Shown here piece after piece: positions 1-64,000 of a stretch of DNA of 64,000 nucleotides; positions within the stretch are counted from its first letter, which is position 1, and every line of letters starts with the position of its first letter. The stretch is from contig CM039462.1 of NCBI GenBank assembly GCA_022414725.1, forward strand, positions 47,638,685 through 47,702,684, in the 5' to 3' direction. Made by a program: the position numbers and the translations under genes. The stretch comes from Microglena sp. YARC. Its lineage: Eukaryota; Chlorophyta; Chlorophyceae; Chlamydomonadales; Chlamydomonadaceae. Under the pieces are notes generated by a model. It made no database searches and was not told where the DNA came from. It saw only the letters and a program-made list of their open reading frames with translations.

Positions 1-3000
1 TTTGTGTGTGTGTCGTGGTGTGGGGTACCAGCACCAGCATTTGAACCTGAACCAGCACCAGCACCGGCATCAGCATGAGCATCAGCAATGGCACCTACAC
101 CAGCAACAGCAACAGCACCGGCTCCGACTTGGGCACCAGCACCTGCACCAGCGCTGGCATCAGTACCAGCATCAGAAACAGCATCAGCACCGGTTTTGGC
201 GTCGGCAGCAGCACCTGCACCATCACCGGCATCAGCACCGGCATCAGAAACAGCATCAGCACCGGCCCGGCTTGGGCACCAGCACCTGCACCAACACTGG
301 CATCAGCACCAGCATCAGAAACAGCATCAGCACCGGCTCCGGCTTGGGCACCAGCACCTGCACCAGCACCGGCATCAGCACCAGCACCAGCATCAGAAAC
401 AGCAACCGCAACGGCTCCGGCTTGGGCAGCGGCACCTGCACCAGCACCGGCATCAGCACCAGCATCAGCAACAGAAACGGCTCCGGCTTGGGCAGCAGCA
501 CCTGCACCAGCACCGGCATCAGCACCAGTATCAGAAACAGAAACAGCAACGGCTTTGGCGTCGGCATCAGCACTTGCACCATCACCGGCATTGGCATTGG
601 AATTGGCATCGGTATCAGCAACAGCACCTGCTCCGGGACTAGCATCAGCATCAGCACTGGCTCCGGCGTCGGCACCAGCACTTGCACCAGCATCAGCATC
701 AGCATCAGCAACAGCATCAGCAACAGCACCTGCTCAGCATCAGCAACAGCACCTGCTCAGCACCAGCATCAGCACCGGCTCCAGCGTGGGCACCAGCACC
801 TTAACCAGTACCAGCACCGACACCAGCGTCAGCACTAGTACCAGCATCAGCAACAGCAACTGCAACATCTTCAGCACCGGCTCAGGCGCAGGCACCAGCA
901 CCTGCACCAGCATCATCACTAGCACCAGCGTCAGCACCGGCTCCAGTGTCAGCACCAGCACCAGCACCGGCACCGGCATTGGAATCAGCATCAGCAACAG
1001 CAACAGCGCCTGCCCAGCACTAGCATTAGCACCAGCTCCAGCAACAGCATCAGCACCGGCATTGGCATCAGCATCAGCAACAGCAACAGCGCCTGCCCAG
1101 CACTAGCATTAGCACCAGCTCCAGCGTCGGCACCAGCATCAGCACCGGCATCAGCATTGGAATCAGCATCAGCAACAGCAACAGCGCCTGCCCAGCACTA
1201 GCATTAGCACCAGCTCCAGCGTCGGCACCAGCATCAGCACCGGCATCAGCATTGGAATCAGCATCAGCAACAGCAACAGCGCCTGCCCAGCACTAGCATT
1301 AGCACCAGCTCCAGCGTTGGCACCAGCACTGGCACCAGCACTGGCACCAGCATTGGAATTGGCATCAGCAACAGCAACAGCGCGTGCCCAGCACTAACAT
1401 TAGCACCAGCTCCAGCGTCGGCACCAGCATCAGCACCGCACCAGCATTGGAAATCAGCGTCAGCAACAGCAACAAGCGCCTGCCCAGCACTAGCATTAGC
1501 ACCAGCTTCAGCGTCGGCACCAGCACTGGCACCGGCATTGGAATTGGCATCAGCAACAGCAACAGCGTGTGCCCAGCACTAGCATTAGCACAGCTCCAGC
1601 GTCAGCACCATATCAGCACCGGCATCAGCATTGGAATTGGCATCAGCAACAGCAACAGCGCCTGCCCAGCAACAGCATTAGCACCAGCTCCAGTGTCGGC
1701 ACCAGCATCAGCATCCGGCACCGGCATTGGAATCAGCATCAGCAACAAGCAAACAGCGCCTGCCCAGCACTAGCATTAGCACCAGCTCCAGCAACAGCAT
1801 CAGCACCGGCATTGGCATCAGCATCAGCAAACAGCAACAGCGCCTGCCCAGCACTAGCATTTAGCACCAGCTCGCAGCGTCGGCACCAGCATCAGCACCG
1901 GCATCAGCATTGGAATCAGCATCAGCAACAGCAACAGCGCCTGCCCAGCACTAGCATTAACACCAGCTCCAGCGTCGGCACCAGCATCAGCACCGGCATC
2001 AGCATTGGAATCAGCATCAGCAACAGCAACAGCGCCTGCCCAGCACTAGCATTAGCACCAGCTCTAGTGTTGGCACCAGCACTGGCACCAGCACTGGCAC
2101 CAGCATTGGAATTGGCATCAGCAACAGCAACAGCGCGTGCCCAGCACTAACATTAGCACCAGCTCCAGCGTCGGCACCAGCATCAGCACCGGCACCAGCA
2201 TTGGAATCAGCGTCAGCAACAGCAACAGCGCCTGCCCAGCACTAGCATTAGCACCAGCTTCAGCGTCGGCACCAGCACTGGCACCGGCATTGGAATTGGC
2301 ATCAGCAACAGCAACAGCGTGTGCCCAGCACTAGCATTAGCACCAGCTCCAGCGTCAGCACCATATCAGCACCGGCATCAGCATTGGAATTGGCATCAGC
2401 AACAGCAACAGCGCCTGCCCAGCAACAGCATTAGCACCAGCTCCAGTGTCGGCACCAGCATCAGCACCGGCACCGGCATTGGAATCAGCATCAGCAACAG
2501 CAACAGCGCCTGCCCAGCACTAGCATTAGCACCAGCTCCAGCAGCAGCATCAGCACCGGCATTGGCATCAGCATCAGCAACAGCAACAGCGCCTGCCCAG
2601 CACTAGCATTAGCACCAGCTCCAGCTCGGCACCAGCATCAGCACCGGCATCAGCATTGGAATCAGCATCAGCAACAGCAACAGCGCCTGCCCAGCACTAG
2701 CATTAGCACCAGCTCCAGCGTCGGCACCAGCATCAGCACCGGCATCAGCATTGGAATCAGCATCAGCAACAGCAACAGCGCCTGCCCAGCACTAGCATTA
2801 GCACCAGCTCCAGTGTTGGCACCAGCACTGGCACCAGCACTGCACCAGCATTGGAATTGCATCAGCAACAGCAAACAGCGCGTGCCCAGCACTAACATTA
2901 GCACCAGCTCCAGCGTCGGCACCAGCATCAGCACCGGCACCAGCATTGGAATCAGCGTCAGCAACAGCAACAGCGCCTGCCCAGCATAGCATTAGCACCA

Positions 3001-6000
3001 GCTTCAGCGTCGGCACCAGACTGGCACCGCATTGGAATTGGCATCAGCAAACAGCAACAGCGTGTGCCCAGCACTAGCATTAGCACCAGCTCCAGCGTCA
3101 GCACCATATCAGCACCGGCATCAGCATTGGAATTGGCATCAGCAACAGCAACAGCGCCTGCCCAGCAACAGCATTAGCACCAGCTCCAGTGTCGGCACCA
3201 GCATCAGCACCGGCACCGGCATTGGAATCAGCATCAGCAACAGCAACAGCGCCTGCCCAGCACTAGCATTAGCACCAGCTCCAGCAGCAGCATCAGCACC
3301 GGCATTGGCATCAGCATCAGCAACAGCAACAGCGCCTGCCCAGCACTAGCATTAGCACCAGCTCCAGCGTCGGCACCAGCATCAGCACCGGCATCAGCAT
3401 TGGAATCAGCATCAGCAACAGCAACAGCGCCTGCCCAGCACTAGCATTAGCACCAGCTCCAGCGTCGGCACCAGCATCAGCACCGGCATCAGCATTGGAA
3501 TCAGCATCAGCAACAGCAACAGCGCCTGCCCAGCACTAGCATTAGCACCAGCTCCAGCGTTGGCACCAGCACTGGCACCAGCACTGGCACCAGCATTGGA
3601 ATTGGCATCAGCAACAGCAACAGCGCGTGCCCAGCACTAACATTAGCACCAGCTCCAGCGTCGGCACCAGCATCAGCACCGGCACCAGCATTGGAATCAG
3701 CGTCAGCAACAGCAACAGCGCCTGCCCAGCACTAGCATTAGCACCAGCTTCAGCGTCGGCACCAGCACTGGCACCGGCATTGGAATTGGCATCAGCAACA
3801 GCAACAGCGTGTGCCCAGCACTAGCATTAGCACCAGCTCCAGCGTCAGCACCATATCAGCACCGGCATCAGCATTGGAATTGGCATCAGCAACAGCAACA
3901 GCGCCTGCCCAGCAACAGCATTAGCACCAGCTCCAGTGTCGGCACCAGCATCAGCACCGGCACCGGCATTGGAATCAGCATCAGCAACAGCAACAGCGCC
4001 TGCCCAGCACTAGCATTAGCACCAGCTCCAGCAACAGCATCAGCACCGGCATTGGCATCAGCATCAGCAACAGCAACAGCGCCTGCCCAGCACTAGCATT
4101 AGCACCAGCTCCAGCGTCGGCACCAGCATCAGCACCGGCATCAGCATTGGAATCAGCATCAGCAACAGCAACAGCGCCTGCCCAGCACTAGCATTAACAC
4201 CAGCTCCAGCGTCGGCACCAGCATCAGCACCGGCATCAGCATTGGAATCAGCATCAGCAACAGCAACAGCGCCTGCCCAGCACTAGCATTAGCACCAGCT
4301 CCAGTGTTGGCACCAGCACTGCACCAGCACTTGGCACCAAGCATTGGAATTGGCATCAGCAACAGCAACAGCGCGTGCCCAGCACTAACATTAGCACCAG
4401 CTCCAGCGTCGGCACCAGCATCAGCACCGGCACCAGCATTGGAATCAGCGTCAGCAACAGCAACAGCGCCTGCCCAGCACTAGCATTAGCACCAGCTTCA
4501 GCGTCGGCACCAGCACTGGCACCGGCATTGGAATTGGCATCAGCAACAGCAACAGCGCGTGCCCAGCACTAGCATTAGCACCAGCTCCAGCGTCAGCACC
4601 ATATCAGCACCGGCATCAGCATTGGAATTGCATCAGCAACAGCAACAGCGCCTGCCCAGCAACAGCATTAGCACCAGCTCCAGTGTCGGCACCAGCATCA
4701 GCACCGGCACCGGCATTGGAATCAGCATCAGCAACAGCAACAGCGCCTGCCCAGCACTAGCATTAGCACCAGCTCCAGCAGCAGCATCAGCACCGCATTG
4801 GCATCAGCATCAGCAACAGCAACAGCGCCTGCCCAGCACTAGCATTAGCACCAGCTCCAGCGTCGGCACCAGCATCAGCACCGGCATCAGCAATTGGAAT
4901 CAGCATCAGCAACAGCAACAGCGCCTGCCCAGCACTAGCATTTAGCACCAGCTCCAGCGTCGGCACCAGCATCAGCACCGGCATCAGCATTGGAAATCAG
5001 CATCAGCAACAGCAACAGCGCCTGCCCAGCACTAGCATTAGCACCAGCTCCAGCGTTGGCACCAGCACTGGCACCAGCACTGGCACCAGCATTGGGAATT
5101 GGCATCAGCAACAGCAAACAGCGCGTGCCCAGCACTAACATTAGCACCAGCTCCAGCGTCGCACCAGCCAATCAGCACTGGCACCAGCATTGGAATCAGC
5201 GTCAGCAACAGCAACAGCGCCTGCCAGCACTAGCATTAGCACCAGCTTCAGCGTCGGCACCAGCACTGGCACCGGCATTGGAATTGGCATCAGCAACAGC
5301 AACAGCGCCTGCCCAGCACTAGCATTAGCACCAGCTCCAGCGTCAGCACCATATCAGCACCGGCATCAGCATTGGAATTGGCATCAGCAACAGCAACAGC
5401 GCCTGCCCAGCAACAGCATTAGCACCAGCTCCAGTGTCGGCACCAGCATCAGCACCGGCACCGGCATTGGAATCAGCATCAGCAACAGCAACAGCGCCTG
5501 CCCAGCACTAGCATTAGCACCAGCTCCAGCAACAGCATCAGCACCGGCATTGGCATCAGCATCAGCAACAGCAACAGCGCCTGCCCAGCACTAGCATTAG
5601 CACCAGCTCCAGCGTCGGTACCAGCATCAGCACTGGCATCAGCATTGGAATCAGCATCAGCAACAGCAACAGCGCCTGCCCAGCACTAGCATTAGCACCA
5701 GCTCCAGCGTCGGCACCAGCATCAGCACCGGCATCAGCATTGGAATCAGCATCAGCAACAGCAACAGCGCCTGCCCAGCACTAGCATTAGCACCAGCTCC
5801 AGCGTTGGCACCAGCACTGGCACCAGCACTGGCACCAGCATTGGAATCAGCATCAGCAACAGCAACAGCGCGTGCCCAGCACTAGCATTAGCAACAGCTC
5901 CAGCGTCGGCACCAGCATCAGCACCGGCACCAGCATTGGAATCGGCGTCAGCAACAGCAACAGCGCCTGCCCAGCACTAGCATTAGCACCAGCTTCAGCG

Positions 6001-6684
6001 TTGGCACCAGCACTGGCACTGGCATTGGAATTGGCATCAGCAACAGCAACAGCGCGTGCCCAGCACTAGCATTAGCACCAGCCCCAGCGTCAGCACCATA
6101 TCAGCACCGGCATCAGCATTGGAATCAGCATCAGCAACAGCAACAGTGCCTGCCCAGCAACAGCATTAGCACCAGCTCCAGCGTCGGCACCAGCATCAGC
6201 ATTGGCATCAGCATTGGAATCAGCACCAGCAACAGCAACAGCGCCTGCCCAGCACTAGCATGAGCACCAGCTCCAACGTCGGCACCAGCACTGGCACCGG
6301 CATTGGAATTGGCACCAGCAACAGCAACAGCGCCTGCCCAGCACTAGCATTAGCACCAGCTCCAGCGTCGGCACCAGCATCAGCACCGGCATCAGCATTG
6401 GAATCAGCATCAGCAACAGCAACAGCGCGTGCCCAGCACTAGCATGAGCACCAGCTTCAGCGTCGGCACCAGCACTGGCACCGGCATTCGAATTTGCATC
6501 AGCAACAGCAACAGCGTGTGCCCAGCACTAGCATGAGCACCAGCTCCAGCGTCGGCACCAGCACCGGCATCGGCATTGGAATCAGCATCAGCATCAGCAA
6601 CAGCAACAGCGCCTGCCCAGCACTAGCATTAGCTCCAGCATCAGCACCGGCATCGGCATTGGAATCCGCTTTGGTATCAGCATG
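1..6684. repeat. 95-bp minisatellite array with higher-order repeats
   Basis: CAGCA/CACCAG-rich tandem array. A unit measured between successive GCCTGCCCAG words (1091 to 1186) is 95 bp. Because 95 is not a multiple of three, the Ser/Thr/Ala- and Gln/His-rich open frames shift at every unit and are not credible proteins. Distinctive variant blocks recur exactly 1490 bp apart (2137 and 3627; 2319 and 3809), so longer blocks have been duplicated. The first 900 bases are a more irregular form of the same motif. The array runs off the left edge of the window. Confidence 0.9.
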
Positions 6685-6740
6685 TCTCATGTGTTCCATG
6701 TATCTAGACCGAATGGAGCCTAAATAGGATGCCTCATCAA

Positions 6741-6975
6741 CAGGGATATTTTTTTCAAACAAAAAAGAGGCAATCTTATTCCTTTTTATTTTACTCCTCC
6801 CTATTTTCCTCCCAAAACAGGATCCTTATTCCGATTTTGGTCGATTTGGGTCATTTTTAGTCAATTTCAGTACAAGTTTTTATTTTTTTATTTTTTGGTT
6901 TCTTATTCCGGCAATTTCGGCCAAAACGGGGTCTCGTATTCCGATCGGAATGTGTTTTGGAAAAAAATATCCCTG
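6741..6975. mobile_element. hAT-type MITE with CAGGGATAT terminal repeats
   Basis: The ends are inverted: CAGGGATATTTTTTTC on the left and GAAAAAAATATCCCTG on the right. They are flanked by CTCATCAA (6733-6740) and CTCATCAC (6976-6983), an 8-bp target duplication matching at 7 of 8 positions. An 8-bp duplication and CAGGG ends are hAT hallmarks. The 235-bp interior is T-rich with repeated TTATTCCG words and has no transposase, so it is non-autonomous. Confidence 0.7.
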
Positions 6976-7723
6976 CTCATCACCCCCCTCACGTTTACAT
7001 AGTCTCCCTCGTGGCTTTGGCTTGGCTTCTTCTGGACCATGTAAACCCTCCTGATGTACAACATACCTAAACCAAACCCAACCTCAATAAGGCCCCTCCT
7101 TACCCCCCCTCACGTTTACACAGTCTCCCTCGTGGCTTTGGCTTGGCTTCTTCTGGACCATGTCAACCCTCCTGATGTACAACATACCTAAACCAAACCC
7201 AACCTCAACAGGGCCCCTCCTTACCCCCCTCACGTTTGCAGAGTCTCCCTCGTGGCTTTGGCTTGGCTTCTTCTGGACCATGTCAACCCTCCTGATGTAC
7301 AACATACCTAAACCAAACCCAACCTCAATAGGGCCCCTCCTTACCCCCCCTCACGTTTACACAGTCTCCCTCGTGGCTTTGGCTTGGCTTCTTCTGGACC
7401 ATGTCAACCCTCCTGATGTACATCATACCTAAACCAAACCCAACCTCAATAGGGCCCCTCCTTACCCCCCTCACGTTTGCAGAGTCTCCCTCGTGGCTTT
7501 GGCTTGGCTTCTTCTGGACCATGTCAACCCTCCTGATGTACAACATACCTAAACCAAACCCAACCTCAATAGGGCCCCTCCTTACCCCCCCTCACGTTTA
7601 CACAGTCTCCCTCGTGGCTTTGGCTTGGCTTCTTCTGGACCATGTCAACCCTCCTGATGTACATCATACCTAAACCAAACCCAACCTCAATAGGGCCCCT
7701 CCTTACCCCCCTCACGTTTGCAG
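6976..7723 (+). repeat. Acceptor-junction array upstream of kinase exon A
   Basis: About six copies of a 120-121 bp unit. Each carries C-rich intron end, CACGTTTGCAG or CACGTTTACACAG, then the first ~45 bases of exon A. From 7109 onward the two variants alternate, giving a 241-bp dimer (CACGTTTGCAG at 7231, 7472, 7713). The last copy runs into the full exon. Amphipathic-looking ORFs on both strands here are repeat artefacts. Confidence 0.85.
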
Positions 7724-7953
7724 AGTCTCCCTTGTGGCTTTGGCTTGGCTTCTTCTGGACCCTGCCTTGCTTTGGCTGCATACCCACATCCTGAGGGCGG
7801 CCAATCATGGGGCAGTTCAGCAGGATGAGTCAGACGGCGACACAAAATCAATTCAGGAGGGGGGTCCCTTGTGGGATACCAAGTGGCTGGTTGTGAATGC
7901 ACTGCTGGCAGGTCTTACCCTGGGTCTGTCGTTCGCGCCTCTCAACCTTTTTG
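7724..7953 (+). CDS. Membrane sensor histidine kinase, exon A (two transmembrane helices)
   Basis: This internal exon starts after TTTGCAG and ends at donor GTGAGT (7954). It is read in phase 1 as VSLVALAWLLLDPALLWLHT, then a hydrophilic Q/D/E/S-rich loop of about 25 residues, then WLVVNALLAGLTLGLSFAPL. It gives two membrane helices of a polytopic sensor module. Phase 1 at its donor matches the acceptor of exon B, which supports the gene model. Any earlier exon would lie to the left and is not recognisable. The kinase assignment comes from exons D-F downstream on the same strand, and the linkage is inferred from matching phases and shared architecture. The family of the membrane module is unknown. 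Confidence 0.6.
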
Positions 7954-8272
7954 GTGAGTATTATTGGAAAACATTGATGGTGATGACGATGATGATGATA
8001 AAATTTAAAGCCTATTCCCTTGTGTGCTACCAAGTGGCTAGTGGTGAATGCACTGCTGGCAGGTCTTACCCTGGGTCTATCATTCGCGCCCCTCAACCTT
8101 TTTGGTGAGTATTATTGGAAACATGATGGTGATGATGACGACAATAATTAAAGCCTATTCCCTTGTGTGCTACCAAGTGGCTAGTGGCGAATGCACTGCT
8201 GGCAGGTCTTACCCTGCCCTGGGTCTGTTCTCGCGCCTCTCAACCTTTTTGGTGAGTATTATTGGAAAACAT

Positions 8273-8303
<31 letters not shown>

Positions 8304-8722
8304 AATAATTAAAGCCTATTCCCTTGTGTGCTACCAAGTGGTTAGTGGTGAATGCACTGCTGGCAGGTCGTACCCTGGGTCTGTATTTAGCGCCCCTCAA
8401 CCTTTTTGGTGAGTATTATTGAAAACATGATGGTGATGATGAGGCTGATGATGGTGATGAGAATACGAATAATAGAAGCCTGGTCGCTTGTGGGCTACCA
8501 AGTGGCTAGTGGTGAATGCACTGCTGGCAGTTCTGACCCTGGGCTTGTCTTTCGCGCCCCTCAACCTTTTTGGTGAGTATTATTGGAAACATGATGGTGA
8601 TGATGACGACAATAATTAAAGCCTATTCCCTTGTGTGCTACCAAGTGGCTAGTGGTGAATGCACTGCTGGCAGGTCTGACCCTGGGCCTGTCTTTCGCGC
8701 CCCTCAACATTTTTGGCGAGGA
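7954..8722 (+). repeat. Donor-junction array downstream of kinase exon A
   Basis: Five tandem copies, about 145-165 bp each, of the last ~80 bases of exon A plus its donor (GGTGAGTATTATTGG) and a GATGAT-rich intron start. The donor is retained in four copies (8106, 8252, 8408, 8572 approximately) and decayed to GGCGAG in the last. Copies differ by small indels and by the length of the (GAT)n run. Confidence 0.85.
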
Positions 8723-8869
8723 ATTACATCACAGTGGGGGACCCGTTTTTTTTATGTATTATTATTTGATTTCTTTGTTTATTTTTGCCTTTGAGATATC
8801 TCCATAGGTGCTTAAGTCTTGGTCAGCTTGAATCGCATGGTACAACCTATGGCCTCCAGTCCAAAGATA

Positions 8870-9165
8870 CACATTTTTGGCGAGCCCCCCCCTTCTGGGG
8901 GGCGGGAGCCCCCAAGTGTTAACCATTTGTCCGTTCGTCCATCCATCCATCCATCCATCCATCCATCTATCCATCCATCCATCCATCCCTCCATCCATCC
9001 ATCCATCCATCCATCCATCCATCCATCCATCCATCCGTCTGACCGTGATGAAGCCCGACACGTCAACCAATGGTCTCGTAACTAACTCGCTCCCGTTGCC
9101 ACCTGTCGCTGTCGCTCCGTCGCGATCACTCTCCGCCAATTTTAAGCGTCGCATGCGACGCTGCA
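8870..9165. repeat. Dispersed repeat with embedded (CCAT)n microsatellite
   Basis: Homologous to 55245-55465 and, inverted and partial, to 35106-35160. Shared blocks are TTCTGGGGGGCG and the end CTCCGCCAATTTT...GCGACGCTGCATAG. In this copy the middle is replaced by a (CCAT)n run at 8938-9036. The run gives spurious IHPS and DGWM repeat ORFs on the two strands. Confidence 0.7.
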
Positions 9166-9169
9166 TAGA

Positions 9170-10140
9170 TCTTGTTTGGCATTAAGTTGCCCAACCACAT
9201 CAGTTCAATATATAATACTTAAATTTGGGGTTGCTCAATTGGTGGGAACCAGGTCAAGTGGAACATGCTCATTGGTTTGCTATGGGCTTCCTTAAGTTGA
9301 ATCACCTTTTTGTAAAAAATGAATCATAGTCTATCGTGCTCATTACAAATTTTATTAAAATGAAAAGTTGGTAGACCTATAGCTCACATCTCTCTTTGCA
9401 AGACACGGTGATGGGAGGTAGCATATGTGAGGTAGCGTACATGCAGTACGGCAGTACACAGAGCCAAAAATCACTGATAAATTTACAGTTGTCGGGTGTC
9501 CTAAGTCATGTATGTAGCTGCGTAGACTCAGTTGCATCATTCTGAGTTCCAGTTTTTGCTTGATAGCATGTCGAGCAATTGAAAGAAACGTTGTTATAAT
9601 TTCAAATTTCATGTCACACTTCAAAAAAATAATAAAAAAAACGAGCTTATATTTCATCTTTCTTAAAAAAAAAAATGAACCTTATTTCAATCTTTCTTTA
9701 AACATCCACATCTGAAGTTAGATATTCATTTGGGATTGGGGGATAAATTCTCAAGTCGGGAGGTGGGATAGGGGCTATGGGAGGCCACTTTTCGAGGTAT
9801 ACTGCTTTTCAAGAAACTTGTGGTTAGGGTGCCAAAGCCTTGCATCCCGCTGAATCTTCATTCGCGGTAGCTCTCGCGATCCCGTACCACGCTCATTGAA
9901 GTCGATTCAAGCTTTTTGGTACATCTCGGGTACTGCCACGGCCTACCAAGCTGGGCTGCTCGCGGCCAGATGCGAATGCGAACGGAAATTAGCTGCGCAC
10001 CTAATTGACGCATTCGTGGACAATATGATTTACTAAGAAGCTTTAACCCCGAGCAGTCGGGGTCATGTTTGGCTTTGAATCACGAATAGGCGATTCAACT
10101 TTAGGGCGTTCTAGGTCTTAAAGCACTTATGGATATAGGG
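9170..10140. other. Kinase intron interior, no recognisable feature
   Basis: Moderately AT-rich unique sequence inside the putative A-to-B intron. One short hairpin (CCCCGA...TCGGGG, about 10047-10064) and several homopolymer A runs are visible. No ORF has recognisable protein content. Confidence 0.5.
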
Positions 10141-10590
10141 GTGCAAACAGATTAAGCGATTTCAAATCAAACTCAACCCCCCTATTCCTCCCACCCACCC
10201 CACCCCACCCCACCCCACCCCACCCCACCCCACCCACCACCCCACACCCATCTCATTCAACTCACCCCCCCTATTTCAACCCACCTTCATCCCCCCCCCC
10301 CCCCCCCCCTCCCCCCCACACCCACCCACCCCACCCCCACCCCACAGACACAACCTCATTCAACTCAACCCCCTATTCCTCCGCCAACCTCCCCCCCCCC
10401 CCCCTCCCTGATAATCCCCCCACCCACCCGCACCTCGTTCAACTCATCCCCTATTCCCCCCCCCGCCCCCCCCCCCCCCCCCCCCCCTCATTCAACTCAC
10501 CCCACTATCCCCCCCCCCCCGCCTCATTCAACTCAACCCCCCTATTCTACCCCCCTCATCCCCCCCACCCTATCCCAACCCCCTTGTTTC
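10141..10590 (+). repeat. C-rich tandem intron tail before exon B
   Basis: Degenerate copies of CATTCAACTCAACCCCC followed by CTATTC, separated by (CCCAC)n and long C runs. This is a very long pyrimidine tract ending in TTTCCTTCAG, the exon B acceptor. Unlike the other upstream arrays, these units do not contain exon sequence. Confidence 0.75.
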
Positions 10591-10596
10591 CTTCAG

Positions 10597-10887
10597 TCAA
10601 GATCGCTTCAGGAGTGGCCATCTTATTCGTCTTGTTGTTCGAGACACACACACTGGCGCCTGACATCTTCTCCTCTGCCAGCGTCACCACTGTCGAGGGT
10701 CTCCTAGGCACCCTGGTGTGGTCCTGCAAGCTTGTCTTAGGGGGGGCCTCTGTACTGGCGGCTGTGTTGCGCCACGGCAGTATGTCTGCTCAAGGGATGG
10801 CCAACCTGGCAGCCCTTGTACTGCTCGTAGTGCCTCTGGCCATGGCCACACTCATGATGCAGCTGCTGACAGGGAGCAAGCTGGTGG
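10597..10887 (+). CDS. Membrane sensor histidine kinase, exon B (three transmembrane helices)
   Basis: The exon follows TTGTTTCCTTCAG. Exon A ends with G in phase 1, and the first two bases here (TC) complete a valine codon. The reading is VKIASGVAILFVLLFETHTL, then LLGTLVWSCKLVLGGASVLA, then MANLAALVLLVVPLAMATLM, giving three hydrophobic helices and five in total with exon A. Two donors are possible: GTGGGT at 10884 (phase 0) or GTATGG at 10888 (phase 1). Only the second joins exon C in an open frame, so I chose it. The protein sits in a membrane; what it senses is unknown. Confidence 0.6.
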
Positions 10888-11400
10888 GTATGGGGTTTCA
10901 GGGTTTGGGCCCCCTTGTATTGCTCGTAGTGCCTCTGGCCATGGCCACACTCATGATGCAGCTGCTGACAGGGAGCAAGCTGGTGGGTATGGGGTTTCAA
11001 GGTTTGGGCCCCATTGTATTGCTCGTAGTGCCTCTGGCCATGGCCACACTCATGATGCAGCTGCTGAAGGGAGCAAAGCTGGTGGTATGGGTTTCAGGGT
11101 TTTGGGCCCCCTTGTATTGCTTGTAGTGCCTCTGGCCATGGCCACACTCATGATGCAGCTGCTGACAGGGAGCAAGCTGGTGGGTATGGGGTTTCAGGGT
11201 GTGGGATCTTGGTTGATGGACCCCTTGTATTGCTCGTAGTGCCTCTGGCCATGGCCACACTCATGATGCAGGCTCTGACAGGGAGCAAGCTGGTGGGTAT
11301 GGGGTTTTCAGGGGTTTGGCCCCCTTGTATTGCTCGTAGTGCCTTGGCCATGGCCACACTCATATGATGCAGGCGCTGCTGACAGGGAGCAAGCGCTGGT
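10888..11400 (+). repeat. Donor-junction array downstream of kinase exon B
   Basis: Five further copies, about 100-105 bp each, of the exon B end. They contain the GCTCGTAGTGCCTCTGGCC block, CTGACAGGGAGCAAG and the donor region CTGGTGGGTATGGG. Later copies carry one- to three-base indels. ORFs such as the repeated LLVVPLAMATLMMQ peptide simply read through these copies. Confidence 0.85.
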
Positions 11401-12325
11401 GGTTTCAGGGTTAGTGTTTGGGGTAGGTCTTTAGGGGAGGGGTTGGCGTTTGAGGTTTTTACCTGACCCCCCCTAACGTCCTGCCCTCCCTTAAACCCTG
11501 CACCCCTACCGCATCCCTCGTCTTGGGCATCCCTTCAGGACCCCCTCTCCCTCCCCCCCCCCTCCCTTGCAACACACACACACACACACACACACCCTTT
11601 CTTACCCCCCCCCTCCCCCCTTTGCTTACACACACATGCCCCTTCCCCCCCCCCCCCCCCCACCATCTTTTTTGTTTTCTCCCCTAACCCTAATTCTGGC
11701 CACCCCTCATTATCCCTTGGCATCCCCTTCAGGACACTCCCATCGTGTGTTCTCCCACAAACCGCTCTCATGCCAAAGAGGCTGACTTGAAGTCGCTCTC
11801 TGGATGGGGGAAGACACTGCACTCCCTGGATGAAGTGCTGAGCAGCATTGACCCCCCCCACCCCCCTGCACACACACACACACACACACACGGCCCTTTC
11901 TTCGTCCCCCCCTCCCCCCTCATGCATACACGCAACACAAAGACTACGTCCTTCTTCCTCCCCCCCCACCCCCCCATCCCTTCCTCCCCTAACTCTCCCC
12001 CCCCCACACATTATCTTCAGGACACTCCCAATGTGTCTCCCACTAACCGCTCTCATTGCGACGAGGCTGACTTGAAGTAGCTCTCTGGGAGGGGGAAGGC
12101 TCACTCCCTGGGTGAAGTGCTGAGCAGCATTGACCCCCCCCCCCCCCCCACCTCACCCCTGCACACACACACACACACACACACACACGCCCTTTCTTCC
12201 TCCCTCCCCCCCTCATGCATACACAGACACACAGAACGCCCTTTCTTCCCCCCCCCCCCCCCCCCCCACACACAACACACACATATTTTTCTCCCTAACC
12301 CTCCCCACCCCCTCATTATCTTCAG
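11400..12325 (+). repeat. Acceptor-junction copies and CA/C tracts upstream of exon C
   Basis: Two partial copies of exon C with their own acceptors (TTCAG at about 11732 and 12021) precede the real exon at about 290-bp spacing. Each copies about the first 110-120 bases of exon C and then breaks into C runs and (CA)n. CA microsatellites lie near 11573-11594, 11868-11891 and 12163-12188. C runs of 10-18 bases probably harbour length errors. Confidence 0.8.
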
Positions 12326-12536
12326 GATACTCCCATCGTGTCTCCAGCAAAACCGCTCTCAATGCCGACGAGGCTGACTTGAAGTCGCTCTCTGGGAGGG
12401 GGAAGAAGCACTCCCTGGATGAGGTGCTGAGCAGCATAGAGAACTCTCTAGGTGACCTGATGAATATGGAGAGTGGACAGAGCATGTCCGGGCGCCTGCT
12501 GGAGATGGGCAACCTGTACAGGATCACTGAGAAACA
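12326..12536 (+). CDS. Membrane sensor histidine kinase, exon C (linker)
   Basis: The exon begins after CATTATCTTCAG. Joined to exon B in phase 1 it reads GYSHRVSSKTALNADEADLK and continues to EVLSSIENSLGDLMNMESGQ and LLEMGNLYRITEKQ. The composition is soluble and helical, with a Ser/Lys-rich stretch (SLSGRGKKHSLDE). It lies between the last membrane helix and the HisKA domain, where sensor kinases carry a signalling linker. A donor at GTAACG (12537) gives phase 2, which does not match the frame wanted in exon D. A one-base error or a different boundary is likely. No named domain recognised. Confidence 0.5.
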
Positions 12537-12541
12537 GTAAC

Positions 12542-12573
<32 letters not shown>

Positions 12574-12800
12574 GTGGGTGGGTTGGGGGGGTGGGGTGGG
12601 GTGGGGGGTGGGGGGGGCAAGTTGTGTGTGTGTGGGTTGCTAGGGTGGACCTGATGAAAATGGGGGGTGGACAGAGCATGTTCCGAGCGCCTGCTGGAGA
12701 TGGCAACCTGTACAGGATCACTAGAACAGTAACGTGTGTGTGTGTGTGTGTGTAGTGTGTGTGTGTGGGGGGGGGGGGGGGGGGGGGGGGGGACGGGGGG
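12537..12800 (+). repeat. Donor-junction copy and G-rich tract after exon C
   Basis: (GT)n and long G runs, with one partial copy of the exon C end plus donor at about 12637-12740 (GGACCTGATGAAAATGG through GTAACGTGTG). A second (GT)n and a G run follow at 12734-12792. Confidence 0.75.
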
Positions 12801-13867
12801 GGAGGAAGCTGAGAAGTTTGCTGCTCAAGCTGGGGGTGGCCACTGCTTTCGATTTTCAACAACTGAGACCAGCTCCAAATCAAATAATCAACGAAGTGAA
12901 TAGCAATAACTCCTCTGTTATTTTGCAGTTGGTGACGAGATTGATGTTGAGGAGGAAGCTGAGAAGTTGCTACTTAAGCTGGGGGTGGCCACTGCTTTTG
13001 CTTGACTGTAGTAACGACCGATAACTTAAAATCAACCAAGCGACTAATAAATGCAGTGAATAACATAATATATTTTTTGCAGTTGGCGACGAGATTGATG
13101 TTGAGGAGGATGCTGAGAAGTTGCTGCTCAAGCTGGGAGTGGCCACTGCTTTTGCTTGACTGTAGTAACGACCGATAACTTAAAATCAACTAAGCGACTA
13201 ATAAATGAAGTGAATAACATAACATTTTTTGTGTGCAGTTGTTGACAAGATTGATGTTGAGGAGGAAGCTGAGTAGTTGCTGCTCAAGCTGGGAGTGGCC
13301 ACAGCTTTTGTTTTTTTACAACTAAGACCCAGCTTAAAAATTTACTAAGGCGACTAATAAATGAAGTGAATAACATAAATTCTTTTTTGTGGGCAGTTGG
13401 TGACGAGATTGATGTTGAAAAAGAGGAAGCTGAAGAAAGTTGCTGCTCAAGCTGGGAGTGGCCACTGCTTTTCGTTTTTTACAACTAAAGACCAGCTTAA
13501 AATCAACTAGCGACTCATCAACTAAGTGAATAACATAACATTATTTTATTTTGGCAAGTTGGTGACGAGATTGAATGTTGAAGAGGAAGCTGAAAAGTTG
13601 TTTCCTGGCTCAAGCTGGGAGTGGCCACTGCTTCTGTTTTTTACAACTAAGATCAGCTTAAAATCAACTTAGCGACTCATCAAAGAAGTAAATAACATAA
13701 CATTCTTTTATTTTGCAGTTGGCGACGAGATTGATGTTGATGAGGAAGCTGAGAAGTTGCTGCTCAAGCTGGGGGTGGCCACTGCTTTCGGTTTTTCCTA
13801 ACACCTGAGAGCTTCTAATCAAATAATCAACTAAGTGATAACAATATCACTTCTGTTATTTTGCAGT
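12800..13867 (+). repeat. Acceptor-junction array upstream of kinase exon D
   Basis: Seven copies, about 150-165 bp each. Each has TTTTGCAG or a variant, then about 75 bases encoding an acidic helix (GDEIDVEEEAEKLLLKLGVA), then AT-rich intron with AACTAAG and TAAATGAAGTGAATAAC. Copies start near 12927, 13080, 13238, 13394, 13554 and 13717, with a truncated one near 12800. Some copies encode a stop right after the helix, so they could act as alternative last exons or as poison exons. Confidence 0.85.
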
Positions 13868-14282
13868 TGGCGACGGAGATGATGTCGGACCGGGCGGAGG
13901 AGGCTGAGAAAGTTGACTGCTCAAGCTGGGGATGGCCATGCTAGTAGCAAACTGTCCACCTTGACCAGGATGCCAACAGGGGAGACGTCCCTCTGTACTG
14001 GCTGCAAATTGGAGTGACCACTAGTGACCAGCTACCACCAAGCAGGTGTCAGCCAGCCTGCGCCGGCGTGGCAGCCAGGCTGGCAATGGTGGTCAGGCTG
14101 AGGGTGGCCAGGCTGGCATCTCGGAGGCCACCCTGGCAGCAATGCTGGTCGGTCCGGATGGCTTGGCTTGGAAAGAAGTAGTGGAATCACTGCAAGAGCA
14201 ACAGCTCTTGATATGTTAGCGCAATGAATTATGAAGACCCACTGAATGGAGTGTTGGCCCTGATCCCAGAATGTGGTGGGCG
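13868..14282 (+). CDS. Membrane sensor histidine kinase, exon D (HisKA domain with H-box)
   Basis: The exon begins after ATTTTGCAG and ends at donor GTGAGT (14283). A middle frame reads QAGISEATLAAMLVGPDGLA, then KEVVESLQEQQ, a dimerisation-helix-like stretch. The 3' end encodes an H-box: comparing this copy with its two downstream copies, the consensus is HDMKNPLNGVLALSQNVV or close to it. That matches the H-[ED]-x-[KR]-[NT]-P-L pattern around the phospho-accepting histidine of HisKA domains. The exon itself has several one-base disruptions around the H-box, so its literal translation is broken. The duplicated copies help to separate sequencing error from real decay. Confidence 0.5.
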
Positions 14283-14734
14283 GTGAGTGTGTGTGTAGGG
14301 TTATTGAAGAAAGCTTTGTTTTCCCGTGATGCGCTTGCACTAGTGGTATGGTGCTTGGCTTGGAGGAGGTGGGTGGGGATATCAACTGCAAGAACACAAC
14401 TCTGATATAGTGCACTGACATTAAGAACCCACTGAATGGAGTGTTGGCCCTGTCTCCAGAACCGTGTAAGGCGGTAAGTGTGTGTGTAAGCGTAATGAGA
14501 GCTTGTTTTCGTGAGCGCTTGCAACTATGTATGGTGGCTTGGCTTGGAGGAGGGGGTTGGAATCCACTGCAGGACACAGCTCTGATATACGCGCATGATA
14601 ATGAAGAAACCCACTGAATGGAGTGTTGGCCTGTCCCAGAATGTGGTGGCGGTGAGTGGTGGGTTAGTGGTGTATTGGAGCATGTATGAAGTATGTAAAC
14701 ACATACGTATTGGTGTATGGTAAGATAATATGTT
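14283..14734 (+). repeat. Donor-junction array downstream of kinase exon D
   Basis: Two more copies of the exon D 3' end, each with CACTGAATGGAGTGTTGGCC and a donor (GTAAGT at about 14473, GTGAGT at about 14652), spaced about 180 bp. Downstream is GT/GTA-rich intron start. Confidence 0.8.
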
Positions 14735-15493
14735 ATGTGCGTGTATAGCTTTGCGACCAGCTTAACGTCTTTGCGAGCCTTAGCCTACCACTTCCCACCC
14801 ACCCACACCGCCCATCGCACCCCTGTCTTACCCCCTCCGCCACCTCCCCCTCCCCCAGGGCACCTTAGGCAGATCCCCGAGGTAGCTTGCGACCAGCTCA
14901 AGCGTTGTGCGAGCATGTGCCTACCACTTCCGTTCCCCACCCAACTCCCCATACTCATCCCATCCCTGTCTTACCTCACCCCTCCGCCCTCCGCCCCTCG
15001 CCCTCCAGGGCAACCTTCCGCGAGATCGGCCAAGGTAGTCTTGCGACCAGCTCAATGTTGTGCAAGCATGGCGCCTAGACTTCCCACCACCCACATCTCA
15101 TCCCACCTCTGTCTTATCCTCCCCCTCCGCCCTCCCCTCCCCCCAGGGCACCTACGCAAGATGCCAAGGTAGCTTGCGACTCAGCTCAACGTCCGTGCGA
15201 GCCATGGCGCTAACTCTTCCCACACCATGCCCACATCTCATCCCACCCTGTCTTACCATCCCCCTCCGCCTTCCCCCTCCCCCCAGGGCACCTTTGGCAA
15301 GATTCCCCAAGGTAGCTTGGCGACCAGCCTCAACTCGTGCCGAGCATGCGCCTACCACTTCCCACCCACCCATTCATACCCACCCTGTCTTACCCCCTCC
15401 CCTTGCCCTCCCTCCCTTCCCCCTTCCCGCCCACCCACTCACTCCGCCCCAACCCCACCCCCCGACCCTATCTGAACCCCGTTGGCCACCCAG
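14735..15493 (+). repeat. Acceptor-junction array upstream of kinase exon E
   Basis: Four clear copies, near 14857, 15008, 15146 and 15284, plus a fragment near 14750. Each has a C-rich tract, CCCCCAG, then GGCACCTT, an AGATCCCCAAGG-like block, GTAGCTTGCGACCAGC and CCTACCACTTCC. Spacing is about 140-150 bp, and the last copy leads into exon E. Confidence 0.85.
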
Positions 15494-15773
15494 GGGCACC
15501 TTTGGCGAGATCCCCAAGGTAGCTTGCGACCAACCTCAACGTCGTCGAGCTTGCGCCTACCACCCTCCTCAAACATGATCAACATGGAGCGCGACATGCT
15601 CAAAAATGATGAACGGGGGGGATGGAGAGTTGAATTCCTCGCTGTCCCAGATTTCCAACCAAGTGGATGAGGTCTTGAAAAGGATGCTCCCCATGGTTGG
15701 CACTCGACTCGCTGTGAACTACGAGCCCAACCCGGCACATACCATTTTGGCGGATGATCAGAGACTTTACCAG
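15494..15773 (+). CDS. Membrane sensor histidine kinase, exon E (between H-box and N-box)
   Basis: The exon starts after CACCCAG and ends at CAG before donor GTTGGT (15774). Readable segments are GTFGEIPKVACDQ, NMINMERDMLKND, then (15606 onward) ELNSSLSQISNQVDEVLKRM, LAVNYEPNPAHTILADDQRL and YQ. This is the usual stretch after HisKA leading into the HATPase_c N-box, where hybrid kinases have a pattern like P...I.GD..RL.QVL.NLL.NA.K. The residues ILADDQRLYQ correspond to that D..RL.Q segment. One frame change near 15605 (a G run) separates the two halves and is probably a base-count error. Confidence 0.6.
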
Positions 15774-16500
15774 GTTGGTCCCCCCACCACACAGACACAC
15801 CACCAACACACACACACAAACCCCCCCCCCACCCACCGACCATCACCGGACAAACACCACAGAACACACACGCAGACCAGCCCATGGTTGGCACTCGACT
15901 CGTGTAGGAACTAACGAACACCAACCCGGCGCATACATTTTGGCGGATGATCGAGGACTTGTACCAGGTTGGTCCCGCCCCACCCACCCACCCCAACCCC
16001 CCACGTCCATGGCCACCACCACAGCACACACAAAGGCCACCAACAAACACAAACACACACACAGCACACAGACCGCCCAATGGTGGGGGGCAGATCAACT
16101 CGTGGTGAACTACGAACCAACCCGCACATTACCAAATCTTGGCAGATGATCTGAGACTGTATAACCAGGTTGGTCCCACCACCTACCACCACCACAAACA
16201 CAAACACACACCACACAGACCCGCCCATGGTGGGGCATCAACTCTGTGGTGAACTACAAACCGCAACCGCGGCACATACCATCTTGGCAGATGAATCTGA
16301 GACTATACCAGGTCGCCCCCCCACCCCCCCCCACGTCCACCCACCCGACCCCACCTCCACCACTTAACGAAACAACAAACACACACAGACAGACACAGAC
16401 CGCACAATGGTGGGCACGGCTTCGCGGTGAAACTAACAAACCCAATCCGGCAATTACCATTTTGGCAGATGATCTAGAGACTAACGAGGTCGCCCCCCCC
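15774..16500 (+). repeat. Donor-junction array downstream of kinase exon E
   Basis: Four copies of the exon E end plus donor, ending near 15970, 16172, 16313 and 16490. Each repeats ATGGTTGGCACTCGACTCG, an ACTACGA..CAACCCGGCACAT block, a TTTTGGC(A/G)GATGAT block and CCAGGTTGGTCCC-type junctions. They are separated by CA- and C-rich intron. Confidence 0.85.
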
Positions 16501-17857
16501 CCCCCCCCCCAAACACAGCCACAAAAACAAAAGACACTCATCCCGACACCAACGCACACACACGATACATGCAACAGTACCCCCCCCCCCCTCCCACCCC
16601 CCGCAGCGTCATTGCATCGGCTCCAAGTAACGCTCGCGAGGGCAGCATCACCATCACCAACCGTTCAATTCCCCAGCTATCAAAACACAATCCCGATGCA
16701 AGAAGACACCACCCATATCCTAACCCTGTCCCAACGTCCAGTCCCTTTCCTACTCCCCCACTAATCACCCCGATCCCACCCACACTACCTTACCACTATC
16801 AATCGACACTGCCCCCACCCACCCCTTCCACACACACTTGCCACCACCTCCCACACCACCCACCACTCCAAACAACCCCACCCAACAGTCCTTCACTGGC
16901 GGTATTGCCAACGCCTTCAAGTACACTTGCAAGGGCAGCGTACCATAAACCATTCAACTCTGGCCAGACGGCCTATACGCACCCTTCTGATGCAAAGACA
17001 GAGACCACCGCATTTCCTAACCTCCCCCTGTCCCCGAACCCCAGTCCCTCTCCTAATTCCACCACCGATCACCCCCATCCCACCCAACACCACCACCGAC
17101 CACCACTTCATCACCACTACGAAAGACACCTCCCCACTCCAACGCACCTCCACCACCTCCCACAGATCTCCGCACCACACCCCCACCCCACCCACCGCCC
17201 AGATCCTACATGCGTCATTCCAACGCTTAGTACATCTTGCAAGGGCAGCGTCACCAAATCAACAACTTCACTCGCTGGCAAGCCTATACCACACCTGTCC
17301 GATGCAAAAGACACACCCAATCCTAAACCTCCCCCTGTCCCAACCCAGTCCTCCTAATGCCCATACTCACTCCCCTCCCCCACCAAACCACACCACCACT
17401 TCCATCACCACTACAAAGACACTTCCCCCCCCCCCGCCCCCTCCCCGCAGCACCCCCACACCGCAACAACCCTATCTCCCCACCTCCGCCCTTCCCCCCA
17501 CCCACCCTCCCCACCCACCGTCACACCCACACCCCATCCCACCCAACAAGGTCCTACACTGCGTCATTGCCTAACGCCTTCCAAGCACACTCGAAGGGCA
17601 GCGTCACCATCGAGCACCTTCAACTTCCGCCAACGCTATATGGCACTCCGATGCGAAGACAACCTCCATTCCTAAATCATCGTCCCCAACCCCAATCCCT
17701 CCCACATTCCCCACCACCACCCACCACCCATCCCACCCACCACCATCCACGACCAACTTCCACCAACCAGCTACCATATCTGACCCCCCCCCCCCCAACC
17801 CCCAAACACCCAATCACAACACCCTCCACCGCAACCAACCCACGCCACCAGACACAG
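16501..17857 (+). repeat. Acceptor-junction array upstream of kinase exon F
   Basis: Four degenerate copies of the exon F start, near 16606, 16889, 17203 and 17549, spaced about 280-345 bp. Each encodes a worn version of the N-box peptide (IANAFKYTCKGSVTI) followed by a CCGATGCGAAGAC-like block. They are embedded in CCCAC/CCACC-rich intron. Proline- and histidine-rich ORFs across this region are intron translations. Confidence 0.8.
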
Positions 17858-18205
17858 GTCCTTCACTGGCGTCATCGCCAACGCCTTCAAGTACAGCACG
17901 CAAGGGCAGTGTCAACCATCGACACCTTCAACTCCGCCGACGGCACTTACTACGGCACCTTCCGATGCGAAGACACACTCGAGCACCAAGAAGCCTCTCC
18001 CCAGAGCAACTGAGAAGTGTTAACCGCCCATAAGCCTCGTGCGCGGAGCAGCTGGGTCTGGGCTTGATGATGGTGAAGCGTCTGATGGCGGCCCCTTTTT
18101 GTGGGCTCCTTCGCGTTGAGGCAACCGGGCCGAATCGGCGAGGGGCCAACAGTGTTGGAGCTGAATTCTTTATGGCTAGCAAGAGATGCGCCCAGCCTGG
18201 TGCAG
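17858..18205 (+). CDS. Membrane sensor histidine kinase, exon F (HATPase N-box and G-box)
   Basis: The exon starts after ACACAG and ends at donor GTGCGT (18206). One frame gives TGVIANAFKY followed by a Q/KGSVTI-like segment, the ATPase N-box (N-A-x-K-[FY]-T, with the Mg-ATP-binding asparagine). YYGTFRCEDT resembles the D-box approach. A second frame gives GLGLMMVKRLMA, the G2-box, and then CGLLRVEATG and SVGAEFFMASK, the end of the Bergerat fold. Frame changes between these boxes mean the exon as assembled cannot be translated whole. A receiver domain could follow beyond the gap but is not seen. Confidence 0.6.
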
Positions 18206-20416
18206 GTGCGTGGGGGTGGGGTGGGGGTGGGGGGAGTCGGGAGGGCTTTCCCTTTGCGTGAGGCAACCGAGAACGGGCATGGTGGGTCCAAGTGCCTGGA
18301 GCTTCTTTTCACATGAGTTAGACGAGAGATCGCTCTGACTCTAGCTTGTGTGAGGTGCGTGGGGGTGGGGTGGGGGGGGAGACTCGGGGAGGGGCTCCTT
18401 ATAGCGTGAGCAAACCGGGAATCGGGAGGGGCCAGTGTGGAGCTGATCTTTATGGCTAGCAGAGATGCGCCCAGCCTGGTGCAGGTGCGTGGGGGTAGAG
18501 GGTGGGGTGGGGGGGAGGTTTTTGGGAGGGGGCCAGTAAGTGGGGCTGCATGCCTCATGGCTAGCAAGGATGCGCCCAGCCTGGTGAGGTTGGGTGGGGT
18601 GGGTGGTTGGTGGGGTGGGGGGAGTTGGGAGGGGCCAGTGTGGGGCTCATGCTCATGGCTAGCAAGGATGGCGCCCAGTTCTGGTGGCAGGTGCCGTGGG
18701 GGGGGGGTGGGTGGTGGGGGTGGGGGGAGATTGGGAGGGGCCAGTGTGGGGCTCATGCTCATGGCTAGCAAGGTATGCGCCCAGCCTGGTGGCAGGTGCG
18801 TGGGGGTGGGCGTGGGGGGAGTTTGGGAGGGCCAGTGTGGGGCTCATTGCTCATGGCTAGCAAGGATAGCGCCCAGCCTGGTGGCAGGTGCGTGGGGGTG
18901 GTGGGTGGGGGGGAGGGGAGGGGCCCAGTGTGGGGGGTCATGGCTCATGGCTACGCAAGGATGCCGCCCAGCCTGGTGCAGGTGCGTGGGGGTGGTGGTG
19001 GCGGGGGAGTTGGGAGGGGCTCAGTGTGGGGCTCATGCTCATGGCTAGCAAGAATGCGCCCAGCCTGGTTGCAGGTGCGTGGGGGTAGTGGTGGGGGAGT
19101 TTGGAGGGGCCAGTGTGGGGTCATGCTCATGGCTAGCAGTGATGCGCCCAGCCTGGTGCAGGTGCGTGGGGGGCGAAGGGGGTGAGGTATCCGTCGGTGG
19201 TGGTGGGAGGGACCGGGGGAAGACTTGGGAGAAGCCGGCCAGGTGTGGGGCTCATTGGCTCATTGGTAGCAAGGATCGCCCAGCTGGTGCAGTGCGTGGT
19301 GTGGGTGGGAGTTTGGGAGGGTCCAGTGTGGGCTCTGCTCATGGTTAGCAAAATAGCGCCCAGCCTGGTTGCAGGTGTAGTGGGGGTGGGGTGGGGGATT
19401 GGGAGGGGCCAGTGTGGGGCTCATGCTCGCGCTAGCAAGGGATGCGCCCAGCCTGGGTGCAGGTGGTGGGGTGGGGTGGGGGGGAGTTGGAAGGGGCCAG
19501 TGTGGGCTCATGCTCATAGGCTAGCAGGATGCGCCCAGTCCTGGTGAGGTGGGAGTGGGGGTGGGGTGGGGTGGTGGGCCGTGGTTGTCGGAATTTGGGA
19601 GGGGCGCAGTGTGGGGCTCATGCTCATGGCTACAAGGATGGGCGGCCAGTCCTTGGTGCCAGGTGCGTGGGGGGCGGGGTGGGTGGTGGGTGGGGGGGGT
19701 TGGGAGGGGCGCAGTGTGGGGCTCATGCTTCATGTGAGCAAGGAGTTGCGCCCAGCTGGTGCAGGTGGTGGGGGTGGGGTGGGGGGGAGTTGGGAGGGGC
19801 CAGTGTGGGGCTCATGCCTCATGGCTGCAAGGATGCGCCCAGCCTGGTGGCAAGGTGCGTGGGGGTGGGGTGGGGGGGCAGTTGGGAGGGGCCAGTGTGG
19901 GGTCATGCTCATGGCTAGCAAGGGATGCGCGCCAGCTGGTGCGGTGCGTGGGGGCGGGGTGGGTTGTTGGGGGTGGGGGGGAGTTGGGGTAGGGGCCAGT
20001 GTGGGGCTCAATGCTCATGGCTAGCAAGAATGCGCCAGCCTGGTTGCAGGTGCGTGGGGGTGGGGTGGGGTTGGTGGGGGTGGGGGGAGAGTTGGGAAGG
20101 GGGCCAGTGTGGGGCTATGCCTCATTGGCTAGCAAGAATGCGCCCAGCCTGGTGCAATGGTGCGTGGGGTGGGGTGGGTGGTGGGGTGGGGGGAGTTGGG
20201 AGGGTCAGTGTGGGGCTCAATGCTCTGGCTAGCAAGAATGCGCCCACCCTGGTGCAGGTGCGTGGGGGTGGGGGTTGGGTGGTGGGGTGGGGGGGAGTTG
20301 GGGGAGGTCCAGTGTGGGGGCTGCAGCTCATGGCTGCAAGAAATGCGCGCAGCCTGGTGCAGGTGCGTGGGGGTGGGGTGGGTGGTGGGGTGGGGTGGGG
20401 TGGGGTGGGGTGGGGT
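18206..20416 (+). repeat. Donor-junction array downstream of kinase exon F
   Basis: About 20 tandem copies, 85-125 bp each, of the exon F end (CTCATGGCTAGCAAGGATGC, CCCAGCCTGGTGCAG) plus donor GTGCGTGGGG and a GTGGGG-rich intron start. The array reaches the assembly gap. It is strongly G-rich on the plus strand. Glycine/tryptophan-rich ORFs here are artefacts. Confidence 0.9.
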
Positions 20417-21416
20417 NNNNNNNNNNNNNNNNNNNNNNNNNNNNNNNNNNNNNNNNNNNNNNNNNNNNNNNNNNNNNNNNNNNNNNNNNNNNNNNNNNNN
20501 NNNNNNNNNNNNNNNNNNNNNNNNNNNNNNNNNNNNNNNNNNNNNNNNNNNNNNNNNNNNNNNNNNNNNNNNNNNNNNNNNNNNNNNNNNNNNNNNNNNN
20601 NNNNNNNNNNNNNNNNNNNNNNNNNNNNNNNNNNNNNNNNNNNNNNNNNNNNNNNNNNNNNNNNNNNNNNNNNNNNNNNNNNNNNNNNNNNNNNNNNNNN
20701 NNNNNNNNNNNNNNNNNNNNNNNNNNNNNNNNNNNNNNNNNNNNNNNNNNNNNNNNNNNNNNNNNNNNNNNNNNNNNNNNNNNNNNNNNNNNNNNNNNNN
20801 NNNNNNNNNNNNNNNNNNNNNNNNNNNNNNNNNNNNNNNNNNNNNNNNNNNNNNNNNNNNNNNNNNNNNNNNNNNNNNNNNNNNNNNNNNNNNNNNNNNN
20901 NNNNNNNNNNNNNNNNNNNNNNNNNNNNNNNNNNNNNNNNNNNNNNNNNNNNNNNNNNNNNNNNNNNNNNNNNNNNNNNNNNNNNNNNNNNNNNNNNNNN
21001 NNNNNNNNNNNNNNNNNNNNNNNNNNNNNNNNNNNNNNNNNNNNNNNNNNNNNNNNNNNNNNNNNNNNNNNNNNNNNNNNNNNNNNNNNNNNNNNNNNNN
21101 NNNNNNNNNNNNNNNNNNNNNNNNNNNNNNNNNNNNNNNNNNNNNNNNNNNNNNNNNNNNNNNNNNNNNNNNNNNNNNNNNNNNNNNNNNNNNNNNNNNN
21201 NNNNNNNNNNNNNNNNNNNNNNNNNNNNNNNNNNNNNNNNNNNNNNNNNNNNNNNNNNNNNNNNNNNNNNNNNNNNNNNNNNNNNNNNNNNNNNNNNNNN
21301 NNNNNNNNNNNNNNNNNNNNNNNNNNNNNNNNNNNNNNNNNNNNNNNNNNNNNNNNNNNNNNNNNNNNNNNNNNNNNNNNNNNNNNNNNNNNNNNNNNNN
21401 NNNNNNNNNNNNNNNN
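20417..21416. other. Assembly gap of exactly 1000 N
   Basis: A round-number run of N, so the true distance is unknown. It separates a G-rich array on the left from a CA-rich array on the right. Open frames spanning it are meaningless. Confidence 0.99.
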
Positions 21417-24400
21417 CCTCATCACCTTATACCACCAGCACCAATACCAACACCAAAGCACCAAGCCCTCATCACCTAACACCAGCACCAAGCCTCGTCA
21501 CCAAAACACAGCACCAAACACCTGAGTCACCAACACCAGCACCACCCGAGCAACTCAAGCTCTCATCCAACATCAGCCACTCAAGCTCAGTCACCAACAC
21601 CAGCACGCCGAAGTACCTCATTCGGACCTAACACCAGCAACAACACCAAGCACGCAACACCGAGCTACCATAGCACAGCACCAACACCAGCACAAAAGCC
21701 TCAATCACCAAGCAAACCAGAACCAGAAACACAGAGAGCATGCACGTCCATGCACAACTGAGTCCAGGATCTATACAACTCGTTTAAACGCAAGTGCAGC
21801 CCTCGCTTATCAAAGCGGAGAGTACTATTGAGGCAGATCGTCACAGCACCAAAGCCTCATCACCAAGACTGCACAAAGCCTCATCACCAGAGCACCAGAC
21901 ACCTAAGCCTCCATCACCACGAACACCGAAGCAACCAACACGCAGCACCTAAGCCTCATCCACCTAACACCCAGTGCAGAGGCACCGATGCACAACAGGC
22001 ACCAAACAACCTAGCACCCGAACACGCAGCACAAACACCAGCACGCACCAGCACCAAGCCATCATCAACGTCTTATCACCTAAACCTAGCACAAAACAAC
22101 CAGCAGTCCAAAACACCAGCACCAAGCCTCAATCACCAAACACCAAAGCCTCAACCAACCACCAGCAACACCAAGCACAACCCAAAGACTAGGAACAGGA
22201 CCAAGCCTCATCACCCACAGGTATATATTCAGCCATCCAACTAGTTGGTCCAGCAACTAAGCGCGTCATCACTAACACCCACCCAGCAGACCAGCACCAG
22301 CACCAAACACCAGCACCACTCTAGCCTCCAGCACCCAAGCAATTACCAATCACCAAGCACCAAGCCTCATCAACCAGGCACGCAATCACCAAGCCACACA
22401 CCGTAAGCACCAAGCACCGCCAGCACACAGCAACCAAAACAGGCACCAGCCTCATCACAGCTCCAAGCCACCAGCAGCCAACATGTGGGGGGCCAGAGCA
22501 CCATAGTCCTCATTAACCAACACCAAGCACGCAAGCCCTCCATCAACCAGACATCAAGAGCACCGGCAAGCCTCATCACCGGAACAACCAGCACCAACAC
22601 ACCAAGCCTCATCAACCAAACACTAGCACCGAAGGCCTCATCACACGCACCAACACCAGCAAAACCAGCACCGTCGTAGCGGACTGAGAGGCGTGATCAA
22701 AATCACACCAAGCACCACACACCGCACCAGCACAAATCACCAGCACAGCACCAAGCCAGTCCCAATCAACCATCATCACCAACACCATGCAAACCATCAT
22801 ATAACCACCACACGGAGCACCATGCAACTACACGCAACACCACACCAACACCAGCACAATTCCAGCACGAGTAAGAGCATTATCAAGCACCAAAGCAAAG
22901 CCTATCACCAACACATCAGCACCGAGCCCTCATCACCGAGCACCAACACTTCAACAACACACCTACAGAACGTAAGTTCTTCATCATACCAGCCAACACC
23001 AGCCACCAACAACCGCAGCGGCCAACCACAAACAACACGTAAGCACCAAGCCTCTGCATGACGCACACCAGCAGCCAAGCCTCATTCAAAACCACACCGA
23101 CCAGCTTCATGCAACACCAATAAGCATCAAAACACCAGCAACAACCAAGCTACATTTACACCATTACCGAACACCAAAAGAACCAAGGCCTCAGTCACCT
23201 AAAACATCGCACCCCGCTCCAATCACCAACACCAGCAACCGAAGCTCAAAAAACACCAGCACAAAGCTCGCACCAACATCACCAACCAGCACCACCAAGC
23301 AAGCCTCATCACCGCACCAGCACAAGCTAAGCCCGAGTCATTACAACTACCAACACCAGAGCGAATCATTTCACTAACAATCCCAGCACCGAACGACACT
23401 CAAATACACCAAGCACCAAAGCACACCGACCAGCACCAATCCACCAGCACAAAGGACAAGCCTCATACGCAGCACCACAGCACGCAGCCTCATCACCAAC
23501 ACCAGCACAACACCAGCACAACACCACACAGCCCAACACCCAGCACCAACACCAGCACCAAGCCTCATCACCAACACCAACACCATTAGCACAACACCAG
23601 CACCTAAGGCCTCATTACCAACACTCAGCACCAAGCCTCATCACCAAAACATCAAGCACCAAGCCTCAAAACACCAACACCATGCACCAAGCCTCATCAC
23701 CAAGACTAGCAACCAAAGCCTCATTCACCAGCCACCCAGCATAGCCCAAAGCCTCCATCACCAACACCAGCACCAACACCAGCACAAGCCTCATCAACTA
23801 ACACCAGCACCAACACCAGCGACCAGCACCTCCAGCACCAAACACCAGCACCAACACCAGCACCAACACCAGCACCAAACCTCATCAACCAACCCATACA
23901 CCATACGCCACCAGCACAACACCAGCACGAAAGCTGCTCTTAGTAAAACACAGCACCAAGGCCTCTTCCCAACACCAGCAACACAAGCCTCATCACCAAC
24001 ACCAGCACCAACACCAGCACCAACACCAAGCACCAAACACCAGCACCAGCCACACCAGCACCAAGCCTCATCTAACCAACACCAGAACCATACTACCAGC
24101 ACCAAAGCCTCATTACCACGGATACAGCACCAGCTTTTCATCTCCAAGCCTCTTCAACCAACGACCAGCATCAAAGCTTCTTAATCACCAACAACAAGCA
24201 CAACACCAGCACCAACACCAGCACCAAGCCTCTTAACACCAACACCAGCACCAACACCAGCACCAAGCCTCATTACCAACACCAGCACCAAGCCTAAGCC
24301 CTCATCACCAACATCAGCCCAAGCCTCACACCCAACAAGACCAGCCCAACCCCATTCTATCGACCAAACGCAGCTCACCAACACCAGCACCAAGCCTCAT

Positions 24401-25060
24401 CACCAACACCAGCACCAACACCAGCACCAAGCCTCATCACGCATACACAGCACCAACAAGCCTCGTCACCAACACCAGCACCAACACCAGCACCAAGCCT
24501 CATTACCACAGGCCAAGCACAACAGCCTGCATACCCAACACCAACATCAGCACCAAGCCTCATCACCAACACCAGCACCAAGCCTCATCACCAAACACCG
24601 AGCACCAAAAGCCTCATTCACCAGCACCAGCTCCCAAGCCTCATCACCACAACACCAGCACCAAACCTCATCATCCCAGCCCAGCACAAGCCTCATCAAC
24701 GAAGACAGCCAACACCAGCACAAGCCCTCATCCTCAACACCAGCACCAACTCATCCCAAACACCACACCAGCACCAAGCCTCATCAACCAACACCAGCAC
24801 CAAGCCTCATCACCAAGACCAGCACCAACACCAGCACCAAGCCTCAATCACCAACACCAGCACCAAGCCTCATCACCAACACCAGCACCAAACCTCATCA
24901 CCAACACCACCTAGCCCAAGCCCTTCATCACCAACACCAGACTCAGACCAAGCCTCATCCCAAACAGCACCAAGCACTCTACTCACCAACACCGCACCAA
25001 GCTTCCTCACCACGACTCTACACCCCATTAAAGCCCATCACCAACCCTCATAGCAACGGC
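21417..25060. repeat. CA-rich degenerate minisatellite
   Basis: Short units built from CCTCATCACCAACACCAG and CACCAAG, about 24-37 bp, with many single-base indels. They are cleanest around 24360-24900. No exon-like block is visible. On the minus strand it translates to Gly/Ala/Val/Leu/Trp-rich peptides with shifting frames, typical of non-coding satellite. Confidence 0.85.
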
Positions 25061-25074
25061 ACACCATAACCCTC

Positions 25075-25250
25075 ACACCAAACCTCCCGACTCGTGTGCA
25101 GGGGACTTTAGGCATCGTAAACAGGAAATGCCGGATGTTGTGGACAAGGACGAACCTCCACCCGCACCTAAGCCACTTGGGGCCATGGGGGTAGCTTGGC
25201 CAACAAGGGGGCAATGGATTTCAATGGTAAAGCTTGCTTCATACAGTGTG
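25075..25250 (-). CDS. Possible minus-strand exon, unknown product
   Basis: On the minus strand a C-rich tract and GTATGAAG precede an open stretch, EASFTIEIHCPLVGQATPMA and on to SGLGAGGGSSLSTTSG, ending by 25073. It is proposed as an exon because its first ~55 bases recur twice upstream (25313-25375 and 25440-25505). That is the same arrangement as the acceptor arrays elsewhere in the window. No domain recognised. An alternative is simple tandem repeat with no coding role. Confidence 0.3.
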
Positions 25251-25510
25251 TGGGGGGGGGGGTGGGGGTGGGGGGGGGTTTGAGTGGGGTTGGGAAAATA
25301 GGAGAGGTACTCTGGGTCCAAAAAAGGGAGCGATGGATTTCATGGTAAGCTTGCCTCACACTGTGTATGTGTATGGGGGGGGTTAAGGAGTGGTAGAGTG
25401 GGGATGCGGTTGGGAATGTAGGAGGGGGGAGAGTAGGAGAGGTACTTAAGGTCAACAAGGGGGCGGTGGATTTCATGGTAAGCTTTGCTTCACACTGTGG
25501 ATGAGGGCGG
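25251..25510 (-). repeat. Two partial copies of the 25.2-kb exon start
   Basis: Blocks containing GATTTCATGGTAAGCTTGCC and CACACTGT are repeated at about 125-bp spacing and separated by G runs (C runs on the minus strand). Confidence 0.6.
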
Positions 25511-25514
25511 GGGG

Positions 25515-25553
<39 letters not shown>

Positions 25554-26205
25554 AGGGGAGTAGGAAAGTCGGAGGGGAAGAAGTGTAGGAGGGAGAAGGG
25601 GAGTAGGAAGGAGGAGGGGGAGAAAAACAGGAAGGAGGAGTGGTGTGTTGTTGGTGTGTGTGTTGGGGGGGGGGGGGGGTAGGATGTAGGAAGGGGAGTA
25701 GGAGCAGAAGTATGAGGGTGAGTAGGATGTAGGTAGGGGAGGAGGAGAAAGGAAGGAGGAGGATGGAGTAGGATGTAGGTAGGGGGGTAGGAGGGAGGGG
25801 GAAATAGGAGAAGAAGTAGGAGGGGGAGTGGGGGGGGGAGTAGGCGAAGAAGTAGGAAGGGAGAAGGAAGGGGAGGAGGAGAGAGTAGGAAGGGGGAGGG
25901 AAATAGAGAGAAGAAGTAGGCGAAGGGGGAGGGGGAGGGGGAGTAGGCGAAGAAGTAGGAAGGGGGAGAAGGAAGGGAGGAGGAGAGGAAGTAGGAAGGG
26001 GGAGGTGGATAGGAGAAGAAGTAGGAAGGGGAGGGGGAGTAGGCGAAGAAGTAGGGAGGGGGAGAAGGAAGGGGAGGAGGAGAAGGAAGTAGGAAGGGGA
26101 GTAGGAGAAGAAGTAGGAAGGGGAGAAGGGAGGAGGGAGTAGGAGAAGAAGTAGGAGAGGAAGGGGGAGTTGGAGGGTAGGGGGGTGGGGTGGGGGGGGG
26201 GAGAG
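25505..26205. repeat. 700-bp polypurine/polypyrimidine tract
   Basis: The plus strand is almost only G and A with an occasional T, built from GAAGTAGGAAGGGGGAG and similar units. It opens with an interrupted run of about 35 G (25508-25551). On the minus strand it forms a giant pyrimidine tract immediately upstream of the possible 25-kb exon. Confidence 0.9.
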
Positions 26206-26338
26206 TTGGCTAAGGACTGCACAGCTTTCATTCTTTGCTCGTGCTGTGCTGTGTTCAACCCTTTGATATCTGGCGTCTAGTTCCAAAAACAACAACCAAA
26301 CAACAACACAAACAAAGACAAACAAAAACAAACTACCG

Positions 26339-26812
26339 ACCTCAACCTCAGCCTCAACCCTCCTCAGCCTCAACCCTCCTCAGCCTCAACCTCAACCCTC
26401 CTCAGCCTCAACCTCAACCCTCCTCAGCCTCAACCCTCCTCAGCCTCAACCTCAACCCTCCTCAGCCTCAACCCTCCTCAGCCTCAACCTCACCCTCCTC
26501 AGTCCTCATCAACCCTCAACCTCCTCAGCATCAACCTTCCTCAGCCTCAACCCTCCTCAGCCTCAACCTCAACCCTCCTCAGCCTCAACCTCAACCCTCC
26601 TCAGCCTCAACCTCAACCCTCCTCAGCATCAACCCTCCTCAGCCTCAACCTCAACCCTCCTCAGCCTCAACCCTCCTCAGCCTCAACCCTCCTCAGCCTC
26701 AACCTCAACCCTCCTCAGCCTCAACCTCAACTCTCCTCAGCCTCAACCTCAACCCTCCTCAGCCTCAACCCTCCTCAGCCTCAACCTCAGCCTCAACCCT
26801 CAGCTCACCTTC
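26339..26812. repeat. CCTCAGCCTCAACCCT minisatellite
   Basis: Tandem mix of six-base steps (CCTCAA, CCTCAG, CCCTCC) forming units of 18 and 30 bp, about 470 bp long and very regular. Because the units are multiples of three, one frame stays open (QPQPSSAST repeats), but there is no start context or flanking coding sequence. Confidence 0.85.
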
Positions 26813-26893
26813 CAACACTTGTCTGATCCGTCACTCACTACACTACATAACTAGGGACCAGCATATCCGTCACTCACTAACAGCTACATAAAC

Positions 26894-27063
26894 TAGGGAC
26901 CAGCATATCATATGATGTAGTAGACCAAAGGCGAGTATGATATCATACAAATTTCATTAGATGATATTGTATATAAATCGTAACTTTAACCTAGTCAGAG
27001 ACCATAATGATATCAATTATGATGGCAGGAGATCAAATATGATTATAATATTTCCGTTCCCTA
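26894..27063. mobile_element. TATCATATGAT-type palindromic MITE
   Basis: Starts TAGGGACCAGCATATCATAT and ends CGTTCCCTA, with GTATGATATCATAC inside. It shares the block AACTTTA(A/G)CCTAGTCAGA with 35851-36023. The 5' end is itself partly duplicated 42 bp upstream (26852). Target duplication unclear. Confidence 0.55.
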
Positions 27064-27309
27064 CACATAACACTACGCCACGGTACTGGCACCACTCCAC
27101 ACACACTGACCCCGCACCAAACCAAGCTAACCAGACCAAACCTACCCTAACCACACAACGCCAAACTGCACCAAGCCGTCTCCCACCGTCCCTAAGTGCG
27201 CCTACTCTTTTGTAGGAGTGGCAACGCCATTTGAACTGAATCCTCGGGTGCCGCTAGTTTGTGGTAGGGAAACTCACCTCCTAGGGGGTGAAATTCCTTT
27301 TCACAACAA

Positions 27310-28018
27310 AAACAAAATCAAAAACCAGAGGACTAACCCACAATTCCAATGAACCTGCTCCAGGCCGACAACTTAAGGGCTGAGCGATCCCAAGAAACTG
27401 TGAAAAACTGTGAAATATCTTTCACAGCTAAAAGAAAAAGAAAACAAAAGAGGATTAATCCAAACTCCCCAAAATTGTGAAATACCTTGCACACATTAAA
27501 AAAAAAAGTGGAATTCAGCCACACCAATGAACCTGCTCCCAGGCCGACAACTTGAAGGCTGAGCGATCCCAAGAAAACTGTGGAAAAACTGGTGAAATAC
27601 CTGTCACAGCTAAAAGAAAGCAAAAACAAAAGAGTATTAATCCAAACTCCCCAAAATTGTATAATACCTTGCACACATTAAAAAAAAGTGGATTAAGCCA
27701 CACTAATGAACCTGCTCCAGGCCGACAACTTGAGGGCTTAGCGATCCTAAGAAACTGTGAAAAACTGAGAAATACCTTTCACAGCTAAAAGAAAGCAAAA
27801 ACAAAAGAGGATAAATCCAAACTCCCCAAAACTGTGAAATACCTTTCACACCTTCAAAACAAAGTGGATTAACCCACACTCCGAATGAACCTACTCCAGG
27901 CCGACAACTTGGAGGTTGAGCGGACACAAGAGACTGAAAAACTGTAAAATATCTTTCACAACTAAAAACAAAATCAAAACCAGAGGACTAACCCACACTC
28001 CCAATGAACTTGCTCCAG
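27310..28018 (+). repeat. Acceptor-junction array upstream of the SAM-domain exon
   Basis: Copies of a ~178-bp unit start at ATGAACCTGCTCC, at 27349, 27527, 27706 and 27885. A shorter final unit (28004) runs into the exon. Each copy carries TGCTCCAG and then about 40-45 bases of the exon start (GCCGACAACTTGAAGGCTG, then GAGCGATCCCAAGAAACTG). The intron part contains TTTCACAGCTAAAAG and A-rich stretches. Confidence 0.8.
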
Positions 28019-29459
28019 GCCGACAACTTGAAGGCTGAGCGGTCACAAGAGACTGTGCCCGAGAGCTCCAACTCTCTCGTCACCCTCCAACACCCGTCTG
28101 CCCCTCACCAACGCAACCTCGCCAAGCAAGCCTCCAAGCCCCAGGATCTAGCTACTGGACTGCCACGACACCCCCACCCGCAGCCGCTTCCGCAGTAGCA
28201 GCACCAGGAGGAACAGCAGGAGGCAAGAGAGAGGTAGCTATGGGGGGGCTAGGGACCCCCCTGCCCTCCACCAGCTCAGTCGACTTGTCCGAGGAGATGC
28301 CCTGGGACGAGGTCGACAACGAGCTTCTAACTGAACTAGGCATGGCCACGGCTGCCAGCAAGCGCCAACAGTCAGTTGCAGCCAGGCTGAAGCAGCAGCA
28401 ACAAGTGCAGCATCAGCAGCATCAGCAGCATCAGCAGGCGGCAGGGGACAGGGGACAGGCCGGGGAGGTGTGGGAAGGGCCAGTCAGTGACACCACAGTG
28501 CCAGACTTCCCTTCGGTTAGCCAGGAACAACCGCTTGATACAGCACCGCCTGCAGAAGGCCTCTCCCCCTCACCGTTTAAAAAACTCTCCCGCAGTTCCA
28601 CAGAGCAAACGGCAGGAGCAGGTGGTACCAAGACCCGTGTAAGCGACCTCCACTCTAAAAAATCCTTTAAGTTCACTGTCCTTCCCCCGGGGGAGCAGTC
28701 TCACAGCGAGGGGTGGGGGCCTGACAGCCCACGGGCAGATCTTGTGGGGGAGTCCTCCTTCTCCTCCCTAAGACTCTCCCGTCCCTCGCTCGAGCCAGGC
28801 CGCTGCCGGCCAGCCGGAGGACGAAAGGCGAGACCAGCACAACCACGCTGAGTGGCGGGGGAGGGGGCGAAGGGGGTGGGTTGGAGTCTGAACCCTCCGT
28901 GTCCTCCTCGGTGGGACAACCCATGACTGGGCCTGCTGTCCCGCCAACCGCGGCGAGCCTGATGGCCAACAGGTTTGGCCGCACCGGGCCCAAGCTGGCT
29001 AACAGCGTGGGCAGTTTAGAACGCACGGCAGGTGGAGAGCCACGTAGCAACAGTCTGGACATCCATAGCAAAAGCATGGGGCTCCGCAGCCAGAGCCTGG
29101 TGGACTTGCAAAGCAAGCTCCTGGCAGCTACACTGAACGCGAAAGCCCTAGCTAGGGCGGCTGGCACCGACGTGCATCTGTCCCCCCTCGCTGGACCACG
29201 GGGAGGTGTACCTAGAGGGGCGTCGACTTTGTCTGCCCCGACCTCCCTGCTGCCCCCTTCGGGTAAGCCCAAGGATCTGTCTGAACTGCTGAACGGGATT
29301 CAGTTAGGCTACTATGCGAAGCAGTTCAAGGACCAGGGCATCACGATCGATGATTTGCAGGCCATGGACGACGCCTCCATGCGCAAGGCAGGATTGGTGA
29401 CGAGCCGAAGCAGACTGATGGTGACTGACGAGCTCAGGCGGCTTGGCCTGAAGCAGTGA
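28019..29459 (+). CDS. SAM-domain protein, large exon
   Basis: The exon starts after acceptor TTGCTCCAG with ADNLKAERSQETVPESSNSL and ends at LRRLGLKQ and a stop (29457-29459). Three frames are needed: 28019-28198, 28240-28851 (DLSEEMPWDEVDNELLTELG, then a Gln/His run, then FKKLSRSSTE) and about 28855-29459. The two shifts look like base-count errors or decay. The C-terminal ~60 residues form a sterile alpha motif: LSELLNGIQLGYYAKQFKDQ, GITIDDLQAMDDASMRKAGL, then TSRSRLMVTDELRRLGL. SAM domains mediate protein or RNA binding. The upstream part is Ser/Pro-rich and probably disordered. GTGAGC overlaps the stop and could be a donor, so this need not be the last exon. Confidence 0.65.
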
Positions 29460-29640
29460 GCCTGCAGGTCACCACTATCAGGCAGATGGTGTCTGACGAG
29501 CTCAGGCGGCTTGGCCTGAAGCAGTGAGTCTCCAGATCACCACCGCCAGGCAGATGGAGGCGGACGAGCTCAGGCGGCTTGGCCTGAAGCAGTGAGCCTG
29601 CAGGTCTCCACCATCAGACTGATGGTGTCTGTCGCCACAT
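29460..29640 (+). repeat. Copies of the SAM-exon 3' end
   Basis: Two further full copies of a 72-bp block containing GAGCTCAGGCGGCTTGGCC and TGAAGCAGTGAGYCT, plus a third partial copy. The stop/donor overlap (CAGTGAG) is retained in each. This is the donor-side counterpart of the upstream array. Confidence 0.8.
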
Positions 29641-30060
29641 CGCACCACACCACGCCACTAGTCATTCACCTACACCACGCCTCGCCACATCACCCCACAC
29701 CACACATCATTAAACCTCACCACACCACTTGTTGTTCACCTGCACCACGCCAGGCCACATCGCACCACACCACACCACGGCAAACCACACCACACCACGC
29801 CACACCACGCCACTTGTCGCTCACCTACACCACGCCAAACCACACCACACCACGCCACGCCACTTGTCGCTCACCTGCACCACACCACATCACACCACGC
29901 TTAACCACACATCCCCACGCCGCTTGTCGTTTACCTACACCTCGCCTTGCCACATAGCACCACAACAAACCACACCACACATCACCACGCCTCGCCACAT
30001 CGCACCACAGCACGCACATCCACAGCATACCGCACATCACCACACCACTACCTGCATAGG
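29641..30060. repeat. CACCACACCACGCCA satellite
   Basis: Degenerate five-base (CACCA/CACGC) array with CACTTGTCGCTCACCTAC spacers every 40-90 bp. Confidence 0.8.
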
Positions 30061-30068
30061 GCTGTCAC

Positions 30069-30243
30069 CAGGGTACGACATTTTGTCGAATTGGTCAGCC
30101 CTTAAAGCGCACAAACGTCAAATTGCCCAGCGCTTTGTGGTGCAAAAAGCGCAAAAACTTTGCGCTGCACCCACAGGGAGGTAAAAAAACTGCGCGAAAG
30201 TGTGCGCAAAATCGCGCTGCCGCACGGGCTTCGTAGTACCCTG
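30069..30243. mobile_element. hAT-type MITE, CAGGGTAC family
   Basis: Left end CAGGGTACGACA, right end TACGAAGCCC-facing (…GTAGTACCCTG). Flanks are GCTGTCAC (30061-30068) and GCGGTCAC (30244-30251), matching at 7 of 8. The core GTGCAAAAAGCGCAAAAAC is shared with 33910-34064 and 56210-56403. 175 bp, no ORF. Another lone right end (GTAGTACCCTG) lies at 30600-30610. Confidence 0.75.
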
Positions 30244-30251
30244 GCGGTCAC

Positions 30252-31230
30252 CCCCTAGTACAAGGCCCTCATTGTATCAGAGAGGCTCCACTGTTACACT
30301 GGTTACACTGGATGCGGTGCCGCAAAAACCTGAGGGTTCGGTGTCAACCGAGGCCTCCGTCTCACGCCACCTGACGATGCCACATGAGCGTTTCCGACCC
30401 ACATGGGCAATCTGCAAACCTGCCCGAGTACTACACTTCGTCATTTTGGGTTGGGCTTTTGACGCAACTGCCTCCTTTTGGGTTACGTTTTTGACTCAAC
30501 TGAAAAAGGAAATCTGCGCGCTGCGTCCAGAGGACGTTTATAAAATTGCTTCAATCGCGCAGTTGGGATCCAAAACTTTGCGCCAATTGCGAGCGTCATG
30601 TAGTACCCTGGGACCTGCAAACATTCAACTTGCGTGTATAGTAACCTTCGAACTGCGCAATTGGTAACCTGTGTAATTCCGACCTCCAAGTCTGCCCAAC
30701 GTACTTCCAATAAATAGCCACTGAAGTACCAATTGTTTGTTGTGCGGATCTGCGAAGCTGCAAAAGTAACTAACTCCCAACCCAAGTGGGTAACTAACTC
30801 CCTACCCAAGTGGGTAACTAACTCCCTACCCAAGTGGGTTACACCACCCTGCGCACCTGCGCACCTTCACCCAGCGCAGCTGTGAGCTTCGTGCTTCGAC
30901 CTAGGGAGCGGCGGTGCGCAATTGGTAGCCACATATGCCCAGCGCCCGGCTGGCTCCAATCCTACGCCTTCAAACCGCCAACACACACGTCACACAGCCA
31001 ACCGAATGCCAACCGACCCACGCCAGAAGTATCCTACACATGGGGGGCAGTACATGTACTGCAAGTAGTTAGGTAGGTAGAGCCAACCGTACACACCGTA
31101 GGCATAGGTCGGGGAAAGCACCCCCACCCCCACTGTCCAGGTCAACCACTATCAACCCCACCCCGCCCACACACCCACCCACACTATAAGCAGTCTACCA
31201 TCACCACCATTGTCCACGCCAACCACTGCC
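30252..31230. other. Intergenic, no gene recognised
   Basis: Unique sequence with a 24-bp tandem (GTAACTAACTCCCTACCC units, three copies, 30766-30838). ORFs here lack recognisable content. Confidence 0.5.
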
Positions 31231-31236
31231 CCCCCC

Positions 31237-31237
<1 letters not shown>

Positions 31238-31279
<42 letters not shown>
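31238..31279. repeat. (CA)n microsatellite
   Basis: Uninterrupted CA dinucleotides following a C run. Confidence 0.95.
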
Positions 31280-31282
<3 letters not shown>

Positions 31283-31702
31283 TGTGTACAATAATGTAAT
31301 GTCATATAACGTCGTTTAATGTCGTTTAACGTCCAAACCTGTTTCCATAGTGACGCATAGGTCGGGGAAAGCTAAACCGGACTTTTTCACCCCGGGGGTG
31401 GGGGGTTAGGGGGGTCAGGGATTAGAGTTAATGGTTAAGGGTTTAGAGGTAACCGGTTATCCCCGGGCTGTAAAAGTCTGGTCTAGCTTCCCCCCTCCGT
31501 ACGCATCCTGCCAGGCCCATAACCCGAACGGGTTTTAGGTGTATACGGACCATGCGGCACAACCCTGAGACCGACAGACGGACTGATACAGTGACTTAGC
31601 AAATATCTCCCTAATATCACATTGCTGCAAGTCACATAACAATGTGTGATTTGTAGCCATTTTTTGCCTCCTGGGGCCAAACCTGAAGCTAGCTAGTCAG
31701 TG

Positions 31703-31900
31703 TTTTTCTTTTCAGCTACGAGCTAGCAGCAGCTTCTAGACAGCTCCCCTAACTGGCTATTCAGACAAACCTGGCGCAACCTCAAGCACCTTGACGCTGG
31801 CATACTCAGCTGTCCAGAACTGCTGAAATAGTTCGGTGTAGCCCAGTGGCCAGCTCAGGGAGCTGCCAAGAAGCTGATATGAAAAGCCAAAAAGAAAACC
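31703..31900. mobile_element. Foldback MITE, AGCTTTTCTTTTCAGCTAC family, copy 1
   Basis: Left end TTTTTCTTTTCAGCTACGAG followed by CAGCAGCTTCTAGACAGCTC. The right end is the degenerate inverse (GGAGCTGCCAAGAAGCTG, then GAAAAGCC). A middle block, TAGCCCAGTGGCCAGCTCA, is shared by other members. Confidence 0.6.
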
Positions 31901-31931
31901 CTGTAGCTAGTGTGTTTGAGCACTAAGGGAC

Positions 31932-32025
31932 ATGATGGGCACCCTAATGCAGATGACAGCTGTCATGACAGGCATTCCAATGCAGATGACAGCTGTCATG
32001 ACAGGCATTCCAATGCAGATGAAAG
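31932..32025. repeat. 33-bp tandem repeat with internal palindrome
   Basis: Three units of GGCA(T/C)YCYAATGCAGATG-type sequence. The first two contain the perfect palindrome ATGACAGCTGTCAT. Confidence 0.75.
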
Positions 32026-32189
32026 CTTGGGGCTTGACCCATGGGCTTGCCAATGAAACTGGCTGGAAGCTGCTATGCGTAGCTCAAAAAAGAAACAGTG
32101 GTCCTTGGTACGATGATTGAACATGGCAGGCTATTTCGGGCTATTTGTTTTTATGTTGTTACATGCTGTTTCAGGCTATGTTTGAGCAG

Positions 32190-32388
32190 TGCTTTTATTT
32201 TCAGCTACGAGCAGCAGCTCCTAGGCAGCTCCCTGACTCATCTACTGGGCTATGCGCAGAGATTTTATCAAGTGTAGGATACTGATGATGTCTGCGTCCA
32301 GGTGCAGTAGACTGCGATAGGTTTGGCTGAATAGACAGGCGGAAGAGCTGCCTAGAAGCTGCTGATCCTAGCTGAAAAGAAAAGCTAT
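32190..32388. mobile_element. Foldback MITE, AGCTTTTCTTTTCAGCTAC family, copy 2
   Basis: TTTTATTTTCAGCTACGAGC on the left, CCTAGCTGAAAAGAAAAGCT on the right, with CAGCAGCTCCTAGGCAGCTC against GAGCTGCCTAGAAGCTGCTG. Confidence 0.7.
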
Positions 32389-32514
32389 ATGTTTGAGGCT
32401 ATGTTTATGCTATTCCAGGCTATGCTAAGGTGTCGTAGGGCTGTTATTTGGCTGTGTTAGTCTATTCCATGTAATAGCAGGCGAATGTATGCTGCTATCC
32501 AGGGGGTAGAACAT

Positions 32515-32711
32515 AGCTTTTCTTTTCAGCTACAAGCAACAGCTTCGGGGCAGTTCCCCTGGCTGGCTATGCAGCCAAACCAAAGCCGACCTAGTGCACC
32601 TTGAAGGAGGCACTATTAGCTGTCTAGAATTGCTGAACTATTTAGGTCTAGCTCAGTGGCTGGCTCAAGGAGCTGCCTAGAAGCTGCTGCTGGTAGCTGC
32701 AAAGAAAAGCT
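32515..32711. mobile_element. Foldback MITE, AGCTTTTCTTTTCAGCTAC family, copy 3
   Basis: The best-preserved copy: AGCTTTTCTTTTCAGCTACA on the left and GTAGCTGCAAAGAAAAGCT on the right, with arms of about 45 bp. No clear target duplication. Confidence 0.75.
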
Positions 32712-32840
32712 CAGGGGTAGCTGATGGGCCAACGTGAGTTTCCTGTCCTCACGTGCATCAAGTGAAGTGCTAGCTTTGCTTTTTATCACTGCAAATTTAT
32801 AAGGTCTTTGGCATCCATTCCTGCACCTCTCCCTGCAGCA

Positions 32841-32978
32841 GCCTGCACCTGTTCAGGTCGTTAAACAGGCGTGCAGGGCCTGCACCTGTTCAACAACTAC
32901 ATGTTTAACTATTGGTGTTCATGAACAGGTGTTCATAAACACCTGAACACCTGTTCAACAACCTGAACAGGTGCAGGC
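32841..32978. repeat. Inverted repeat with 18-bp perfect arms
   Basis: GCCTGCACCTGTTCAGGT (32841-32858) is the exact reverse complement of 32961-32978. Further CCTGTTCA/TGAACAGG words lie between, so the interval can form nested hairpins. Possibly a small foldback element. Confidence 0.7.
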
Positions 32979-32989
32979 TACAGTAGTGT

Positions 32990-33900
32990 CTTATGCAAGC
33001 ACAATGAAAGTGTGCCTTAGATCCCCCCAAATTTGCAATGGTCGTATGTATGTCAAAGTCCAGGGGTAGACCAAATTGGCTAAAGAGAATTGCCCAACCT
33101 TGACAGGAGGGGCTAAAACGTGCGTATCCGCATAGTAGTGATTGCAACGCGCAACCATTGTTTTTGTTTTGTGCGATGCGTATGTATTTATTAATTAGCA
33201 AAGTAGCAACTACGTCTTGGGATGAGGAGTGATTGGGTATCTGAATGTGTGTATGTATGACTAGATCTTAATAGTGGGCCAATATCTTTGGGGGCGTTTT
33301 CTGTTTGTGAAGCGGTACCCTACGCCTGCAGGCAACACAACCAGGCCTTATTGATACGAGCACCTTGGGCGCATACCTGCGTTGTGCATTCTGTTGCACT
33401 GTCTGGTCTTGTTTGCAACTTCAATGTATGACTGTATACCCACAGTGCAGTGTTGATGAGGCTGTCGTCTGCTGCGTGAGCCGGTACACCATGGACAGCA
33501 GACGACTAAGAAAGGTCTTATTAACAGGAGCACTCTAGGATTCAGTTTTTTTTTTTTAGGCTCGCGTTGCACGGCTTACCGTGTGTTATCCTGCCACTCA
33601 AATGTATGTATGACTATATTTGTAAGGCTTGCGTAGCACTGCTCACCGTGTGTTTTCCTCTCTTTTCGAATATACATACGTCACAGTCCAGGGCATGCCA
33701 AGTAGGCTAATTTGAATTGTAACATGGTTTTTCAGCCACCTATGGGCTGCCCTATATGGCCTACCGGTATTTGGCTAGGCCTTAGCCGGCTAGAAGAACA
33801 AGTGTAACAAGGTTCTATATGCCGGCAATTCGGCGTATAACCGTCTGCAGAATACAGTACTTCAAAGTCAAAGAATGTCACTTCACCTGTGATTGTGTTG
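32990..33900. other. Intergenic with dispersed-repeat fragments
   Basis: Contains GTCCAGGGGTAG-type words (33058), also seen at 43178 and 48724, and CACCGTGTGTT repeats. No gene recognised. Confidence 0.5.
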
Positions 33901-33909
33901 GATTGTGAC

Positions 33910-34064
33910 CAGGGTAATTCAAAGCGCGCGCTATTGAGCGCTGACTTTTTGACCCCCTCTGCGCTTTTAGCGCAGTTTTTTGCGACCTCTTGTGGGCGCT
34001 GCAAGCAATTTTTGCGCTTTTTGCACTACAAAGCGCAGTGTATTTGGCCATTTGAAGTACCCTG
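33910..34064. mobile_element. hAT-type MITE, CAGGGTAC family, exact 8-bp TSD
   Basis: Ends CAGGGTAATTCAAA and TTTGAAGTACCCTG, flanked by ATTGTGAC on both sides (33902-33909 and 34065-34072). The core is the same sequence as in 56210-56403 but inverted. 155 bp. Confidence 0.85.
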
Positions 34065-34529
34065 ATTGTGACATAGTTATTCAGCCAACTCTGGTCTGCT
34101 CATCGTCTTCCAATTCCCCCCCCCGTGTGATACACTCGTCTTGGGTAGAAAAAGACGTCCAAAGAGCAGCAACTAGTTTCGCTGAAAAATCGGCGTCGTC
34201 AGGCGGCAGTATTGCCCAGCATGAGGCTGGTAATGAATCCTTATTCCTTTGAAGGACATACATGTGTTTATTTGTTTGTTTGGGGGTTTTACACGGATGT
34301 AACAATTTCAATTTCAATTTCAATTATTATTTGTTTGGGGTCCAGTTCATCAGTGCTTGTCGTTTTATCCCGCCCTGTCATCTTTGGGCGAATCCTTTTA
34401 GCCCATTTGGACTACCCTGGACTGTATCGCACAAGTGGATTGAGTTGATCTTTTTGCTCACTTGCAACCTAGAAAAATGAGTTTCTTTTGCATTTAAAAT
34501 TTAAGAATTAGGTATTCCCGGTAATGGAC

Positions 34530-34705
34530 CAGGGTTGTTCAGGATGCTGCGTTCTCCGTCGCAGACGCAATGTCAAAGGGTCCGTTGAGTCCTGTGGGGA
34601 GGGTCCGTTGACCAGAAGGAAGGGTCTGTTGCGTCGCAGGACGCAGGCTATACACTTGGTTGCGTCTCATGCAGCAGAGCTGGGGGTCCTCCTGAAGAGA
34701 CCCGG
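34530..34705. mobile_element. hAT-type MITE, CAGGGTTGTTCAGGA family, copy 1
   Basis: Left end CAGGGTTGTTCAGGATGC. The right end is a worn inverse (CTCCTGAAGAGACCCGG). Flanks are TAATGGAC (34522-34529) and GAATGGAC (34706-34713). The interior has the inverted word pair GTTGCGTC...GACGCAGG that marks this family. Confidence 0.65.
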
Positions 34706-35105
34706 GAATGGACATGAAAGATTTGTGAAAGGGAATCCATTGGGGAAAAACTGCTCGATTTCAATGGGATCGACTTCATTTTCTGTTCAACATTTACCGT
34801 CATATGCAATCAGAAGCATGCTACCAGTATCTGACTTATCGGGAATCATAGAGGGTCGCTGACATTACTACTGGAGCTGGATTTTACCAGGGCTATTTTA
34901 CCGCTATTTATAGCGATCGCTAGTTTTGAACCCGTTTTGGCGAAAATATCGCTATAACAAGTAAAAACAAAATGCCCTAAATAGCCCTAAACAACCATAC
35001 AAGGCTATAGAAGCTGTACAAGCAATAAAAATAACTAAAACGCTGTCCCTGGAGGAGGCCTAAAACCATGAAGCTAGAAAAAAAAAACTTTCAGATTTGA
35101 AACAA
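34706..35105. other. Intergenic, AT-rich
   Basis: Contains CAGGGCTATTTTACCGCTAT (34889) facing AAATAGCCCTAAA (34978-34990), which might bound a small foldback element. No gene recognised. Confidence 0.35.
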
Positions 35106-35250
35106 GTCCTATGCAGCGTGGCAAGCAACGCGGAAAATTGGCGGAGTGCGTTGGCAACGGAACGAAAGTTGCGTCGCAGGACGCAGGCTATACAATTGGT
35201 TGCGTCTCAGGCAGCAGAGCCGGGGTCCTCCTGAAGGACTACGATGGAGA
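35106..35250. mobile_element. Composite of two repeat fragments
   Basis: The first ~55 bases are the inverted end of the 8870/55245 dispersed repeat. The rest matches the 3' half of the CAGGGTTGTTCAGGA MITE family (GTTGCGTCGCAGGACGCAGG, then GTCCTCCTGAAGGAC). Confidence 0.5.
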
Positions 35251-35429
35251 CCCATCCTTTGAGGCGAAAATCCTCCTCGAAAAAGAAATGTCACAATGTC
35301 ACAAATGCACTCACTTTCCTTCGTCCTTGCCAGTTTTTGTTAGACAAGGAACCAGTGTCTCTACATAGCGCCATGGTGGTCCCTAGGAGCTTTTGGAGTG
35401 CAACTAGCTGCTTGTTAGTTTTTTTACTT

Positions 35430-35790
35430 GTTAGGCTCTAAAGGGGACCCCAAAATACCACCCCAACCAACACAATTACTAACCACTTGTTTGTAGGAAA
35501 CGGCAACTAATATAAGTGTTTGAAAAAATAATATAAACTAATATGATTATAGAGTCACAATCATATAGGTTTTTCAAATAAATTCGAAATTCTGGTGAGA
35601 CGGCTCGTCCGACTAATATTAGATAATCTTTTATAATAATATTTATTCGCTAATAGTATAGAACATAGCCAACCCCTACTTGTTTGGCTCTAAAGGTGGC
35701 CCCAAAATACCACCACAACCAACAAAACCATTAATATATTTGTAGGGCTCCACAGGAGACCCCAAAAGACTTCAACGTAGCATCCCCAAG
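35430..35790. repeat. Diverged tandem repeat interrupted by an AT-rich insert
   Basis: Copies of GGCTCTAAAGG(G/T)G(A/G)CCCC plus AAAATACCACC at 35434, 35693 and 35746. The first and second are separated by an AT-rich block (about 35497-35683) starting GTAGGAAACGGC and ending ACCCCTAC. The block may be an inserted MITE, but no convincing target duplication was found. Confidence 0.5.
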
Positions 35791-35850
35791 ACACAAGGGT
35801 GCATGAGATATAACTTAGCTATTTATAATAGCTATTTATAGTCATATAGC

Positions 35851-36023
35851 TGAGGACCGGCATATCATATGATTTGGACCAAAAGCGAGTATGATATCAT
35901 ATGATATCATATGATATCATGCAAATTGCATCATATGATATTGTATGTAAATGGTAACTTTAGCCTAGTCAGACTGCTAGCATCATATGATATGAAGATA
36001 TGATATCATACTGGCGTTCCCTA
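35851..36023. mobile_element. TATCATATGAT-type palindromic MITE
   Basis: Worn left end TGAGGACCGGCATATCATAT, right end ATACTGGCGTTCCCTA, with repeated ATGATATCAT palindromes inside. Same family as 26894-27063 and 48985-49124. Confidence 0.6.
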
Positions 36024-36067
36024 GTAATATGAAACCTTAAAGCAAACCCTTGCGGGCTTATATCGAT

Positions 36068-36252
36068 CAGGGTACTTCAGGAGGACCCCCAGCTCTGCTG
36101 CCTGAGACGCAACCAATTATATAGCCTGCCTCCTGCGACGCAACGAACCCTTTCTTCTGGTCAACGGACCCACCCAACGTTGCGTCCTGCGACGCAACAA
36201 ACCCTTCGATGTTGCGTCTGCGACGAAGGGCGCAGCGTCCTGAACAACCCTG
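36068..36252. mobile_element. hAT-type MITE, mixed CAGGGTAC/CAGGGTTG ends
   Basis: Left end CAGGGTACTTCAGGAGG, right end GCGTCCTGAACAACCCTG. Flanks ATATCGAT and ATACAGAT match at 6 of 8. The interior has four TTGCGTC/GACGCAA words. Confidence 0.6.
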
Positions 36253-36283
36253 ATACAGATCCATGCCAGATCCATGTGCCAAT

Positions 36284-36511
36284 CAGGGTTGTTCAGGACG
36301 CTGCATCCTGCGTCGCAGACGCAACATCGAAGGGTCTGTTGCGTCCTGAGACACAGCGTGGGGAGGGTTCGTTGCGACACACATGAAGCTTCAGTGGGAT
36401 GGTTGCGTTTCAGGACGCAGGCTATGCTGGTTTGGTTGCGTCTCAGGACGCAGGCTAAAAAATTGGTTGCGTCTCGGGACGCAGAGCTGGGGGGCCTCCT
36501 GAACAACCCTG
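36284..36511. mobile_element. hAT-type MITE, CAGGGTTGTTCAGGA family, exact 8-bp TSD
   Basis: Left CAGGGTTGTTCAGGACGC, right CCTCCTGAACAACCCTG, flanked on both sides by GTGCCAAT (36276-36283 and 36512-36519). 228 bp; the interior carries five copies of a GTTGCGTCTCAGGACGCAGG-like unit. Confidence 0.85.
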
Positions 36512-36554
36512 GTGCCAATTATTGTGTGATATCCCACCACTGGTCAAGCTCAAT

Positions 36555-36720
36555 TTGCCAACTAATAAGCGTGAACTATAGAAACACCCATCTCCTCTCT
36601 GACACAGGCTGGCGGCAGTGTGAACTATAGAACCACCCATCTCCTAAATGAAACAGGCTGGCGGCAGTCTGAACTATAGAACACCCGTCTCCTATCTTAC
36701 ACAGGCTGGCGGCAGATCGG
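36555..36720 (-). repeat. 54-bp tandem copies of a RING-gene 3' end
   Basis: Three units of GAACTATAGAA(A)CACCC, GTCTCCTA and ACAGGCTGGCGGCAG. On the minus strand this is the last part of the RING domain (...CRQPV...) and stop of the ankyrin-RING gene, so the gene's 3' end has been copied in tandem. Two units lie in the same place behind the intact paralogue (50068-50162). Confidence 0.75.
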
Positions 36721-36729
36721 ACAGGATTC

Positions 36730-39700
36730 CATTTAAACTGGGCAAGATCGACACACCATGTAGCCACAAGGAATCTTTGTCAAGGGTCTAATGAAGTGTC
36801 CTTAGGGGCAGATAGGCATACAGCACACTCAGTAGCTGCATCACGCGCCTTGTCAACCTCCCTCTGCACACGCTTGTCAAGCGAAGCCCTTCCAAGGCAT
36901 TCCAGGTCCACGTTGGCCAACAAGCGCTCCAACGTTTCAACATATTGGGACGAGATGACATCATCATGGCCTGTCAGGCAAGCCATGTTCACCTCATTCT
37001 CATCATTCCTTGGTCGTTCTACTAAGAGCTTTTCATACTCAGCAATCTTGGATCTTGCTGTTGCAAGCTGCTCCTTGTACTTGCCTATCTTTGATCCTGC
37101 TGCTAGCTGCACCTCAACCTCCTTATTCCTTCCTGTTGCTGTTGCTAGCTGCTTCTCGTTTTTGCCATTCTTTGATCTTGCTGCTGCTAGCTGCATATCA
37201 ACTTCCTCATTCCTTGACCTTGCCACTGCTAGCTGCTCCTCATACTTGCCATCCTTTGATATGGCTGTTCCTGGCTTCACCTCACTCTCATCAGTTGTCG
37301 GACTTGTCGTTGACAGCTGGCTACTGGATTCCCCATTCTCAGCCTGCAGCTTTCCTCTTGAGCCAAGAGCTGTTCACTGGTCCCCACCTTGTTGGTGAAG
37401 CATGGATCTTACGGATCTGGTCAAATATATATTGAGGAGATCACTGCTCTGGCTGACGTTGGTGACTAAGACCACGAGCAGGCTGCATACCAGGAGCCAT
37501 GCAAACCAGCTCACGTTTGACTTCACATTCCCCCTCTTGTGACTGCGGATGGCATGAGCAGCAGATTGGTGGCCACATTGGATGGCTACACCAAGCGCCG
37601 TATTCTCATTAATCGTTTTTACTGTCACATCAGCACCACGGTCAAGGAGAGCCTTGATGCACCCAGTGTGTCCATGCCATGCAGCAATATGCAAAGGGGT
37701 GCTGCAATCTTCGCCCTTTGCATTCAGCTCAGCGCCGCAGTCAAGGAGGGCCTTGAGGCAGCCAACGTGTCCATTCCATGCGGCAAAATGCAAAGGGGTG
37801 CTGCCATCTTTGTCCTTTGCATCCACCTTAGCGCCGCTGTCAAGGAGGGCCTTCAGGCACTTCACATGTGAATGCAGTGCAGCAACATGCAAAGGGGTGC
37901 TGCCCTCCTTGTCCTTTACATTCACCTCGGCACCGTGGTGAAGGAAGGCCGTGAGGCACTCCACATGTGAATGCAGTGCAGCAACATGCAAAGGGGTGCT
38001 GCCCTCCTTGTCCTTTACATTCACCTCGGCACCGTGGTGAAGGAAGGCCGTGAGGCACTCCACATGTGAATGCAGTGCAGCAACATGCAAAGGGGTGCTG
38101 CCCTCCTTGTCCTTTACATTCACCTCGGCACCGTGGTGAAGGAAGGCCGTGAGGCACTCCACATGTGAATGCAGTGCAGCAACATGCAAAGGGGTGCTGC
38201 CCTCCTTGTCCTTTACATTCACCTCGGCACCGTGGTGAAGGAAGGCCGTGAGGCACTCCACATGTGAATGCAGTGCAGCAACATGCAAATCCGTTACATT
38301 CACCTCGGCACCGTGGTGAAGAAGGCCGTGAGGCACTCCACATGTGAATGCAGTGCAGGCAAAGGGGTGCTGCCCTCCTTGTCCTTTACACACCTCGGCG
38401 GTGGTGAAGGAACGTTCCACGCAGTGCAGGCAGGCTGTGGGCGTTGTGTCCTTTACATTCAACCGTGGTGAAGGAAGGCCGTGGGCACTTGTGGCAGTGC
38501 AGCAACATGCAAAGGGGTGCTGCCCTCCTTGTCCTTTACATTCACCTCGGCACCGTGGTGAAGGAAGGCCGTGAGGCACTCCACATGTGAACAGTGCAGC
38601 AACATGCAGCGGCAGTGGCACTCCACATGTGAATGCAGTGCAGCAACATGGCAAAGGGGTGCTGCCCCTCCTTGTCCTTTACATTCACTCGGCACCGTGG
38701 TGAAGGAAGGCCGTGGAGGCACTCACATGTGAATGCAGTGCAGCAACATGCACCGCAACCGTGGTGAAGGAAGGCCGTGGAGGCACTCCACATGTGAATG
38801 CAGTGGCAGCAACATGCAAAGGGTGCTGCCCTCCTTGTCCTTTACATTCACCTCGGCAGGTGGTGAAGGAAGGCCGTGAGGCACTCACATGTGAATGCAG
38901 TGCAGCAACATGCAAAGGGGTGCTGCCTCCTTGTCCGTTACATCACCTCGGCCACCGTGGTGAAGGAAGGCCGTGAGGCACTCCACATGTGAATGCAGTG
39001 CAGCAACATGCAAAGGGGTGCTGCCCTCCTTGTCCTTTACATTCACCTCGGGCACCGTGGTGAAGGAAGGCCGTGAGGCACTCCACATGTGAATGCAGTG
39101 CAGCAACATGCAAAGGGGTGCTGCCCTCCTTGTCCTTTACATTCACCTCGGCACCAGTGGTGAAGGAAGGCCGTGAGGCACTCCACATGTGAATGCAGTG
39201 CAGCAACATGCAAAGGGGTGCTTGCCCTCCTTGTCCTTTACATTCACCTCGGCACCGTGGTGAAGGAGGCCGTGAGGCACTCCACATGTGAATGCAGTGC
39301 AGCAACATGCAAAGGGGTGCTGCCCTCTTGTCCTTTACATTCACCTCGGCACCGTGGTGAAGGAAGGCCGTGAGGCACTCCACATGTGAATGCAGTGCAG
39401 CAAACATGCAAAGGGGTGCTGCCCTCCTTGTCCTTTACATTCACCTCGGCACCGTGGTGAAGGAAGGCCGTGAGGCACTCCACATGTGAATGCAGTGCAG
39501 CAACATGCAAAGGGGTGCTGCCCTCCTTGTCCTTTACATTTCACCTCGGCACCGTGGTGAAGGAAGGCCGTGAGGCACTCCACATGTGAATGCAGTGCAG
39601 CAACATGCAAAGGGGTGCTGCCCTCCTTGTCCTTTACATTCACCTCGGCACCGTGGTGAAGGAAGGCCGTGAGGCACTCCACATGTGAATGCAGTGCAGC

Positions 39701-41879
39701 AACATGCAAAGGGGTGCTGCCCTCCTTGTCCTTTACATTCACCTCGGCACCGTGGTGAAGGAAGGCCGTGAGGCACTCCACATGTGAATGCAGTGCAGCA
39801 ACATGCAAAGGGGTGCTGCCCTCCTTGTCCTTTACATTCACCTCGGCACCGTGGTGAAGGAAGGCCGTGAGGCACTCCACATGTGAATGCAGTGCAGCAA
39901 CATGCAAAGGGGTGCTGCCCTCCTTGTCCTTTAATTCACCTCGGCACCGTGGTGAAGGAAGGCCGTTGAGGCACTCCACATGTGAATGCAGTGCAGCAAC
40001 ATGCAAAGGGGTGCTGCCCTCCTTGTCCTTTACATTCACCTCGGCACCGTGGTGAAGGAAGGCCGTGAGGCACTCCACATGTGAATGCAGTGCAGCAACA
40101 TGCAAAGGGGTGCTGCCCTCCTTGTCCTTTACATTCACCTCGGCACCGTGGTGAAGGAAGGGCCGTGAGGCACTCCACAATGTGAATGCAGTGCAGCAAC
40201 ATGCAAAGGGGTGCTGCCCTCCTTGTCCTTTACATTCACCTCGGCACCGTGGTGAAGGAAGGCCGTGAGGCACTCCACATGTGAATGCAGTGCAGCAACA
40301 TGCAAAGGGGTGCTGCCCTCCTTGTCCTTTACATTCACCTCGGCACCGTGGTGAAGGAAGGCCGTGAGGCACTCCACATGTGAATGCAGTGCAGCAACAT
40401 GCAAAGGGGTGCTGCCCTCCTTGTCCTTTACATTCACCTCGGCACCGTGGTGAAGGAAGGCCGTGAGGCACTCCACATGTGAATGCAGTGCAGCAAACAT
40501 GCAAAGGGGTGCTGCCCTCCTTGTCCTTTACATTCACCTCGGCACCGTGGTGAAGGAAGGCCGTGAGGCACTCCACATGTGAATGCAGTGCAGCAACATG
40601 CAAAGGGGTGCTGCCCTCCTTGTCCTTTACATTCACCTCGGCACCGTGGTGAAGGAAGGCCGTGAGGCACTCCACATGTGAATGCAGTGCAGCAACATGC
40701 AAAGGGGTGCTGCCCTCCTTGTCCTTTACATTCACCTCGGCACCGTGGTGAAGGAAAGGCCGTGAGGCACTCCACATGTGAATGCAGTGCAGCAACATGC
40801 AAAGGGGTGCTGCCCTCCTTGTCCTTTACATTCACCTCGGCACCGTGGTGAAGGAAGGCCGTGAGGCACTCCACATGTGAATGCAGTGCAGCAACATGCA
40901 AAGGGGTGCTGCCCTCCTTGTCCTTTACATTCACCTCGGCACCGTGGTGAAGGAAGGCCGTGAGGCACTCCACATGTGAATGCAGTGCAGCAACATGCAA
41001 AGGGGTGCTGCCCTCCTTGTCCTTTACATTCACCTCGGCACCGTGGTGAAGGAAGGCCGTGAGGCACTCCACATGTGAATGCAGTGCAGTGCAGCAACAT
41101 GCAAAGGGGTGCTGCCCTCCTTGTCCTTTAGTCACCTCAGGGGTGCTGTCTTTACATTCACACTGGCACCGTGGTGAAGGAAGGCCGTGAGGCACTCCAC
41201 ATGTGAATGCAGTGCAGCAACATGCAAAGGGGTGCTGCCCTCCTTGTCCAGTGAATTTACATTCACCTCGGCACCGTGGTGAAGGAAGGCCGTGAGGCAC
41301 TCCACATGTAAATGCAGTGCAGTGAGCAACATGCAAAGGGGTGCTGCCCTCCTTGTCCTTTACATTCACCTCGGCACCGTGGTGAAGGAAGGCCGTGAGG
41401 CACTCCACATGTGAATGCAGTGCAGCAACATGCAAAGGGGTGCTGCCCTCCTTGTCCTTTACATTCACCTCGGCACCGTGGTGAAGGAAGGCCGTGAGGC
41501 ACTCCACATGTCCATGCAGTGCAGCAGCAAGCAAAGGGGTGTAGCCATCTTTGTCCTTCACATTCACCTCAGCGCCGCGGTCAAGGAGGGCCTTGAGGCA
41601 CTCCACATGTCCCCGATGTGCAGCCTTATGCAGAGGGGTGCTGTCATCCGTAGCCTTTGCATTCACCTTAGCGCTGTGGTCAAGGAGGGCCACGAGGCAC
41701 TCCACATGCCCCTGTTGTGCAGCCTTATGCAGAGGGGTTCTGTCATCCGTAGCCTTTGCATCCACCTCAGCGCTGTGGTCAAGGAGAGCCTTGAGGCACT
41801 CCAAGTTTCCCTTGAATGCAGCCTAATGAAGATCTTTGCAATTCACAGAAACTCCTTCAAACGACCTCATGGACATCAT
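36730..41879 (-). pseudogene. Ankyrin-repeat RING protein, broken and repeat-expanded paralogue
   Basis: Homologous over its whole length, including both flanks, to the intact gene at 50121-51617. From the ATG at 41879 it reads MMSMRSFEGVSVNCKDLH and then TAG (41823-41825), where the paralogue has GAG. Next come two or three diverse ankyrin repeats, about 35 near-identical ones, several frameshifts (clustered at 38280-39420), and diverse repeats again. An extra hydrophobic segment, WFAWLLVCSLLVVLVTNV, is absent from the paralogue. A TGA lies at 37374-37376, before a coiled coil of 14-residue units. The RING start CAVCLSAPKD keeps both cysteines, but a 14-base net insertion then shifts the frame and a TAA follows. 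Some of the breaks could be assembly error; the two nonsense codons outside the array are less easily dismissed. Confidence 0.8.
37860..41515 (-). repeat. 99-bp ankyrin-repeat array, about 35 copies
   Basis: Each unit encodes 33 residues with TPLHVAALHSHVECLTAFLH as its core, a good ankyrin helix pair with HSH instead of the usual NGH turn. Between 39420 and 41080 units are almost base-identical. Units between 38280 and 39240 carry truncations and one-base indels. Such identity points to recent amplification or ongoing homogenisation. Confidence 0.95.
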
Positions 41880-41940
41880 TGTTTTGGGGAAGACTGAAGA
41901 ACTAAGAATTCAATCAAGGCTGACCAGCATCTACCACACG

Positions 41941-42222
41941 TGTCGAATTCCGGATGCCAAGAGTGGTGTTGGACAACTTCCTGAACAGGATTCCACCGAC
42001 TAGGTCCGGGGATGGGGGTAGATGGGTGGGGGTGGGGTGGGCTGGGGTGGGGTGTGTGTGTGGGTGGGTGTGTGTGTGGGTGGGTGTGTGGGTGGGTGTG
42101 TGGGTGGGTGGGTGGGTGGGGGTGGGGGGGGGGGGGGGATGCTTGGACAATATTCGACTATTGGCGGCGCTATGCGAACCAGTGGCTGCACACTTTAGAG
42201 AATGCTGTTTTTAGAGGTTTCG
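41941..42222. other. Insertion in the 5' flank of the broken ankyrin-RING gene
   Basis: The flanks of the two ankyrin-RING genes align up to CATCTACCAC and again from CTGAGAACGTCCAGTGAGG. The intact gene has almost nothing between (51652-51660), whereas this one has about 280 bp containing a GGGTGGGTGTGT array (42004-42140). Confidence 0.65.
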
Positions 42223-42430
42223 GATCTGAGAACGTCCAGTGAGGAAAGTTGCATCGATTAGACAGATTCCAACCAACAAATGCACTGAGGGATACTAACA
42301 CTGCTATGTCTTTGCTTTGATTGCAAATTCGAGGCGCGCACGAACTTTGGATACGGGGTCGGGTTTCAGACTGTCAGGACCCCGAATGTCGCTCGTTGCC
42401 CCTGGCGTGGGCGTAGCAGGGACGTAGGGC
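42223..42430 (-). promoter_or_regulatory. 5' flank shared by the two ankyrin-RING genes
   Basis: Aligns with 51661-51850: AGTGAGGAAAGTTGCATCGA, then a CTGAGGGATACTAACACTGC block, then CCCCGAATGTCGCTCGTTGC. Conservation of this non-coding segment between duplicates suggests they were copied with their promoter region. No TATA-like element is obvious. Confidence 0.4.
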
Positions 42431-42845
42431 GGGTAGCTCCGGGTAGCTTCCCGGGGTAACTCCAGGACAAAATTGTGTTATCCCTTTTCCGATGTTTCCG
42501 TGAAGACCAACAGCAAACGCGAAGCAATTTCCGGACTTAACATTTCCCCACCTGCTGCCATGGCTTGTGGCGAGGGTTACACGAGGGTACCCAACTACAC
42601 AAGTGACTGCCGGGAGCTCCACAGAGCTCCCAGATCGAGTTATCAATAAGGAATCGATCAATAGCCATATGATTGTGCCATCAATCGCATTGAATCAAGT
42701 TAAACTGTCAGAAACGAGCGATTCCGCCCCTCATTCCGACTCCTGTTCCGACCGCTGCGGTTTGGTTATTCGTTATGCCAGCCTAGAAGGACTTGAAATA
42801 GCCTGGTTTGGCTCATATGCTCTAATACCACTGCTTTCTCCAAAG

Positions 42846-42944
42846 GTCGGGGAGACTCCCCTGCATTTTGCAACCTTCTACTACCAGGTGGATGCTGTTC
42901 ATGTGTTGTTGGATAGAGGCGCCGACATCTCAACCTCAAATAAT
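42846..42944 (+). CDS. Ankyrin-repeat gene, internal exon
   Basis: Bounded by an acceptor-like TGCTTTCTCCAAAG and donor GTGAGA (42945). It reads VGETPLHFATFYYQVDAVHV, then LLDRGADISTSNN, one 33-residue ankyrin repeat in phase 0. The next exon on the same strand continues it in phase 0. Upstream exons are not recognised; an open frame extends left to 42567 but its content is not convincing. Unrelated in detail to the minus-strand ankyrin-RING repeats. Confidence 0.6.
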
Positions 42945-43070
42945 GTGAGACGTCCAATGAGTAGAGTTTACTTGTTTGATCTAAGTAGAAGCCCTGTGTC
43001 TTTTATAATTTGACTCCCAATGTTAGTATTTTGCTCCCAATATGTTGTATCTTAAAAGTTAAAGGCATGG

Positions 43071-43129
43071 GATGCTGTTAATGTGTTGTTGGATAGAGGA
43101 GCTGACAGCTCTAGCTGACATCTAATAAT
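43071..43129 (+). repeat. Donor-junction copy of the ankyrin exon
   Basis: Repeats the exon's last ~60 bases with small changes (GATGCTGTTAATGTGTTGTT, then CTAATAAT) plus a donor GTGAGG at 43130. It lies inside the intron, 186 bases after the true donor. Confidence 0.7.
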
Positions 43130-43249
43130 GTGAGGCGCCCAGAGTAGTGTAGAAGTGTTTGACCTGGTGTATGTTATGTTATAGTCCAGGGGGTAGCTAA
43201 TTGGGCTACAGAGACTTCCCCATTCTCAAATAATATAGATAATTATAGA

Positions 43250-44270
43250 TTATCCGTGGGTCTATTAACAAGCCCTCACCCATCAACCCTCACCCACCAC
43301 ACCACACCCCTCATCACCTCTCACCCACCACCCCCTCCCTCAACCACCCCTCTCTCACCGCACCACCCAACACCACTCCAGCCCTCACCCACCACACCAC
43401 ACCACCCGCCCCTCACCTTGGGGGTCCCAAAATTAACTTGGCCCTTACAATGATTTTTCACATTTTTTTATTGTATGGAACATAACACTGTGCATGGGTG
43501 CATTGCATGTCCCTGTGCCATGTGCACATGCCTGACCCCCACCCAATCCAAATCTAGAAGTCTCCTCTCCCTTTCTGGTGACAAAATTACAAAAAACATG
43601 TCCCAACACATCAAAACAAGACCAAAATAGGAACCCACCCCATGGAATCCATGGAGGCTTGTCTTCATTGGCATTATCTACAGGTGTCATGGTGAGTTAT
43701 ACCTGAGTATGAAAACATACCAATATATTTGCCAAGCCATGATGTTGTGGCCATGTCCTATGCATGAATTACTACCCACACCCCCAAAACCTCACACCCA
43801 TGAACATCCCATACGCACAGAGACCCGCTTGGATCTATTGTGGCATGTCATGGGGTGGTAGGCCACAGGCCTTACACTCATGTAACATGCAACACCTAAC
43901 ATTGCTCTAGTATCAAGGCCTTTGGCATGCAACAACTCGCCGCTGCCCCGAAATACGCACCTCCTAGCTTTCCACATGTCAACGTTTCCGCCACCGCCAA
44001 CCACTCCCGCGAGCACCATGAAGATTTCCCTATAGATAGCCGTCAACTAGGGCGCACTAACTATCGAAACTAGGCAGTGTGGGATTCGGAATTCGAATTC
44101 TTCGCGGTTAGTTTAATTGTGCAACAGGGTAACTTAATTTTGGCACCCCCTAACCTCACCCCCCACCACCTCAACCCTCACTCATTCATCTCCCACCACA
44201 CCACCCACCTCTCCACCCCACCCCACCCCTCACCCACTTCCCGCCCCTCACCTCAACCCCCACCTCCCAC
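43250..44270 (+). other. Ankyrin-gene intron interior
   Basis: Two C-rich CCCTCACCCACCAC-type stretches (43264-43425 and 44145-44275) flank unique sequence. The second one leads into the acceptor CACCTTACAG. No gene seen between. Confidence 0.5.
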
Positions 44271-44277
44271 CTTACAG

Positions 44278-44388
44278 GCTGGACAAACAGCATATGACGT
44301 GACAGGCTCCAATGAAGTCAAGAATGCCCTCCGCATTCAAACTCCGCCACCAGCGTTAGTCACTAGGCCCCCTCCAGCTTCCCCTTAA
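44278..44388 (+). CDS. Ankyrin-repeat gene, terminal exon
   Basis: Follows CACCTTACAG and reads AGQTAYDVTGSNEVKNALRI followed by QTPPPALVTRPPPASP and a stop (44386-44388). GQTAYDVT...EVKNAL is a typical closing half-repeat of an ankyrin domain. It joins GADISTSNN from the previous exon in phase 0 into a well-formed repeat. The short proline-rich tail is the C-terminus unless the GTGCGT immediately after the stop region is used as a donor. Confidence 0.6.
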   Translation, partial: AGQTAYDVTGSNEVKNALRIQTPPPALVTRPPPASP

Positions 44389-44995
44389 AGTGCGTAGACA
44401 GTGAGCAGCCTTAAAGTTAGACTGCAGCCATATGGCTCAGGTGTGTAATGCATGTGACCCTGAGCCATATGCGCATGCATGAAACCAAATTCAAGTAACA
44501 GGACCTACTGGACCCAACCATGCCCCCTCCATCGTCCCCTTGAAGTATTTAGACAGCGAGCAGCCTTAAACACAGGAGCCATGTATCCTAATTCATGTCT
44601 AAGTAACAGGATATATTGGACCCAACCATGCCCCCTCCAGCTTTCCCCTGAAGTGCGGAGGCAGCAAGCAGCCTTAAAGACTGGAGCCATATGGCTCAGG
44701 TATGTAATGCATGTGACCCTGAGCCATATGCGCATGCATGAAACCACATTCAAGTAACAGGACCTACTGGACCCAACCATGCCCCCTCCAGCTTCCCCTT
44801 GAAGTGTGTAGACAGCGAGCAGCCTTAAAAACTGGAGCCATGTATCCTAATTCATGTCTAAGTAACAGGACCTATTGGACCCAACCATGCCCCCTCCAGC
44901 TTCCCCTTGAAGTGCGTAGACAGCGAGCAGCCTTAAACACAGGAGCCATGTAACCAGATTCATGTCTAAGTAACAGGACCTACTTGACCCATATG
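44389..44995 (+). repeat. Tandem copies of the ankyrin terminal-exon end
   Basis: Four copies of CCCCCTCCAGCTTCCCCTTG followed by AAGTGCGTAGACAGCGAGCA and AGCCTTAAA, alternating with GGCTCAGGTRTGTAATGCAT or CATGTATCCTAATTCATG blocks. Spacing is about 115-165 bp. The copied part begins inside the exon (the TRPPPASP codons). Confidence 0.8.
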
Positions 44996-45389
44996 ACCCC
45001 CATCAGCGTCCACCACAAGGCCCCCACCAGCATCCCCTTGAACTGTGCCATGCTCGGGACTGATCTCAGCAACCAGGGTTGTTCACCTCCATCTACAAAT
45101 GTGCAGGACACCAGCACTACTGACCTTTGAAAATGTGCGGGAGCTGCTACAGAGTATGGGTCAAGCTTGTACCAGTCCCTATTGGACCCGGCCAGGCCCC
45201 CACCAGCATCCACTGACCACAGGGCCCCCGCTAGCTTCCCCATGAAATGCGCCATGCTCTGGATTGAATCTAGCTACCAGAGTCGGTCACGACCGTCTGC
45301 ATATGGTGTTGGAGCGGCCACAGTGTATGGTTCAAGTTTGTATCGGGACGTGTTGGACCGACCAGACCCCCACCAGCTTCCCCTTGAAT

Positions 45390-45665
45390 TGCTCTGGGCT
45401 GAGCTCTGGGCTGGGCATTGAACTGCCCTGGATTGAGCTCTGGGCTGGGCATTGAACTGCCCTGGATTGAGCTCTGGGCTGGGCATTGAACTGCTCTGGG
45501 CTGGGCATTGAACTGCTCTGGGCTGAGCTCTGGGCTGGGCATTGAACTGCTCTGGGCTGGGCATTGAACTGCTCTGGGCTGAGCTCTGGGCTGGGCATTG
45601 AACTGCCCTGGATTGAGCTCTGGGCTGGGCATTGAACTGCTCTGGGCTGACCCCTGGGCTGTGCG
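45390..45665. repeat. GGGCTGGGCATTGAACTGC minisatellite
   Basis: About ten steps mixing a 24-bp unit (TGGGCATTGAACTGCTCTGG) and a 34-bp form with GATTGAGCTCTG. Open frames in it are repeat translations. Confidence 0.85.
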
Positions 45666-45784
45666 TAGCAACACCTCCAGCTTTAAGGCTCCTCCCTGTT
45701 TGATTTCGGCAGCAACATCAGATTGATTGGTTAGTGTCAACACTACTACACCACACTCCTGAGTACAAATTGCAATCACAAGAA

Positions 45785-46640
45785 CTTGAACCTGGTTCCA
45801 TGGCTCCGGCCTTGAAGGCTGCTCGCCGTCTTTGTCAGTAACATCGACAGTTAAACCCTTGTTTCATAAACTAGCAACCCTGCTGCACATGGATTTGACC
45901 TTGGAACTTCGACATTCTTCATCCTTTGCTACACCTAGTGAGAGCTGAGTGCTGGTGTTGGTGTTGACTGATGGTTCCATGGCTCCATCCTTGATGGCTG
46001 CTCGCTGTCTTCGGCAGTAAGATCAACATTTAAACCCTTATTTCCCATCAAGTAGCACCCCCTGTGCATGGCGTTGACCTTGGAATTTCGGCTGTCTTGA
46101 TCCATTGCTTCACCTATCTAGTGAGAGCTGAGTGCTGGTGTTGGTGTCCCCTGATGTCAGTGGTGCTTTTGGTGTTGGACTTACACCTGGTTCCATGGCT
46201 CCAGCCTTGAAGGCTGCTCACCAACTTTGGCAGTAAGATAAACATGAATAACATTATTTCATAAAGTAGCAACCCTGCTCATGGTGTTGACCTTGAAACT
46301 TCGGCATTCTTCAATCTTTGATTCACCCAGTGAGAGCTGAGTGTTGGTGTTGACTGATGGTTCCATGGCTCTAGCCTTGAAGGCTGCTCGCCGTCTTTGC
46401 CAGTAAGATCGACATTAATTTAAACTCTTATTTCATAAAGTAGCAAACCTGCACATGGCGATGACCTTGTAACTTCGGCATTCTTCATCCTTTGCTTCAC
46501 CTAGTGATAACTGATTATGATAGTTTCTTAATGTCCTTCATGCAACCTTATGTGCCCCTTGGCTCTATTCATCAAGTAGAACCCCTGCGCATGGCGTTGA
46601 CCTTGGACTTAGTTAGTCTTTATCCATTTATTCTCCTAGT
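45785..46640. repeat. About 180-bp tandem repeat, four copies
   Basis: Units begin GGTTCCATGGCTCC (45795, 45973, 46191, 46361). They continue CTTGAAGGCTGCTCGCCGTC, CAGTAAGATCGACATT, then GTTGACCTTGGAACTTCGGC. A related single block (GGTTTTCCAGCCAACTCTGG) occurs at 47562, 34076 and, inverted, 56931. Confidence 0.75.
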
Positions 46641-46656
46641 GAGCATAGCTTATATG

Positions 46657-47158
46657 TAGGGCTGTCAAGCTTTATACCGCCCGGTATTTATTTTACCGTG
46701 TACCGTACGATATATCGTACGGTAAAATAAGCAAACCGTACGGTATTTTTGGGATCCATCGTACGGTAAACACAATATATCGTGTTTACCGTACGATACA
46801 TCGTGTTTGGTCCAAATCGGCTTTGGCTTGGGCTTGCGACTCGGCAGGTCGGCGGTTCGATTCTCCTCAGAAGCACCTGAGTCTGAGTTAGGGAATTTAT
46901 ACCGTACGATATATCACGATATATCGTACGGTAATAGACCACGAGATTACCGTGTTTTTCTATCTCCCTCAGTATTGGTACATTTGACTTGATTTTAAGT
47001 GTATGGACGTGTAAACGGTATTTCCTGTTATATCCCCTTGGTCTAATGCTGATTTTCCCAAAAAAGGGTATAAAAATAACGTACGGTATCGATACCGTAC
47101 GGTATATCACGATATATCGTACGGTAATTGAAAATACCGTACGGTACTGACAGCCCTA
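46657..47158. mobile_element. hAT element (non-autonomous), TAGGGCTGTCA ends, exact 8-bp TSD
   Basis: Ends TAGGGCTGTCA and TGACAGCCCTA, flanked by CTTATATG on both sides (46649-46656 and 47159-47166). Near each end, many copies of CGTACGGTA or TACCGTACG form the long palindromes expected of subterminal transposase sites. A tRNA B-box-like GGTTCGATTC lies at 46853-46862. 502 bp and no transposase, so mobilised in trans. It interrupts a foldback MITE. Confidence 0.9.
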
Positions 47159-47160
47159 CT

Positions 47161-47353
47161 TATATGTTTAGCTACGAACAGCAGCTTCTAGGCAGCTCCC
47201 CTAGCCAAACACTGGGCCAAGCCCCAAGATGGCAACAATTCAGGAAAGCCTGCTGATCCAGTTTCAAGGCGCTCAAGGTTGCATCAGGTTTGACTGACTA
47301 GCCAGCTCGAGGAGCTGCCTAGAAGCTGCTGCTCGTAGCTGAAAAGAAAAGCT
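47161..47353. mobile_element. Foldback MITE, AGCTTTTCTTTTCAGCTAC family, copy 4
   Basis: AGCTACGAACAGCAGCTTCT on the left, CTGCTGCTCGTAGCTG and AAAAGAAAAGCT on the right. Its left tip was split by the hAT element at 46657. Confidence 0.7.
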
Positions 47354-48188
47354 AGGCTTGTGGGAACTGATTGTGGTAGTTGTCACTGCACACTCAAAAT
47401 GTGGATCCAAAATCCAAAGTAATTTGCCACTGGGCAGCACTAATATTATTGTGGGAACTGATTATGGAATTTGTTCATGTTTCTCACACAACCTACGGTG
47501 CCCCTTGACTCTCTTGAATTCGTTAATTAGGCTCAAGAAGAATAATCGGATTGGATTGTTACATGGTTTTCCAGCCAACTCTGGGCTGCTCACTGTTTTC
47601 CAAAGAGGAAGAAAAATAACAATAGTGCATGTTTCTATGGCTGCTTGCTTCTACTCGTTTTGCTTTCTCTCTCGTTTTACCTCTCCTTGTTTTGATTACA
47701 TGTCAGCAATTTGCTCCAGCCAGCAATTTGGCTGCTCGCCGTCTTCGGCAATCACATTAAAAATTCAAACTAGTGCATATCTGTCAGCCTTCAGGCTGCT
47801 CACTGTCTGCAGGCGGAGTTAATATGGCTGGCTTATAAACACGACCACATCACACTACAGAGTACACGGTGTAATCACAGGTCTGCAGACAATTTAATCA
47901 CGCCCCCCCTCCCCCCCCGTGTCCATCTATCATTCTATATCTTCTTGAACTTGAACTCGGTTAAATGGTTCCAGCCATAAATTTGGCTGCTCGCCAAGTC
48001 TTATACGGCAATTAAGAACAACTTATTCAAAAAGTGTATTAATAAAATACGCAGGAAATACCAGAGGGTGTTCAAAAAGTATGTGGGGAGGTGCACGCTG
48101 TTAATCGTCTCAGAATTGGTCGTAGGCCCGAAAACCGTAGGAAAAGTGGAAAAAGTGCCTGGGGGCTGAGATTTGGGGGGGTCCTAAA
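47354..48188. other. Intergenic, dispersed-repeat fragments
   Basis: Words related to the 180-bp repeat (CCAGCCAACTCTGGGCTGCT) recur. No gene recognised. Confidence 0.45.

Positions 48189-48222
<34 letters not shown>
48189..48222. repeat. 34-base G homopolymer
   Basis: Uninterrupted run of G after TCCTAAA. Its true length is doubtful. Confidence 0.9.
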
Positions 48223-48223
<1 letters not shown>

Positions 48224-48584
48224 CGAGGCTGATCCCAAAATTTCTTCACAACTTATTCGTCTGTGGCCTGAATCGAACGAGCCTCACACCATCGGAAATG
48301 CCTCAACAAAAGCGTTACGAATCTGCAGTCGTTGGTCGATTATACCAAGGGTGTAATTGGTGGATGTACTGGAAGTTACATCCACCTGGACGCCACCCAG
48401 GTCAACTGCTGATGTTGCAACAGAGCCGACAGTAGCAGTTGGAAGCTCAAGCAGCAGTAATCGGCGTTTGTTTACAGCAACGGATGAAAAGAAAGATCAA
48501 GGTCAGGGCCAAGGCTGAGGCCGAGGCTAGAGCAGCCCTGGCCAAATGGCCCACAACTCCAGCGTCTAATGACGTCAGCGTCTA

Positions 48585-48669
48585 GGCGCAGTAGACTGCG
48601 GTAGTTTGAATGGATAGGCAAGCAGGGGAGCTGCATAGAAGCTGCAGCTCATAGCTGAAAAGAAAAGCT
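48585..48669. mobile_element. Foldback MITE right half
   Basis: Ends GGAGCTGCATAGAAGCTGCA and GCTGAAAAGAAAAGCT. The left half is missing or replaced; the CGCAGTAGACTGCG palindrome also occurs near 32303. Confidence 0.5.
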
Positions 48670-48984
48670 CGGGGGCCACACATGTCACACACAATGAATG
48701 TACGTATGTATATATGTTGTAACAGTCCAGGGGTAGGCAAAATAGGTAAAGGGACTTGCCCAACCATGGCAGGAGGGGCTACCACGAACAAGCACTGATG
48801 AACTGAACCCCAAACGAGCGTTTTACGGTCGGGGGCCCTGAGTTTGTGCTACAGTTAAAGTTTAATTCTACGATTATAATTGTATCATTATCCCAAATGG
48901 GGTGATACGGTAATTTAATTTAATTTGGGCGATTCTTTTCGCATTTTTAAATAATAAGGAATCAAGCAAGAAGTGCTATATTTA

Positions 48985-49124
48985 TAGGGAACGGCAATAT
49001 GATATCATATGATGCCGGCAGTCTAGCTAGGCCAAATTTACCACTCATATATGATATCATATGCTACAATTTGTATGATATCATACTTGCCTTTGGCCAA
49101 CATCATACGATATGCCGGTCCCTA
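48985..49124. mobile_element. TATCATATGAT-type palindromic MITE
   Basis: TAGGGAACGGCAATATGATA on the left, CATACGATATGCCGGTCCCTA-type right end. TATTTATA and TATTTATT flank the GGG/CCC ends, a possible 8-bp duplication with one mismatch. Shares the GATATCATACTTGCCTTTGG block with 54950-55007. Confidence 0.65.
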
Positions 49125-49705
49125 TTTATTTCCCCCAACATCTAAAGAAAGTTACAACCTTTTGCACATATGATTGTATGAAATGGCAATCAGGCCTACT
49201 CGTAACTAGTCCAAGAGATAGGCTACAATGTCGCAGCTGAATACCATGTGGGGTACAGCAGCCACATATAATCGTATGGGATGGCAATCAAGCCAACTTT
49301 CTCCATTTTGACATAGAAACTTTCCAAATCAATTCCATATTATGCAACTCATAGCTAGTCCAAGAGAAGGGCTACCAAGTGGTAGCTGAATACCATGTGG
49401 GGTAAACAGTTGGTAGCTGAATGCCCTTCTCTTCGTCGCCAGACGGCCGAATGGAAAAAGTAAGGAACATGGACAGTTAGTTTTCGCCCCCTCCATCTGC
49501 CCACCAATTTTCAGGCGAAACTATTTTTTGATGAAATCCACTACCATGGAATTCGGATTGAATTTCTTGAAGAAAAGACTGCCTGCCTGCTTGCTTGCTT
49601 GGCAAAATCATACAATCTTGCGAGGTGAGTAACCTTTGCTAAAGGGGAAATGCCCACAACTAGACCAAACAACAGTTTTTAGGTAACCATACAAAAACGC
49701 TAGTG
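49125..49705. other. Intergenic, no gene recognised
   Basis: Contains a diverged direct repeat (TAGTCCAAGAGA, then GGCTACAA, then AGCTGAATACCATGTGGGG) at about 49206 and 49357. Confidence 0.4.
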
Positions 49706-49725
49706 AACTGAGTGTTTGTCCAGCA

Positions 49726-49960
49726 CAGGGTTTTTCAGCTCTGCGTCCTGAGACGTGACCAATTGTATTTATAGCCTGCGTTCTGAGACACAACCAACTT
49801 CATAGCCTGCGTCATTAGACGCAAACGACCCAGCATAACCTGCGTCCTGAGACGCAAACGACTAGCAAACGACATATAACCGCCGTCTGCGATGTAACCA
49901 ACCCACTGAAGCTGCGTCTGCGACGCAACAGACCCTCAACGTATTAGATAACTGAGTGTA
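49726..49960. mobile_element. Diverged member of the GTTGCGTC MITE group
   Basis: Starts CAGGGTTTTTCAGCTCTGCG and carries five CTGCGTCYTGAGACGCAA-like units. The flanking 20-mers AACTGAGTGTTTGTCCAGCA (49706) and AACTGAGTGTATGTCCAGCA (49950) are duplicated, longer than a hAT target site. The right terminus is uncertain. Confidence 0.45.
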
Positions 49961-50067
49961 TGTCCAGCACTTAGGTAGTTGGCCAAGCAAGAGCGAGGGT
50001 CATAGTCAAACATCACAATGTATGATATCCCACCACTGGTCAAGCTCAGTTTTCCAACTAACAAGCG

Positions 50068-50162
50068 TCAACTATAGAAATACCTGTCTCCTAAATGAGA
50101 CAGGCTGGCGGCAGTGTGAACTATAGAAACACCCGTCTCCTATCTGAAACAGGCTGGCGGCA
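50068..50162 (-). repeat. Tandem copies of the ankyrin-RING 3' end
   Basis: Two units of about 54 bp. The inner one is the actual end of the reading frame and the outer one is an extra copy beyond the stop. Confidence 0.7.
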
Positions 50163-51617
50163 GATCGGACAGGATTCCATTTGAACTGAGCAAGATTGAC
50201 ACACCATATGGCCACAAGGATGAAAGGAAGTGTCCTTAGGGGCAGATAGGCCTACACTACACTCAGTAGCTGCATCACGCGCCTTGTCAACCTCCCTCTG
50301 CACACGCTTGTCAAGCAAAGCCTTCCTAAGGCATTCCAGGTCCACGTTGGCCAACAAGCGCTCCAATGTTTCAACGTCTTGGGACGCGATGACATCTTCA
50401 TGGCCTGTCAGGCAAGCCATGTTCACAACATTCTCATCAATCCTTGATCGTGCTATTGCTAGCTCCTCCTCGTACTTGCCATTCCTTGATCGCGCTGTTG
50501 CTAGCTGCTCCTGGTACTTGCCATTCTTTGATCTTGCTGCTGCTAGCTGCACCTCAACCTCCTCATTCCTTGCTGTTGCTGTTGCTAGCTGCTCCTTGTA
50601 CTTGCCATTCTTCGATCTTGCTGCTGCTAGCTGCACCTCAACCTCCTCATTCCTTGATCTTGCCACTGCTAGCTGCTCCTCGTACTTGCAATTTTTTGAT
50701 CTGGCTGTTGCTGGCTTCTCCTCATTCTCCTCGTTCCTTGATCTTGTTGTTGACAGCTGGCAACTGGATTCCCCACTCACAGCTTGCAGCTTTCGACTTG
50801 GGTTTAGAGCTGTTTGCTGGTCCCCCCCAGGTTGGTGACGCATGGATCTTACGGATCTGGTCGAATGTATTTTGAGGAGATCAATGCTCATGTGACTGCG
50901 GATGGCATCAGCAGCAGATTGGCAGCTACATCGGATTGCTTCACTGAGCGCCGTTTCCCCATAAATATTTTTTGCTGTCACTTCAGCACCACGGTCAAGG
51001 AGAGCCTTCATGCACCCCATGTCTCCATTCCATATAGTATGATGCAGAGGTGTGCTGCCAGCTTTGTCTTTTGCATTCAGCTTAGCGCCGCGGTCAAGGA
51101 GGGCCTTGAGGCACCCCATGTCTCCTTTCAATGCAGCCAAATGCAAAGGGGTGCAACCAGTTTTGTCCTTTGCATTCACCTCAGCACCAAAGTCAAGAAG
51201 GGCCTTGAGGCACTCCAAGTGTCCATATTGTGCAGCAAGATGCAAAGGGGTGAGGCTATCTGTAGCCTTAGCATCCACCTTTGCGCCGCAGTCAAGGAGG
51301 GCCTTGAGGCACTCCAAGTGTCCATGCACTGCAGCAACTAGCAAAGGGGTGTTGCCATCATTGTCATTTACATTCACCTCAGCACCACGGTCAAGGAGGG
51401 CCTTGAGGCACTCCATGTGCCCATGCAGTGCAGCAACAAGCAAAGGGGTGTTGCCATCTTTGTCCTTTACATTCACCTCAGCACCATGGTCAAGGAGGGC
51501 CTTGAGGCACTCCAAGTTTCCCTTGAATGCAGCCTCATGCAGATCTTTGCAATTCACATAGGCTCCTTTCCGATTGTGAAACCGCCTCATGAACATCATC
51601 GTTTTGGGAAGGCACAA
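50121..51617 (-). CDS. Ankyrin-repeat, coiled-coil, RING-type protein (putative E3 ubiquitin ligase)
   Basis: 498 codons, uninterrupted. Residues ~25-255 are seven ankyrin repeats (e.g. GNTPLLVAALHGHMECLKAL, CTPLHLAALKGDMGCLKALL). Residues ~295-410 form a coiled coil of 14-residue units such as KYEEQLAVARSRNE and EVEVQLAAARSKNG. Residues ~453-490 form a RING: ECSVGLSAPKD, then PCGHMVCQSC and ESCPICRQPV. Ankyrin repeats would bind a target, the coil would pair subunits, and a RING would recruit an E2. However, the second zinc ligand is glycine (C-S-V-G), whereas the broken paralogue has C-A-V-C. Ligase activity is therefore doubtful unless this is a base error. The first ATG of the open frame was taken; methionines at 7, 8 and 10 are alternatives. 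Confidence 0.85.
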   Translation of the reverse strand: MCLPKTMMFMRRFHNRKGAYVNCKDLHEAAFKGNLECLKALLDHGAEVNVKDKDGNTPLLVAALHGHMECLKALLDRGAEVNVNDNDGNTPLLVAAVHGHLECLKALLDCGAKVDAKATDSLTPLHLAAQYGHLECLKALLDFGAEVNAKDKTGCTPLHLAALKGDMGCLKALLDRGAKLNAKDKAGSTPLHHTIWNGDMGCMKALLDRGAEVTAKNIYGETALSEAIRCSCQSAADAIRSHMSIDLLKIHSTRSVRSMRHQPGGDQQTALNPSRKLQAVSGESSCQLSTTRSRNEENEEKPATARSKNCKYEEQLAVARSRNEEVEVQLAAARSKNGKYKEQLATATARNEEVEVQLAAARSKNGKYQEQLATARSRNGKYEEELAIARSRIDENVVNMACLTGHEDVIASQDVETLERLLANVDLECLRKALLDKRVQREVDKARDAATECSVGLSAPKDTSFHPCGHMVCQSCSVQMESCPICRQPVSDRRRVFL

Positions 51618-51660
51618 GAACTAATAAGTCTATGAAGGTTGCCCAGCATCTACCACGAAT

Positions 51661-51850
51661 CTGAGAACGTCCAGTGAGGAAAGTTGCATCGAATAGACAG
51701 AATTCAACCAACAAAGGCGCTGAGGGATACTAACACTGCTATGTCTCTACTTATATTGAAATAATCAAGGCGCACGCGAATGTTTGACTCGGCGTCGGGT
51801 ACCAGAAGTCCAGAACCCGACCAGAACCCCGAATGTCGCTCGTTGCCCTG
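51661..51850 (-). promoter_or_regulatory. 5' flank shared by the two ankyrin-RING genes
   Basis: Same conserved blocks as 42223-42430, directly upstream here. Further upstream (51950-52110) is GC-rich, with CGTAACCC and GTGAACTC repeats. Confidence 0.4.
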
Positions 51851-52269
51851 CGCGCTGGGCGGGGGCCCGGCCCAGGACACGTATAGGATAGGTCAACCGC
51901 ACGCCGCTGCACGTCTTTTTGGCCTGAGCCGGCCGACGGCGGGCGTGGGCATTACGTAATTTGCCGCCGGCCGCCCCCGTGAACTCGCGTGAACTCCGTG
52001 AACTCCGGGTTGACGAGCTGGTCGCTTCGCCCCCGGTTATGGTCCGTAACCCCGCGTAACCCCCCGGGCGCGGGCGTAACCCGGGGGCGTAACCCCCCGG
52101 CGTAACCCTACCCCTCGGCCTGGCCTGCAAAGGACCAACTTCTCTGTTGGGTCAAATCGATCCGGAAATCAATCATCAATCGAGTTCATTATACGCTATC
52201 GCCCTCCAGAATCTGCCCCATTCTAGCCAGCTGATAAAAAAGGCTGTATATAGAGCTAGCGCACGTCTA

Positions 52270-53640
52270 TTTTGAAGTGAAGGACCAAGTCTCATGGATA
52301 CTTGAGCAAACTCACGTGCCTGACTGAGCTTTGCCTTGCAGGCTTGGCCAAGTCTCATGGATAGTTGAGCAAACTCACGTGCCTGACTGAGCTTTGCCTT
52401 GCAGGCTTGACCAAGCCTCATGGATAGTTGAGCAAACTCACGTGCCTGGCAGAGCTTTGCCATGCAGAGTTGAGCTCCTGCCATCCAAACTTCAGCCAGC
52501 CAGGCTGTCGGACAGTAAGGCATATCACCATTGCCTTAGCGTGCGAACTCTTTGGGCTTGCCCTTCTCTCATCCATAGTTGAACATACCAATGTGACAGA
52601 GCTTTGCTATGCAGCGTTGATCAACATACCCTGAAGGTTTAGCTGAATTACGTGCCTGACAGAGCTTTGCTGTGCAGACTTGATCGGCATACCCCCCAGG
52701 TTGAGCTGACTAATGTGCCTTATACAGCTTTGATGTGCGGAGTTGATTGACATAACCCCCAGGGCATCTCACCGATGCCTTTGCGTGCAAACTCTGTGGA
52801 CTTGCCCTTCTCTCATCCATAGTTGAACAGACTCACGTGCCTGACAGAGCTTTGCTGTGCCGACTTGATTGGCGTACCCCCCAGGTTGAGCTGACTCACA
52901 TGCCTGATATAGTTTTGCTGTGCAGACTTGATTGACGTACCACCCAGGTATCTGAGAATCGCCTTAGCTTGCGAACTCTTTGGCCTTGCCCTTCTCTCAT
53001 CCACACTTGAACAGACTCACGTGCCTGACAGAGCTTTGCTGTGCAGCGTTGATCAACATACCCTAAAGGTTGAGCTGACTAATGTGCCTGATAGAGCTTT
53101 GCCGTGCAGACTTGATTGACGTATCCCCCGGGTATCTCACCGATGCCTTAGCTTGCAAACTCTGTGGGCTTGGCCTTCTCTCATCCATAGTTGAACAGAC
53201 TCACGTGCCTGATAGAGCTTTGCTGTGCAGCATTGTTCGATATACCCTCCGGGTCGAGCTGATTAACGTGCAAGATTGAGCTTTGCTGTGCCGACTTGAT
53301 TGACGTACCCCCAAGGCATCTCACCGATGCCTTAGCGTGCAAATTCTGTGGACTTGCCCTTCTCTCATCCATAGTTGAACAGACTCATGTGCATGATAGA
53401 GCTTTGCTGTGCCGACTTGATTGGCGTACCCCCCAGGTATCTCACCGATGCCTTAGCGTGCAAACTATTTGGACTTGACCCTCTTTCATCCGTAGTTGAA
53501 CAGACTAACGTGCCTGACAGAGCTTTGCTGTGCAGTGTTGCTCGATATGCCCCCTGGGTTGAGCTAACTTACATGCCTGATAGAGCTTTGCTGTGCAGAC
53601 TTGATCGACGTACCCCCTAGGTATCTGACAGTCGGCTTAG
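52270..53640. repeat. 60-bp-family array with ~185-bp higher-order unit
   Basis: It starts as three 66-bp units (CTCACGTGCCTGACTGAGCT at 52312, 52374, 52438). It then becomes mixed: ACAGAGCTTTGCTGTGCAGA, TTGATYGACGTACCCCCC and CTTGCCCTTCTCTCATCC. The last word recurs at about 52557, 52800, 52985, 53170 and 53353, spaced 183-185 bp except the first interval (243). Confidence 0.85.
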
Positions 53641-54944
53641 CTTGAGAACTCTTCGGGCTTGGCTGATGACTATCTGCTGTCCAAGTGGCTCTGGAGGGGG
53701 AAGCTTGGGGTCGATTTAAATGTGGCTGGCTGCTTGATCGGCCAGATGGATGCTCCTGCTCAAAACCTTGAGTACCATGCTTTGGACCTGCGGGTCATGG
53801 AGAATTGCAAAATTAAATACATACATAAATAAATAGTACGCCTTATTACGAGGCGTAAGTTTGAGGGGGGTTTAGCCCGTTTGCTTGCACTGGGGCCAAC
53901 CACCAAATAATTGTAAATCAAATTATCTCTGTTGCACGAACTCGGGGCCTCCGTTGGTAAAATAGCAGGGTGCCCTGGCAGGTCCCCTGGAGGTCGGCCC
54001 AAGGGGTGGTGTACTGTTTGTCAAGCAGCAGTAGAAGCCTCCTTGGTGAAAGATGCACAAGTAGTTGCTTACTTATCTAAACAAGTTAATACTTGGGGGG
54101 ACAAGAATCATTATAGCATGGCATGGCATTATTATGCAACTTGGTGGCCTATAAGGCTAATGAAGTTAATAGTTCACTGACTCCCCGAAGTTCCATGGAG
54201 GCAGGTGCAGCAATTCCCGAGGCTACAGTTGCTACTGCGCAACCTGAAGGAACTAGTGCGAAACAGTAGATTTCCTTGTCAAGCACAATGCGCTGATGCA
54301 ATGAGCTTCGAGAGGCAAAGAGATGCAAAATTCCCAAGGGGAAATCGTAGACATGCTCCAGGTCCCTAGATTGAGTCCACAGGACAGGTTGGAAACGACA
54401 CATAAAAACGTTGCGTCCACATTCCGCAACCGTGAGATCCGTACGCAAAATAGTGCCCTCCGAGATAAGCCGACCCCAGCAGGAATCGAACACGGGTTGC
54501 GTACATGTCAGGGAAGTCACTTTAACCGGCAAATTTGACCGGTTTTCTTGGGGGAAATTGAGAAACAGCACGATGTGAAGATTTCGCATAAGTATCGCAT
54601 AGGTCTGAGCCCCCTAAGGGGCCGACCAACTATTTGTTGGGGTCCTGTTCATCAGTGCTTGTTTTGTTTTAGCCCGTCCTGATATCGAGGTTGGGTCCCA
54701 TTAGCCTAATTGGATACCTCTGGACTGTAAGATACATACATACATGCATACCTACATACATTTAAATGATCAAACAACAGGAAGACAGGAAAAGGCAACA
54801 ATAAGAGACAGTATGCAAACATACATGCATACATACCAAGCAAATATGCATACCACGCAACCAGAAAATGCAAAGGGGCGCTTGCATGCTTGTAAGTGCA
54901 GCAAGCTACACTTTCAAGCAACTACCTCCTGAGCAATATGATGC
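53641..54944. other. Intergenic, no gene recognised
   Basis: Unique sequence. A B-box-like GTGTTCGATTCC sits on the minus strand near 54485 without the rest of a tRNA. (CATA)n-like runs lie at 54729-54760. Confidence 0.4.
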
Positions 54945-55007
54945 AGGTTGTATGATATTATATGATATCATACTTGCCTTTGGTCAACATCATATGATAT
55001 GCCCCTG
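54945..55007. mobile_element. Fragment of the TATCATATGAT-type MITE
   Basis: Only the right ~60 bases remain: ATGATATCATACTTGCCTTT, then GGTCAACATCATATGATATG and CCCCTGG. Confidence 0.5.
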
Positions 55008-55244
55008 GTGACTTGGCATATCTGTATCAATATGTCCTAAAAATTAACTTAGCCAAATAATGTTAACGAAAGCAACTTCCTCCTAAAGAAAAACTTAGTG
55101 GGCAGTTGCTCTCTTTACAATTTCAACATAAGCCGGTAAATAGCCCCATTTAAAAGTGTGGGTTTCACCCATGCTTGACCCACACTCAGCTTAACTTAGC
55201 TCTACTTGGCCCCAATCGCAAGCCCCAATTGTCCAGACATGTGT

Positions 55245-55465
55245 GGATCCATAGATTTTTGGCGGAGCCCTCCCTTCTGGGGGGCGAGAGCACCCAGATT
55301 CACCCCATTGTCCGTCCGACCGACAAAACGACTGAGACGAAGCCTGACACGCCAGCCAACTGTCTCGAGACTAACTGGCTCGGTCAGCTCCAGTCCGTTG
55401 CCACCCGTCGTTCTGTTGCCAACGAACTCCGCCAATATTCCACGTCGCTTGCGACGCTGCATAGG
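55245..55465. repeat. Dispersed repeat, copy without microsatellite
   Basis: Same family as 8870-9165: CCTCCCTTCTGGGGGGCGAG, GTCCGTTGCCACCCGTCG, and the end CGCTTGCGACGCTGCATAGG. Where the other copy has (CCAT)n, this one has CCGTCCGACCGACAAAACG. Confidence 0.7.
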
Positions 55466-55470
55466 ATTGT

Positions 55471-55650
55471 CTTTTCAGCCACCAGCAGCAGCTCCCCTGA
55501 CCGGCTACCCATCCAAACCTAGAGCAATGTAGTGCAGCTGGAAGCTGACATAATTGAATTTCCAGCACTGCTAAAATCTCGGGGCTTAGCCCAGTGGCTA
55601 GCTCAGGAAGCTGCCTAGAAGCTGCCTAGAAGCTGCTAGTTGTAGCTGAA
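55471..55650. mobile_element. Foldback MITE, AGCTTTTCTTTTCAGCTAC family, copy
   Basis: CTTTTCAGCCACCAGCAGCA on the left, AGCTGCTAGTTGTAGCTGAA on the right. The right arm contains a 13-bp tandem slip (AGCTGCCTAGA twice). Confidence 0.65.
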
Positions 55651-55862
55651 AACTGGTGCAGGTGTAACTGGTCGTGGGTTGGTATCTCCCACCGATCTAC
55701 AGGTGCCTACTCCCTTGTTATGCAGGAGTGACTTCGCTGATCACATCGTCAACATCGTTCAGTCTAGGGCTAGTGCACCGGGACCCACAGGTGCTAGTGT
55801 GACGGGTCGTGGGTTGGCATCTCCCGCCGATCTACATGTGCCTACTCACTTGTTATGTAGGA

Positions 55863-56073
55863 AGCCCCTTTCAGCGAATCAATTGGTCTAGTGGTACACC
55901 AAGTCGCTTGGAGGACGTAGAGTCGGGGGTTCGATTCCCCCTACGGTCGCTCTAAGCGTTGCAGGTCGTTGTCAACCGCGATAGTAGCTTGTCCAGTTGA
56001 GGTAGAAGACCGCTCTCTACCCGCGTACTACGAGTTCCCTTAATACCACGCCCCACCAGGCTTTATCATTACC
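55863..56073 (+). mobile_element. Putative tRNA-derived SINE
   Basis: Inserted into a unit of the 125-bp array. The flanks TGTTATGTAGGA (55851-55862) and TGTTATGCAGGA (56074-56085) match at 11 of 12, a target duplication of SINE length. The head is tRNA-like (55873-55951); the ~120-bp body is of unknown origin and ends TTTATCATTACC. 211 bp with no poly(A) tail. Only one copy is visible. Confidence 0.5.
55873..55951 (+). other. tRNA-like segment with A and B boxes (pol III promoter)
   Basis: A-box TGGTCTAGTGG (55884-55894); B-box GGTTCGATTCC (55928-55938) within a perfect five-pair T-arm (GGGGG TTCGATT CCCCC). The acceptor strands do not pair, so this is not a functional tRNA but fits a SINE head. 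Confidence 0.5.
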
Positions 56074-56209
56074 TGTTATGCAGGAGTGACACCGCTGATC
56101 ACATCGTCAACAGTCACAGTGTTGAGTCTAGGGCTAGTGCACCGGGGCCCAGTGGTGCTAGTGTGACGGGTCGTGGGTTGGCATCTCCCGCCAACCTACA
56201 GGTGCCTAA

Positions 56210-56403
56210 CAGGGTACTTCCATGGACCAAATTGGCCAGCGCTTCAGTGCACTTGAAAAAAACAAACTGTGCCTTGTAGTGCAAAAAGCGCAAAAAATGC
56301 TTGCTGAGCCCACAGGGGGTTGCAAAAAACTGTGCGGAGCACGCAGTGGGGCTCAAAAAGGCAGCGCACCAGCACGCAAAAGCACGCGCTTGGAAGTACC
56401 CTG
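56210..56403. mobile_element. hAT-type MITE, CAGGGTAC family, with visible empty site
   Basis: Perfect ends CAGGGTACTTCCA and TGGAAGTACCCTG, flanked by GTGCCTAA (56202-56209) and GTGCCTAC (56404-56411). The uninterrupted sequence CAGGTGCCTACTCCCTTG is present in a neighbouring unit (55699 onward), confirming an 8-bp duplication. 194 bp. Confidence 0.9.
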
Positions 56404-56738
56404 GTGCCTACTCCCTTGTTATGCAGGAGTGAATCCGCTGATCACATCGTCAACATCGTTGAGTCTAGGGCTAGTGCACCGGGACCCAGTGGTGCTAGTG
56501 TGACGGGTCGTGGGTTGGCATCTCCCGCTGACCTACATGTGCCTACTCACTTTTTATGCAGGAGTGACTTTGCAGATCACATCGTCAACATCGGTAATTG
56601 GCTGAAAGCGTGATAAGCTGGTGTAGCTGGCAGCAGTGCTTCTTTTTTTGACGACACGTCGCCATTCCGTCGCCATTCCGTCAAATGCTACACTCCCCGG
56701 ACCCCCCGATATCAGGACGCGCTGCCCCCCAACCCCCC

Positions 56739-56878
56739 CAGGCTCCGCGCTTCGCGCTTTGTAGTGCACAAATCGCAAAAATTGCTTGCTGCGCCCAGAG
56801 GGGGTTGCAAAAAACTGCGCGAAACGCGCAGTGGGGCTCTAAAAGGCAGCGCGCTAGCGCGCGCTTGGAAGTACCCTG
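56739..56878. mobile_element. CAGGGTAC-family MITE, 5' truncated
   Basis: The right half matches 56210-56403 closely (GGGGTTGCAAAAAACTGCGC, then GCGCGCTTGGAAGTACCCTG). The left end is lost or altered (CAGGCTCCGCG), and no target duplication is seen. Confidence 0.6.
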
Positions 56879-56989
56879 GTGTGCTCACTGGTTTCCATGG
56901 GTATCGCTTGGAATTGGAACTGAAAGACGATGAGCAGCCCAAAGTTGGCTGAAAAACTATGTAACAATTCAAATTCAAATTCAGACCTG

Positions 56990-57411
56990 TGGGGTAGGGT
57001 GTTGTCTGGTTGTGCTCTTTCCATATCCTGCTGTGGTCTTTTGCGGCGACCGCGCCCTTTAGGCTGCTGCTGTGGGCTGGATTAAGGGGGGCCTGGACAC
57101 GGCACTGCGAGAGGGTTGCCAGGGAGGCGAGGCAGGTGAGGGAGGAGAGGCAGGCCAAGTCTTGCAGGGCGTCTTGCAGCTGCCAGTGTAGCGCATGCAT
57201 CTGCTGGTTCACCACTGGGAGGGAGGGGAGGGTGTCCAGGGGGGGGAGGGTTTGAAGCAGCTCATAGTCAGGGCGGGCAACACCATCCCAGTTATTGTCC
57301 GCAGCCCCCCCTTGACGGCCAGATATGTGTGGCTCCGCCTCCCTCGATGGGTGGGAGACCCCCTCCCACCCAGCTTCAGCCATCCAAGGGTGGGCCTTGG
57401 CAGCAGCATAC
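56990..57411 (-). CDS. Unknown protein, second recognised exon (minus strand)
   Basis: Begins after AATCATAATGCAG with G completing an arginine codon, then [40 protein letters not shown] and QQMHALHWQLQDALQDLACL. The phase (2/1) fits the donor of the exon at 59123, supporting one gene. Part of it (QQMHALHWQLQDALQDLACLSSLTCL) looks helical. No domain recognised. The 3' boundary is unclear: after about 56990 the frame runs into a dispersed repeat (TTGTTACATAGTTTTTCAGC), so gene end or exon end is undetermined. Confidence 0.5.
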
Positions 57412-59122
57412 CTGCATTATGATTACAGTTGCAGGATAGTATGCATGTGTAGATTTATGTTTCCAGCTGAGTAATATGGTTTCATCTGCCTGTCTGCCTG
57501 ACTGCCTGTGTGTATTTGCGTATCTGTCTGTGTCTGTGTGCCTGTCTGTGTAAACCGCCTCCCACCCAGCTTCAGCCATCCAAGGGTGGGCCTTGGCAAC
57601 AGCATACCTGATTTATGATTACAGTAGGAGGTTAGTATGCATGTGTAGATTGATGCTTCCACCTGAGTAATATGGTTTCATCTGCCTGTCTACCTGACTG
57701 CCTGTGTGTGTGTGTGTGTGTGTCTGCCTGCCTGCCTGTCTGCCTGCCTGTGTGTGTCTGTCTGGCTGCTGTGTCTGTGTGTGTGTTCGTGTGTCTGTCT
57801 GTGTCTGTGTGCCTGTCTGTGTCTGTGTGTCTGTCTGTGTCTGTCTGTGTCTGTTTGTGTCTGTGTGCCTGTCTGTGCGTGTGTTCGTGTGTCTGTCTGT
57901 GCCTGTGTGCCTGTCTGGTTATGTGTGTCTGTCTGTGCCTGTGTGTGTCTGTCTGTGTCTGTGTGTCTGCCTGTGTCTGCTTGTGTCTGTGTGCCTGTCT
58001 GTGTATACTCCCTCCCACCCAGCTTCAGCCATCCAAGGGTGGGCCTTGGCAGCAGCATACCTGATTTATGATTACAGTTGGAGGTTAGTATGCATGTGTA
58101 GATTGATGCTTCCACCTGAGTAATATGGTTTCATCTGCCTGTCTACCTGACTGCCTGTGTGTGTGTGTCTGCCTGCCTGCCTGTCTGCCTGTCTGTGTGT
58201 GTCTGTCTGGCTGCTGTGTCTGTGTGTGTGTTCGTGTGTCTGTCTGTGTCTGTGTGCCTGTCTGTGTCTGTGTGTCTGTCTGTGTCTGTCTGTGTCTGTG
58301 TGTCTGTCTGTGTCTGTTTGTGTCTGTGTGCCTGTCTGTGCGTGTGTTCGTGTGTCTGTCTGTGTCTGTGTGCCTGTCTGTGCATGTGTGTCTGTCTGTG
58401 CCTGTGTGCCTGTCTGTGCGTGTGTTCGTGTGTCTGTCTGTGTCTGTGTGCCTGTCTGTGTATACTCCCTCCCACCCAGCTTCAGCCATCCAAGGGTGGG
58501 CCTTGGCAGCAGCGTACCTGATTTATGATTACAGTTGGAGGTTAGTATGCATGTGTAGATTGATGTTTCCAGCTGAGTAATATGATTTCATCTGCCTGCC
58601 TGCGTGCCTGTGTATGTGTGCCTGTCAGTGTAGACTCCCTCCCACCCAGCTTCCACCATCCAAGGGTGGGCCTTACTATGTAATTACGATGCAATTATCA
58701 TACAATTATCATACAATTGTATTTAATTTAATTATAACAGCATACCTGCATTGTGATTACAGTTTGTATCATTATGCAATGTAATGCATCATATTGTATT
58801 GTAATATTGTATTGCATCGCAGCGGATCGTGTAGCAGTCTGCCGGGGGGCTGCAGGGGGAGGAAAGAAGCAGTCGACGTAGCCTAGAACTTACCCAGGGT
58901 GGGTCAAGTCATGGCACCTTCTAGGCAGCTCTCATGAATGGCTATTCAGCAAAATCTATTTCTACCTAGTGCATCTTAAAGCTGACACAATCAGCTGTCA
59001 AGAAGTGCTAAAATATTTGGGCGATACACAGTCGCTGGCCCAGGGAGCTGCCTAGAAGCTACTAAGAAAAGGAGAAACAGGGAGAAAGAGGGCCCTGGAC
59101 ATGGTCTAACACTATAGCTTAC
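57412..59122 (-). repeat. Intron with acceptor- and donor-junction copies and TGTC microsatellites
   Basis: Between the two minus-strand exons lie four copies of the second exon's start with its acceptor (plus-strand GCCATCCAAGGGTGGGCCTT, then AGCATACCTGATTTATGATT), at about 57567, 58018, 58486 and 58659. The last is split by an AT-rich insert. The first two intervals are filled by (TGTC)n/(TG)n. One copy of the first exon's end plus donor lies at 58886-58918 (ACTTACCCAGGGTGGGTCA). A foldback MITE lies at 58914-59077. Confidence 0.8.
58914..59077. mobile_element. Foldback MITE, AGCTTTTCTTTTCAGCTAC family, copy
   Basis: GCACCTTCTAGGCAGCTCTC on the left, GGGAGCTGCCTAGAAGCTAC on the right, with the family middle ATCAGCTGTC...GCTAAAATATTTGGG. 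Confidence 0.6.
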
Positions 59123-59502
59123 CTCGGGTGGGTCATGTCATCCAAGGCTGAGCCAGTGCCATGCTTTGGTGTACGGCTTCCTGGCATGGGGATCCTGTAC
59201 TGCCTTGCAGCTGCCAGGGGGTCCTGATCTTCAGGGGCCTGGCTCGACCTCTCTTGGGTCCCCCTCCTGGGTAAGGCACCGGCATAGCGAGTGGATCTGG
59301 TGAGGGCGTCCCCTGGGGAGGGAATTGCCCCGGCTCCGGTGGGGGGGGCTGTTGAGTTGGTTTGGGCTACCTGTGGCGGGCCCGCTCCTTGATTCGACAG
59401 CTCAGGGTTACGGTGCCACCAAGAAAAACGCTCTGCAGCAATTCTGTCGATCAGGTGCTCGGTGCGATTCCGGACGCTGCCGATGGAAAGGTGGAAGCCC
59501 AT
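59123..59502 (-). CDS. Unknown protein, first recognised exon (minus strand)
   Basis: Reads MGFHLSIGSVRNRTEHLIDR, then ERFSWWHRNPELSNQGAGPP and a Thr/Pro/Ser/Gly-rich part, ending GSALDDMTHPR at donor GTAAGC. An in-frame TGA lies nine codons before the ATG, so this ATG is a reasonable start unless an acceptor lies nearer. The first 30 residues are helical and charged; the rest appears disordered. It is spliced to 57411 in phase. No family recognised. Confidence 0.5.
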
Positions 59503-59888
59503 GGGTTCATGTAGCAGGAGCAGGGTTCAGAGGACTAAACGAGGCAAAGCAAAGGACAGGTGCACGCACACGTTGAAAATTGGCGAGCTGCAGGGTGGGC
59601 GTGAAGAGTTGGAGACAGATGGGTCGGAGGAAGGGGAAGCATGGAAGCGGTGTCGAGAAGGGTGGTTATGCCCCGGTGTCGAGAATGGAGTTATGCTGGG
59701 CCTAGCTGGAATTCACGGTCTTGGGAGACGCGACGCCCACCCGCCCAGACCTTCCGAGGACCGAGCGTCCCAAGTCGCGGCGATTTCAAAAAGCGAGCGA
59801 AACAGCTCCTGGCAGTTTGCCACCCATCCGGGAATCCGGAAAGTTGCGAATATCTCTTGTCTCTAATTTCAAAGGTTCATACTGCAAG
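59503..59888. promoter_or_regulatory. Shared intergenic region of two divergent genes
   Basis: 386 bp between the proposed ATG of the minus gene (59502) and that of the plus gene (59889). The organisation fits a bidirectional promoter. No TATA box is evident; GC-rich. Confidence 0.35.
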
Positions 59889-60206
59889 ATGGATGTGCGT
59901 GAGGAGCTCAGCGAGTATGAGCTCGAGCGTGCTGCCTTGATTGAAGCGAACAAAGCTCGCATGAGAGAGATGGGCTTATCAAGCACGCTCGATTCCCTGG
60001 ACGAGCTTAGGAAAACTCGCAAGGCAGGAGCTGCGAAGGCGGGTCCAAAACGGAGCAATAACGAACGAGCTCCCCTTCTGCTCGTTCGGCGCTCGTCGAG
60101 AATAAAAGGCGAGGAGCCGGTTCGAAGCTCGTCGAGAATAAAAGGCGAGGAGCCGGAGATGGACACTTGGAAAGAGGAGAAGAATCTCCTTCGAGAGAGA
60201 TTGTAG
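59889..60206 (+). CDS. N-terminal exon of a protein with RRSSR motif (WDR76- or B3-like)
   Basis: MDVREELSEYELERAALIEA, then NKARMREMGLSSTLDSLDEL, a basic stretch, then LLLVRRSSRIKGEEP repeated once (RSSSRIKGEEP). The pattern [S]-E-Y-E-x-x-R-x-x-x-I-x-x-N followed by MGL and RRSSR is found at the N-termini of WDR76/CMR1-type and some plant B3-domain proteins. Which one applies cannot be decided. The frame stops at TAG (60204-60206), overlapping a possible donor GTAGGT (60203). The remaining exons, if any, lie to the right beyond the minisatellites. A tandem 30-bp duplication created the doubled motif. Confidence 0.5.
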   Translation: MDVREELSEYELERAALIEANKARMREMGLSSTLDSLDELRKTRKAGAAKAGPKRSNNERAPLLLVRRSSRIKGEEPVRSSSRIKGEEPEMDTWKEEKNLLRERL

Positions 60207-60209
60207 GTG

Positions 60210-62900
60210 TGGCGTGTGGTATGGTGCGTAGTGCTTAGTGGTGGGTCAGGGAGTGTGGTTTGGTGGGGAGTGGTGGGGAGTGGGGTGTTATGGGGTGGGG
60301 TGGTATGAAGTGGGTGTTGTGTTGTGGGGTGGAATAGGGTAGACTTGCAGTGCAGAGTGGTGGGGTGAGGAGTGATATGTTGTGGGGTGGGGTGGTATGG
60401 AGTGGGGTGTTGTTTTGTGGCGTGGTATTGAGTGGGTATTGTGGGGTGGGGTGGTGTAGACTTGTAGTGCGGAGTGGTGGGGTCAGGAGTGTTGTGTTGT
60501 GGGGTGGGGTGGGGTGGTATGAAGTGGGTATTGTGCTGTGGGGTAGTGTAGACTTTCAGTGTGGAAAAATGGGGTGGGGAGTGTTGTGGGGTGGTATGTT
60601 GTGGCGTGGTATTGAGTGGGTATTGTGGGGTGGGGTGGTGTAGACATCTGGGGCGGAGTGGTGGGGTAAGGAGTGTTGTGTTGTGTTGTGGGGTGGTATG
60701 AAGTGGGTATTGTGCTGTGGGGTAGTGTAGACTTTCAGTGTGGAATAATGGGGTGGGGAGTGTTGTGGGGTGGTATGTTGTGGCGTGGTATTGAGTGGGT
60801 ATTGTGGGGTGGGGTGGTGAGGACTTGTAGTGCGGAGTGGTGGGGTTAGGAGTGTTGTGTTGTGGGGTGGGGTGGTATGAAGTGGGTATTGTGCTGTGGG
60901 GTAGTGTAGACTTTCAGTGTGGAATAATGGGGTGGGGAGTGTTGTGGGGTGGTATGTTGTGGCGTGGTATTGAGTGGGTATTGTGGGGTGGGGTGGTGTA
61001 GACTTCTGGGGCGGAGTGGTGGGGTTAGGAGTGTTGTGTTGTGGGGTGGGATGGTATGAAGTGGGTATTGTGCTGTGGGGTAGTGTAGACTTTCAGTGTG
61101 GAATAATGGGGTGGGGAGTGTTGTGGGGTGGTATGTTGTGGCGTGGTATTGAGTGGGTATTGTGGGGTGGGGTGGTGTAGACTTATGGGGGGGAGTGGTG
61201 GGGTTAGGAGTGTTGTGGGGTGGGGTGGGGTGGTATGAAGTGGGTATTGTGCTGTGGGGTAGTGTAGACTTTCAGTGTGGAAAAATGGGGTGGGGAGTGT
61301 TGTGGGGTGGTATGTTGTGGCGTGGTATTGAGTGGGTATTGTGGGGTGGGGTGGTGTAGACTTCTGGGGCGGAGTGGTGGGGTAAGGAGTGTTGTGTTGT
61401 GGGGTGGGATGGTATGAAGTGGGTATTGTTCTGTGGGGTAGTGTAGACTTTCAGTGTGGAATAATGGGGTGGGGAGTGTTGTGGGGTGGTATGTTGTGGC
61501 GTGGTATTGAGTGGGTATTGTGGGGTGGGGTGGTGTAGACTTCTGGGGCGGAGTGGTGGGGTTAGGAGTGTTGTGTTGTGTTGTGGGGTGGTATGAAGTG
61601 GGTATTGTGCTGTGGGGTAGTGTAGACTTTCAGTGTGGAATAATGGGGTGGGGAGTGTTGTGGGGTGGTATGTTGTGGCGTGGTATTGAGTGGGTATTGT
61701 GGGGTGGGGTGGTGTAGACTTGTAGTGCGGAATGGTGGGGTTAGGAGTGTTGTGTTGTGTTGTGGGGTGGTATGAAGTGGGTATTGTGCTGTGGGGTAGT
61801 GTAGACTTTCAGTGCGGAGTAATGGGGTGGGGAGTGTTGTGGGGTGGTATGTTGTGGCGTGGTATTGAGTGGGTATTGTGGGGTGGGGTGGTGTAGACTT
61901 CTGGGGCGGAGTGGTGGGGTTAGGAGTGTTGTGGGGTGGGGTGGGATGGTATGAAGTGGGTATTGTGCTGTGGGGTAGTGTAGACTTTCAGTGCGGAGTA
62001 ATGGGGTGTGGAGTGTTGTGGGGTGGTATGTTGTGGCGTGGTATTGAGTGGGTATTGTGGGGTGGGGTGGTGTAGACTTCTGGGGCGGAGTGATGGGGTT
62101 AGGAGTGTTGTGTTGTGTTGTGGGGTGGTATGAAGTGGGTATTGTTCTGTGGGGTAGTGTAGACTTTCAGTGCGGAGTAATGGGGTGGGGAGTGTTGTGG
62201 GGTGGTATGTTGAGGGGTGGTATTGAGTGGGTATTGTGGGGTGGGGTGGTGTAGACTTCTGGGGCGGAGTGGTGAGGTTAGGAGTGTTGTGTTGTGGGGT
62301 GGGATGGTATGAAGTGGGTGTTGTGCTGTGGGGTGGTGCAGACTTTTAGTGCGGAGTAATGGGGTGGGGAGTGTTGTGTTGTGGGATTGTATGGAGTGGG
62401 TGTTCTATTGTGCAGTGGTATTGAGTGTATATTGTGGGGTGGTGTAGACTTGTAGTGCGGAGTGGTGTTGTGGGGTGGGGTACACCTGTAGTGCGAATTG
62501 GTGTAGTGGGTGGTATGGAGTGGGATGTTTTGTTGTGTAATGGTATGAAGTGGATGTTGTGTTGTGTTGTGGAGTGGTATGAAGTGGATGTTGTGTTGTG
62601 TTGTGGGGTGGTATGAAGTGGATGTTGTGTTGTGGGGTGGTGCAGACTTTTAGTGCGGATTAATGGGGTGGGGAGTGTTGTGTTGTGGGGTGGTATGGAG
62701 TGGGATGTTTTGTTGTGCAATGGTTTTGAGTGGATATTGTGGGGTGGTGTAGACTTGTAGTGCAGAGTGGTGTTGTGGGGTGGGGTACACTTGAAGTGCG
62801 GAGTGGTGGGATGGGGTGGTATGAAGTCAGTGTTGTGGGTTGGGATGGTGTAGACTTGTAGTGCGGAGTGGTGGGATGGGGAGTGTTGTGTGGTGTGGTG
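60210..62900 (+). repeat. 179-bp GTGGGG-rich minisatellite
   Basis: Very regular from about 60550 to 62340, with period 179 bp (identical frames start at 60974, 61153, 61511, 61869, 62048). Each unit carries GGTGTAGACTTCTGGGGCGG, TAGTGTAGACTTTCAGTG and TATGTTGTGGCGTGG. It is looser at both edges. If the preceding exon is spliced, this is its intron. The MGIVGWGGV ORFs are repeat translations. Confidence 0.9.
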
Positions 62901-63109
62901 TGTGGGTGGGGTGGTATGAAGTGGTGCTGTGTTGTGGGGTGATGTAGACTTGCAGTGCGGAGTAGTGGGATGGGGAGAGGGGTGCTGTGGAGTGGGGTAG
63001 ACTTGCAGTGTGGAGTGCTGGTATGGTGTGGGACGGTGTGGAGTGGCTGGTGTGGTGGAGGTGTAATGTTGTGTGGTGTGGCAAAGTGTGGTGTAGTAAG
63101 TGGTGCGGT
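62901..63109. repeat. Degenerate edge of the GTGG array
   Basis: Irregular GGTGTGG, TAGACTTGCAGTG blocks without a fixed period. Confidence 0.7.
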
Positions 63110-64000
63110 AGGCCACCCCCACCCCAACACAAAAACGCACATTCATCCCCACAGACACCAACACCCTCATCCACAACCATCCCCACACCACCAACATGAC
63201 GCTCAGCCACAACCATCCCCACACCACCAACACCACCCTCATCCACACCCTCATCCACAACCATCCCCACACCACCAACACCACCCTCATCCACACCCTC
63301 ATCCACAACCATCCCCACACCACCAACACCACCCTCATCCACAACCATCCCCACACCACCAACACCACCCTCAGCCACAACTATCCCCACACCACCAACA
63401 CCACCCTCATCCACAACCATCCCCACACCACCAACACCACCCTCAGCCACACCCTCATCCACAACCATCCCCACACCACCAACACCACCCTCATCCACAC
63501 CCTCATCCACAACCATCCCCACACCACCAACACCACCCTCATCCACATCCTCATCCACAACCATCCCCACACCATCAACACCACCCTCAGCCACAACCAT
63601 CCCCACACCACCAACACCACCCTCATCCACAACCATCCCCACACCACCAACACCACCCTCATCCACAACTATCCCCATACCACCAACACCACCCTCATCC
63701 ACACCCTCATCCACAACCATCCCCACACCACCAACACCACCCTCATCCACAACTATCCCCACACCACCTACACCACCCTCAGCCACAACTATCCCCACAC
63801 CACCAACACCACCCTCATCCACAACCATCCCCACACCACCAACACCACCCTCATCCACAACTATCCCCACACCACCAACACCACCCTCATCCACAACTAT
63901 CCCCACACCACCAACACCACCCTCATCCACACCCTCATCCACAACCATCCCCACACCACCAACACCACCCTCATCCACAACCATCCCCACACCACCAACA
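63110..64000. repeat. 36-bp minisatellite, C-rich, runs off the window
   Basis: Units of CCCTCATCCACAACCATCCCC then ACACCACCAACACCA, 36 bp, with 48-bp variants containing an extra CTCATCCACAC. Two minus-strand frames are open throughout, one reading MVVDEGGVGGVG, the other Trp/Leu/Val-rich. This is expected for a stop-free unit divisible by three. There is no start or flanking coding evidence. Confidence 0.85.

What the first reader, a model, noticed from the sequence alone, without database searches (positions are those of the whole stretch)
7724..20416. Every exon of a histidine-kinase gene is bracketed by tandem copies of its own splice junctions
For six consecutive exons, copies of [intron tail + acceptor + exon start] lie immediately upstream, and copies of [exon end + donor + intron start] lie immediately downstream. 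Approximate counts (upstream/downstream): exon A 6/5; B none/5; C 2/1; D 7/2; E 4/4; F 4/20. Only one copy of each exon middle exists. Copies keep a usable AG or GT, so the gene offers many decoy or alternative splice sites per junction. This is neither exon duplication nor a conventional intron satellite. The amplified unit is centred on the boundary itself, which suggests a process (replication slippage, R-loop, or end-joining at intron ends) that targets junctions.
Basis: seen in the sequence. Interest (0 to 1): 0.92.

Follow-up and report, generated by a model that had tools for sequence, protein, structure and literature searches.

The report
Introns built from duplicated splice junctions
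In this algal genome short pieces of DNA are copied side by side so often that about half of the sampled gene junctions have extra, apparently intact splice sites lying beside them in the intron, which raises the open question of how the cell picks the right one.

Summary
From about 12.5 kb copies carry long-read-like indels, but clean arrays occur in this gene, a neighbouring SAM-domain gene and elsewhere. The window lies in an unnamed 568-Mb genome, probably a green alga. In 38 kinesin exons copies span 21 start and 16 end edges, lie on the intron side, and are absent 150 bp inside exons. Kinesin and SNF2 family hits, and one TCP-1 pair, repeat the geometry.

Junction-targeting is not needed. 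Similar copies fill 30% of random sequence (0% after shuffling) and much of the introns. A junction-blind simulation with exon interiors protected gives similar frequency and exon depth, but too many deep exon copies. Best reading: pervasive short tandem duplication filtered by selection; copies on the intron side become intron. Decoy GT/AG are kept. RNA evidence is missing.

The parts
6976..7761 (+). Exon A upstream array: 7 copies of intron tail + acceptor + about 36 bp of exon start, 121-bp unit, clean, 241-bp higher-order period
   Evidence: substitutions only
7724..7953 (+). Exon A (hydrophobic N-terminal part of the histidine kinase), donor GTGAGT at 7954
   Evidence: sequence and open frame
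7865..8726 (+). Exon A downstream array: 6 copies of exon end + GTGAGT + intron start (the last with GCGAGG)
10597..10887 (+). Exon B; no exon copies upstream
10813..11422 (+). Exon B downstream array: 6 copies, 99-bp unit
11539..12440 (+). Exon C upstream array: 3 copies of exon start, about 307-bp unit
12326..12537 (+). Exon C (all but 13 bp lies in its two arrays)
   Evidence: open frame; donor uncertain
12454..12805 (+). Exon C downstream array: 2 copies
12791..13942 (+). Exon D upstream array: 7 copies plus one partial, about 154-bp unit, noisy
13867..14282 (+). Exon D (frame broken, low-accuracy sequence)
14159..14680 (+). Exon D downstream array: 3 copies
14746..15563 (+). Exon E upstream array: 5 copies, about 140-bp unit
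15494..15772 (+). Exon E (start of HATPase domain)
15690..16537 (+). Exon E downstream array: 5 copies, about 190-bp unit
16611..17978 (+). Exon F upstream array: 4 aligned copies of exon start, about 300-bp unit
17858..18205 (+). Exon F (HATPase, rest of domain), donor CAG|GTGCGTGG
18140..20410 (+). Exon F downstream array: 22 copies of exon end + donor + G-rich intron start, running to the assembly gap; insertion-rich errors
20417..21416 (.). Assembly gap of exactly 1000 N
27305..28055 (+). Second gene (SAM domain): 5 copies of intron tail + exon start, about 179-bp unit, mostly clean
29411..29616 (+). SAM gene: 3 copies of exon end + CAGTGAGC (donor or stop codon) + following sequence, 68-bp unit, no indels
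37680..41803 (-). For comparison, inside coding sequence: ankyrin repeat unit of 99 bp (33 codons), about 34 copies or more

Best explanation
The genome undergoes frequent short tandem duplication (units mostly 100-250 bp) wherever it can. A unit that straddles a splice junction leaves one copy attached to the exon body and puts the other on the intron side; if the exon-attached site (first donor, last acceptor) keeps being used, the protein is unchanged and the new copy is simply intron. Units inside an exon, or covering a whole exon, change the protein and are lost unless in frame and tolerated, as in the ankyrin array of this window. Repeated rounds build introns from retired copies of their own two ends. 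Shown here: the arrays, their one-sided geometry, their occurrence in unrelated genes, the sparing of exon interiors, and similar unit sizes off the junctions. Inferred: purifying selection as the filter, use of the exon-attached site, and slippage or template switching between short direct repeats as the duplicating step (seen at three breakpoints picked by eye).
For: Arrays in the window and a second gene. In 38 kinesin exons copies span 21 start and 16 end edges (which counted the intron side only), which looked both ways, found them at 19 start edges, all upstream, and 14 end edges, all downstream, and at 3 of 38 exon midpoints. Family-hit pairs of exon body and partial copy: 9 start copies all upstream, 6 end copies all downstream (kinesin 4 and 4, TCP-1 0 and 1, SNF2 5 and 1). 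Random stretches: 29.5% of scored bases in such copies, shuffled 0.000. Nearest-copy distance: junction arrays median 190, intron-only arrays 182, random stretches 149 bp. Junction-blind simulation: 43-71% of edges with arrays (starting introns 150-400 bp) and exon part median 83-93 bp, against 33 of 61 and about 80 bp observed. Acceptor units carry more intron than donor units (median 112 versus 73 bp, p 0.012; under 50 bp in 1 of 27 versus 7 of 25, p 0.022), as expected if the surviving acceptor must keep its branch point and pyrimidine tract. Unit length is a multiple of 3 in 11 of 52, so the copies are not kept as coding options. Direct repeats of 8, 7 and 5 bp at breakpoints in L033, L027 and L004.
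Against: The simulation predicts 22-26% of units reaching 130 bp or more into the exon; observed 4 of 52, maximum 145, and the spread of the exon fraction is slightly too narrow (p 0.01). The simulation's rule that acceptor units keep 50 bp of intron was set by me with the data in view, and it drew on 40 of the unit lengths, the longest left out. In this gene 11 of 12 edges are hit, above the sampled average. Decoy sites show no sign of being removed, although misuse should be costly. Near exons the span of junction arrays (45% of the nearest 600 bp, counted out to the farthest copy) exceeds other tandem copies (16%), which needs short ancestral introns. Starting introns of 600 bp give only 26-40%. 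No RNA data.
Confidence: 0.62

Rival explanations
1. A duplication process tied to splice junctions, for example to co-transcriptional RNA structures or paused polymerase at exon ends, duplicates about 80 bp of exon with adjacent intron.
For: Exon part narrow (IQR 67-109 bp, max 145) and unrelated to unit length (rho 0.18, while the intron part has rho 0.87); same median for acceptor and donor sides (80 and 81 bp); 11 of 12 edges in this gene; junction arrays span 45% of the flanking 600 bp.
Against: Introns away from junctions and random stretches carry arrays of similar unit size; the blind simulation reaches the observed frequency. Unit lengths are overestimated where copies are missing, which inflates the contrast in depth; family hits show copies up to 55 residues deep.
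Confidence: 0.17
2. Assembly artefact: gap filling with raw long reads repeated contig ends into introns.
For: Copies from about 12.5 kb have insertion-rich errors and end in a 1000-N gap; arrays face most introns of this gene from both sides.
Against: A-up and SAM-down have substitutions only; arrays in L025 (94% match, 1% indels) and L048 (91%, 0% indels) are clean, as are those of L004; a START array is shared by L033 and L047, 98% alike over 1.7 kb, though these could be one locus assembled twice; no N in the 20 stretches fetched.
Confidence: 0.07
3. The copies are functional alternative or decoy splice sites that tune expression.
For: Donor GT kept in 38 of 42 copies against 201 of 262 other GT in the same units (Fisher p 0.04; per array p 0.11); acceptor AG 52 of 57 against 219 of 252 (p 0.50; per array p 0.29). 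Against mean identity the acceptor excess has p 0.02 per array, the donor 0.07.
Against: Against the matched dinucleotide the per-array tests are not significant; unit lengths do not favour multiples of 3 (11 of 52); copy numbers vary widely between junctions.
Confidence: 0.08
4. The arrays are remains of intron birth by tandem duplication of exon segments with AGGT (tandem genomic duplication).
For: In L050 the intron begins with a copy of the start of the next exon: 13 of 24 anchored bases against a START copy of that exon; joining the two gives the kinesin motif SKTGATGVCLKEA.
Against: Only that 1 of 11 introns examined shows it; the other 10 give 3-8 of 24 at the 5' end and 3-9 of 24 at the 3' end. 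The donor and acceptor arrays of one intron are different sequences.
Confidence: 0.05

Closest known systems
Tandem repeats enriched towards intron ends in Chlamydomonas reinhardtii and Volvox carteri (PMC3887541; passages and section 5 read)
   Same: Green algae, tandem repeats dense in introns and more frequent near intron-exon junctions
   Different: That survey used units of 1-50 bp and mapped repeats within intron sequence; here units are mostly 100-250 bp and include the junction and up to 145 bp of exon
Tandem genomic duplication as a source of introns (review PMC3443670, passages read; PMC4974935, search listing only)
   Same: Short tandem duplication in a gene whose product is spliced out, leaving the mRNA unchanged
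   Different: There one duplication of exon DNA creates a new intron between duplicated AGGT; here existing junctions are duplicated many times and introns grow
Minisatellites / VNTRs inside genes (recalled)
   Same: Head-to-tail arrays, higher-order period in A-up, short direct repeats at a few breakpoints
   Different: Found at about half of the sampled kinesin junctions rather than at scattered loci, with units cut from the local junction
Repeat-rich Haematococcus lacustris genome (PMC7617258, passages read)
   Same: Short repeats in tandem forming complex patterns over tens of kilobases
   Different: The passages I read did not describe copies of splice junctions

Membership tests
Tandem repeat (minisatellite-class) array | Head-to-tail copies of one unit at one locus | tested here: met
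Tandem repeat (minisatellite-class) array | Copy number variable between individuals | not testable with these tools
   one assembly only
Intron gain by tandem genomic duplication | Intron 5' end matches start of downstream exon, or intron 3' end matches end of upstream exon | tested here: not met
   10 of 11 introns without it (3-8 of 24 bases at the 5' end, 3-9 at the 3' end); L050 alone 13 of 24
Introner elements | Similar intron sequence dispersed at many loci | not tested
   the genome search with the SAM-gene unit did not complete
Mutually exclusive or duplicated exons | Whole exon with both splice sites duplicated | tested here: not met
   for the window exons, copies end within the exon; HATPase hits sharing both model ends in L004 are exon-start copies cut off near the end of the domain
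Assembly artefact | Copies restricted to low-accuracy sequence or gap edges | tested here: not met

The most novel reading that the evidence does not exclude
In this genome splice junctions are themselves preferred sites of tandem duplication, through a transcription- or splicing-coupled process that reaches about 80 bp into the exon on either side; introns grow from both ends by repeated duplication of their own junctions, and the spliceosome tolerates many intact decoy sites by always taking the exon-attached one.
Probability: 0.18. Interest if true: 0.9.

Novelty: new variant of a known kind. Interest (0 to 1): 0.7.

Why it matters
If about half of all junctions carry several intact copies of themselves, this alga is a natural large-scale test of how a spliceosome chooses between identical sites (first donor, last acceptor, exon or intron definition), and of how introns lengthen. 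It also suggests that gene prediction may fail here: a EukProt model identical to one kinesin exon runs on into unrelated sequence after the junction. The pattern shows how a junction-centred look can arise from blind duplication plus selection.

Tried and rejected
Fuzzy regular-expression counting missed copies and was replaced by local alignment. A first profile of repeated sequence used a complexity filter that grew with length and wrongly removed long matches; one search replaces it. Tandem Repeats Finder alone finds fewer junction arrays. In one search the reference point of the B-down junction was set two bases off; its 5 copies were dropped. Enrichment at junctions as proof of targeting was rejected. 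In-frame use of the copies was rejected. Intron birth by duplication was rejected as a general origin. The species could not be named: the ankyrin-RING search listed no hit above 48% identity (120 of 3866 listed), the HK search found none; one kinesin exon is identical to a EukProt entry without a species name, and the nearest named entries are Dunaliella salina and Tetraselmis at 58%. Paper searches for a description of junction arrays listed none that I recognised as such; the library lacks most subscription journals.

Rows dropped: of 128 kinesin hits 46 were typed for the locus analysis, 42 lay inside loci, and 4 that are themselves array copies were removed, leaving 38. These 38 include edges at the ends of the domain that need not be splice junctions; one search leaves those out (61 edges). 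For the pair test 114 of 128 kinesin, 61 of 64 TCP-1, 12 of 39 HATPase and 65 of 133 SNF2 hits were used; most of those left out in kinesin, HATPase and SNF2 are long intronless repeats. Pairs not in the 9 and 6 quoted: kinesin 1 'neither' (an end copy six model positions off), 1 'both', and 2 pairs of two copies of one array, which by themselves count as reversed; TCP-1 2 'neither'; HATPase 3 'both'; SNF2 3 'both' among copies. Of the 52 arrays come from kinesin exons (L047 start left out as a duplicate of L033, and for L036 the second distance was used) and 16 were added by hand from the window (SAM gene included), L004 and L005.
Full report
What is there. The window lies in a eukaryotic genome of 568,105,699 bases in 2390 contigs. 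Between 7.7 and 18.2 kb it holds at least six exons, on the plus strand, of a histidine kinase. My reading of the exons gives a composite protein that matches HATPase_c (E 1.2e-5, 26.2 bits against a cut-off of 26.4) and the ethylene receptor ETR1 (PDB 4pl9, E 1.1e-6). The gene's last array ends at a gap of exactly 1000 N at 20417.

The observation. Aligning each junction with its surroundings gives total copies of A 7/6, B 1/6, C 3/2, D 7 plus a partial/3, E 5/5, F 4/22, upstream/downstream. In introns B-C, C-D, D-E and E-F the donor array of one exon is followed after at most about 120 bp by the acceptor array of the next, so these introns consist almost wholly of copies of their own ends. 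Intron A-B has in addition about 1.9 kb of other sequence. 78.1% of scored bases of 6900-20416 have a tandem copy, against 0.000 in each of ten shuffles; exons A, B, D, E and F have a single-copy middle of 98-216 bp, exon C of only 13 bp.

Sequence quality. From about 12.5 kb to the gap the copies differ mainly by single-base insertions (F-down: 67 insertions, 32 deletions, 19 substitutions in 1291 bases), the mark of an uncorrected long read (my inference). B-down is intermediate (9, 11 and 8 in 462). A-up and the SAM-gene downstream array have substitutions only. The arrays therefore do not depend on the bad stretch, but details of D to F do.

Not only this gene. The neighbouring SAM-domain gene has 5 copies at the start and 3 at the end of its exon; whether that end is a donor or a stop codon is open. 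L004, another histidine kinase in clean sequence, has 2 copies of a donor region and 3 of the next acceptor region; L005 has 7 of a donor region. Of the 12 HATPase hits examined (in L004, L005, L008 and L010) have an extra copy at an edge and 6 have none.

Genome-wide sample. I searched the genome with the kinesin domain and examined 38 exons in 30 stretches. Tandem copies span the start edge in 21 and the end edge in 16 (intron side only). Where a consensus splice site could be assigned, 27 of 53 kinesin junctions have copies (without the 6 junctions added by hand). Looking both ways, one search finds copies at 19 start edges, all upstream, and at 14 end edges, all downstream; midpoints have copies in 3 of 38 exons, all three with hits of 237 bp or shorter. 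Family hits alone show the same: 9 start copies upstream and 6 end copies downstream of the exon body, in kinesin, TCP-1 and SNF2 (the pairs set aside are listed under rows dropped). The one-sided geometry follows from tandem duplication of a segment that straddles a junction.

Is the junction the target? The share of scored positions with a tandem copy is 65-73% at 100-350 bp outside start edges (58-69% outside end edges), 39-65% at 500-1000 bp (where the stretches end and partners are lost), 56/49% at the edge, 55/47% at 50 bp inside, 20% at 100 bp and 0 of 13 at 150 bp. Eight random 10-kb stretches average 29.5% (0 to 89%); eight shuffled stretches 0.000. Nearest-copy distances are alike: junction 190, intron-only 182, random 149 bp. 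A simulation of random duplications with 40 of the observed unit lengths, rejecting those inside exons, those with more than one change between exon and intron, and those leaving too little intron for the splice site (50 bp for acceptors, 6 for donors, my choice), gives arrays at 43-71% of edges for starting introns of 150-400 bp grown to 0.9-1.2 kb, 26-40% from 600 bp, and an exon part of 83-93 bp; observed are 33 of 61 and about 80 bp. So targeting is not required.

What does not fit. The exon part never exceeds 145 bp in 52 arrays, reaches 130 bp in 4 of 52 against 22-26% in that simulation, and does not grow with unit length. Family hits include copies of up to 55 residues, so the cap is not absolute. 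Part of the effect may be that unit lengths are overestimated where copies are missing. It may be selection against long exon pieces in introns, or a real preference.

Selection. Acceptor units carry at least 50 bp of intron in 26 of 27 arrays, donor units in 18 of 25 (p 0.022). A surviving acceptor needs its branch point and pyrimidine tract, a donor only a few bases (established knowledge). Unit lengths are multiples of three in 11 of 52, so there is no sign of coding use. Decoy dinucleotides are kept (donor 38 of 42, acceptor 52 of 57) at least as well as the same dinucleotides elsewhere in the units (201 of 262, 219 of 252): the decoys are not being removed. Within coding sequence the same kind of expansion is seen in whole codons in the 99-bp ankyrin unit at 37.7-41.8 kb.

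Duplicating step. At three breakpoints the two ends share a short direct repeat: CCCTGACT in L033, TTGATGC in L027, CAAGC in L004. This suits slippage or template switching, but the breakpoints were picked by eye and not tested against chance.

Organism. A 217-residue query from one kinesin exon and its flanks matches a EukProt entry without a species name at 100% over 89% of its length; the nearest named entries are Dunaliella salina and Tetraselmis (58%). A green alga is likely; the species is not established.

Verdict. The most probable cause is pervasive blind tandem duplication seen through the filter of selection on exons. What is striking is the scale: about half of the sampled kinesin junctions are accompanied by copies of themselves, most with the splice dinucleotide intact. 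Nothing here shows which sites are used.

Noticed in passing
L050:1697-2450 (G000 C1, kinesin gene): The intron begins with a copy of the start of the next exon (GTGCCAC.. versus GCGCCACTGGTG..), and the donor copies keep it; this looks like an intron born by duplication of an exon segment with AGGT.
   Followed up: partly
G000, SNF2 hits about 2-181, HATPase hits about 5-88 and kinesin hits about 10-243: Dozens of hits with nearly the same model coordinates and scores, most in long open frames, are scattered over the genome, as of a large repeated mobile or viral-type element. Only noted from coordinates.
   Followed up: no
window 37374-41822 and 50121-51620, minus strand: Two related ankyrin-repeat genes, the second with a RING finger; in the first the 99-bp ankyrin unit is expanded to dozens of copies with several frame changes that may be sequence errors.
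   Followed up: no
window 27-6652 and 60402-62384: Long tandem arrays (95-bp unit, about 61 copies; 179-bp unit, 11 copies at 95%) that are not tied to a recognised exon.
   Followed up: no
L033 and L047 (G000 C1:190.74 and 190.77 Mb): Kinesin stretches 98% alike over 1.7 kb share a start array; L047 lacks the end array and runs straight into another repeat array, as after a deletion between arrays. They could also be one locus assembled twice.
   Followed up: partly
P0123 (EukProt) versus L022/L050: A public gene model with the identical kinesin exon continues after the junction in unrelated sequence, perhaps because the arrays confuse gene prediction.
   Followed up: partly
window 45793-46514: By eye, about four copies of a unit of roughly 175-215 bp with a donor-like CAGTAAGAT in most; not assigned to a gene.
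   Followed up: no
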